Positions 1 through 41,884 of a stretch of DNA of 41,884 nt are shown here, piece after piece. The notes beneath the pieces were generated by a model. That model saw only the letters and a list, made by a program, of their open reading frames with translations. It ran no database searches and had not been told where the DNA came from. Origin of the DNA: a bacterium (lineage in GTDB: Bacteria; Zixibacteria; MSB-5A5; WJJR01); assembly GCA_035559435.1 (NCBI GenBank), contig DATMBC010000094.1, positions 1-41,884 on the forward strand. The letters are read 5' to 3'. Each line of letters opens with the position of its first letter. Positions within the stretch are counted from its first letter, which is position 1. The translations under genes were made by a program, and so were the position numbers.

Positions 1-45
1 GCCCGGTTGGGCCCGCCCCGATCTATCAGTACAGGTACACCACGC

Positions 46-1167
46 TCAACGCGTGATGTACTCACCCGGCGGAACATCCTTGGCGGTGCGGCCATCGTCG
101 TGGCAGCCGGCGCAATTGGGCGCGGCGGCGTATTGACGACCGACGTGGCAGTCTTCGCAGTCCATCTCGCGGTGGATTTCGTCGAGTTGCAGTCCGGTCA
201 CGGCGTGCTTGAAGTTCGACTGATTCCAGCCGCCGTGGCAGTTGCCGCAGGCATTGTTGAGACGCGCGATGCGTTTGCCGGTCGGATGGCAGGCGTAGCA
301 GTCGAGACTCTGGTGATAGCGGTTGAGCGGCCAGCCGGTCACCGCGTGGGTGAAGCCGGGCTTTTGCTTGGTGTCATGGCACTTGGCGCAGGGATCGCTC
401 TTGTGGCAGTCGTTGCAGAGGGCGTGCATCTCCTCCTGCGTCTTGGCCACTTTGACTGATTGCTGCAGATCGTGGCAACGGCCGCAGTTTTCCTGCTTGT
501 GGCAATCGACACAGCGCAGCCCGAAGAGATCAATGTGCTCCTTGTGGAAGAAGGTGACCACCGGGCCGGGCTGGTAGGGGGTCTGGTAGACCTTGGTGTC
601 TGGTTCGGTCAGCTTCGGGTGGGCCGCGCCCATGATGTCGGATATGTCGCCGACCGCCTCGGCCATGACTTTGCCGGGTTGGGGAGCATGGCAGATCACG
701 CACTGGGTGTCGTGCGACCATTCACGGTGGCAGGCGAGGCATTGGCGATGGTAGGCGCCTTTGAGACTGGGTTGACGCAGATTGGCCTCGGCCTCGGTGC
801 CGTGGCATTCGCCGCAGGGCGGGATCCGTCCCGGCGGGCTGTAGTGATGGCAGGTCTGGCAATCGCCGCCCATCTGCGCCATCCCGGCATGTTTCTTGTG
901 GTCGAAGTGGACCGGCTGGTAGAGGTCGGCGATCTTGCCCAACACGACGCTGTCCGGACCCTCGGCCAGTTCATGCCGCGCGGTGGCGTGGATCGACTGC
1001 AGACGCGGGCAGGCGACCAGGCAGGGGTCGTCGGCGGTGGGATTGGCGCAGGTGTGGCATTTGGCGCAGTCGATCTGCAGTTCGGGGTGCGTCGCCGCAG
1101 TCGGCTGGGCAAAGACGGGGCCGGCCAGGAAGACGGACAGGACGATTGGAATCGATAAGTTCTTCAT
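46..1167 (-). CDS. Periplasmic 13-heme c-type cytochrome
   Basis: 373-residue exported protein with 13 CXXCH heme-binding motifs spread over its whole length (for example CAKCH, CQTCH, CVICH, CVDCH, CNDCH, CEDCH, CAGCH) and many extra His residues that could be second axial ligands. The N-terminus MKNLSIPIVLSVFLAG...FAQP is a Sec signal peptide. The ATG at 1167 is chosen because AAAGG lies about 8 bases before it and the signal peptide starts there; an ATG 15 bases upstream (1182) would overlap the preceding stop codon. It is the last gene of a three-gene set, 11 bases after the HybB-like gene. It resembles the cytochrome subunits that pair with Fe-S and NrfD-type proteins in Hmc/Qrc/Cbc-type complexes, so the inferred role is to pass electrons between the membrane module and periplasmic carriers. 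The heme count is seen directly; the partners are inferred. Confidence 0.9.
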   Translation of the reverse strand: MKNLSIPIVLSVFLAGPVFAQPTAATHPELQIDCAKCHTCANPTADDPCLVACPRLQSIHATARHELAEGPDSVVLGKIADLYQPVHFDHKKHAGMAQMGGDCQTCHHYSPPGRIPPCGECHGTEAEANLRQPSLKGAYHRQCLACHREWSHDTQCVICHAPQPGKVMAEAVGDISDIMGAAHPKLTEPDTKVYQTPYQPGPVVTFFHKEHIDLFGLRCVDCHKQENCGRCHDLQQSVKVAKTQEEMHALCNDCHKSDPCAKCHDTKQKPGFTHAVTGWPLNRYHQSLDCYACHPTGKRIARLNNACGNCHGGWNQSNFKHAVTGLQLDEIHREMDCEDCHVGRQYAAAPNCAGCHDDGRTAKDVPPGEYITR

Positions 1168-1178
1168 GATGTGACCTT

Positions 1179-2450
1179 TCATCTGCCCGCTCCCACGGCG
1201 ACGGATCGTTCTTGTGGGGCGGGGGCGGCCGGCGGCTGGAGGGCCGGGTCGGGCTCGCCGGAGATCACCGGGAAGGTCATTACAAACCAGCGGTAGACCA
1301 GGATGAGCGCGCTGGCCAGGCCAACCGTGACGCCGATTTCCACCAACGACGGGAAATAGGGCTTGGTCGGGTAGAGCGGCTGGTAGGCGACCAGAAAGAC
1401 GTTGATGCGGTTGAGCACCACGCCCAGGACCACCATCAGCGCGGCGATGAACAGGCCGTTGATGCTGTTGCGGATCTTCTTTTGCAGCAGCATTACCATC
1501 GGCGCGATCACGCCAAAGAGCAGCTCGATAATAAACATGAACGAGCGCCCCGAGCCCTCCAGCAGATATGGCCAGGCGTCGCGCATGGTCAAATCGACGA
1601 TCTTGATGCTGAGGTAGATTGCCAGCAGGATGGGCGTATACGACGCCAGCGACGAGAGCACGTCCTTTTCCGGTCTCAACTTGAAGGAACGCGCGGCCGA
1701 GATCGACTCGACGATCACCATCGGGAAGCCGACCGCGATCGCCGAGAGCAGGAACATCAAAGGCGACATCGGCGACCACCACAACGGGTGCATCTTGTCC
1801 TTGGCGATGACCATCAGCGTGCCCAGCGACGACTGGTGCAGGCAGGAAAGGACCACGCCGAGAATGATGAACACGAACAAAACGCGACGGAGCGTGACGT
1901 CGGCGATGTGCAGGAGTTTCTCGGTCAGGCCGTTGGCCCAGCGCAACGGCGCGGGCCAGTTCACCCTGCCCTTGAAGCGTTCGACCACGATCGGCAGGAA
2001 TTCTATGTAGAGCACGGTCAGGTAGATCATCACGCACATGCCGACTTCAAACAGCACCGAGTTGCCCTGCCACATTGACGGAAGGATCGGGTGCCAGACG
2101 TTGTAGTAGCGGCCGAGGTCGGCCAGCAGGCCGATGACCACGAAGGTGTAGCCGAGCATCGCGGTCAGGAGCGCCGGGCGCACGACCACATGGTAGCGCT
2201 GCTTGTGGAAGATCTCGGCCAACGCCGCGGTGGTGAAGCCGCCGGCGGCCAGCGCGACGCCGGAGGCGACGTCGATGGAAATCCAGATCCCCCACGGGTA
2301 TTGATCATCGAGGTTGGTGGCGGCGCCGAGGCCGAAGATCAGCCGGTAGGCGTAGAAGGCCAGCCCGATGCCGGTCAGCGCCAGCAGGATCATCGTGCCC
2401 CTCGTCAGGAAGGGCGCCTGCATCGGATGTGGGCGCTCATGACGCGTCAT
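1179..2450 (-). CDS. HybB/NrfD-family quinone-interacting membrane subunit
   Basis: 423-residue polytopic membrane protein with about ten hydrophobic segments. It follows the HybB pattern closely: FGLG, then PWGIWI, a VRPALL stretch, DLGRYYN, SVLFE, LHQSSLGTLM and HPLWW. NrfD/HybB proteins exchange electrons with menaquinone or ubiquinone and sit beside a 4x[4Fe-4S] protein, which is exactly the upstream gene. The ATG at 2450 is preferred over one at 2474 because GGAGG lies 7 bases before it; this start overlaps the end of the HybA-like gene by 14 bases, suggesting translational coupling. No hydrogenase catalytic subunit is present, so the module probably serves quinone-periplasm electron transfer through the 13-heme cytochrome rather than hydrogen oxidation. 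Confidence 0.9.
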   Translation of the reverse strand: MTRHERPHPMQAPFLTRGTMILLALTGIGLAFYAYRLIFGLGAATNLDDQYPWGIWISIDVASGVALAAGGFTTAALAEIFHKQRYHVVVRPALLTAMLGYTFVVIGLLADLGRYYNVWHPILPSMWQGNSVLFEVGMCVMIYLTVLYIEFLPIVVERFKGRVNWPAPLRWANGLTEKLLHIADVTLRRVLFVFIILGVVLSCLHQSSLGTLMVIAKDKMHPLWWSPMSPLMFLLSAIAVGFPMVIVESISAARSFKLRPEKDVLSSLASYTPILLAIYLSIKIVDLTMRDAWPYLLEGSGRSFMFIIELLFGVIAPMVMLLQKKIRNSINGLFIAALMVVLGVVLNRINVFLVAYQPLYPTKPYFPSLVEIGVTVGLASALILVYRWFVMTFPVISGEPDPALQPPAAPAPQERSVAVGAGR

Positions 2451-3345
2451 GGCCGTCCTCCTTGGTGGGCTCATCCGACGCGCCGCGCTGGGTGCCCATA
2501 ATCAACGCGAGCAGGGCATAGAGGGTCAGCGGCGGGACGAAGGACTTGAAGATCCCATGCTGAATCTTCTCCGACGTCTCGGGGACCGGTTCGGGTCCGA
2601 GCTTCGGCAGTTCGCTGTTGGTGAAGTCGGCGCCGGCGAGGTAGAGCCAGGCGGTGCCGCCGGCTTCCTTCTCGCCGTAAATGTGGTGTGTGTACCGCTC
2701 GGGATGCTGGTTGATCCGTCCCTTGGCGATCTCGATCAGATCGCGCCGCTTGCCGAAGGTCAGCGCTTCGTTGGGGCAGATCGCCACGCAGGCGGGGCGT
2801 TCGCCCTTCTCCAGCCGGTGCAGGCAGAAGGTGCACTTGCGCACCTCCGGGTGCAGGACATCGTGGTACTCGTAGGCCGGGATCTGGAAGGGGCAGGCGA
2901 TCATGCAGTAGCGGCAGCCGATGCACTTCCAGGCGTCGTAAGTGACCGGACCGCGCGGGTCCTTCTGCAACGCGCCGACGATGCAGGCGGAGACACAGGC
3001 CGGGCGGTTGCAGTGCATGCACTGCACCTTCATGGTCCAGAGGCGGCGCGGGTCCCTGGCGTCGTGGAACTGGTTGAGCACGGTGTAGGCGCGGGCGTGG
3101 GGGCGGCGGTGCTCGTTGTAGACCGACTTGTCCTCGTACGATTTCAGGTCGGCGTCGTTGAGCTTGTGCTCCTGGTTGCAGGCCCACTCGCACTTGCGGC
3201 AGCCGATGCAGACGACGGTGTCAACCAGGACGCTCCATTGGTCGTCGAAATTGATGGCCGGTTTGTCGGACGAGGCCCGGGCGGTTGACCCGGCCAACGT
3301 GGCCGAAGCGGCGCCCGCAGTGATGAGGAAATCGCGCCTTCTCAT
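2437..3345 (-). CDS. HybA-like Tat-exported 4x[4Fe-4S] protein
   Basis: 302 residues. It starts with a twin-arginine signal (MRRRDFLITAGAASATLAG) and carries four Cys clusters: C46-C49-C52-C56, C109-C112-C117-C121, C141-C144-C147-C151 and C171-C174-C186-C190. The later part matches E. coli HybA in outline: YGEKEAGGT, SELPKLG, KIQHGIFK, then a C-terminal membrane helix at about 270-285. HybA-type proteins sit on the periplasmic face and wire a catalytic or cytochrome subunit to the HybB-type quinone protein. The ATG at 3345 is chosen because it places RRRDFL at the N-terminus and has GGAGG 11 bases upstream; the open frame continues upstream but that would bury the Tat motif. First gene of the module 3345-46. 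Confidence 0.92.
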   Translation of the reverse strand: MRRRDFLITAGAASATLAGSTARASSDKPAINFDDQWSVLVDTVVCIGCRKCEWACNQEHKLNDADLKSYEDKSVYNEHRRPHARAYTVLNQFHDARDPRRLWTMKVQCMHCNRPACVSACIVGALQKDPRGPVTYDAWKCIGCRYCMIACPFQIPAYEYHDVLHPEVRKCTFCLHRLEKGERPACVAICPNEALTFGKRRDLIEIAKGRINQHPERYTHHIYGEKEAGGTAWLYLAGADFTNSELPKLGPEPVPETSEKIQHGIFKSFVPPLTLYALLALIMGTQRGASDEPTKEDGHDAS

Positions 3346-3376
3346 GGTCTTGGTCGCCTCCGTCACTTCGGGAGAA

Positions 3377-3396
3377 AAAGTGAAGCATTTCACTTT
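3377..3396 (-). promoter_or_regulatory. Perfect 20-bp inverted repeat before the HybA-like gene
   Basis: AAAGTGAA-GCAT-TTCACTTT is a perfect inverted repeat with 8-base arms, centred about 40 bases upstream of the HybA-like start codon. It is too close to the start and too T-poor on its 3' side to be a terminator, and its size and symmetry fit a dimeric repressor operator. A TATATA at about 3421-3426 (read on the minus strand) could be a -10 box, which would put the palindrome just inside the transcript. The regulator is not identified. Confidence 0.45.
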
Positions 3397-3417
3397 GTCT
3401 CCACATTCAGTCTCCAC
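3397..3417. repeat. Two direct copies of GTCTCCAC, 13 bp apart
   Basis: GTCTCCAC occurs at 3397-3404 and again at 3410-3417, directly beside the palindrome at 3377-3396. Two identical 8-mers at a 13-bp step in a promoter region may be half-sites for a regulator binding one face of the DNA. This is an observation only; no known factor is matched. Confidence 0.3.
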
Positions 3418-3581
3418 TGTTATATACGACAAAAGGCGACCGGCATGTGTCAGAATTGCAAGGGCGGCTGTGAAGATTGACAGGGTTGGTCGCCTTCGAC
3501 AAAGGGCGGCAAGGGCATGGGGGACAGGGGGGTGGAGGCGGGGCGGTCGCGGCGCAGCCCCGTCCAGCGGCTTAAGTTTAA

Positions 3582-3603
3582 TTATGTGATTAACGTCACA
3601 TAA
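3582..3603 (-). promoter_or_regulatory. Perfect CRP-type operator (TGTGA-N6-TCACA)
   Basis: TGTGA-TTAACG-TCACA is the exact CRP-family consensus, and the symmetry extends three more bases on each side (TTA...TAA), giving a 22-bp site with fully complementary arms. The only gene it can serve is the minus-strand HybA-like gene about 240 bases downstream, since the facing gene also lies on the minus strand and ends here. No clear -10/-35 pair could be fixed next to it. CRP/FNR-family control would suit a respiratory module. The rest of 3346-3753 holds the features listed separately and no gene. Confidence 0.5.
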
Positions 3604-3665
3604 TCGGTGGACAAAAACCCGCTATCGCCAGGGGGCTTTACGGCGCAGGCTTGGGCCAACGAAAG

Positions 3666-3695
3666 CCACCCCGGAGGCGGTGGCCTCCGGGGTGG
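3666..3695 (-). terminator. Hairpin terminator after the FG-GAP gene
   Basis: A 13-bp perfect stem (CCACCCCGGAGGC / GCCTCCGGGGTGG) closes a 4-base loop. It lies about 60 bases past the stop codon of the minus-strand gene that ends at 3754. On the minus strand it is followed by CTTTCG, a weak U-tract, so termination may be only partly intrinsic. Confidence 0.6.
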
Positions 3696-3753
3696 GTTAA
3701 CAGGATATGCCTGCGGTGGTGCCTGCTCGCAACTTCTCCGACGCGACTGCCTC

Positions 3754-5169
3754 TCACAGGCACGGGTTGCAGAATAGTGCCCATGCATCATCGCCACGAA
3801 ATGCCACATTAATGAAGAGTACTACATCAAGTATGTCGGTAGAAAGAGAGCAGTTGGCGTCGGTTGATTCGTACGGGCACGCTGCGACTGGGTCCCGGAT
3901 CGCGAGACGGCCACGGAAAGCCACATCGATGCATTCCACTACATCAAGAATGTCGTTGGCTCCATCACACATGGGATGCGGAGCAGGATCAACGTGGCAG
4001 TCACAGGCACACAGCGGCTCATACGCGCGCATTCGTCCCGAGGGAACACCAGAACCGGTGCCGACGAAGAGTTCCTTAGCGCCATCCTTGTTCACGTCTC
4101 CGATTGCAAGCACGCTCACTTTCTGGACAGTTTCTGAAGACCAAACCTGAGCGCCAGTGTGGCCGTCAAGCATGATCACGCTGTCGTGACCATCCACGTA
4201 TCTCACTCCTACGGCGACGTCGAGCGCTCGAGTGCCATTCATGTTTGCCATTGCTGGAGCGTAGAACCCGGACCCATCTGCCGCCTGCAACGAAAACTCC
4301 CATTGCAATTCCCACTGAGCGCTAAGAACTGCGATTCGATCGGAAAATGGCTGACCCCCGCGGTATGCAAGCACAATCTCGCCTGTCCCGACTTTGTCTA
4401 CTGCGCCGAGTACGCTTCCGTAAAATGCCCCCGTTGAATCCATCCGCAACCTGATCTCATGGGTTTCACAATCAAGCTCATGAACCGCGAAGCGCAGCGG
4501 AGATACGTAGTCGTTTGTTCCAAACAACACCTCCAACGAAGAATCCGTGTCGAGATTGCCCCAAGAGGCCAGTTCAGCCATCTTGAATCCTGTCGCTGTC
4601 GTATCACTGTACTCAATGGCGTGGGTGGCGCCATCCAGAAGGGTAATGCGGCCACCGATCGGCCCATAACTTGGCGTAAGAGGCGGTCCATTGCTGCCTA
4701 CAAAGATCTCGATGTCGCCGTCCAAATCGAAATCCGCCACGCCCAGCGTTGCGACTTCGCCGAGATTATCGCTTGTCCATTTCAGCGCGAAGGTGAGCGC
4801 ATCAAAGACGTACACGTACCCGTCCGGGCTTGCACGCACGACTGAGCCAACGATAATCTCGTTTGCGGAATCGCCATCTATGTCTGCGACGGAGATTTGG
4901 TTCGGGTATCCGCTGAGAATCTCGATCGAGTCTATGATGTTCTTAGTGACACCGTCATACACCAACACCCGATGGGGCGGTCCTCCGGATTCGATTCCAA
5001 CCAGGACCTCGTTAACTCCATCGCGCTGGAGGTCAGCGATCGTGATGTCCTGCACGATCCCGATATCCCCCGTGTCCCAGAAGAGGCCAAGATCGGTGGC
5101 GGCGGTGGGCGTGGCGAGTAGAGCGACAGTTCCGAGGAGCGATATAGATAATACGCAGCCATTTGTCAT
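3754..5169 (-). CDS. Secreted FG-GAP repeat protein with dockerin-like C-terminus
   Basis: 471 residues. A signal peptide (MTNGCVLSISLLGTVALLAT) is followed by FG-GAP/VCBS-type beta-propeller repeats with Ca-binding-like loops (ADLQRDGVNEV, ADIDGDSANEI, ADFDLDGDIEI, GDVNKDGAKEL). The Cys-rich end, about residues 395-471, holds two copies of a dockerin-like repeat (NDILDVVECIDVAFRG and TDILDVVLFINVAFRG). Such ends in FCB-type bacteria often mark surface or secreted proteins. The ATG at 5169 has GGAGGAG 6 bases upstream. Its GC content is visibly lower than the cytochrome genes and close to that of the 3' part of the next gene upstream. The ligand is unknown; adhesion or surface binding is a guess from the fold. 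Confidence 0.82.
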   Translation of the reverse strand: MTNGCVLSISLLGTVALLATPTAATDLGLFWDTGDIGIVQDITIADLQRDGVNEVLVGIESGGPPHRVLVYDGVTKNIIDSIEILSGYPNQISVADIDGDSANEIIVGSVVRASPDGYVYVFDALTFALKWTSDNLGEVATLGVADFDLDGDIEIFVGSNGPPLTPSYGPIGGRITLLDGATHAIEYSDTTATGFKMAELASWGNLDTDSSLEVLFGTNDYVSPLRFAVHELDCETHEIRLRMDSTGAFYGSVLGAVDKVGTGEIVLAYRGGQPFSDRIAVLSAQWELQWEFSLQAADGSGFYAPAMANMNGTRALDVAVGVRYVDGHDSVIMLDGHTGAQVWSSETVQKVSVLAIGDVNKDGAKELFVGTGSGVPSGRMRAYEPLCACDCHVDPAPHPMCDGANDILDVVECIDVAFRGRLAIRDPVAACPYESTDANCSLSTDILDVVLFINVAFRGDDAWALFCNPCL

Positions 5170-5362
5170 AATTCTCCTCCTTGTGATTCGTGACGCTGAG
5201 GCAGCGTCGCTTGATTCTAGTGGCAATTGATACAGGATCCCACTCAACCGCCGTGGAATGGCGTTCCGACCACGCTCTACAAGTTTTCAACTAGGAGCCG
5301 AGGCGTGATTTTGTAGACCAAAACACTGTGGAACTTGAAGTCAAGGCGCGAGCTGAGTTATG

Positions 5363-7681
5363 CTAGAATGACGTCGTCCATACAGAGTCAGACCAGTAGC
5401 GCACGTTCATGACAAGCGCATCCTGGTACTCCCGCCAGTCGATGGGTGGTAGTGTGCCTTCCGAGACAAGACGATTTCGGATTGACCTGAACAAGTCGCT
5501 GCACCGTGCGGAAACGACGGTCAGGCGTTCGTCAAGATAGTAATTAACCAATGCTGTAGAGTCCTTTGAGCCAGCGGAAAGAGATAATTCATCGACGTCA
5601 ACGCGAACCAGGCCCGCTTCGTTGACAAGTCTTAGCCCGCCGTTATATGGTTCCCGCCTCGCAATGCATACGTCGGTTGGCGGGAAGACGATGTATCTGA
5701 TCTGATTGCCCTGTTCCACGCTACGAAGATTCCAGACAGAATCTGCAAAAGGAGGCGAGACCCCGTGGCAGGAGTCGAGTGGTAGTATGAAGTAGCAGGC
5801 CGCCGGCACACGGTTATTCACTCCGAGCACGTGTAGAACTGAACGAACTGTGTCTACAATCATTGCGTGCGGGCCCCCGGCGTAGCCCGCGTTTATGTAC
5901 CATCCGACCAAATCACCTTCCGCGCTCCATAGCATGAAATGAGCTCTTGAGGGGTATGACTTGAGAACGACTGTAAGGATCAGACTCCCGGTTTCTCGCT
6001 CGATCAACGCCAGTCCTCCGAAATCGTATTGCTGGAGAATCGACGTGTCGCCCGGATACTGACCCATGATGACAGGGACTCGCTTAAACAGCTCGGTACC
6101 GTCATGGTCAAAAGCGATCATTTCCCCGGCACGCATTGACGAGGCTTGTTTCCGAGGGGTTAACATGGAGATCACTTCGGGCCTGTCATCACCATCCAAA
6201 TCGCCAAACACGGTGCTCGAATGTGATTGGTCCATTTCCAAGTTAGCTTGATATGACCATAATTCGTTCGACTTCGCATTCATAACAACAAGTCTATTGC
6301 CAACATAGTCCGCGCACGCAGGATTCCGATCAAACCCCACCCACGCCTTCGGATACACCAGGCACAAGAGCAGATACGCCAGCACCGCCAGTGCCGGGAC
6401 CTGCACTTTGACGTTGCGGCCATACTTGGCGGCAGCGCGGAGGGCGAATTCGGCCGGGCAGACGCGCTCGGGGATCATGATGTTGCCGTCGGTGGCCAGG
6501 TCGGCGGCGCGGTCGATGGCGATAATGCGCAGACGGCGGCGGGGATGGCGTAGGTGCAACGCAGTGACCGCGGCCTCGGCGGCGTCGCGGTTGGATTTGG
6601 GAACCGCGAGACTGGCAAGCGGCGAATAGAAGACACGCTCGACTTTGCAAGCCAGCGATTCGGCCGAGATCGATGCGGAGCCGCCATCGGGCGCGAGCGC
6701 GCCGGTGAGCGCGACAGCGTGGCTGATCAGCATGCGGGCGCGATGCAAATCCTTCGACCAGAGGTCGCCGTAGCCGGTGGCGAAGCAGGCGAAGGCCAGC
6801 GACGCGCCGCCATGGAGCTCCCTGCCGGCATCGATGAACACGTAGCCGGCGCGCCATGACACGGGCTTCGGCTTGCCGACCGGACCTTTCCATTCGGTCC
6901 TGCGAGTGCCAGATTCGGCGCCGGCCAGCGCGGCGAGGGCGGCATAGGCGCCGGCAATCTGCGGATCATCGGGGCTGCGTAACTGGTGCGCGAAAACCAC
7001 TTGATGACCGCCGTTGCCGTTGTTGAGTTTCTCCAGTTGTCCTTCGAGGATGCGCAAACGTCCGCGCAACGGCCGTCCGGAATGATCCTGCTCGACCACC
7101 ACACAGGTGGCACGGTTGGGACTGCCGCCATCGAGACAGGCGCGCCATTCGCTGTCGACACCCTTGAGCCATTCGACCAGCGATGGACTCAGATGGTCGC
7201 CATGCCGTTCAAGCAAGCGCTGTGGCCACTCATGCGGTTCGCAAGGGTCATCCGACGCGGATGTGATCGGCTCGACATCCACTCCGGCGCCGATGGCGGT
7301 ATGGCTCAGCGCTCGCAGCGCCCGCTCAACTTCGCCGACATAGAGCCATTTCTTCGCTGCCAGCTCCCAGAGGGAGGGCGGGGCTATTCCCGAAGTCAGT
7401 TCCAGAGGAGGGAGGCGTTCGATGAACTTAGCCAGCGCCTCGAGTTCGTCGGGCAAGAGGTCGTGGAAGTCGGGAGCGCCGGCGGCTTCAAGCAGTGGCG
7501 GCAGATCTTCCCGCCAGAAAGTCTCGTAGGCGGGATCGCCGAGGGCGGCACTGCGCTCGCTCCAGAAACGCGCGGCCTGGAGGAGAAGCGTATCCCGGTA
7601 GGGGATTGCGGCGGCGCGGGCGCGGTAGTGCTGGTAATCGCGCGTAAAGCCCAGCGGTGAGAGCGCAGAGCCGGATGTCAT
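5363..7681 (-). CDS. Lon-type protease domain / membrane helix / FG-GAP-like ectodomain fusion
   Basis: 772 residues. Residues about 190-375 match the Lon (S16) proteolytic fold: HGGASLAFA aligns with the DGPSAG serine motif (Ser294), HAVALTGALAPDG with VAMTGEITLRG, and LACKVERV with LKEKLL (Lys346), followed 15 residues later by PKSN in place of PFEN. Both dyad residues are therefore kept, but there is no AAA+ ATPase domain. One hydrophobic helix (about 427-444) follows, then a region starting with an FG-GAP-like loop (FGDLDGDDRPEVI, 492-504). The likely topology is a cytoplasmic protease with an extracytoplasmic sensor half. GC drops sharply near residue 450 (about position 6330). It is the last of three co-oriented genes with an anti-sigma-like zinc-finger gene, so a substrate in that pathway is plausible. 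The start at 7681 has only a weak ribosome site. Confidence 0.7.
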   Translation of the reverse strand: MTSGSALSPLGFTRDYQHYRARAAAIPYRDTLLLQAARFWSERSAALGDPAYETFWREDLPPLLEAAGAPDFHDLLPDELEALAKFIERLPPLELTSGIAPPSLWELAAKKWLYVGEVERALRALSHTAIGAGVDVEPITSASDDPCEPHEWPQRLLERHGDHLSPSLVEWLKGVDSEWRACLDGGSPNRATCVVVEQDHSGRPLRGRLRILEGQLEKLNNGNGGHQVVFAHQLRSPDDPQIAGAYAALAALAGAESGTRRTEWKGPVGKPKPVSWRAGYVFIDAGRELHGGASLAFACFATGYGDLWSKDLHRARMLISHAVALTGALAPDGGSASISAESLACKVERVFYSPLASLAVPKSNRDAAEAAVTALHLRHPRRRLRIIAIDRAADLATDGNIMIPERVCPAEFALRAAAKYGRNVKVQVPALAVLAYLLLCLVYPKAWVGFDRNPACADYVGNRLVVMNAKSNELWSYQANLEMDQSHSSTVFGDLDGDDRPEVISMLTPRKQASSMRAGEMIAFDHDGTELFKRVPVIMGQYPGDTSILQQYDFGGLALIERETGSLILTVVLKSYPSRAHFMLWSAEGDLVGWYINAGYAGGPHAMIVDTVRSVLHVLGVNNRVPAACYFILPLDSCHGVSPPFADSVWNLRSVEQGNQIRYIVFPPTDVCIARREPYNGGLRLVNEAGLVRVDVDELSLSAGSKDSTALVNYYLDERLTVVSARCSDLFRSIRNRLVSEGTLPPIDWREYQDALVMNVRYWSDSVWTTSF

Positions 7682-7715
7682 CGTCGGCCATCAGGTGCGA
7701 AGCGTTTGCGTCATG

Positions 7716-8573
7716 CTAAGTCAGGAACAATCGTATTTCGATCGGCTCATCGGCCGTCACCTGCGTGGTGATGGTATCCTGCGCGGTGGCCGCTTCGCCC
7801 AACCGCCAGCGTCCGCCGGCCTGCGAGACGACGACGCGCACCTTGGCGAAGGCGGTCTGGCCGAAGATCGACAGGGGACGGATGCGCAGACTGACCGAAT
7901 CGCCCTCGTCGACAATGGCCGCGGCCAGACGGTGCCCGCCTTCGGCTTCGAGCACGGTCTCGGCGGCACGCAACCGTGCGGCCAGTTCCAGGGGCGAGAG
8001 CGCGAATGTGGCATCGGGCAGACGGATCTGCCAATGCAGTCCGGAGGGATCATCGGGCATGGGCGCGCCGATTTCGGCGATGCCGCGTTCGTCGGTGAAA
8101 AAGTCGGTCGGCGGGTCGGCCAGGTGGACGCGGACATTGCGTGTCAGCGACGGATCGGTGCCGGTCAGCTGCAGGAAGTCGCGATGACCCTGCGGGTCAT
8201 GCATGATGCGCAGGATGACTTCGGGATCCTCCGAGTAGAGCGTGGCGCGATGCTGCCAGCCGGCGCCGGGGGTTTCGCCGCCATCGGCGGCCAGGGCGTA
8301 GGTTGAGGGCGTCGGCGCGGCGGCGAATGGGGTCAGATCAATCAGCCGTGTCGAATGAGTGGCAAGGCGATAGACCAATTCGGAGAGAAGCGAGGGGAAT
8401 GGCGCCGCGGCGGCATCGGTGGATTCGGTTTGGAGCCATTCGCTGACAATCGTCAATTCCTCGGCGCACTCCGGGCATTCGGCCAGATGCTGTCCGATGG
8501 CGGGCAGATCGCGGCGTCCCGCCTCATCGAGGCGGGCATAACGGATCAGATCATAGTCGTCAAGATGCGGCAA
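7716..8573 (-). CDS. Zinc-finger anti-sigma-like protein
   Basis: 285 residues. The N-terminus has the second half of the zf-HC2 pattern of anti-sigma factors (IGQHLAECPECAEEL: H29, C33, C36) after a DDYDLIRYARLDE stretch typical of that family. No membrane helix is evident. The remaining 230 residues are rich in beta-type sequence and contain motifs such as LRIMHDPQGHRDF and RNVRVHLADPP that I do not recognise; an Ig-like or carrier-type fold is possible. The TTG start at 8573 is supported by GGGAGG about 7 bases upstream. It lies between the unrecognised gene (65-base gap) and the Lon-like fusion (34-base gap). The inferred role is to bind a regulator and connect it to the protease; this is not shown by sequence. 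Confidence 0.6.
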   Translation of the reverse strand: MPHLDDYDLIRYARLDEAGRRDLPAIGQHLAECPECAEELTIVSEWLQTESTDAAAAPFPSLLSELVYRLATHSTRLIDLTPFAAAPTPSTYALAADGGETPGAGWQHRATLYSEDPEVILRIMHDPQGHRDFLQLTGTDPSLTRNVRVHLADPPTDFFTDERGIAEIGAPMPDDPSGLHWQIRLPDATFALSPLELAARLRAAETVLEAEGGHRLAAAIVDEGDSVSLRIRPLSIFGQTAFAKVRVVVSQAGGRWRLGEAATAQDTITTQVTADEPIEIRLFLT

Positions 8574-8638
8574 TCCCCGCCTCCCTCTTCAACCTGACGA
8601 TAGGGGCCAAACGGCGTGATTGTCGGTTGCCGTGCAAG

Positions 8639-9679
8639 TCAATCCTCCGTGGACAGGCCGTCGGACAGCGACCGGCGGACATGATTCAAGGTGTTGGTGA
8701 CCAGCGTGTTCCAGAGATAGTGGTATTTCTGACGGTACGTTGCATCGTCCAAGGGGCCCGTCAGTTCTTCCAAATATAACCGCCGCGAGTCGCACTCCTT
8801 ATGTTCGGCCCAGTCGTTGGCCAGGAGCATGACGGCGCCGACCACCGTCTGGCGTTCGGCGGGGGTCAATCCCGCGGTTTTGGCCAGGCGGTCCAGGTCG
8901 CGGGCGATGGTGGCGCTGACCGCCGCCAAGACCGTGTCGCGCACACGCTGCTCGTCCAGGCATGCGTGTGGGGTCTGTGAGTGCGACGGTTCGATATCGG
9001 CCTCGTCCGTGCGGGGATCATGCAGTGCCCGCAGGATCGCAAAGAAGCCCAGCGAATTGCGGAAGCGGTCATCGCTGTCAAGTTTGTCGAACAAAACGCG
9101 GCAGATGCCGGGGATGTTGCCGGATTGGCTCTGGGCGGCCAGACACCAATGCCGCAGGAGGGCCGGCTCGGCCGAGGGCAGTTCGATGCGGTGCGGGTGC
9201 TCCGCCTTGGTCCAACGCCACTCCTCGCGACCACGCACCAGCACGCGAGAAAACTCGCCGCGACCGTGATGCAGCAGGCGTAGCAGCGAGCGGCGTGTGT
9301 TGTAGCCGAGCGGATCCTTCTCGTGCACAAGGTGCATGATCCCCTGCCGCAGGTGGCGCCGCAGGACGGTCTCGAAGCGGTCGAGCAGTTCGCTGTCGGT
9401 TGCGTCGCGATACGCTGTCAGGGCCTTGGTGAGTTCCAATGGTTCGCCGAGGCGCGCCGGCGAAAAAAGCGGCGTCAGGCAGAAGGCGGATAAGTCCGGG
9501 ACGGCGTTCTCGATCGGGAAGAGGTCGAGCGGCAGAGCGCGTCCGCGTGCCCGCAACGTGTGAACGAACGAAACGCCGCGACGCACCGCGAACTCATAGA
9601 CCGCACGCAGACAACGCTCGTCGTGGGGACGCGCGAGGAACTCGCGTAGACGTCGGGCCGGATGCGAAGGGTCGTTCAT
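8639..9679 (-). CDS. Unrecognised 346-residue protein, first gene of the Lon-like trio
   Basis: 346 residues, Arg-rich, no signal peptide or membrane segment, probably mostly helical and cytoplasmic. I do not recognise a family. Visible stretches include ELLDRFETVLRRHLRQGI in the middle and YLWNTLVTNTLNHVRRSL near the end. Because the next gene is anti-sigma-like, a highly divergent sigma factor or another regulator is conceivable, but no region 2 or region 4 motif is clear. The coding potential is good: the frame is open for over 1 kb, the codon pattern is high-GC third position, and it is spaced like an operon member. The ATG at 9679 has a weak ribosome site. Confidence 0.6.
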   Translation of the reverse strand: MNDPSHPARRLREFLARPHDERCLRAVYEFAVRRGVSFVHTLRARGRALPLDLFPIENAVPDLSAFCLTPLFSPARLGEPLELTKALTAYRDATDSELLDRFETVLRRHLRQGIMHLVHEKDPLGYNTRRSLLRLLHHGRGEFSRVLVRGREEWRWTKAEHPHRIELPSAEPALLRHWCLAAQSQSGNIPGICRVLFDKLDSDDRFRNSLGFFAILRALHDPRTDEADIEPSHSQTPHACLDEQRVRDTVLAAVSATIARDLDRLAKTAGLTPAERQTVVGAVMLLANDWAEHKECDSRRLYLEELTGPLDDATYRQKYHYLWNTLVTNTLNHVRRSLSDGLSTED

Positions 9680-10023
9680 GCCAGGCGCAGGGGCTCGATT
9701 TTAACGATCGCGCATGGCCAATATGCCACAAGCAGGGCTTCGGCGACAGCGCCGCCGCTGATTTTCGGTCGAGTTCGGATTGATCCGCTGAATTGACAAC
9801 GGCTTAGCCGCGCGGCCCATCGCCGGAAAATATGCGGGATCGGGTTAAGCGGGCCCGCAAAATTCCGACAAAGCAAGTGTGGATCTCCGGGAGAGCGCCG
9901 GCCGGAAGCGGGGTCCGGGCTGTCAGGGATGACGGGCATCGGAGCAACTGCCCGCTCTGCCGCAATTTCCGTGCAGGCAGCGTGTACTTGATCCGCACGC
10001 GTTCACTTTCCCGGACTTGACCG
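9680..10023. other. Divergent intergenic region without a clear promoter
   Basis: 344 bases separate the minus-strand trio from the plus-strand histidine kinase, so promoters for both should lie here. A TTGACA at about 9794 on the plus strand has no matching -10 box at 16-18 bases. I see no gene, hairpin or repeat I can support. Confidence 0.5.
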
Positions 10024-12705
10024 ATGGGCATGCCCGCCACAGGTTCAACATCACCCACACCGACGACACGCGCGCGCGAACCGTGGTTTCTGCGTTCGAA
10101 GTCGCGTCTGTACTTGGTCTTGTTGCTGGCGCTGGCGATTCCCGGCGCGGCGTTCTCGGCGCTGGTCGCCTTCGACGTCAAAAGAGAGTTGCGCGAGCAG
10201 GCGGAACGGGAAAACGCGCTGGCCGCAACGATGGTCACGCAACTGGTCGAAGAGCAGTTCTACGGGTTGCGTGACTATGTGCGCAGTTACGCCGACCGGA
10301 TCAGATTCTCCGAGTCGGTGTGCCGGCGCGACACGGTGTTTGCGCGCCGGGTGCTGGATCAGATGCGCGCGGGCAGCAGTCTGATTTCGCGAGTCTTTCT
10401 GACCGACACCGGCGGCGTGCTCTGGCTCGACACGCCCGTCGATCCCCAGGTTCACGGCCGTCGGTTTGCGCACCGCGACTGGTATCGCGGGGTGCATCGG
10501 TCGCCGCGCGCCTATGTCTCCGAGATGTACCGTCGCGACGCGCTCGGCCAGCCGTACACCATCGCGGTCGCCGCCATGGTCTACGATGACGGCGGAAACG
10601 CCTGCGGGATTCTGGTGGCGCAGGTGACGGTGGAGAATCTCGCGGAATGGCTGCTGGACCTGCGACTGTCGCAGCACGGCATCGCGACGCTGATCGACCC
10701 GCAGGGGCACTGGATCGACAACGCCGGGCACGGGGTGCATCCGGCGCGGATGATGGATACCACGACATTCCGGCATCTGATTGCCGAGTCGCGTGAGGCG
10801 ACAGAGGGGCGCGATCCGCTGTCGGGCGCGCCGTCGCTGGTCCACGTGGCGCCGGTGAGCGGTTCGGACTGGACGGTGGTGGCGCGTCGCTCGTTGCGGG
10901 ATGTCTACGCGCCGGCGCACGCGATGCAGCGGACGATCTTCCTGTACTTTGCGATCGGACTATTGGGCATGGTGGTGATCGGCGGCTCGATGTATCGGAC
11001 GCTGCGCCGTCATGACGCGGAACGCGACCAGGCGCAGGAGGAGATGCGCCGGGCATATCGCGATGTCGAGGAACGCGTCCGGCAGCGCACCGAAGAGTTG
11101 GCGCGGGCCAACCGCGAGCTCTCGCGGCTGGCAGGCATTGTCGAATGCTCCTACGACGCCATCGGCAGCGCGACGCTCGACGGTGTCGTGACCAGTTGGA
11201 ATCCGGCGGCCGAGCGCATCTATGGCTACCGCCGTGACGAGGTGATCGGGCAGCACTCGTCGATGCTATTGCCGCCCGAGCGCGCCGGAGAGACCGCGGG
11301 CATCCTGCGGCGGATTGTGGCCGGGGAGCTGCTGGAGCCGTTTGAATCGGTGCGCCGGCGCAAGGACGGCCAACTGATCGACATGTCGTTGACCTATTCG
11401 CCGGTGCGCGACGAGACCGGCGCGATCACCGGTGTGGCGGTGATCGCCCGCGACATCACCCGCCAGAAACGGATGGAGGCGCAGGCGCAGCGTCTCGAGC
11501 AGGAGCGCGCCGAGCTGCTGGAGCGGCTGCAGATGACGCTGGAGCGGATGCCGATCGGCTGCATCCTGCACGACACCGAGTTCTGTTTCACCTACTGGAA
11601 TCCCGCCGCCGAGAGGATCTTCGGCTACCGCCTGGCGGAGGTGATGGGCCGTTCGCCCTTCGGGCTCATCACCACCGAGAGTTCGCAGGACGCCACGGCC
11701 GCGGCGCTGCGCCGTCTGGCCGCCGGGGAGGAGCACTGCGACGAGGTTGGCGAGAATCTGACTCGCGACGGCCGTCGCATTATCTGCATCTGGCACAACA
11801 CCTCGCTGCGATCGCGCGACGGGGCGTTTCTGGGCGTGATCTCAATGTGCCAGGACATCACGGAGCAGAAACGCGATGAAGAACGGCTGCGGCACTACGC
11901 CGCGGCGCTGGCGCAGACCAACCGGGAATTGCGCGACTTCGCGTTCGTCGCCTCGCATGATTTGCAGGAACCGCTGCGCAAGATTCTGGCCTTCGGCGAG
12001 CGGCTGGAGGCGCACGCGGGGGCGGCGTTGGACGAGGACGCGCGCGACAGTCTGGACCGAATGCAGAACGCGGCGCGCCGGATGCAGACGTTAATCAGCG
12101 ACTTGCTGGATTTTTCGCGGGTGACGACCCAGGCGCAGCCGTTTGCGCCGGTGGATCTCAACGCGGTGGTGGCCGAGGCGCTCTCGGATTTGGAGGCGCG
12201 TGTCCTGCAGACCGGCGGCCGGGTGCAGATCGGGCCGCTGCCAACCATCGAGGCCGACCGTGTCCAGATGCGTCAGTTGTTTCAGAATGTGATCGGCAAT
12301 GCGCTGAAGTTCCACGACGCCGGCCGCCCGCCGGAAATCACCGTGAGCGCGCGCCGGACCGCACCGCCGGACCCGTCGGCGCAGCCGGCCGACTGGTGCG
12401 AAATCACCTTTGCCGACAACGGCATCGGCTTCGACGCGAGATTCGCGGAACGCATCTTCACGCCGTTTATCCGTTTACACGGACGTCAGGAATACGAGGG
12501 CACGGGCATGGGGCTGGCCATCTGCCGCAAGATCGTCGAACGCCACGGCGGGACGATCACGGCCTCCGGGCGCCCGGGGTCGGGGGCGACCTTCAGGGTG
12601 CTTCTGCCCGCGTGCCAATCCCCCGCGAGACCAGAACTATGGACCACCATCGATCATTCGACAGAGCAGCCGCAACCGGCGGCCCCGTCGAACGCCGCGT
12701 CGTAG
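10024..12705 (+). CDS. Hybrid-less sensor histidine kinase (Cache-PAS-PAS-HisKA-HATPase)
   Basis: 893 residues. Membrane helix 1 (about 27-48) and helix 2 (about 303-326) flank a periplasmic double-Cache-type sensor (SRVFLTDTGGVLWLDTP, RDWYRGVHRSPRAYVSEM, TIAVAAMVYDD). A coiled coil (330-365) leads to two PAS domains (about 367-485 and 500-620; both with WNPAAERI-Y/F-GYR). The HisKA box is FVASHDLQEPLRKI with the phospho-accepting His645. The ATPase domain has the N box VIGNALKFH, G1 DNGIGFD, F box FTPFIRLH and G2 GTGMGLAIC. All catalytic motifs are present. The gene overlaps the following response-regulator gene by 67 bases, which argues for coupled translation and a cognate pair. The Cache ligand is unknown. 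The start could also be the ATG two codons later; the ribosome site is weak for both. Confidence 0.93.
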   Translation: MGMPATGSTSPTPTTRAREPWFLRSKSRLYLVLLLALAIPGAAFSALVAFDVKRELREQAERENALAATMVTQLVEEQFYGLRDYVRSYADRIRFSESVCRRDTVFARRVLDQMRAGSSLISRVFLTDTGGVLWLDTPVDPQVHGRRFAHRDWYRGVHRSPRAYVSEMYRRDALGQPYTIAVAAMVYDDGGNACGILVAQVTVENLAEWLLDLRLSQHGIATLIDPQGHWIDNAGHGVHPARMMDTTTFRHLIAESREATEGRDPLSGAPSLVHVAPVSGSDWTVVARRSLRDVYAPAHAMQRTIFLYFAIGLLGMVVIGGSMYRTLRRHDAERDQAQEEMRRAYRDVEERVRQRTEELARANRELSRLAGIVECSYDAIGSATLDGVVTSWNPAAERIYGYRRDEVIGQHSSMLLPPERAGETAGILRRIVAGELLEPFESVRRRKDGQLIDMSLTYSPVRDETGAITGVAVIARDITRQKRMEAQAQRLEQERAELLERLQMTLERMPIGCILHDTEFCFTYWNPAAERIFGYRLAEVMGRSPFGLITTESSQDATAAALRRLAAGEEHCDEVGENLTRDGRRIICIWHNTSLRSRDGAFLGVISMCQDITEQKRDEERLRHYAAALAQTNRELRDFAFVASHDLQEPLRKILAFGERLEAHAGAALDEDARDSLDRMQNAARRMQTLISDLLDFSRVTTQAQPFAPVDLNAVVAEALSDLEARVLQTGGRVQIGPLPTIEADRVQMRQLFQNVIGNALKFHDAGRPPEITVSARRTAPPDPSAQPADWCEITFADNGIGFDARFAERIFTPFIRLHGRQEYEGTGMGLAICRKIVERHGGTITASGRPGSGATFRVLLPACQSPARPELWTTIDHSTEQPQPAAPSNAAS

Positions 12706-14840
12706 GCGACGCGCCCAACGGCCGCCGCCCCGTCGCGCCGATCCGTGTGCTCCTGGTCGATGACGACGAGGACGATTTCGTCATCACCCGGCGTCTGCTG
12801 CAAGAGGGTGGCAACGGTGGGATCGAACTGGAGTGGGTTGCCGACGTTGACGGGGCGCGTCAGGTGATCGCCGAGCGCCGCCACGATGTCTATCTGCTCG
12901 ATTACGCGCTGGGCCCGGTGACGGGGGTGCAGCTGATGCGCGAGGCGCTGGCGAACGGCGGGCTGGCGCCGATGATCATCCTCACCGGTCAGGGCGCCGC
13001 CGACCACGACATGGAGGCGCTCTCGGCCGGGGCGGCCGAGTATCTCGTCAAAGGGGAGTGCTCCGGGCCGCTTCTGGCCCGCACGATCCGCTACGCGCTG
13101 GAGAAGACGCGTTCGCTGGTGGCGTTGCAGCAAAGCGAGGAACGCTACGCGCTGGCGGTCGAGGGCGCCAGCGACGGACTCTGGGATTGGGATTTGGACG
13201 CCAAGGTCATCTACCTGTCGCCGCGGTGGAAGCGCATGCTTGGATACGATCCGGACGAGATCGGGCGCAGCGTGCACGAGTGGTTCGGACGGGTGCATCC
13301 CGAGGACCGCGCCCGTGTGCAGTCGGAGATGTCGGCGCACCTGTCGGGCGAGACGCCGCAGTTTGAAAGCGAGCACCGTCTGCAGACCCGTCAGGGGGTG
13401 TACCGTTGGGTGTACGCCCGCGGGCTGGCGGTCCGTCGCGCCAACGGCGCGCCCTACCGGATCGCCGGATCGCTCACCGACATCCACGCGCGCAAGATCG
13501 CCGAGGAGCAGATCATCCGCGGGTCGATGCACGACGCGCTCACGGGGTTGCCCAACCGGGTGCTCTTGAAGGACCGGTTATTGCAACAACTGCGGTATGC
13601 CGAGCGCCACGAGGGATACCTGTTTGCGATTCTCTTCGTCGATCTGGACTGTTTCAAGCTGGTCAACGACAGTCTCGGCCACATGCGGGCCGATCAGTTG
13701 CTGGTGGCGGCGGGGCAGCGGGTGCAGAACAATCTGCGTCCCGGCGACACGGTGGCGCGGTTCGGCGGCGACGAGTTTGTGATCTTGGTGACCGACATCG
13801 CCGATGAAGAGGCGGCGGTGATGGTGGCCGAGCGGATTCAGGCCGACTTCATGCGGCCGTTTTCGATCGACGGCGAGGAAGTGCTGACGACGATGAGCGT
13901 CGGGATCGTGGTGCACGGGTCGGGACGCGCCACGCCCGATGAGATTCTGCGCGATGCCGACACCGCGATGTACATGGCCAAACAGCGCGGCGGCGCCGGC
14001 TATGTGGTCTTCGGCGCGGAGATGGGCAGCAACGCGTCGGTGCAACTGCAACTGCGCGCCGATCTGCGCCGGGCAGTGGCGGCGCAGTCGCTGGCGTTGC
14101 GCTACCAGCCCATACTGCGGCTCTCGGATGGTTACATCGCCGGCTTTGAGGCGCTGTTGCGCTGGGAGCATCCGGAGCGGGGCGCGGTCGATCCGATGGA
14201 GTTCATCCCGGCGGCGGAGAGCACCGGGCTGATCGTGCCGTTGGGACGCTGGGCGCTGATGCAGGCCTGCCGCACCGCAGCCGCCTGGCAGACAGACGGC
14301 GCGGCGGCGGTCCCCATCAGCGTCAACCTCTCGGCCCGGCAATTGCAGCGCAGCGATTTCCTCTCGTCGCTGGAGGCGGTCCTGCGTGAAACCGGATTGC
14401 CGGCGTCGGCGCTGGTGTTGGAGTTGACCGAGACCGCGTTGTTTGCGCATTCCGAACCGGTGGTGCGGGCGCTGGAGGGCATCCGCGCGCTGGGAATTTC
14501 ACTGCACATCGACGACTTCGGCACCGGGTACTCATCGCTCAATTACCTGGCGAGGCTGCCGGTCACCGCGCTGAAGGTCGACCGCAGTTTTGTGCAGGGG
14601 CTGGGTCGTGACGAAGGAAGTCGGAAGATCATTCGCGGCGTGGTGACGCTGGCGCACAGTCTTGGCATCGAGGTGATCGCCGAAGGCATCGAGTCCGCGG
14701 CGCAACTGCGGCTTTTGCGCGACGAAATGGGCTGCGATTTCGGGCAGGGGTATCTGTATGCGCGCGCGCTGGAAAGCGATGAGGCGTTCTCCTGTCTGGT
14801 CCGTCAACCGTGGCAGCGCATCGCGCAAACGGCGTCCTGA
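12639..14840 (+). CDS. Response regulator with PAS, GGDEF and EAL domains
   Basis: 733 residues. The N-terminal receiver has the acidic cluster VDDDEDD, phospho-acceptor Asp88 (LLDYALG) and the conserved Lys in EYLVKGE. A PAS domain (DGLWDWDLDAKVIYLSPRWK) follows. The diguanylate cyclase domain has an intact RFGGDEF (motif at 376-380) with an RPGD inhibitory site at the usual spacing upstream. The EAL phosphodiesterase domain keeps EALLRWEHP (504-506), NLSARQL, ELTETAL, IDDFGTGYSSL, LKVDRSF and IAEGIES. Both enzyme domains therefore look active, so output may switch between making and breaking cyclic di-GMP. The ATG at 12639 lies inside the end of the kinase gene; the longer open frame upstream lacks domain sequence. 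Confidence 0.92.
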   Translation: MDHHRSFDRAAATGGPVERRVVGDAPNGRRPVAPIRVLLVDDDEDDFVITRRLLQEGGNGGIELEWVADVDGARQVIAERRHDVYLLDYALGPVTGVQLMREALANGGLAPMIILTGQGAADHDMEALSAGAAEYLVKGECSGPLLARTIRYALEKTRSLVALQQSEERYALAVEGASDGLWDWDLDAKVIYLSPRWKRMLGYDPDEIGRSVHEWFGRVHPEDRARVQSEMSAHLSGETPQFESEHRLQTRQGVYRWVYARGLAVRRANGAPYRIAGSLTDIHARKIAEEQIIRGSMHDALTGLPNRVLLKDRLLQQLRYAERHEGYLFAILFVDLDCFKLVNDSLGHMRADQLLVAAGQRVQNNLRPGDTVARFGGDEFVILVTDIADEEAAVMVAERIQADFMRPFSIDGEEVLTTMSVGIVVHGSGRATPDEILRDADTAMYMAKQRGGAGYVVFGAEMGSNASVQLQLRADLRRAVAAQSLALRYQPILRLSDGYIAGFEALLRWEHPERGAVDPMEFIPAAESTGLIVPLGRWALMQACRTAAAWQTDGAAAVPISVNLSARQLQRSDFLSSLEAVLRETGLPASALVLELTETALFAHSEPVVRALEGIRALGISLHIDDFGTGYSSLNYLARLPVTALKVDRSFVQGLGRDEGSRKIIRGVVTLAHSLGIEVIAEGIESAAQLRLLRDEMGCDFGQGYLYARALESDEAFSCLVRQPWQRIAQTAS

Positions 14841-14929
14841 CCGCCACTACGACGTAACGCGTTACCACTCCTCGCAATACGATTGCGGATTTCCCCTCGA
14901 TTCCGTGGTTTCTACCGCCGGATGAGATG

Positions 14930-14935
14930 TATAAT
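14930..14935 (+). promoter_or_regulatory. Consensus -10 box (TATAAT) before the lipoprotein gene
   Basis: A perfect TATAAT lies 85 bases upstream of the lipoprotein ATG. The -35 is weak (TGGTTT at 14906-14911, 18-base spacer). A 12-bp palindrome, GTAACGCGTTAC, sits upstream at 14854-14865 and could be an operator. The AT-rich patch stands out from GC-rich surroundings. Confidence 0.4.
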
Positions 14936-15019
14936 TTATTAGATGAAGCCGGCGAGGGTCGCCTTGCCGCAGAGTTGATCAGTGACGGAAGCGCCGGCAT
15001 GACACAGAGGAGGACGGTT

Positions 15020-15856
15020 ATGGAGTTCACACGAGGCATGACCACAGTCGCGATCGTGGCAATCGTTGCTCTGTTGATCGGTTGCGGCCAGAGCCAGAAA
15101 CAGTCGCAGGGCGGGATGACCGACTCGACGCAGGTGGCCGCGACGGAACCGGCGCAGACGCCGCCGACAACCGAGCCGGCCGGACAGCCGGCGACGCAAC
15201 CGGCCACATCGCAGCCGTCGACCGGCAAGCCGGCCGCGACCAAACCGTCCACTTCGGGCCGCGGCACGACGTCCCAGCCCGCCAAGCCGGCGGTCCAGGA
15301 GCCGGCGCAGCCCAAGATGGTGACCATCCCATCCGGGACCGTACTGACCGTGGCACTGGAGACGCGTCTTCGGACTGACTCGAACGCGGTCGGGGACCGT
15401 TTCCGGGCACGCACCACCGATGCGATTCGCATAGATGAAATGACGGTACTGCCGGCCGGTTCCGAAGTGCGCGGCCGCCTGACGCATGTCGAAGAGCCGC
15501 ATCGCACCGCCGGGAAGGCGCAGATGACGCTGGCTTTTGAGGAAATCATTGACCCCAGCGGACAGGCGCACAGCATCAGCGCTCCGCCGATTGCGCTGGA
15601 AGGCGAAGGGGACAAAATCAGCGACGAGGAGAAGGTTGCCGGCGGCGCGGTGGTCGGCGGCATCATCGGCGCGCTGACCAGCAAGAACAAAGGCAAGGGC
15701 GCGTTGACCGGCGCCGCGGCCGGCGCGGCCGCCGGCGGCGCGATCGCCCTGGCAACCAAGGGCCGGCAGCTGGATCTCCCGCCGGGGCAGCAGTTCTCCG
15801 TCGAGCTGAGCGCGCCGGTGACGATTCCAGTCTCGCAACTGACCGCGGGCAAATAA
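15020..15856 (+). CDS. Lipoprotein with Thr/Pro linker and glycine-zipper segment
   Basis: 278 residues. The signal ends in the lipobox LLIGC (Cys22). A long low-complexity linker rich in Thr, Pro, Gln and Ala (about 30-95) reaches to a C-terminal domain that begins VTIPSGTVLTVALETRLRTD and ends SVELSAPVTIPVSQL, which resembles the beta domain of TrbI/VirB10-like proteins. Inside it is a glycine-zipper stretch, GGAVVGGIIGAL and GAAAGAAAGGAIALA, often seen in outer-membrane-associated lipoproteins. The ATG at 15020 has GAGGAGG about 6 bases upstream. Monocistronic, with its own likely promoter and terminator. Function unknown; an envelope structural role is a guess. Confidence 0.8.
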   Translation: MEFTRGMTTVAIVAIVALLIGCGQSQKQSQGGMTDSTQVAATEPAQTPPTTEPAGQPATQPATSQPSTGKPAATKPSTSGRGTTSQPAKPAVQEPAQPKMVTIPSGTVLTVALETRLRTDSNAVGDRFRARTTDAIRIDEMTVLPAGSEVRGRLTHVEEPHRTAGKAQMTLAFEEIIDPSGQAHSISAPPIALEGEGDKISDEEKVAGGAVVGGIIGALTSKNKGKGALTGAAAGAAAGGAIALATKGRQLDLPPGQQFSVELSAPVTIPVSQLTAGK

Positions 15857-15880
15857 CCGGTTACAGCCAGACCAAATCGC

Positions 15881-15909
15881 AACGGGCGCCAGACGTGTTG
15901 GCGCCCGTT
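15881..15909 (+). terminator. Intrinsic terminator after the lipoprotein gene
   Basis: AACGGGCGCCA pairs perfectly with TGGCGCCCGTT (11 bp) around a 7-base loop, followed by a T-rich stretch (GTGTCTTTCTG). It starts 24 bases past the stop codon. The converging gene ends at 15935, so the hairpin may serve both directions. Confidence 0.75.
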
Positions 15910-15934
15910 GTGTCTTTCTGTCTGTCCGTTGATC

Positions 15935-16609
15935 CTACCAGAGTCCGGGAACGAGACGGTATCGCACCGCCGCGGCGTAGGCCTCATACCCGTCAAGATT
16001 GCGCCGCAGAAATTGATCCTCGAGAATGGCCCGACGCAGGATGACGAGGGCATACCCCATCGCGGGAATCATCGCCAGCCATGATCCCAACACCAGCGCG
16101 CTGGCGGGGACCGAGAGCACCATGCCGAGGTATCCGGGATGGCGGACGAAACGGTAGGGGCCAAGCGTCACCAGGTGGTGACCCCGGTCCTCCTGCAAGC
16201 GGACCACCGGCGAGAAAAAGCGGTTAACGACCACTGCCCAGATGGTCAGGCCGCCGAAGATGGCAAAGACGAGTAGTCCGGCAAATTGGAGCGATTGAGG
16301 CACGGGGGCGGACCAGTGGAAGCGGCCAACCTCAAGCGGCGCAATAATCCAATGAGCGGCAAAGAGTAGCGTGGAGAAATGCCACGTGAAGTGATCGACA
16401 CCGCCGGGGCCGGGCCGGTTGCGCTCGCCCGCCAGTCCCGGGTCCATCCGCAGAGCGATCCACAGGCCTTTGCCAACGCAGATAACGAAATAGCTCCAAT
16501 ACATCGGCAGGTCCAGCCGCCCGGCCAAACCAAACAGCAGCAGACCGAACAGGCAGGAGGCCGCAAACCATTGCGCCAATCGAACCGACTTATTGTGTGC
16601 GATGATCAC
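15935..16609 (-). CDS. Isoprenylcysteine carboxyl methyltransferase-like membrane protein
   Basis: 224 residues with about five membrane segments. The C-terminal half has the family signature: GPYRFVRHPGYLGM, then LEDQFLRRNLDGYEAYAAAV and a final RLVPGLW. Bacterial members of this ICMT/phospholipid methyltransferase-like group are predicted SAM-dependent methyltransferases at the membrane; their substrates are mostly unknown. The GTG start at 16609 is chosen because AGGTGG lies about 7 bases upstream; an in-frame GTG at 16669 would add 20 non-hydrophobic residues. It stands alone and converges on the lipoprotein gene. Confidence 0.8.
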   Translation of the reverse strand: MIIAHNKSVRLAQWFAASCLFGLLLFGLAGRLDLPMYWSYFVICVGKGLWIALRMDPGLAGERNRPGPGGVDHFTWHFSTLLFAAHWIIAPLEVGRFHWSAPVPQSLQFAGLLVFAIFGGLTIWAVVVNRFFSPVVRLQEDRGHHLVTLGPYRFVRHPGYLGMVLSVPASALVLGSWLAMIPAMGYALVILRRAILEDQFLRRNLDGYEAYAAAVRYRLVPGLW

Positions 16610-16910
16610 CGAACCACCACCTGTCGAATTCAAGTCGAACTGCGGGAGGACCTTACGGGCGAAGTACACAACGCCGTCATCGATTCATACGATTCGCAGT
16701 TGGCGGCCTGTTTGGATTAAAACGGTCCCCTTGCCCGGACTTGGGAAGCATTCCAAAGGTAGCCGGAGATTTTTTGTGGGATTTTGGGTGATAGCGCTTG
16801 TCGGAATTGCCTCTGGGCGTTAATTTTATCGCGAGGCAGACGGCGGAGGTGAGTTCGCCTGTGTTCTGTTTGTCTTCGTCTCACAAGATGTCTGACCGAC
16901 GTACCGGTTG

Positions 16911-17005
16911 ATCTCACAAGGAAAGAAACCTGCAGCGTGGCATTGTCTGCGGAGTGACTGCGCAAGGATGCGCGCTCCGGACGGGTCGCAAAACCGTGTG
17001 AGTCC
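16911..17005 (+). ncRNA. Candidate structured leader RNA before the giant secreted protein gene
   Basis: A nested set of helices lies 64 bases before the giant gene. P1 pairs CTCACA (16913-16918) with TGTGAG (16997-17002), continued by GG (16920-16921) with CC (16994-16995). A purine-rich internal loop follows: AAAGAAA (16922-16928) against TCGCAAAA (16986-16993). Above it CC pairs with GG (16929-16930/16984-16985), and two hairpins fill the interior: CCTGCAG/CTGCGG (16930-16952) and GCGCA-AGGA-TGCGC (16960-16973). Alternative pairings (GGAG 16951-16954 with CTCC 16975-16978; ACGG 16981-16984 with CCGT 16994-16997) compete, as in a switch. AAGG..AAACC and GGG.CGCAAAACC resemble the conserved parts of cyclic di-GMP-I (GEMM) riboswitches, but the order of helices is not the standard one. 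The rest of 16610-17068 shows no gene. Confidence 0.4.
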
Positions 17006-17068
17006 ATTCTATTTACTTCGTATGCGAGGACGTTGTTGCACATGATGGATTGAGAGAGGTTTCCGCAC

Positions 17069-20000
17069 ATGCGCTCCCCACACCGCGGTCGCCGTCGCGG
17101 ACAGACGCAGCGCGTCTGTCCCAGAGGTGGTTTCCTGCAACACTGCCTTCCGGTGATCTTCGCCTTGCTGGCGTTATCACCGCGCGCGCCGCTGGCCGCC
17201 ACCGGCAGCGCCAGCATCACCACGGATCAGTCGGAGTATCTCCTCGGCGACACCGTGATCTTCACGGGGGCCGGCTACGGCTCCGGCGAGATTGTGCTGA
17301 TGGAAGTCCAGCGATTGGACGGCACGGTGTATGAGTCCTGGACGGTGACGGCGTCGCCGACCGGAACGTTCACCACCGAGTGGCCTTCGACGGTCAATCT
17401 GTACGAGGGGGTGGTGCTCGAGGCGGCCGCGGAAGCGGATCCGTCGGGGCTGGTGGCGACGACGACGTTTGTCCTGGCGCCGCCGGCGGTCTCGCTGGAG
17501 CAGATGCGCAACGGCGCCGCCGGCTCGCCGGCCAGTCCGATCAATTGGGTGAACGGCAACGCGGGTGCGTCGAATTCGCATTTGACGGAGAAATGGTCGC
17601 AGGCCTACCGTGCGGTCTTCACCGACCTGACCGCGGGCGACACGATCGAATTCGTGGTCGGCTATGACATCACCCACAGCGGCAAGCACGCCATCGATTA
17701 CCTGACCTATTACGATCGGATCAACGATCCGACGCACACGTCGCTGTACGGGCACGCGCAGGAGACGATCGACCCGCTGCTGGGTGTCGGGGCGCTGCCG
17801 GGTCCGGTGTATGCGCCGATCCCGCCGCCGCCGCTGTCGTCCTGCACGCTGGTGGTGCCCAATCCGCCAGGCCCGTTGCAGTCGCAGCCCTGCACGAGCT
17901 TCGACAATCTCGATAACGACCCGACGCAGGTGCGGATGACGCTCTACGGCGGCTCGTTCACGGTTTCGACGCCGGTCAGCTATGACGCGGGCGGCGACCC
18001 AACGCAGGCGCAGTCGGAGGCGCGGGTGCGGGTCAAATTCGTGGCCGGCGGCTCGACGGCGGTGCTGTTGTGGGGCGGACATCTGGCCTCCAACACCGAC
18101 TGGGGCGCGGGGAATTCCGCCGGCGGCATCAGCGGCTCGCCCTATCACAACCGCGCCATCGAGCTGCGCATCAACGGCGACTTGAAGAATGTCGGCAATC
18201 AGGATCGGTCGCTGTCGGCCGAGGCGGTCGCGCCCTGCGACGTAACGATCACCTGCCCGCCGAACAAGACCATTGCATGCACTGAATCCACCGATCCATC
18301 CAACACCGGCACGCCCAGCTACACGGCAAGCAACTCCTGCGGCACGGTGACGTTGACCTACCATGACGCCGTCTCCGGCGTCTGTCCGGTAACGATCCAG
18401 CGCACCTGGGTGGCGATGGGGTCGGGCGGCGGCGATAGTTGCGTCCAGACCATCACCGTCGTGGACACGGTCAAGCCGACGCTGGCCGGGTGTCCGTCGA
18501 ATGTCACGGTGTCCTGCGGCGCGATTCCGCCGCCGGCCACGGTGACGGCCACCGACAACTGCGACCTGTCGGTCGCGGTGGTCTATTCGCAGACCTCGTC
18601 GCTGTCCGGTTGCGGCGGGTACACGGGCACGATCACCCGCAAGTGGGTGGCCACCGACGATTGCGGCAACAAGGACTCGTGCGTGCAGACGATCACGGTT
18701 GCCGACACGCAGGCGCCGAGTTGCAACATCGGGGCCGGACCGTTCACCTTCACGCAGTGCGCGCCGGCGGCGGTGGCGATTCCGGTGTCGGCGACCGACA
18801 ACTGCGACGCCGCGGTCACCTGCGCGGTGGTCGCGGGGCCGGGCACGGTCAGCGGCGGCAACTGGACCTACACCCCGTCGGGCGACGAGAGCTTCAGCGT
18901 CACCATCCGCTGCACCGATGATTGCGGCAATTACTGCGAGCAGTCGTTCAACGTCACCTTTGCGATCAACGATCCGCCGGTGTGCGCCACGGTGTCCGAC
19001 ACCGCCTACTTCCAGTGCGCGCCGGCGCAGGTGTGCCGTCCGGTTTCGGCCACCGATCCGAACGGCAATCTGAGCGGGTGCGCGGTGGTGGCCGGTCCGG
19101 GCACGGTCTCCGGCGGCAACTGGTGCTACACGCCATCCGGGGACGAGACGGTCAATGTGACCATCCGTTGCACCGACGCCTGCGGCGCCTACTGCGAGGA
19201 ATCGTTCAGCGTCACGTTTGTGATCAACGACGCGCCGGTGTGCTCGCCGATCGCGGACACCAGCTACTTCCAATGCGTGCCGACGCAGGTCTGCCGTCCG
19301 TATGGCTCGACTGATCCGAACGGTAATCTGACCGGCTGTGCGATCGTGAGCGGGCCGGGGACGTTGTCGGGCGGGAACTGGTGTTACACGCCGTCGGGCG
19401 ACGAGACGGTCAATGTCACCATCCGTTGCACCGATGCCTGCGGCGCGTTCTGTGAAGAATCGTTCAGCGTGACCTTCCAGATCAACGATCCGCCGGTGGT
19501 GAATCTCGGCAATGACATCTCTTTGCCGCAGACCTTCCCGCAGAATCCGGTCTGTTTCAACTACACGGTCAGCGATCCGAACGGTCTGACCGGGATCACC
19601 GAGACGCTGGTCGGCGCGCCGGGCGGCACGAGCTTCGACACCAGTTTGAATCAGATTTGCTTCACGCCACCGGGGACGGGGACCTACGAGTTTATCGTCT
19701 CCGCCACCGATCCGTGCGGCGCCTCCGACGTTGACACGCTGTATGTGCTGATTTCCGCCACACAGCCGCCGGTCTGCAACCTGCCCGGCGACACCAGCGT
19801 CCTGCAGTGCGCGCCGACCCAGATTTGTCTGCCGGTGTCGGCGACGGGCATCCATGGTCCGGTGACTTGCGCGGTCACCTCCGGCCCGGGGACGGTCGCG
19901 GGCGGGCAGTGGTGTTACACGCCGGTTGGCGACGGCGCGGTGACGGTGACAATCACCTGCACCGACACGCTGGGAGTGACCTGCAGCGGCTCCTTCACGG

Positions 20001-23000
20001 TGACGGTGGACATCAACGACGCGCCGGTGTGCTCGCCGATTGCGGATACGAGCTACTTCCAGTGCGCTCCGACGCAGGTCTGCCGTCCGTATGGTTCGAC
20101 CGATCCGAACGGCAACCTCACCGGCTGTGCGATTGTCAGCGGTCCGGGGACGTTGTCGGGTGGCAACTGGTGCTACACGCCGTCGGGCGACGAGACGGTC
20201 AATGTCACGATCCGTTGCACCGATGCCTGCGGCGCGTTCTGTGAGGAATCGTTCAGCGTCACGTTTGTGATCAACGACGCGCCGGTGTGTTCGCCGATTG
20301 CGGACACCAGCTACTTCCAGTGCGCTCCGACCCAGGTCTGCCGTCCGTATGGTTCGACCGATCCGAACGGCAACCTGACCGGCTGTGCGATTGTGAGCGG
20401 TCCGGGGACGTTGTCGGGCGGCAACTGGTGTTACACGCCGACGGGCGACGAGACGGTCAATGTCACGATCCGATGCACCGATGCCTGCGGCGCGTTCTGC
20501 GAGGAATCGTTCAGCGTCACCTTCATGATCGGTATGCCGCCGCAGATTGTGTGCGCGCCGAATGCAAATTACACCTGCGCCACGCAGGTGCCGCCGTGCA
20601 GCCCGTCGGATGTGACGGTGACGGGCGGGGCGGGCACGGTGACGGTGGTCTGCCAGTCGAGCAACAACGGCGGCACCGGTTGCCCGGGCAATCCGCTGAT
20701 TTACACGTACACTTACACCGCCACGGATTCCTGCGGCGCCCAGGCGCAGTGCGTGCGGACTTTGACGGTCATCGACAACGTGGCGCCGACGCTGTCTGGC
20801 TGTCCGACCAACGTGACGATTGCCTGCAACGCGCCGCTGCCGCCGCCGGCCACGGTCACCGCGGTCGACAATTGCGATCCGAGCGTCGCGGTCACGTTGT
20901 CGGAGACGTCAAACCTGACCGGATGCGGTGGGAACACCGGCACGGTCACGCGGGTGTGGACGGCGACCGACGATTGCGGCAACAGCGCGTCGTGCACGCA
21001 GGTGATCACGATCCAGGACACCCAGGCGCCGACCTGCAACATTCCGAGCGACTCGGTGATCCGTCTGCAATGCGCGCCGGCCAAGATCACGGTGCCGGTG
21101 TCCGCGACCGACAACTGCGATCCGGCGGTCATCTGCGACGTCGTGGCCGGGCCGGGGACGGTCATCTACGGCAATTGGGAATACACGCCGGTCAGCGAGG
21201 GCACGTTCGGGGTGACAATCCGCTGCACCGATGATTGCGGAAACTCCTGCGAGGGTTCGTTTGTGGTTTCGGTGCAGTTCAATGATCCGCCGACGATCGC
21301 GCTGGGTCCGGACCAATCGGTCTTTCAGTGCGCGCCGGCGCCGATCTGCGTAAACTACACCGTCTCCGATCCCAATACGACGGCGGGCCTCACCGAGACG
21401 CTGTTGTCCGGCCCTCCCGGCGCGGTCTTGAACGCGGGGGCCGATCAGGTTTGCTTCACGCCGTCCGGGGCGGGCGCCTACACGATCATCGTCCGCGCCT
21501 CGGACCACTGCGCGGCGACCGATGTGGACACGGTCGTCGTGAATGTCTCGCTCAACGCGCCGCCAACAATCTCCTTTGGTCCCGACCTGACACGCTTCCT
21601 CTGCGCGCCGGCGCCGTTGTGCATCGGTTACAGCGCCTCCGATCCGAATGGCAACGCCCTGACCGAGGTCCTGCTGTCCGGACCGGCGGGGGCCACCCTG
21701 AATGCCGCGTCCGATCAGGTCTGCTTCACGCCGGCGGCGTCGGGGAATTACACGTTCATCGTGCGGGTGCAGGACACCTGCGGGGCGAGCGATGTGGACA
21801 CGGTCGGTGTGATCGTGACGCTCAACCTGCCGCCGATTGCGGTGGGCCCGAACGACACGTCGCTGTTCCAGTGCGCCCCCGCGCCGCTCTGCCTGCCGGT
21901 CGGCGGGGTCGATCCGGAGGGACGGCCGCTGGTGATCAGCAAGATCAACGGTCCGGGCACGATCGCCGCCGGGCAGTGGTGCTACACCCCCTCGGGTGAC
22001 GAGACGGTGAATGTCACCTTCCGTGTCACCGATTCGTGCGGCCTTTTCGACGACGAGAGTTTCGCCGTCACCTTCAACCTGAATTCGCCGCCGGTCTGCC
22101 GGGCGCCCAACGACACGACCATTGTCATGGCCTGCTCGCTGCGCACGGTGGCGCTGCCGGTGAGCGCGAGCGATCCGGATGGCGGCCCGGTCACCTGCCA
22201 GGTGATCAGCGGTTCGGGGACGATCGTGGACGGGATCTGGTCCGTGACGCCCAGCGGGCCGGGGAACTACTGCGCGGTGGTGCGTTGCACCGACCCGTGC
22301 GGCGCGGTCTGCGAGGAAACCTTCTGTGTGAGCGTTTTGGTCAACAACGACGACTGCAACTGCCTCTTCAAGGTCAGCGTCAACGAGGGGGCCTCGATCA
22401 ACGCGCTCAACGGCCAGCTGGTGACCGTGCCGGTCAAGTTCGACCTGACCGGGGTGCCGGTCGGCGGCTTCGATCTGCTGCTCTGCTATGACGCGAGCGT
22501 CATCTCGTTGGTTGATGTCGAGAAGGGGTTTGCGATCGCCGATTGGGAGTATTTCACCTACCGCATCGGCGTCGCCGGAAACTGCACGGGCAGCAATTGC
22601 CCGTCCGGGATGGTCCGTCTGGTCGGCATCGCCGACATGAACAACGGCGCGCCGGTTGACCCGAGCGCCTTCCTGCCTGTCGGCGCGGTGGCGGACCTGT
22701 CGTTTGTGGTCACCTCCGACCGTAACTTCATCCATCAGTGCATTCCGATCCGGTTCTGCTGGTATGACTGCGCCGACAACACCATTTCCAGCAAGTCGGG
22801 CGACACCACGTTCCTGGAGATCAGCTTCGTCTACGACACCTGCCAGTCGAATCCGAAGGGCGATCCGGTGCCGGCGATCTGTTTCGAGAACGGCCGTATC
22901 TGCATCCAGGAGCCGCCCGACGACCGCGGCGACATCAACCTCAACGGCATTGCCAACGAGGTGGGTGACGCGGTGTTGTTCACCAACTACTTCCTCTTCG

Positions 23001-23803
23001 GCGGCACGGTCTGGGATCCGGTCTGGAGTCAGGTGCAGATTCTGGCGACCGATGTGAACGACGATGGCATCGTGCTGACGGTGGCGGACCTCATCTATCT
23101 CATCCGCATCATCACCGGCGACGAGCAGCCCTTCCCGCCGGGCGGCCATCCGAAGATGGCGCCGTATGCGCACACGGGCACGGCCACGCTTCGCCGCGAG
23201 GACGGTTCTGTCACAGTGACGACGAACGCGCCGGTGGACATCGGCGGTCTGCTGTTGGTCTTCCGCGCCGACGGCATCGGCACCGGCGAACCGGAGCTGC
23301 TGACGGCGTCGGCCGGATTGAACGTGCGCGCGCATCGCGACGGCAGCGAACTGCGTCTCCTTGTCCACCCGTCCTGGTCGGGCGGGAGGACGGTGATTCC
23401 GTCGGGTCGGCATGATGTGCTGGCCATCCCCACCTCCGGATCGGGACAACTCGAACTGGTCGAGGTCCAGATGTCGGATGCGCAGGGCGCGCTGTTGTCC
23501 GCGAGCGCGACACAGGCGTTTGTGCCCGGTGACTACGCTCTGATGCAGAACTATCCGAACCCGTTCAACGCCGGCACGGTGATCTCCTTCAACCTGAAGG
23601 ATGCGTCCGACTGGACCGTGACCGTCTATAACGTGATGGGTCAGACGATCCGCAGTTTCAGCGGGACGGCCGATGCCAGCACGGTCAATGTCGAATGGAA
23701 CGGGCAGGATGCCAACGGGACGACGGTGGCCAGCGGCATTTACTTCTACCGCGTGTCCACGCCGGCCTGGAGCGCCACGAAGAAGATGACGTTGATCCGG
23801 TAG
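17069..23803 (+). CDS. Giant secreted Cys-rich repeat protein with cohesin-, dockerin- and sorting-like domains
   Basis: 2244 residues. A signal peptide ends near LAATGSAS (about 45). After an N-terminal beta-rich part, HYR-like repeats (TDNCD, DDCGN, DTQAP motifs) and many Ig-like modules follow, with the recurring pattern YFQCAP..VC, SGPGT..GG.WCYTP and RCTDACG. About 1763-1944 resembles a cohesin-type domain (GFDLLLCYDASVISLVDVEKG). About 1953-2020 is dockerin-like, with two repeats (DINLNGIANEVGDAVLFTNY and DVNDDGIVLTVADLIYLIRI). About 2153-2244 is a FlgD-like/type IX sorting-type end (MQNYPNPFNAGTVISF, WNGQDANGTTVASGIYFYR). The many Cys fit disulfide-bonded extracellular modules. Inferred role: surface scaffold or adhesin. 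The ATG at 17069 has GAGAGG about 10 bases upstream; a terminator follows the stop. Confidence 0.88.
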   Translation: MRSPHRGRRRGQTQRVCPRGGFLQHCLPVIFALLALSPRAPLAATGSASITTDQSEYLLGDTVIFTGAGYGSGEIVLMEVQRLDGTVYESWTVTASPTGTFTTEWPSTVNLYEGVVLEAAAEADPSGLVATTTFVLAPPAVSLEQMRNGAAGSPASPINWVNGNAGASNSHLTEKWSQAYRAVFTDLTAGDTIEFVVGYDITHSGKHAIDYLTYYDRINDPTHTSLYGHAQETIDPLLGVGALPGPVYAPIPPPPLSSCTLVVPNPPGPLQSQPCTSFDNLDNDPTQVRMTLYGGSFTVSTPVSYDAGGDPTQAQSEARVRVKFVAGGSTAVLLWGGHLASNTDWGAGNSAGGISGSPYHNRAIELRINGDLKNVGNQDRSLSAEAVAPCDVTITCPPNKTIACTESTDPSNTGTPSYTASNSCGTVTLTYHDAVSGVCPVTIQRTWVAMGSGGGDSCVQTITVVDTVKPTLAGCPSNVTVSCGAIPPPATVTATDNCDLSVAVVYSQTSSLSGCGGYTGTITRKWVATDDCGNKDSCVQTITVADTQAPSCNIGAGPFTFTQCAPAAVAIPVSATDNCDAAVTCAVVAGPGTVSGGNWTYTPSGDESFSVTIRCTDDCGNYCEQSFNVTFAINDPPVCATVSDTAYFQCAPAQVCRPVSATDPNGNLSGCAVVAGPGTVSGGNWCYTPSGDETVNVTIRCTDACGAYCEESFSVTFVINDAPVCSPIADTSYFQCVPTQVCRPYGSTDPNGNLTGCAIVSGPGTLSGGNWCYTPSGDETVNVTIRCTDACGAFCEESFSVTFQINDPPVVNLGNDISLPQTFPQNPVCFNYTVSDPNGLTGITETLVGAPGGTSFDTSLNQICFTPPGTGTYEFIVSATDPCGASDVDTLYVLISATQPPVCNLPGDTSVLQCAPTQICLPVSATGIHGPVTCAVTSGPGTVAGGQWCYTPVGDGAVTVTITCTDTLGVTCSGSFTVTVDINDAPVCSPIADTSYFQCAPTQVCRPYGSTDPNGNLTGCAIVSGPGTLSGGNWCYTPSGDETVNVTIRCTDACGAFCEESFSVTFVINDAPVCSPIADTSYFQCAPTQVCRPYGSTDPNGNLTGCAIVSGPGTLSGGNWCYTPTGDETVNVTIRCTDACGAFCEESFSVTFMIGMPPQIVCAPNANYTCATQVPPCSPSDVTVTGGAGTVTVVCQSSNNGGTGCPGNPLIYTYTYTATDSCGAQAQCVRTLTVIDNVAPTLSGCPTNVTIACNAPLPPPATVTAVDNCDPSVAVTLSETSNLTGCGGNTGTVTRVWTATDDCGNSASCTQVITIQDTQAPTCNIPSDSVIRLQCAPAKITVPVSATDNCDPAVICDVVAGPGTVIYGNWEYTPVSEGTFGVTIRCTDDCGNSCEGSFVVSVQFNDPPTIALGPDQSVFQCAPAPICVNYTVSDPNTTAGLTETLLSGPPGAVLNAGADQVCFTPSGAGAYTIIVRASDHCAATDVDTVVVNVSLNAPPTISFGPDLTRFLCAPAPLCIGYSASDPNGNALTEVLLSGPAGATLNAASDQVCFTPAASGNYTFIVRVQDTCGASDVDTVGVIVTLNLPPIAVGPNDTSLFQCAPAPLCLPVGGVDPEGRPLVISKINGPGTIAAGQWCYTPSGDETVNVTFRVTDSCGLFDDESFAVTFNLNSPPVCRAPNDTTIVMACSLRTVALPVSASDPDGGPVTCQVISGSGTIVDGIWSVTPSGPGNYCAVVRCTDPCGAVCEETFCVSVLVNNDDCNCLFKVSVNEGASINALNGQLVTVPVKFDLTGVPVGGFDLLLCYDASVISLVDVEKGFAIADWEYFTYRIGVAGNCTGSNCPSGMVRLVGIADMNNGAPVDPSAFLPVGAVADLSFVVTSDRNFIHQCIPIRFCWYDCADNTISSKSGDTTFLEISFVYDTCQSNPKGDPVPAICFENGRICIQEPPDDRGDINLNGIANEVGDAVLFTNYFLFGGTVWDPVWSQVQILATDVNDDGIVLTVADLIYLIRIITGDEQPFPPGGHPKMAPYAHTGTATLRREDGSVTVTTNAPVDIGGLLLVFRADGIGTGEPELLTASAGLNVRAHRDGSELRLLVHPSWSGGRTVIPSGRHDVLAIPTSGSGQLELVEVQMSDAQGALLSASATQAFVPGDYALMQNYPNPFNAGTVISFNLKDASDWTVTVYNVMGQTIRSFSGTADASTVNVEWNGQDANGTTVASGIYFYRVSTPAWSATKKMTLIR
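19223..20527 (+). repeat. Near-identical 258-bp coding modules
   Basis: Three copies of an 86-residue Ig-like module are almost identical at the DNA level: 19223-19480, 20012-20269 and 20270-20527. The last two are directly adjacent. A more diverged relative precedes them at about 18965-19222. Copies keep frame and differ mostly at synonymous positions, which points to recent duplication or gene conversion. Confidence 0.8.
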
Positions 23804-23831
23804 CATGAATTTTGAATGCAGTGCTTCTGAG

Positions 23832-23866
23832 GGCCCGCGGCGTGGTGCGCCGCGGGCCTCTTCTTT
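23832..23866 (+). terminator. Intrinsic terminator after the giant gene
   Basis: GGCCCGCGGCG pairs with CGCCGCGGGCC (11 bp) around TGGTG, followed by TCTTCTTT. It starts 29 bases after the stop codon at 23803. Confidence 0.85.
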
Positions 23867-24323
23867 GCGGGAAACGGGCGCGTTCCCACGCGATCCATGT
23901 ATTTGATCAAATCCTGAAATGGTCGGCGGGGCTCAGCGCAGATCGTCACGGAACTGATCGAATTTTGTACGGTATCATTTCCGAGGATTCCTCCGGGGGG
24001 AGTGGTATCCGAGTCAAGCCGCTGTCTTGCATGACCCGCTGCCCGTCGCCTGCTTCCCGGCACGTGTGTTCCCGGACCGAATCACTCATGTTAAAATTCT
24101 GATCGATCCCAAGGGCGCCGTCGACTTTGGACGCGGACAAAGGGAGGCAATGAAGCTTTTCCTCTCAATTCTTCGGCTGTCATGGCCGATCCTGAAAGAT
24201 CAGAGGCGGCAGCATCAACGATAGAATTTGTGCAGATTGAACCGGGACCCCGGTCACGCTTCTGGTCTTCAGTCGCCGCTGACACGGGGATCACAACAAG
24301 GCAGAAGGCACGCTGGGCAGACG
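23867..24323. other. Non-coding stretch before the electron-transfer operon
   Basis: About 457 bases of lower GC than its surroundings. It must hold the promoter of the operon that starts at 24324. Short self-complementary spots such as GAGGATTCCTC near 23990 are too small to call. I see no convincing -35/-10 pair and no supported gene. Confidence 0.4.
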
Positions 24324-25277
24324 ATGAACACGGCGAGCAGCGAAGCGGCCATCGAACTCACCGCGGCGACGGCAACGACTCCGATCGAGGCAGGGGCGTC
24401 GGCCGTTGCGAATCCCGGCGCGTGGCGGCGACGAATCAAAATCGCGGCCTACCTGGGGGCGTTTGCCGTCCTGCTGGCGCTGTTCATCGACGGCTATTCC
24501 TACTACTCGACGCCGCTGGCTGAGCGGCCGCATCACCCCGATTATCGGATCCTGAGACCGGCGGGGAGCCGTGGGCTGCTCTACGGCATGTCGGGCGCGG
24601 CGCTGATGGTCCTGATGCTGGGCTACACGCTGCGCAAGCGGTTCCGGGCGCTGTCGCGCTGGGGCGCTCTGCCAATCTGGCTGGACTTCCACATCTTCTG
24701 CGGGGTCGTTGGTCCGCTGCTGGTGGTCCTGCACACCTCCTTCAAAATTCAGGGGCTGGTGGCGGTCGCGTTCTGGGCGATGGTGTGCGTGGCCGTCAGC
24801 GGCGTGCTGGGGCGTTATCTCTATTTGCAGATTCCCCGCAACCTGCGCGGCGACCAATTGTCTCTGGAGGAGATCCGGAAACTGAAGGACGAACTGCGCG
24901 CCGAGTTGCGCGGGCAGTTTGGTTTGTCGGATGCGGCGATCGCGCATCTCGAAGGCGGTGTCGGACACCGCACTGCCGTCGGCGGCTGGCGTTCGCTGTT
25001 CTGGTTTGTGCTCGATGATCTGACCTCGCGCGTGCGCCGCGGGACGCCGTCACCGGCCTTGGCCGGGGCCGGACGCAGCCATGCGCAGATTCACCGTCTC
25101 AACGACCTCATCGGGCGGATGACCCGTCTGGACCGCCGCATCGCGGTGTGGGGGCAGATGCAGCGGCTCTTCCATTACTGGCATGTGTTCCACAAGCCGT
25201 TCGCCATCGTCATGTATGTGGTGATGGGCATTCACATTGTCGTGGCGGTCTGGACCGGCTACGGCTGGATGTTCTGA
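24324..25277 (+). CDS. Di-heme b-type cytochrome, membrane electron-entry subunit
   Basis: 317 residues with about five membrane helices (roughly 40-56, 85-100, 121-139, 143-163, 293-311). Two helices carry His pairs spaced 14 residues apart: His123/His137 (WLDFHIFCG...VVLHTSF) and His290/His304 (VFHKPFAIV...GIHIVVA). That is the classic arrangement for two stacked b hemes across a membrane. A charged loop of about 120 residues separates them. The ATG at 24324 is chosen because the first hydrophobic helix starts 37 residues later and nothing upstream looks coding. It opens the operon and is followed 8 bases later by the 20-heme cytochrome. The inferred role is quinol oxidation or reduction and electron transfer across the inner membrane; the exact family is not recognised. 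Confidence 0.8.
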   Translation: MNTASSEAAIELTAATATTPIEAGASAVANPGAWRRRIKIAAYLGAFAVLLALFIDGYSYYSTPLAERPHHPDYRILRPAGSRGLLYGMSGAALMVLMLGYTLRKRFRALSRWGALPIWLDFHIFCGVVGPLLVVLHTSFKIQGLVAVAFWAMVCVAVSGVLGRYLYLQIPRNLRGDQLSLEEIRKLKDELRAELRGQFGLSDAAIAHLEGGVGHRTAVGGWRSLFWFVLDDLTSRVRRGTPSPALAGAGRSHAQIHRLNDLIGRMTRLDRRIAVWGQMQRLFHYWHVFHKPFAIVMYVVMGIHIVVAVWTGYGWMF

Positions 25278-25285
25278 ACGCACTC

Positions 25286-26971
25286 ATGCGTCAAGTTCTC
25301 CTTTTCCTGTTGGGTGGGGTTGTGATAGCGGCCTTCATGGCGGACACAACGAGCGCGCAATTGTCGCCGGGCGATCTGCATCGGGCGCACGCGTTTCTCG
25401 ACGGGGTCGCAAACTGCGCCAAGTGCCACGATCGCGACCGCGGCGAGCTGCGGGCCAAGTGCCTCGATTGCCACAGCGCGATCCGCGCGCGGATCGCGGC
25501 GGGACAGGGACTGCACGCCCAGCCCGACTACCGTGACTGCCAGCACTGCCATGTGGAGCATCAGGGGCGCGACTTCGCGCTGGTCTGGTGGCCCGAAGGC
25601 GACAGCGCTTTTGATCACGCGCTGACGGGTTATGTCCTGCGCGGCCGTCACATTCAGGCGCCCTGCCGCGCCTGCCACCGGCCCGAGAACATGCGCGATG
25701 CGGCGCCGCTTGTGGCACAGAAGAAAGACTTGGCCCGTACCTATCTCGGATTGGACACGACCTGCCTGTCCTGCCATCACGACGAACACCGCGGACAACT
25801 GGCTTCCACCTGCCAGCAGTGCCACACCCTGGATGGCTGGACACCGGCGCCGGGGTTCGATCATGGCCGGACGAAGTTCGCCCTGACCGGCAAACACACT
25901 GCCACCGCCTGCGCCAAGTGCCACGAGACCGTGCCCGACCCGGGGCAGGCGCGGGACACCTCGTATCTGCGCCTCGCCAATGTCAAACACGGCAACTGTA
26001 CCGACTGTCATCAGGACACACATGGCGGACGTTTCGGCGGACGGTGCGAGAGCTGCCACAACACCGGCGGATGGACGGTCACGCAGACGGCGGCATTCGA
26101 TCATGCCCGCGCGCGCTATCCCCTCGAGGGCGCGCATCGTCAGGTGGCCTGCGAGAAGTGCCATCCGGCCGGGCAGAAAAAGACGGGGCTGAAATTCGCG
26201 CGCTGCCTGGATTGTCATCAGGATCATCACAAAGGCGAATTTGCGCATCGTTCCCAGCAGGGCGCCTGCGAAGAGTGCCACACGGTGGCGGGGTTTGCGC
26301 CGGCGCTGTTCACCATTGAGCAGCATGCCGCCGGTGACTTCGCGCTGCGCGAGGCGCATCTGGCGGTGCCGTGCAATGCCTGCCACAGTTCCAAGGCGGC
26401 GCCGTTCGCCGGACGGCGGGCGCCGTTTACCTGGAGCGCCACGCACTGCCAGGATTGTCACCCCGATGTCCATAAAGGCACATTGGCGCGGATGGTGGAA
26501 CGCGATGGTTGCGACGGTTGCCATTCCGAGTCGGCGTGGAGCGCGATCGCCTTCAATCACGACAGCACCGCGTTTCCATTGCGCGGGCGGCACGCGTCTG
26601 CCGTCTGTGCCGCCTGCCACAAGGGCGACACGACGGTCGTGACGATCGCGCGGCTCGCCTTTGCGCCGATGAAGCGCGATTGTGAATCGTGCCATCGCGA
26701 CATTCACCGCGGGCAATTCGCCGTCACCGATTCGCTGCCGGCAACACGCTGCGACCGTTGCCACACGTCGGAGAACTGGCGTCCCGAGCGCTTCGACCAC
26801 AGCCGGACCGAATACCCACTGGATGGCGCGCACGCCAAGGCGCCCTGCAGCGGCTGCCACAAGCCATCCACCGTCGATGGCGCGCCGTTTGTGAATTACC
26901 AGATCGCCGATCGCACCTGCCGCGCCTGTCATGGCGCCGACACGGTCGTGCCCGCCGGAGGCCCGCGATGA
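25286..26971 (+). CDS. 20-heme c-type cytochrome
   Basis: 561 residues with a Sec signal peptide (MRQVLLFLLGGVVIAAF) and 20 CXXCH motifs. The repeating pattern is H..C..CH, then a Trp-containing turn, FDH..T.F.L.GKH, and C..CH (for example LDGWTPAPGFDHGRTKFALT). The same FDH/GAH framework recurs in the 55-heme protein that follows, so the two share ancestry. Extra His residues near each motif (HHDEHRGQ, HQDTHGG, HQDHHKG) can provide distal ligands. The ATG at 25286 is chosen by the signal peptide; its ribosome site is weak and translation may be coupled to the b-type cytochrome. The stop codon overlaps the next ATG (ATGA). Inferred role: periplasmic electron carrier between the membrane cytochrome and the barrel. 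Confidence 0.93.
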   Translation: MRQVLLFLLGGVVIAAFMADTTSAQLSPGDLHRAHAFLDGVANCAKCHDRDRGELRAKCLDCHSAIRARIAAGQGLHAQPDYRDCQHCHVEHQGRDFALVWWPEGDSAFDHALTGYVLRGRHIQAPCRACHRPENMRDAAPLVAQKKDLARTYLGLDTTCLSCHHDEHRGQLASTCQQCHTLDGWTPAPGFDHGRTKFALTGKHTATACAKCHETVPDPGQARDTSYLRLANVKHGNCTDCHQDTHGGRFGGRCESCHNTGGWTVTQTAAFDHARARYPLEGAHRQVACEKCHPAGQKKTGLKFARCLDCHQDHHKGEFAHRSQQGACEECHTVAGFAPALFTIEQHAAGDFALREAHLAVPCNACHSSKAAPFAGRRAPFTWSATHCQDCHPDVHKGTLARMVERDGCDGCHSESAWSAIAFNHDSTAFPLRGRHASAVCAACHKGDTTVVTIARLAFAPMKRDCESCHRDIHRGQFAVTDSLPATRCDRCHTSENWRPERFDHSRTEYPLDGAHAKAPCSGCHKPSTVDGAPFVNYQIADRTCRACHGADTVVPAGGPR

Positions 26972-29900
26972 GACCGCTCCTCCCGGTGATCGCGTTGGTA
27001 TTGGGCGCCGTGGTTGCGGCGGCGGCGCAGACGGCGCCGCGCAATCCGCACGGCGGGATCCGCTGGGACTGCCAGGATTGCCATACGTTGACATCGTGGA
27101 GTCGGATGCGGGAACCGTTGAGGTTTGCGCACGGCGAGACGGGATTCCCGCTGGTCGGCGCGCACGCCAAGACGAATTGTATATCCTGCCACCACGATCT
27201 GCGTTTTGTCGAGACCGAATCGTCCTGCGCCAATTGTCACGCCGACATCCATCGCGGCCAGCTCGGGGCCGAGTGCCAGACCTGCCACACCGCCGAGAAC
27301 TGGCAGAGCCGGCGCGAGGGGTTCGAGCAACACGCGCAGCGGGGATTCCCGCTGGTCGGTGTGCACGCCATCGCCAACTGCGACGCCTGCCATGCCAATC
27401 AACTGCCGCGCGAGTTTGCCGGGACACCGACCGATTGCGCCGCCTGCCATGCCGCCGACTTTCAGGCGACCAGCGATCCGCCGCATGTGGCCGCCGGGTT
27501 TACGCAGGAGTGCCAATCCTGCCACGGTATCGGCGCGCTCTCGTGGGCGAACGCGACGTACCAGCATCCGGCCTCGTTCCCGCTTGCCAACGCCCATAAC
27601 GGGCCATCGTGCAACGATTGCCACGCGACCGCCTACGCCGGGACCTCGCCGGACTGTTTTGCCTGCCATGAGTCGGATTACCGCACCGCGCCCGACCCCG
27701 ACCATGACGCGGCGGGATTTTCCACGCAGTGCGCCGAGTGCCACACCACGATCGCGTGGAAACCGGCCGCGTTGGATCATGGGCTGACCTCTTTCCCGCT
27801 CACCGGCGCGCATGTCGCGGTCAGTTGCAATGCCTGCCATATCGCCTCGTTCAGCGGGACGCCATCGGCGTGTGTGGCGTGTCATGAGTCGAACTTCACC
27901 GCCGCGGCCGATCCCGATCATGTGGGCGGCGAATTCCCCGAGGATTGCGAGCACTGCCATGGGACGGCCGCCTGGACGCCGGCAACGTTTGATCACGACC
28001 TCTCCGATTTTCCACTCACCGGCGCGCATGTGTCGGTGACCTGCAACAGTTGCCACGTGTCGGGATACACCGGCACCGCCGACGATTGTGTCGCCTGCCA
28101 TGAGTCCGATTACCTGGCCGCCGGGGATCCGAAGCATGTCGAGGCCGGATTCCCGCGGCAGTGCGCGCAGTGCCACAACACCGCGGCATGGGAGCCGGCG
28201 GACCTGGATCACGATCTGACGGATTTCCCGCTGACAGGCGCGCATGTGTCGGTGACCTGCGAGAACTGCCACACGGCGGGCTACACCGGCACGCCCTCGG
28301 CCTGTGTGGCGTGCCATGAATCCGATTACACGAATGCCGCCGATCCGAATCACGTGAGCGGCGGATTCCCGACTGATTGTGCACAATGCCACACGACGTC
28401 CGGATGGGAGCCGGCGGGAATCGATCACGATCTGACGGATTTCCCGCTGACCGGCGCGCACACCATGGTGACCTGCAACCGTTGCCATGCGTCCGGATAT
28501 ACCGGCACACCGCTGGAGTGTGACGCCTGCCACCATGCCGATTACGCCAACGTCGCCGATCCGAATCACACAAGCGCCGGATTCTCGACCGCCTGCGCCG
28601 AGTGCCACACCACCGCCGGCTGGGTTCCGGCGTTGCTGGATCATGATCTCACCGATTTCCCGCTCACCGGCGCGCATGTGGCTGTCAGCTGCAATTCCTG
28701 CCACAGCGCCGGATACACGGGGACCGCAGCGGCGTGCATCGCCTGCCACGAGACGGATTACACCACGACAACTGATCCCGATCATGCCGGCGCTGGAATT
28801 TCCATGGAGTGCACACAGTGCCACACGACGGCCGCCTGGGAGCCGACGGATTTCGATCACGATCTCACCCAATTCCCGTTAACCGGCCTGCATGTGTCGG
28901 TGACGTGTAACAGTTGCCACGCGGCCGGGTATTCCGGCACGCCGCTGGAGTGCGATGCCTGTCACCGTGCCGACTACACCGGCGTTGTCGATCCCGATCA
29001 CGTGGGCGCCGGCTTTTCGACCGCCTGCGCCGACTGCCACACCACCGCGGGGTGGACGCCGGCGTCGCTGGATCATGACATCACCGGCTTCCCGTTGACC
29101 GGGGCGCACACATCGGTCACTTGCGCGAATTGCCACACGTCGGGGTACACGGGCACCGCGTCGGCGTGCGTCGCCTGTCATGAGAGCGACTATCGCGGTG
29201 TGAATGATCCTGACCACATTGCCGCGGGATTCCCGGACGATTGTGTGCTCTGCCACACGACCGCGGGCTGGGAACCGGCCAACGTCGATCACAGCCTGAC
29301 CGACTTCCCGCTCACCGGCGCGCACTCATCTGTCACTTGCGAGAACTGCCATACATCGGGGTACACAGGGACACCATCAAACTGCTTTGCCTGCCATGGG
29401 TCGGATTATCAGGCGGCGGCGGACCCTGATCATGCCGCGGGAGGATTTCCGACCGACTGCGCCCGGTGCCACACGACGACCGCCTGGGAGCCGGCTTGGT
29501 TTGATCACGCATCGACGCAGTTCCCGCTCACCGGCGCTCATGCCTCAGTCACTTGCGAGAACTGTCATGCATCGGGGTACGGCGGGACGCCGCTAGCATG
29601 TTTTGCCTGTCACGATGATGACTACAACGCCGTGACCGATCCCAATCACGTCAGCGCGGGCTTCGGCACGATCTGCAGCGAATGCCACACCACATCGGGG
29701 TGGACGCCGGCATTGCTGAATCACGACATCACCGGCTTCCCGCTCACCGGCGCACACCTGGCGGTCTCGTGCAACACCTGCCACGCGTCCGGATACACAG
29801 GGACGGCGTCGGAGTGCCTGGCCTGTCACCAGAGCGATTACACCGCGGCTGTCAGTCCGGATCACAACGGCCTGGCGACGGATTGCGCGCAATGCCACAC

Positions 29901-31011
29901 GACGACCGGGTGGAAGCCATCATCGTTCAATCACAACCAGACGCAGTTTGTGCTCACTGGAGCGCACACATCGGTCAGCTGTAACAACTGCCACGCCGCC
30001 GGGTATACCGCGACACCAATGGCATGTTTTGCCTGCCACGATGACGACTACAACGGTGTGGGCGATCCTGACCATGCGCTGGCGGGTTTCTCGACGGTTT
30101 GCACACCTTGCCATAACACGACCGCCTGGTCGCAGGTGTCGTGGAGCCACAATCAGACGGGATTCACACTGACCGGGGCGCACCAATCAGTGACGTGCAA
30201 CAGCTGCCACTCGACGGGGTTTGCGAACACATCATCGGCGTGCTATGCCTGCCACAGCAGCGACTTTGCCGGCGCGACCAACCCCGATCATGTGGCCGGT
30301 GGAATCCCGACACTGTGCGAGCAATGCCACACAACGTCGGCGTGGACCCCCGCGTCCTTTGATCACAATCTCTCGGGATTCCCGCTGACCGGCGCGCACG
30401 CGACCGTGAACTGCAACAGTTGCCATGCCAATGGTTACACCGGCACGCCGACGGACTGTGACGCCTGCCACCATGCCGACTATCTGGGTGTGCTGGATCC
30501 CAATCATGTGAGCGCGGGATTTTCGACGCTCTGCCAGCAGTGTCATACCACAATGGCGTGGACGCCGGCGTCGTTTGATCACAATCAATCGGGATTCCCG
30601 CTCACGGGGGCGCACACGACCGTGACCTGCAACAGTTGCCACGCCAACGGCTCCAGCGGCACACCGATGGAGTGCGCGGCCTGCCACAACAACGACTACC
30701 TGTCGGCAACGCCCAACCATGTGGCGGCGGGATTCCCGACAACCTGCCAGACATGCCACACGACCAGCGCCTGGACACCGGCCAATTGGGATCATGACGC
30801 GCAGTACTTCCCAATCTACTCCGGCGCGCACAAGGACAAGTGGAACGATTGCGTCGATTGCCATGTGAGCGCGGGGAATTTTGCGGCGTTCGAGTGCATT
30901 TTCTGTCACCAGCACAATCAGACGGACACCGACAGAGACCACACCGGGGAGCCGGGATACCAATATCTCAGTTCGGCATGCTATGCCTGTCATCCGCGGG
31001 GGTCGCATTGA
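26968..31011 (+). CDS. 55-heme modular c-type cytochrome
   Basis: 1347 residues with a Sec signal peptide (MRPLLPVIALVLGAVVAAAA) and 55 CXXCH motifs by direct count: one near the N-terminus and then 18 tandem units of three. A typical unit reads FPLTGAH, C..CH, GYTGTP, C.ACHE.DY, DPDH, AGFPTDC..CHTT.AWEPA, then FDHD. Conserved His in GAH, DPDH and FDH are candidate distal ligands, one per heme. The last unit is divergent (YFPIYSGAH...CYACHPRGSH). The heme density is about one per 24 residues, as in wire-like cytochromes. GGAGG lies 6 bases before the ATG, which overlaps the previous stop; the stop overlaps the following TTG start. Inferred role: a long electron conductor across the periplasm or beyond the outer membrane. 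Confidence 0.95.
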   Translation: MRPLLPVIALVLGAVVAAAAQTAPRNPHGGIRWDCQDCHTLTSWSRMREPLRFAHGETGFPLVGAHAKTNCISCHHDLRFVETESSCANCHADIHRGQLGAECQTCHTAENWQSRREGFEQHAQRGFPLVGVHAIANCDACHANQLPREFAGTPTDCAACHAADFQATSDPPHVAAGFTQECQSCHGIGALSWANATYQHPASFPLANAHNGPSCNDCHATAYAGTSPDCFACHESDYRTAPDPDHDAAGFSTQCAECHTTIAWKPAALDHGLTSFPLTGAHVAVSCNACHIASFSGTPSACVACHESNFTAAADPDHVGGEFPEDCEHCHGTAAWTPATFDHDLSDFPLTGAHVSVTCNSCHVSGYTGTADDCVACHESDYLAAGDPKHVEAGFPRQCAQCHNTAAWEPADLDHDLTDFPLTGAHVSVTCENCHTAGYTGTPSACVACHESDYTNAADPNHVSGGFPTDCAQCHTTSGWEPAGIDHDLTDFPLTGAHTMVTCNRCHASGYTGTPLECDACHHADYANVADPNHTSAGFSTACAECHTTAGWVPALLDHDLTDFPLTGAHVAVSCNSCHSAGYTGTAAACIACHETDYTTTTDPDHAGAGISMECTQCHTTAAWEPTDFDHDLTQFPLTGLHVSVTCNSCHAAGYSGTPLECDACHRADYTGVVDPDHVGAGFSTACADCHTTAGWTPASLDHDITGFPLTGAHTSVTCANCHTSGYTGTASACVACHESDYRGVNDPDHIAAGFPDDCVLCHTTAGWEPANVDHSLTDFPLTGAHSSVTCENCHTSGYTGTPSNCFACHGSDYQAAADPDHAAGGFPTDCARCHTTTAWEPAWFDHASTQFPLTGAHASVTCENCHASGYGGTPLACFACHDDDYNAVTDPNHVSAGFGTICSECHTTSGWTPALLNHDITGFPLTGAHLAVSCNTCHASGYTGTASECLACHQSDYTAAVSPDHNGLATDCAQCHTTTGWKPSSFNHNQTQFVLTGAHTSVSCNNCHAAGYTATPMACFACHDDDYNGVGDPDHALAGFSTVCTPCHNTTAWSQVSWSHNQTGFTLTGAHQSVTCNSCHSTGFANTSSACYACHSSDFAGATNPDHVAGGIPTLCEQCHTTSAWTPASFDHNLSGFPLTGAHATVNCNSCHANGYTGTPTDCDACHHADYLGVLDPNHVSAGFSTLCQQCHTTMAWTPASFDHNQSGFPLTGAHTTVTCNSCHANGSSGTPMECAACHNNDYLSATPNHVAAGFPTTCQTCHTTSAWTPANWDHDAQYFPIYSGAHKDKWNDCVDCHVSAGNFAAFECIFCHQHNQTDTDRDHTGEPGYQYLSSACYACHPRGSH
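27145..31002 (+). repeat. 18 tandem triheme coding units, mostly exact 216-bp period
   Basis: The Phe codon of the FPLTGAH-type motif marks each unit: 27145, 27346, 27577, 27793, 28009, 28225, 28441, 28657, 28873, 29089, 29305, 29521, 29737, 29947, 30163, 30379, 30595 and 30808. From 27577 to 29737 every step is exactly 216 bp (72 residues, three hemes); later steps are 210, 216, 216, 216 and 213. The first two steps (201 and 231) are irregular. The array is in frame throughout and is protein-coding. Confidence 0.95.
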
Positions 31012-32636
31012 GGCGCGCGCTTGCGATCATGCTCTTTGCCTGCCTGACCCTCCGTGGCGCGGCGTCGACATGGGGAGATGTTGTCGAGCGCGCGTTCAAG
31101 GTCACCTTCGTCTCGGCTGAACTGGTCTATATCAATGGCGGCCGAGCGGAGGGGCTCACGGTTGGCGCGCGCCCCGCGGTCTGGAGCGGCGACGCCAAGC
31201 TCGCCGAACTGGAGGTGGCGCACCTGGCCGAGCATTCCGCCGCCTGCCGCATCATGGGTCCGGGCGCGAGCATCCGTATCGGAGACCCGGTCAGAATCAG
31301 CCTCGAGCGTTCGACAAGCGCCGATACCGTCATCGCGCCGTCTGTGTCCGGCGATTCGAGCTCCAGGACCATGCCGCCCGCTTCTTCGCCGGCCGCTGCG
31401 CCGCGGACGCCGTCGGCGCCGGCCCAGGTCTCCGGCGGCATCGCCGTGCTCTACAGCGATTGGAACGATCGCGGCGACGCGGACTTGGATTTTGCCCAGG
31501 GCCGTGTCGATTTCGATCTGCGCGTGGACCGTCTCTGGACGCCGGGGCTGTCGGTGGTTGTGCGCTCCACCGGACGTCAGGATCGCTGGAGCGGGGCATC
31601 GTCCAGCCGCGGCGACAATACCTGGGAGAGTCGGATCGCGACACTGGCGCTGGACTATCGTGCGCCGGGCTCGGCGATGGGATTTTCGGCGGGCCGGATC
31701 AATCCGGCGCGGCTGGGAGCGATTGGGCGGCTCGACGGCGCGTCGGTTGAATACAATGTCTCGCCCGTTTGGCGTCTGGGCCTCTTCGGCGGCGCGAACT
31801 CGCGCTGGCAGTACACCGACGAGCGACCGGAGTTGCAGACCTACGGCGTGTATGCCGGATTCCGTCGTGGCAGCGCGCGGCGTCTGCTGATCGATCAGAC
31901 CATCGCGACGGTTGGGCAGTACCACGGCCGGACCGCCAGCCGCGAAGCGCTGCTGGCGCAGGGACGGATCATGCGCGCAGGCCGTTTCAGCATCAGCCAT
32001 CTTCTGGAAATCGACGCTAACCGCGGCTGGCGACGCGATCAGGCCGGCGAGTCGATCAGTCTGTCCAGCGCCTTTGCCCAGGGGCAGGTGGATTTGTCGC
32101 GGGCGGTGATCGCCACTGTCTCGTATGACACGCGCAAGAGCTTCCGCAATTACGAAACCCGCGATATCGCCGACAGCATCTTCGATGATCGCGTTCGCCA
32201 GGGTGTCCGAGCGCAGCTCGATTTGATGCTGCCGCAGGGAATTTCGCTTTCCGGGGGTGTCGGCTTACGATCCGTGGCGGGCGAGGCGGCGAAGACCCAT
32301 TCCTACAACGGCGCGGTGCGCAAGCAGGGCTTGTTCAACGCGCGGAGCAACGTGAGTGTCACGGGCTCGCGGTTCACGAGTGAGTCCAGCAGCGGCTACA
32401 ACGTGAGCGCGTCGCTGGGCCAGGGGCTGGGCGCGCGCACCTGGCTGTCGCTGGGCGGCGGATGGTACCGTTACACGCTGGCCGGGCCGTCGCTACGCCG
32501 GCTGAATCGCAAGGTCGATCTCAGCGCGCGGATTGCGCTGTCGCGGGCGCTGGCCCTCAATGGGCTCGGGCAGTGGCAGGACGGTGATGACACCCGCGGG
32601 CATCGTTTCGAGGCGGGAATCAGCGCGCAGTTTTAG
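31008..32636 (+). CDS. Outer-membrane beta-barrel (porin-like) partner of the cytochromes
   Basis: 542 residues. The TTG at 31008 overlaps the stop of the 55-heme gene (TTGA) and gives a signal peptide (RRALAIMLFACLTLRGAAS); an ATG at 31029 is a possible alternative. Residues about 30-100 form a small beta domain (VYINGGRAEGLTVGARPAVW, IGDPVRI) like the C-terminal domain of FlgT-type proteins. A Ser/Pro/Ala linker follows, and from about 140 alternating polar/hydrophobic strands continue to the end, which closes with GISAQF; a terminal Phe is the usual signal for Bam-dependent barrels. It contains no heme motif. Position in the operon suggests it is the sleeve of a porin-cytochrome conduit, but no sequence match to MtrB or PioB is claimed. 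Confidence 0.75.
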   Translation: MRRALAIMLFACLTLRGAASTWGDVVERAFKVTFVSAELVYINGGRAEGLTVGARPAVWSGDAKLAELEVAHLAEHSAACRIMGPGASIRIGDPVRISLERSTSADTVIAPSVSGDSSSRTMPPASSPAAAPRTPSAPAQVSGGIAVLYSDWNDRGDADLDFAQGRVDFDLRVDRLWTPGLSVVVRSTGRQDRWSGASSSRGDNTWESRIATLALDYRAPGSAMGFSAGRINPARLGAIGRLDGASVEYNVSPVWRLGLFGGANSRWQYTDERPELQTYGVYAGFRRGSARRLLIDQTIATVGQYHGRTASREALLAQGRIMRAGRFSISHLLEIDANRGWRRDQAGESISLSSAFAQGQVDLSRAVIATVSYDTRKSFRNYETRDIADSIFDDRVRQGVRAQLDLMLPQGISLSGGVGLRSVAGEAAKTHSYNGAVRKQGLFNARSNVSVTGSRFTSESSSGYNVSASLGQGLGARTWLSLGGGWYRYTLAGPSLRRLNRKVDLSARIALSRALALNGLGQWQDGDDTRGHRFEAGISAQF

Positions 32637-32641
32637 CGGAT

Positions 32642-34012
32642 ATGGCCATGACGGAAACCACAATCATGTGGGCGGGAGTGCTGGCGTTGGGCGCGGGGAT
32701 CATCGTGCCTTACGCGCTCCGGTTCCATCGCCGGCAACGGGCGGCCTGGCGGCGCAAGCATGAAGCGCTGCAGGCAGGCATCGAAAAACCGCGCGGGCAG
32801 TATCCGTTCATCGATCCCGGCTTGTGCATTGGCTGCGGGGGCTGTGTGGCCGCCTGCCCCGAGGGCGATGTGCTCGATGTCGTGTATGGGACCGCGATGG
32901 TCATCAACGGCGCCCGCTGTGTGGGACACGGCCACTGCGAGCGCGCCTGCCCCGTCGGCGCGCTGGTGGTCGGGCTGGGTGACACCCGTGAGCGCGAGGA
33001 TATTCCGATTCTCTCCCGTGAGTATGAGACCACGGTGCCCGGGTTGTTCATTGTCGGGGAGCTCGGCGGGTTGTCGCTCATTCGCAATGCGATCCGTCAG
33101 GGGCGCGCGGTGATCGAGACCATCGCGCAGCGGCTGCCATCGCTGCCGGCGGCGGAAGCCTATGATGTGATCATCGTCGGAGCCGGCCCGGCCGGGCTGA
33201 CCGCCGCGCTGTCGGCGATCGAACGCGGATTGAACTACCTGGTCATCGACCAGAACCAGATCGGCGGCACGATCCTGCATTATCCCCACCGGAAACTGGT
33301 GATGACCCAGCCGGTCGAGATCCCTCTCTATGGCTGTCTGCGCCGCGAGGAATATTCCAAGGAAGAGCTGCTCGAGATCTGGACCGAGATTACGACCCGC
33401 TTTGATGTGCACGTGCGCACCGGCGAGCGGGTCGACGATGTGTCGATGGACGGCGGGACATTCCGGATCATCACCAGCGCCGGGATCTACCGGGCACGAA
33501 ATGTGGTGCTGGCGCTGGGGCGTCGCGGCACCCCGCGCAAACTGGGCGTGCCGGGCGAAGATCTCCCCAAGGTGATGTATCAACTGGTCGACGCGCGTTC
33601 CTATGCCGGGCAAAACCTGCTGGTTGTCGGCGGCGGCGACAGCGCGGTCGAGGCGGCGATCGGTCTGGCGCGCCAACCGGGGAACCGTGTCTGGATTTCC
33701 TACCGCAAGGCGTCGTTTGCGCGGGTGAAGAAGAAAAACGAGGACAAGATCCGCGAGCAGATCGATCGCGGCCAGGTGACCGCGTTGTTTGAATCCGAGG
33801 TGCGTCTGATCGACCCGGCCGCGGTCACGCTTGCCACGCGCGACGGGACGGTGGAAATCCCGAACGACTATGTCTTCGTGATGATCGGCGGGCTGCCGCC
33901 GTTTGAGATGCTGCGGGCGGCCGGGGTCCGTTTTGGCGGCAAAACGACCGACGCGCGCGCAGCCACCCCTTCGGCCGCTACCGTCGTAACGTCCGACACG
34001 CGCCGCCGATAG
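32642..34012 (+). CDS. Membrane-anchored Fe-S flavoprotein oxidoreductase (thioredoxin-reductase fold)
   Basis: 456 residues. One N-terminal helix (about 8-26) is followed by a ferredoxin-type domain: CIGCGGCVAACP (C62, C65, C68, C72) and CVGHGHCERACP (C93, His96, C99, C103). In the second motif His replaces the second Cys. From about 172 comes a two-dinucleotide-domain flavoprotein: VIIVGAGPAGLTAA for FAD and LLVVGGGDSAVEAAIGLA for NAD(P)H. The redox CxxC of thioredoxin reductases is absent, as in YpdA-type enzymes. It starts 5 bases after the barrel gene. Inferred role: a cytoplasm-facing link between NAD(P)H or ferredoxin and the quinone/b-cytochrome step. The direction of electron flow is unknown. 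The end is Ala/Thr/Arg-rich tail. Confidence 0.85.
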   Translation: MAMTETTIMWAGVLALGAGIIVPYALRFHRRQRAAWRRKHEALQAGIEKPRGQYPFIDPGLCIGCGGCVAACPEGDVLDVVYGTAMVINGARCVGHGHCERACPVGALVVGLGDTREREDIPILSREYETTVPGLFIVGELGGLSLIRNAIRQGRAVIETIAQRLPSLPAAEAYDVIIVGAGPAGLTAALSAIERGLNYLVIDQNQIGGTILHYPHRKLVMTQPVEIPLYGCLRREEYSKEELLEIWTEITTRFDVHVRTGERVDDVSMDGGTFRIITSAGIYRARNVVLALGRRGTPRKLGVPGEDLPKVMYQLVDARSYAGQNLLVVGGGDSAVEAAIGLARQPGNRVWISYRKASFARVKKKNEDKIREQIDRGQVTALFESEVRLIDPAAVTLATRDGTVEIPNDYVFVMIGGLPPFEMLRAAGVRFGGKTTDARAATPSAATVVTSDTRRR

Positions 34013-34032
34013 TCGAACTCCCGATTGGTTCG

Positions 34033-35286
34033 TCAATGCAGATTGAAACGGCCGCTGAACCCGCAGGAGCCGTCGGGCCCGCCGTGCACCTTGATCTGGA
34101 ACCGCTCGCCATAGGGCGAATCGCAGCGTGTGACCGTCCAGAGGTAGGCGCCGGTGTTGGGGGCCGCGGGATCGAGCACGCAGACGAAGTCGCCGTTGTG
34201 GTACAGTTCGAGGACCACCGCTTCGGGCAGATGGATCGGATCCCAGGTGATCGAATGCTGGGACTGTAACGGCCAGATGTCGTTGACGGCGGGGCTGGTC
34301 ACCCGCACGGTGCAGGCCTGAACGCTGAAGAAGTCGCTGAACTGCGAGCAATTGAATTCGTTGAGGTCGCTGATCCGTACGCGATAGTCGGGCCCGCTGC
34401 CGCCCCCGTAGTCGTTGACCACCCAGTCGAAGGAGCCGTCGTCGGGGGTGTTGGCGGCGATGATGTACTGATAATCCGAACCACGATAGAGGTGCAGGCC
34501 GACTTTAATGTTGGTGCCCAACCCCAGCGGCTGCCACTGGATTGTGCGCGCCTCGCCGGTGACCCATAACTCGCGCTCGCGGGGCACGGTGACCTCAATC
34601 GGACAGGGGAGTTCCACGGTGAAAAAGTCGCTGAAGTCGTAAAGGTTTTCGTCCAGCAGCGATGTGACTTTGATACGGTAGTCGGGGTCGCTTTTATCCG
34701 CGCAACTGGTCAGCTCCCAGTCGTAGTACCCGTCATTGTGCGTCGCCTCGGTGATGCTGCAGAGGTTGAAACCCGCCTTGTACAGGTCAAGCCGCACCTG
34801 GCTGCCGGCGTAGCCGGAACGCCACTGGATGGTGCGCGATTCGCCGCGCGACCAGGAGGTGGCCCAGTTGGGATAAATGACCGCCATGTAGGCCGGCGGG
34901 TAGACGGTGGTGAAACTCCAGATCGGGCCGATGACATTGCGACCGTCTTCATCGATGAGAATGACCCGCCAGTAGTAGGTCCGCGCCAGCGACAGGGAAT
35001 CGATGGTCAACGAACGGCCCGCGACGCTGGGTTTGTAGAGCAAGGGCGGATTGCTGGTGCCCAGGTAGACATCCTGGCGGATGGTGCGCCCTGCGGGTGA
35101 ATTTCCCCCTTCCCAGGAGAGGGTGACCGAAGTGGGTTGATCGACGGCGCCATTGGCGGGGGTCGGGTTGGACGGGGGTGTGAGCTTCTCGTCGCAGTTG
35201 CCGGTCAACCAACACAGGCATCCCCCGCCCAGCATGATGGCCAGGGCGGCGATCAGAAGCAGACGAATGGGATGGTGCGCGCGCAT
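34033..35286 (-). CDS. Lipoprotein with three Kre9-like beta-sandwich repeats
   Basis: 417 residues. The signal ends at the lipobox LGGGC (Cys23). A fibronectin-III-like region comes first (NGAVDQPTSVTLSWEGG, TYYWRVILIDEDG). Three repeats follow with the pattern P..W..GE.RTIQW, VRLDLY, DG.YDWEL, DYRIKV, FSDFF.V, which matches the Ser-Thr-rich GPI-anchored/Kre9-type domain seen in many bacterial surface proteins. It converges on the flavoprotein gene with 20 bases between stops, so it is not part of that operon. No enzyme motif. Likely an envelope-exposed binding protein; ligand unknown. Confidence 0.78.
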   Translation of the reverse strand: MRAHHPIRLLLIAALAIMLGGGCLCWLTGNCDEKLTPPSNPTPANGAVDQPTSVTLSWEGGNSPAGRTIRQDVYLGTSNPPLLYKPSVAGRSLTIDSLSLARTYYWRVILIDEDGRNVIGPIWSFTTVYPPAYMAVIYPNWATSWSRGESRTIQWRSGYAGSQVRLDLYKAGFNLCSITEATHNDGYYDWELTSCADKSDPDYRIKVTSLLDENLYDFSDFFTVELPCPIEVTVPRERELWVTGEARTIQWQPLGLGTNIKVGLHLYRGSDYQYIIAANTPDDGSFDWVVNDYGGGSGPDYRVRISDLNEFNCSQFSDFFSVQACTVRVTSPAVNDIWPLQSQHSITWDPIHLPEAVVLELYHNGDFVCVLDPAAPNTGAYLWTVTRCDSPYGERFQIKVHGGPDGSCGFSGRFNLH

Positions 35287-35356
35287 GCGAGGTCGCCGGA
35301 CTTTCTACCGATGTGCGGGGCGGATATTCCCGAACCTGATACGAATCCGGAGGGGG

Positions 35357-36340
35357 TTATTGTTCCCGGAGAGTGGCCTCGCCGGCCACCACCGTGATAT
35401 CGCCGGTCGTGGTCCGCAGGATCAGGGCGCCATGGTCGTCGATGGCCACCGCCTGGCCTTGGATCGACTTTTGTCCATAGTGGATGGTGACTTCGCGCCC
35501 CAGAAGCAGCGAGCGGTCGCGGTAGTCGGCCAGGAATGGGGTGAGGCCATCGCGACGGAACCGTCGGTAAACCGCCTCGAAATGGGTCAGGAATGACCGG
35601 AAGAAGGCCAGACGGTCCAGCGGACGTCCGCAGGCGTGTGCCAGCGAGCCGGCGGTCTGACGAAGGGCGGGGGGGAAATCCTCCAGCCGGTGGGCGACAT
35701 TGATGCCGGTGCCGCAGATGACATAGTAGACACGGTCGACCTCGGCGGAGACTTCGGTGAGGACGCCAAACACCTTGCGTCCGGCAATCAGGCCATCGTT
35801 GGGCCACTTGAGATCGACTTTCAGACCGAGATCATCTTCCACGGTTTGCGCGAAGGCCAGCGCGGCCAGAAGCGAGACGGCGGCGGCTTTCTGCAACGGC
35901 AACTGCGGGCGCAGGATAAAGGAGGCCCAAATGCCCAATCCCGGCGGCGAATGCCAGACGCGTCCCAGGCGTCCACGGCCGCTGGTCTGCTCTTCGGCGA
36001 CCACGATCGTCCCTTCCGGGGCCCTGGCTTCGGCCAATTCGAGTGCGCGGGCATTGGTCGAACCGATGCGGTTGTAGCAGTGCAACTGGCGCGCCATGAT
36101 GCGTGTCTTCAGTCCGGCAAGGATTTCGGTGTCGATCATCCGGTCGGGCGAACGCGTGATACGGAGGGACTCGTTGCGTCCCGCAGTCAGTTCATACCCC
36201 AACGCGCGCAGTTCATCGAGTCCGCGGTGAACGCGCGCGCGCGAGATCCCGAGCGCCGCGGCCAATTCGGTCGGTGTCCAGCCGCTTGCGGTCTTCCGCG
36301 TGCGCAGAAGCAGAACGATCTCGTTGACGAGCGGATCCAT
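35357..36340 (-). CDS. birA: Bifunctional biotin-[acetyl-CoA carboxylase] ligase / repressor
   Basis: 327 residues. An N-terminal winged helix (GWTPTELAAALGISRARVHR) precedes the ligase domain, which has GRGRLGRVWHSPPG (biotinyl-AMP loop), KWPND and CGTGINV; the small SH3-like C-terminal domain ends DITVVAGEATL. It attaches biotin to carboxyl carrier protein and, with the helix-turn-helix, may also repress biotin genes. The ATG at 36340 (MDPLVNE) starts 11 bases after the nadC stop; an upstream in-frame start would overlap nadC and add Arg-rich non-domain sequence. Confidence 0.92.
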   Translation of the reverse strand: MDPLVNEIVLLLRTRKTASGWTPTELAAALGISRARVHRGLDELRALGYELTAGRNESLRITRSPDRMIDTEILAGLKTRIMARQLHCYNRIGSTNARALELAEARAPEGTIVVAEEQTSGRGRLGRVWHSPPGLGIWASFILRPQLPLQKAAAVSLLAALAFAQTVEDDLGLKVDLKWPNDGLIAGRKVFGVLTEVSAEVDRVYYVICGTGINVAHRLEDFPPALRQTAGSLAHACGRPLDRLAFFRSFLTHFEAVYRRFRRDGLTPFLADYRDRSLLLGREVTIHYGQKSIQGQAVAIDDHGALILRTTTGDITVVAGEATLREQ

Positions 36341-36351
36341 GAATTGGCCGT

Positions 36352-37275
36352 TCAGCGCGCGGCGCGTCGAACGCCGCGTTGCGGCGTGCCATCCCATTCC
36401 AGCGAGAAGTTGATCGAACGCGCCGAATGCGTGATGTGGCCGGAGGAGACAAAATCGACGCCGGTGCGGGCAATGGCGGCGATGTTGCGCGCGGTGACTC
36501 CGCCGGAGGCCTCAATCGTGATGGCCTGGCCATGCCGGCGCTGCCATTGCCGGATGGCGCGTGTCGCCTGTCTCAGTTGCGCGACGGTGAAGTTGTCCAA
36601 AAGTAGCCAATCGACGCCCAGGCGCAGGGCGAGTTCGATCTGCGCCGGCGACTGGATCTCGCAGATCAGCCGGCGCCGGCCCCGATGGCGTTGCGCGGCG
36701 GTGATGGCGGCCGCGAGTCCGCCGGCGGCGAGGATGTGATTGTCCTTCAACATCAACGCATCATGGAGTCCGAGGCGGTGATTGACCGCGCCGCCCAGGA
36801 GCGTGGCGCGTTTTTCCAGCAGCCGCAGCCCGGGAGTGGTCTTACGCGTGTCGAGCAGGCGCGCCCCTTGTTTCGGCAGGCGCGCGGCCATCGCCGCGCT
36901 CTCGGTGGCGATGCCGGAGAGATGCGCAACGAAATTGAGGGCGCAGCGTTCGGCGGACAGCAGCGCGGCGGCATTGCCGCGCACAATCGCGACGGCGGTC
37001 CGCGAACGGAAGCGATGCCCCTCGCGTATCTTCCAGGTAATCCGGCAGCGCCGATCCAATCGGCGAAAGCAGGCGGCGAAGGCATCGGCCCCGGCCAGGA
37101 CGCCATCGTCCTTGGCCAAGAGGATGGCGCGCCCCGGTTTCCCCTTCAAGCCGAGCGCCTGCGTGGTGCGGTCGCCGGTCCCCAGATCTTCACGCAGAGC
37201 GATGTCGACCGCACGCCGCAGCGCGCGACGGTAGGCGGCGGTCGGAATGAGAAACGGGACGTTTGCGGCTCTCAT
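36352..37275 (-). CDS. nadC: Nicotinate-nucleotide pyrophosphorylase (quinolinate phosphoribosyltransferase)
   Basis: 307 residues, normal family length. Conserved motifs are all present: EDLGTGDRTT near the N-terminus, DTRKTTPGLR, HRLGLHDALMLKDNH, LLLDNF, IEASGGV and DFVSSGHITHS. It converts quinolinate and PRPP to nicotinate mononucleotide in de novo NAD synthesis. The ATG at 37275 overlaps the tsaD stop (ATGA) and has GGAG 8 bases upstream. nadC followed by birA is a pairing seen in several bacteria. Confidence 0.95.
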   Translation of the reverse strand: MRAANVPFLIPTAAYRRALRRAVDIALREDLGTGDRTTQALGLKGKPGRAILLAKDDGVLAGADAFAACFRRLDRRCRITWKIREGHRFRSRTAVAIVRGNAAALLSAERCALNFVAHLSGIATESAAMAARLPKQGARLLDTRKTTPGLRLLEKRATLLGGAVNHRLGLHDALMLKDNHILAAGGLAAAITAAQRHRGRRRLICEIQSPAQIELALRLGVDWLLLDNFTVAQLRQATRAIRQWQRRHGQAITIEASGGVTARNIAAIARTGVDFVSSGHITHSARSINFSLEWDGTPQRGVRRAAR

Positions 37276-38309
37276 GGGTTGACTCCGAGCGGCAGGGGGC
37301 GTCCCAGTCCCCAATTCGGGTAGGCGTCGAGCGCAAGCGGGTCGTCGCAGGGTTGCTGATACAGTCCGACGGCGGCGATCATGGCCGCGTTGTCGGCGCA
37401 CCATTCGGGAGGCGGGGTTACCGCCCGCCGTCCGGTGCGTTCGGCCCAGGCGCTGACCTTGGCGCGCAGGCGGCGGTTGCGCGCTACGCCGCCGGCGACG
37501 CTGATGGCCTTGATGCGCAAATCCTCCGCGGCGCGGAAGAGATTGTCGCAGAGGGCATCGACCACCGCGCTCTCGAAGGAGGCGACCCAGTCGGAGAGAT
37601 TGATTTCGGGTTTGCGCCCGGCGCGGCGGTCGTTCCAGTCCTGCGCCGCGGCGGTCTTCACGCCGGAAAAGGAGAAGTCATACCCCTGGCCGTCGAAACG
37701 GGCGCGCGGGAAGGGAATGGTGTCGGGGTTGCCGTGCGCGCCGATGCGGTCCAGGTGCGGGCCGGCCGGATAATCGAGGCCGATCAGCTTGCCGACCTTG
37801 TCGAGCGCTTCGCCGGCGGCGTCATCGCGTGTGCGGCCGATCTCGCGGAAATGCCCCGGTTCATCGACGACCACCAGCGATGAATGCCCGCCGGAAGCGA
37901 TCAGGACGAGATACGGATATGCCATCTCCGGGGCGGCCATCGCCGGTGTGTGGGCGTGGCCTTCCAGATGGTTGATGGCATAAAGCGGGAGGTTGCGTGC
38001 GCGCGCCGCCGCGCGGGCATAGGCGACACCAACCAGCAGACATCCGACCAGGCCCGGTCCGGCCGTGACCGCGATGCCGGCCAGATCATTCCAGGTCAGA
38101 TTCGCTTTGGCCAGCGCCTGCTCGACCACGGAGGGAAGGCGTCCGGCATGCTCGCGCGAGGCCAATTCCGGCACGACGCCGCCATAGGCGGTGTGCACCG
38201 TTTGCGAGAAGATAATGTTGGCGAGGATATGTCCGTCGGGGGCGGCGACCGCCGCGGCGGTCTCGTCGCAGGAGGTTTCAATCCCCAGAATCGGCCCGTT
38301 GGTTCCCAC
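37272..38309 (-). CDS. tsaD: tRNA threonylcarbamoyladenosine transferase TsaD
   Basis: 345 residues, normal length. Family motifs: GIETSCDETAAAV, AVTAGPGLVGCLLVG, metal-binding INHLEGHAHTP, LIASGGHSSL, FSFSGVKTA, AGGVARNRRLR and CADNAAMIA. It transfers the threonylcarbamoyl group to A37 of ANN-decoding tRNAs, working with TsaB and TsaE, which are not in this window. The GTG start at 38309 lies inside the end of the ybbR-like gene (32-base overlap); it begins the conserved N-terminus GPILGIETSC. Confidence 0.96.
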   Translation of the reverse strand: MGTNGPILGIETSCDETAAAVAAPDGHILANIIFSQTVHTAYGGVVPELASREHAGRLPSVVEQALAKANLTWNDLAGIAVTAGPGLVGCLLVGVAYARAAARARNLPLYAINHLEGHAHTPAMAAPEMAYPYLVLIASGGHSSLVVVDEPGHFREIGRTRDDAAGEALDKVGKLIGLDYPAGPHLDRIGAHGNPDTIPFPRARFDGQGYDFSFSGVKTAAAQDWNDRRAGRKPEINLSDWVASFESAVVDALCDNLFRAAEDLRIKAISVAGGVARNRRLRAKVSAWAERTGRRAVTPPPEWCADNAAMIAAVGLYQQPCDDPLALDAYPNWGLGRPLPLGVNP

Positions 38310-39219
38310 GGCGGTCCACGGTAACAGAATCGGGGCTCACCTTCAAGACCCTCAGGGGGTCGGGCACGGAGGCCACAGCGCGCAAGATCAGCCGGTCCTC
38401 CTCCTCGCGCAGGCGGTCGCAGACCACCGCGATGGCGCTGGGGGCCAATTGCACCACCGCCGACTGCGGCCCGGCGACCTCGACGCGGACATGCGTCGGT
38501 TCGGGGACAGCCGCCTCGGGGTGATCGAATCCATCCAGACGCACCGGCACGGCCTCGAAAGCGCGGGTCAGGTACGGTTCGATCTTCTGGTAGTAGCGCA
38601 CTTCGCTGACGGCGCTGGTGATGCCATGGCCGGGGGGCGGCAGGACCGCCAGGAGACGCTCGATCGGATCGCGGGCGTTGTTGATCACCTGCGGCTGGGT
38701 CCACACTTCGGCGATCTCCGCCAGCGCGCTCCGCGGGCCGGTCAGCGCTGTCGAGTCGGGCGTCAACTGCGGCGGACGGGCGCAGACAAAGCCCTCGTCG
38801 GTTTTGACCTCGACCGCGCTGCGGATGGGAACCGTCTTGGTCGCGAGACTGTCGAGCGTCACGGTGATGGTGTCGTGGTCAAGCAGTTCCAGCACCTCGA
38901 GGTCCTTGATGCCATAGAGGGGGACATTCTCGCGCTGCAGAGGGATCGGCTGTGTGCCGACGTGACCGCGGCTGAGGTCCAATGGCCAGCGGCACTCGCC
39001 CCATTTGAGGCGCAGCAGCGCCTTGCCCGTGCCGCGCAACAGCACCGACACGCTGCCGACCGGGGCCTCGGACATGGTCAGGTGCGCGGGAATGTTGACG
39101 TAGGAGAGGTTATACCGGATCGCCAAATCGTAGCGCTGATTGGTCGCTACATGGAACCAGAGGACCATCGCGAAGGCGATGGCCAGGATCTTCAGCGGGA
39201 TGTTGCGAAGCAGGCGCAT
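38278..39219 (-). CDS. YbbR/CdaR-like membrane-anchored protein
   Basis: 313 residues. One N-terminal helix (NIPLKILAIAFAMVLWFHVA) with the usual NxxLKxxAxxxAxxLW pattern is followed by about four YbbR-type beta repeats on the outside (for example VPIRSAVEVKTDEGF and VPVRLDGFD). In Firmicutes CdaR regulates a diadenylate cyclase encoded next to it; no cyclase gene is present here, so the role is open. The ATG at 39219 is preferred over an in-frame GTG two codons earlier. It starts 17 bases after lptB. Confidence 0.8.
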   Translation of the reverse strand: MRLLRNIPLKILAIAFAMVLWFHVATNQRYDLAIRYNLSYVNIPAHLTMSEAPVGSVSVLLRGTGKALLRLKWGECRWPLDLSRGHVGTQPIPLQRENVPLYGIKDLEVLELLDHDTITVTLDSLATKTVPIRSAVEVKTDEGFVCARPPQLTPDSTALTGPRSALAEIAEVWTQPQVINNARDPIERLLAVLPPPGHGITSAVSEVRYYQKIEPYLTRAFEAVPVRLDGFDHPEAAVPEPTHVRVEVAGPQSAVVQLAPSAIAVVCDRLREEEDRLILRAVASVPDPLRVLKVSPDSVTVDRRGNQRADSGD

Positions 39220-39236
39220 CGGCACGGGCCCATCGA

Positions 39237-39983
39237 TCAGTTCAGACGGAACTTCTCCCCCAAATATATCTTACGCGCCTCGGGGTCATTTGCGAGATAC
39301 TCCGAGGTGCCTTCCTTCAAAATTTCGCCGTCGCACATGATGTAGGCCCGGTCGGTGATCGCCAGCGTCTCGCGGACGTTGTGGTCGGTGATCAGCACCC
39401 CCAGCCCCTTGGCCTTGAGGCCGGCGACAATCCCCTGGATGTCCTCGACGGCGATCGGGTCGATGCCGGCGAAGGGCTCATCGAGGAGCATGAATTTGGG
39501 ACGGGTCGCCAGGGCGCGGGCGATTTCGACCCGGCGGCGCTCGCCTCCGGAAAGCTGATACCCCTTCGACTTGGCCACGTGGGCGATGCTTAGTTCGTTG
39601 AGCAGTTCCTCCAGACGGGCGCGGCGCTCGGGGCGGGACAGTTTCTGGGTCTCGAGGATGGCGAGGATGTTGCCCTCGACGGTCATCTTGCGGAAAACCG
39701 AGGGCTCCTGCGAGAGGTAACCGATGCCGAGACGGGCGCGGCGGTACATCGGCAGCCGGGTGATCTTGCGCTCGCCGAGGAAGACGTCCCCCGCATCGGG
39801 CTTGATGAAACCGATGGTGAGGTAGAAGGTGGTGGTCTTGCCGGCGCCGTTGGGTCCCAGCAGCCCGACAATTTCCCCCGGGCTGATAGCCACCGAGACG
39901 CCATCAACCACCCGCCGCCGGCGATAGGTCTTCACCAACCCGACCGTATGCAGGCGTTCCCCATTGGCCGCAGGCGCAGTCAC
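39237..39983 (-). CDS. lptB: LPS export ABC transporter ATPase LptB
   Basis: 248 residues. Walker [10 protein letters not shown], signature [15 protein letters not shown], Walker [17 protein letters not shown] and H-loop [10 protein letters not shown] are intact, and the sequence [17 protein letters not shown] is typical of LptB rather than other ABC ATPases. It powers lipopolysaccharide extraction with LptFG. Its presence shows an outer membrane with LPS transport. The start at 39983 is a GTG with AGG directly before it, so the exact start is uncertain. Confidence 0.95.
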
Positions 39984-40030
39984 CCTGGCAAGATGGTCAG
40001 GAATCTGTTTAAGGGCAAGAGGTTAGGGGG

Positions 40031-41884
40031 CTACGCCGCCACATCCGCGCAAATCAACTCTGCCTGTTCGATGACTGTCTGGGTCGCCTTCTCCTGCTTG
40101 TCCGGCGGGTAGCCGTGTTTACGCAGGATGCGTTTCACCAAGACGCGCAGCTGGGCGCGGATGTTCTCACGAACCGTCCAGTCGATGGTCACATTGGAGC
40201 GCACAGTTTGAGCCAGTTCCTGCGCGATCCGGCGGAGTGTTTCGTCACCGAGCACCTTGACGGCGCTGTCGTTGGTTTCGAGGGCGTCGTAGAATGCCAG
40301 TTCATCATCAGAAAGTCCCAGCGCTTCCCCGCGGGCGTCTGCCTGTCGCATGTCCCGTGCCAGCGCGATCAACTCCTCGATCACCTCGATTGTCTGGATC
40401 GAGCGGTTGTGGTAGGCCGTGATGCTCTTTTCAAGCATCTCCGCAAATGACCGGGCCTGAACGGCATTCTTGGCCGCGCGCCTCGTGATCTCCCCGCGAA
40501 GGAGTTTGCGGAGCACTTCGACTGCCAGGTTCTTGTGTGGCAAGGCCCGAACTTCGGCCAGGAATTCGTCGGAGAGTATCGAGATGTCCGGCTTCTTCAG
40601 TCCTGCGGTGGCGAAGATGTCGATCACTTTGTCGGTGGAGATCGCGCGCGAGACGATCTGTCGGATGGCCAGATTGAGTTCCTCGTCAGTCGGTCCCGTG
40701 ACACGTCTCGACTTGGTCAATGCGACTTTGACCGCCTGGAAGAACCCCACGTCGTCCTGGATGCGGAGCGCCTCTTCATGGGGCACGGCCAGCGCGAAGG
40801 CCCGGGACAGGTCCGACACCGCCTGCGTCAGGCGTTGTGTCCCGTCCTTGAGCCCGAGGATGTGATCCTGCGCCGGCGGCAACAGACGCAGCCGCACTTC
40901 GGGGTCAGGGGCGCGCCAATCTGACCAGTCAAAGCCGTGGAAGAGATCGCGGCAGATCTCGTACTTTTCGAGCATGACGGCGACCGCCTCTTCCTGATCG
41001 ATGGCCGTCTGTCCTTCACCGCCGCTGTCGGTGTAGTCCTTCAACGCGCGCTGCAACTGATCGGCCAACCCGAGATAATCGACAATCAATCCGCCAGGCT
41101 TGTCGCCATAGACACGATTGACGCGCGCGATGGCCTGCATGAGTCCATGGCCGCGCATCGGTTTGTCGATGTACATGGTGTGCAGGCAGGGAACGTCGAA
41201 ACCGGTCAGCCACATGTCGCGCACGATGACGATCATGAATTTGTCGTTTGGGTCCTTGAAGCGCTCGGCCAGACGCTCGCGGCGTTGTTTGTTGCGGATA
41301 TGCCCCTGCCAGGGCAGCGGGTCGGTCGCCGACCCGGTCATGACGATCTTGATGGCGCCATCCTCATCGTCATCCGCATGCCATTGCGGGCGCAGACGGA
41401 CGATTTCGTTGTACAGATCGACGCAAATGCGGCGGCTCATGCAGACGATCATGGCCTTGCCGCGGATGGTGTCCTGCCGGGTCTCGAAGTGGTTGACCAG
41501 GTCCTGGGCCACGATCCGCAGCCGGCGTTCGGTGCCGACCAGCGCCTCCAACGCCGCCCATTTGCTCTTAAGCCGTTCCTTGCGTTCGCTTTCCTCCCCT
41601 TCGGTCACCTCCTCGAATTCGGGATCGAGGCGTGGTTTCTCCTCTTGCTTCAACTCGAGTTTGGCGAGACGGCTTTCGTAGAAGATGGGCACCGTGGCGC
41701 CGTCGACCACCGCGCGCTGAATGTCGTAGATGTCGATGTAATCGCCGAACACGGAGCGGGTGTTCTTATCCGATAATTCGATCGGGGTTCCGGTAAACCC
41801 GATGAACGTGGCATTGGGCAGCGCGTCGCGCATGTGGCGGGCGTAGCCGTCGATGAAGTCGTACTGGCTGCGGTGCGCCTCGTC
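40031..41884 (-). CDS. hsdR: Type I restriction enzyme R subunit, C-terminal part (window-truncated)
   Basis: 617 residues visible; the 5' end lies beyond 41884. The first visible residues are [10 protein letters not shown], the helicase motif II, followed by FIGFTGTPI (motif III), [20 protein letters not shown] and [19 protein letters not shown] (motifs V-VI), then the HsdR-type helical C-terminus. The nuclease domain and Walker A would be upstream. HsdR cuts unmodified DNA together with HsdS and HsdM, which are not in this window. No frameshift or internal stop is seen in the visible part. The ATG at 41833 is internal, not the true start. Confidence 0.93.

Follow-up and report, generated by a model that had tools for sequence, protein, structure and literature searches.

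Introduction

Bacterial porin-cytochrome clusters of the PCC3 type consist of a porin, a large extracellular cytochrome with 10–85 hemes, a periplasmic cytochrome with ~21 hemes, and an inner-membrane protein termed IMP (PMC5566968; PMC10734462). According to He et al., 2017 (PMC5566968), this IMP comprises ~300 residues with five transmembrane (TM) segments, carries WX3HX13H motifs on TM3 and TM5, and has an SGXXG motif on TM4. The large cytochromes contain 22–39 residues per heme in repeats that are rich in Thr, Ser, Ala, and Gly, and most of the porins are very large, with up to 42 TM strands, "most" being meant here as a tendency (PMC5566968; PMC10734462). A survey of Gallionellaceae in 2023 described members with 10–35 hemes that were modelled as long, mostly linear structures (PMC10734462), and a protein with 86 hemes has been published for ANME archaea. 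Very large, repetitive, and length-variable PCC3 cytochromes are therefore not new in themselves.

Tandem triheme units are also a feature of the dodecaheme c7 polymers of the GSU1996 type from Geobacter, in which a single chain holds four separate c7 domains with bis-His hemes. Extended heme chains of another kind occur in the cytochrome filaments OmcS, OmcE, and OmcZ, for which helical rises of 47 Å (6-heme subunit), 34 Å (4-heme subunit), and 58 Å (8-heme subunit), respectively, have been published.

Here we describe a PCC3-like operon from a member of the phylum Zixibacteria. It lies in a window of 41,884 nucleotides, the whole stretch of DNA that was analysed (contig DATMBC010000094.1 of assembly GCA_035559435.1, positions 1–41,884). 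The source genome (2.998 Mb in 106 contigs, estimated to be 100% complete) also encodes cytochrome c assembly genes and haem-copper oxidases. The central protein of the operon carries 55 hemes and belongs to a family whose members differ from one another by whole triheme units.

The Operon and its Partner Proteins

Five tightly packed genes on the forward strand (24324–34012) encode, in this order, the IMP, a 20-heme cytochrome (MHC20), the 55-heme cytochrome (MHC55), a predicted outer-membrane β-barrel, and an oxidoreductase. The stop codon of MHC20 overlaps the ATG of MHC55 (ATGA), 17 bases separate the stop codon of MHC55 from the start of the barrel gene, and five bases lie between the latter and the oxidoreductase gene.

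The IMP (24324–25277, + strand) has 317 residues when translated from the first in-frame ATG, which is taken as its probable start codon. Hydropathy analysis and a motif scan reveal five hydrophobic segments, two WX3HX13H motifs (His155/His169 and His322/His336, with Trp at position −4, numbered from the start of the frame at 24228), and the SGXXG motif in the form SGVLG. The columns of these His residues and of SGXXG are invariant or nearly so in 16 genomes. Judging from its sequence, the IMP is likely to be a di-heme b electron relay. MHC20 (25286–26971, + strand; 561 residues) has a Sec-type signal peptide, 20 CXXCH motifs, and Pfam matches to Cytochrome_C7/CytC3, and is presumed to act as a periplasmic bridge.

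The β-barrel protein (31029–32636, + strand; 535 residues) ends in Phe, and its AlphaFold2 model, which is of moderate confidence (pLDDT 65.4), shows a small N-terminal β domain followed by ~22 predicted strands. Foldseek matches of this model are outer-membrane barrels, and no MtrB-like match appears among the best 50. The oxidoreductase (32642–34012, + strand; 456 residues) combines one N-terminal TM segment, two [4Fe-4S] motifs, and an FAD/pyridine-nucleotide domain, as found by Pfam, NCBIfam, and hydropathy searches.

Near-full-length matches to the IMP profile were obtained in 26 of the 133 genomes of the phylum (about a fifth), and since the complete genome of a congener (G001) has no IMP match, the system is accessory. 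Among named records, a Candidatus Zixiibacteriota MAG comes closest, with 69% identity in the best segment. In relatives, too, the barrel and oxidoreductase genes adjoin the cytochrome genes, and the barrel, oxidoreductase, and IMP matches are all of roughly one size. Outside the phylum, a complete operon is located on plasmid pEMTOL02 of Emticicia oligotrophica DSM 17448 (L070), a cultured member of the Bacteroidota with a finished sequence. It encodes cytochromes with 23 and 40 hemes, an IMP with matching motifs, and the oxidoreductase, while a protein of 538 residues occupies the position of the barrel. Small IMP-like proteins with 25–28% identity are encoded on alphaproteobacterial plasmids within copper-linked clusters; their genes adjoin those for ferredoxin reductases and, in one case, for a small cytochrome, and this proximity supports a redox partnership between such types of protein.

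Architecture of the 55-Heme Cytochrome

MHC55 (26968–31011, + strand) is a protein of 1347 residues that begins with ATG and a Sec-type signal peptide and has no lipobox Cys. A motif count of the open reading frame gives exactly the 55 CXXCH motifs of the original prediction, compared with a mean of 0.78 and a maximum of 5 in 2000 residue-shuffled versions. All 110 of its cysteines fall within these motifs and none is free. Pfam assigns Cytochrome_C7 and class III cytochrome c domains to the protein, which has 24.5 residues per heme and a Thr + Ser + Ala + Gly content of 40%, versus 32–33% in MHC20. The mature protein is expected to weigh about 140 kDa as the apo form and 173 kDa once all 55 hemes are attached. 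That heme counts of this order are rare, as had also been claimed, is only partly right, because proteins with 85 and 86 hemes have been published and a relative examined here has 73.

The spacing between motifs settles to 32-15-25 along the chain, and the predicted strict 216-bp period is borne out, as the distance from heme 8 (27610) to heme 38 (29770) equals 10 × 216 bp. The intervals 27577–29737, given originally, and 27610–29770 have the same span and represent different phases of the repeat. The array was detected independently by TRF. Regarding the proposed layout of one lone heme plus 18 units of three, the 18 triheme units hold, whereas the lone heme may equally well be the last one instead of the first (18 × 3 + 1). 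The first two units (68 and 79 residues) and the last one (78 residues) are of non-standard length, and for this reason they are regarded as caps rather than as copies of the standard unit. The protein may thus be divided into an N-terminal cap (27070–27609, + strand) with hemes 1–7 at spacings of 36-16-16-35-19-25-33, which is kept in orthologues of the main clade (clade 1), a variable triheme array (27610–30744, + strand) with hemes 8–51, including ten exact 216-bp periods at 27610–29769, and a C-terminal cap (30745–31008, + strand) with hemes 52–55 at spacings of 35-15-28. Each of the 18 units contains at least three His residues outside the motifs, so that there are enough second His ligands for every heme. 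In all 125 middle units from 17 genes, at least two such His residues lie in the long spacer and one lies in the tail.

A repetitive gene of this kind raises the question of whether its length was altered during assembly, and array collapse or expansion had been named beforehand as a finding that would overturn the prediction. Four related assemblies (G002, G017, G025, and G054) do break or frame-shift in or at the array, and these broken genes were left out of the unit counts. The array in the window, however, contains no repeated k-mer of 30 or more, and misassembly is unlikely on this ground. The units share a mean DNA identity of 65%, with 48% at third codon positions, a divergence indicating that the underlying duplications are old and that none is recent. 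Considering further that the finished Emticicia plasmid has an equal architecture and that intact long arrays occur in several independent genomes, an origin of the whole array as an assembly artefact seems barely conceivable.

How the array folds was approached with AlphaFold2 on residues 25–542 (518 residues), using an alignment of relatives together with the array's own fragments as input. The resulting confidence (pLDDT 44.7, pTM 0.21) is too low for use, and the misplacement of the relatives' N-terminal cap by MAFFT in this alignment may have harmed the model. A sequence search of the PDB with the MHC55 protein returned no match at E 0.01, and a search with the MHC55 profile returned one weak, unrelated match only. 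For the predicted, and still hypothetical, regular wire-like structure, a simple length estimate can be given. The published figures for OmcZ, OmcS, and OmcE correspond to a calculated rise of 7.3–8.5 Å per heme, and if MHC55 were packed like these filaments, a straight chain of 55 hemes would reach ~40–47 nm. Multiheme proteins with all-His ligation are known to polymerise in other organisms, which would lead one to think that MHC55 might itself form a filament like that of OmcS or OmcZ, with one 55-heme chain per subunit. This is very improbable, given the lack of a sequence match to any solved chain, including OmcS, OmcE, and OmcZ, and given that one MHC55 chain by itself amounts to several filament subunits and that its length is freely variable.

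A Ladder of Heme Counts and its Origin

Comparison of unit number across related genomes shows that relatives differ by whole triheme units. In 19 uninterrupted orthologues and paralogues, that of the window included, the heme count is always 10 + 3k and ranges from 10 to 73 (10, 16 in five, 19, 22 in four, 25, 28, 40, 43, 52, 55, 67, and 73); these sequences share kinship and do not represent 19 independent events. The off-ladder genes, namely those with 18, 21, or 27 hemes and one that is split by a stop codon, carry double spacings such as 42, 44, or 49, which correspond to one lost motif. In the main clade, motif spacing is conserved near-exactly at both ends (36-16-16-35-19-25 at the N-terminus, 35-15-28 at the C-terminus), and identity to MHC55 is 50–65% for the N-terminal cap and 59–69% for the C-terminal cap. 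The partner cytochrome has 20 hemes in the main clade (uninterrupted frames); its count in the other clade is either 17 or 20, and that in Emticicia is 23. Among the operon proteins, MHC55 alone varies widely in length. A second clade (G092, G095, G098, and G104) has a similar core that is lengthened by a different tandem module, the copies of which are 37–51% identical to the C-terminal cap versus 31–43% to the middle unit.

Growth by unit duplication, as originally proposed, is supported by these whole-unit differences and by three further observations. The nearest neighbour of a middle unit lies within its own gene or a congeneric pair for 58% of the 125 units, compared with 14% for shuffled labels. 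Unit-by-unit alignment of two congeners with 67 (G005) and 73 (G006) hemes, whose units are 85–99% identical, leaves two separate single-unit gaps, and the adjacent units 10 and 11 of the Emticicia protein have 92% DNA identity. These observations indicate that whole triheme units have been gained and lost, singly where this can be resolved. The variability in length, suggested originally for strains, was seen between species only, and recent duplication is absent inside the array of the window. A 432-bp hexaheme super-repeat, hinted at by TRF, was also considered as the growth step and rejected, as DNA identity at lag 2 barely exceeds that at lag 1 (68.2% versus 65.9%) and odd values of k occur in the 10 + 3k series.

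It is tempting to assign a function to this ladder. As a tentative proposal, which we hold to be possible but by no means established, the reach of an extracellular heme wire would be set genetically by the number of triheme units between docking caps, with the second lineage multiplying its C-terminal cap instead. Conversely, array length might be nearly neutral, with unequal recombination shifting it and only the caps mattering functionally. The very broad range inside one phylum, the congeners that differ by two single-unit steps, and a 10-heme paralogue (L043) that consists of the two caps without any middle unit would all agree with neutrality. However, the putative ligand His residues are kept in 125 of 125 units and MHC55 has no free Cys, suggesting that the units are maintained as heme sites, and arrays of 52–73 hemes persist across several genera despite the cost of heme; neutral drift in length is hence an unlikely explanation.

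A Proposed Electron Conduit

Taken together, these features probably mark the operon as a PCC3-like porin-cytochrome conduit through which electrons would pass into or out of the cell. The oxidoreductase, facing the cytoplasm, would pass electrons between the IMP and either NAD(P)H or ferredoxin, and four His residues of the IMP would bind a pair of b hemes spanning the inner membrane. MHC20 would take electrons over the periplasm to the outer-membrane barrel, where MHC55 may dock via one or both conserved caps, its triheme array projecting outward as a bis-histidine heme wire directed at minerals, other cells, or redox-active solutes. Electron flow could run either way, as export or as uptake. 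The array evolves in length as single triheme units are added or dropped, and the caps and partner proteins remain unchanged.

This reading is favoured because the IMP carries the published PCC3/PCC4 signature, conserved in 16 genomes, and because the order of the operon is kept among relatives, including Emticicia; the cytochrome c assembly genes of the genome also count for it. MHC55 may be placed outside the cell on account of its composition, which fits that of published extracellular PCC3 cytochromes, and its widely varying length would suit a part that is free of the constraint of a membrane pore. Acidity was discarded as a mark of an outer protein, being strong in the window (net charge −112) but absent in a relative (G016) and reversed in Emticicia.

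Against an extracellular position stands the signal peptide, which is plain and accompanied by neither a lipobox nor a recognisable export signal. These same features would be expected if MHC55 were periplasmic and served as an intermembrane bridge or a charge store, with MHC20 plugging the barrel, and electron storage in PCC3 cytochromes has been discussed by published authors. The width of the periplasm should be constant, though, whereas the length of this cytochrome ranges from 10 to 73 hemes; its low residue-per-heme ratio and richness in Thr, Ser, Ala, and Gly are those of the published extracellular partner, and the partner, with its near-constant 20 hemes, corresponds to the periplasmic cytochrome of published clusters, for which the median is 21. 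A periplasmic MHC55 thus appears rather unlikely, and we prefer the extracellular wire.

Giant cytochromes have usually been described singly and with irregular heme counts, whereas here one family spans 10 to 73 hemes in three-heme steps with near-constant partners. Its natural lengths, or the deletion of units, make it testable whether more hemes bring a longer reach, faster transfer, or greater storage. The complete 40-heme copy on the plasmid of a cultured type strain would allow such experiments independently of cultivating an uncultured phylum. If reach is indeed set by unit number, the system would be a molecular wire whose length is tuned in nature, and one of its hosts is in culture.

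Comparison with Known Systems

The likeness to PCC3 consists of the gene set, the IMP motifs, and composition, each set against published descriptions. The operon in the window brings together an adjacent porin, a large cytochrome, a ~20-heme cytochrome, and an IMP, the last with 317 residues, five hydrophobic segments, both WX3HX13H motifs, and SGXXG, and MHC55 falls within the published range for residues per heme and shares the richness in Thr, Ser, Ala, and Gly and the tandem units. There are also differences. The barrel has ~22 strands in a model of moderate confidence, compared with up to 42 in PCC3, and fewer than MtrB; because it is smaller than the typical PCC3 porin, we use the label PCC3-like rather than PCC3. 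The conserved FAD/2×[4Fe-4S] oxidoreductase does not belong to the published PCC3 gene set, the heme number follows 10 + 3k while PCC3 counts in Gallionellaceae include 11, 12, 14, 15, and 18, and the hosts are Zixibacteria and, via a plasmid, Bacteroidota instead of Proteobacteria. In the open-licence literature, we found neither this system in Zixibacteria or Bacteroidota, nor strict three-heme steps with fixed caps, nor the extra oxidoreductase or a second mode of lengthening.

With MtrCAB, MtoAB, and PioAB, the operon shares the common logic of a barrel-held cytochrome that conducts across the outer membrane, but those systems use decaheme parts and a larger barrel and lack an IMP of the type found in the window. 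MHC55 and MHC20 score 41 and 57 bits against the DmsE/MtrA-family profile, which covers the decahemes MtrA and MtoA, versus a curated cut-off of 192, and with 55 and 20 hemes and scores this far below it they were rejected as members of that family. Compared with the GSU1996 type, the family described here has a unit with 32-15-25 spacing, and its conserved caps enclose as many as 21 middle units. OmcS, OmcE, and OmcZ likewise form extended chains of bis-His c hemes, but they do so as non-covalent polymers of subunits with 4–8 hemes.

Genomic Surroundings and Plasmid Copies

Two further genes on the window contig deserve mention. A 13-CXXCH multiheme cytochrome is encoded on the minus strand at the left contig end (window 49-2037), 22 kb away from the five-gene operon. 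A secreted-type protein of 2244 residues with bacterial Ig/HYR domains and a C-terminal sorting-type tail is encoded on the plus strand at 17069-23803, and its gene contains a 258-bp tandem repeat at 18820-20523.

The whole operon is also found on the Emticicia oligotrophica plasmid pEMTOL02 (NC_018749.1, 74429-99350), where it is preceded by a CcsA-type cytochrome c biogenesis gene; this replicon could have carried the operon from lineage to lineage. Short relatives of the inner-membrane protein are likewise encoded on plasmids, namely those of Methylocystis, Roseomonas, and Sphingobium, where they adjoin ferredoxin reductase or 2Fe-2S genes and lie within or close to copper-resistance gene clusters.

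Variation in the Cytochrome Array

In a congener, the frame changes inside the array at about position 11260 of JACQFV010000097.1, at the point where the continuation of a unit is expected, and this interruption probably reflects either faulty assembly or a gene that is itself broken. A minimal core form of the cytochrome is a 10-heme paralogue, encoded on the minus strand at 6657-7484 of locus L043, immediately after a 43-heme gene, and it retains both caps with zero middle units between them.

A second mode of lengthening is observed in the clade of related genomes G104, G098, G092, and G095 (loci L064, L065, L068, and L069, respectively), in which the C-terminal-cap module, with a spacing of 34-15-26/28, has been copied in tandem to give a longer cytochrome, and in which the partner cytochrome of the operon carries 17 hemes. 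In this clade, growth proceeds via the C-terminal-cap module and not via the middle unit.
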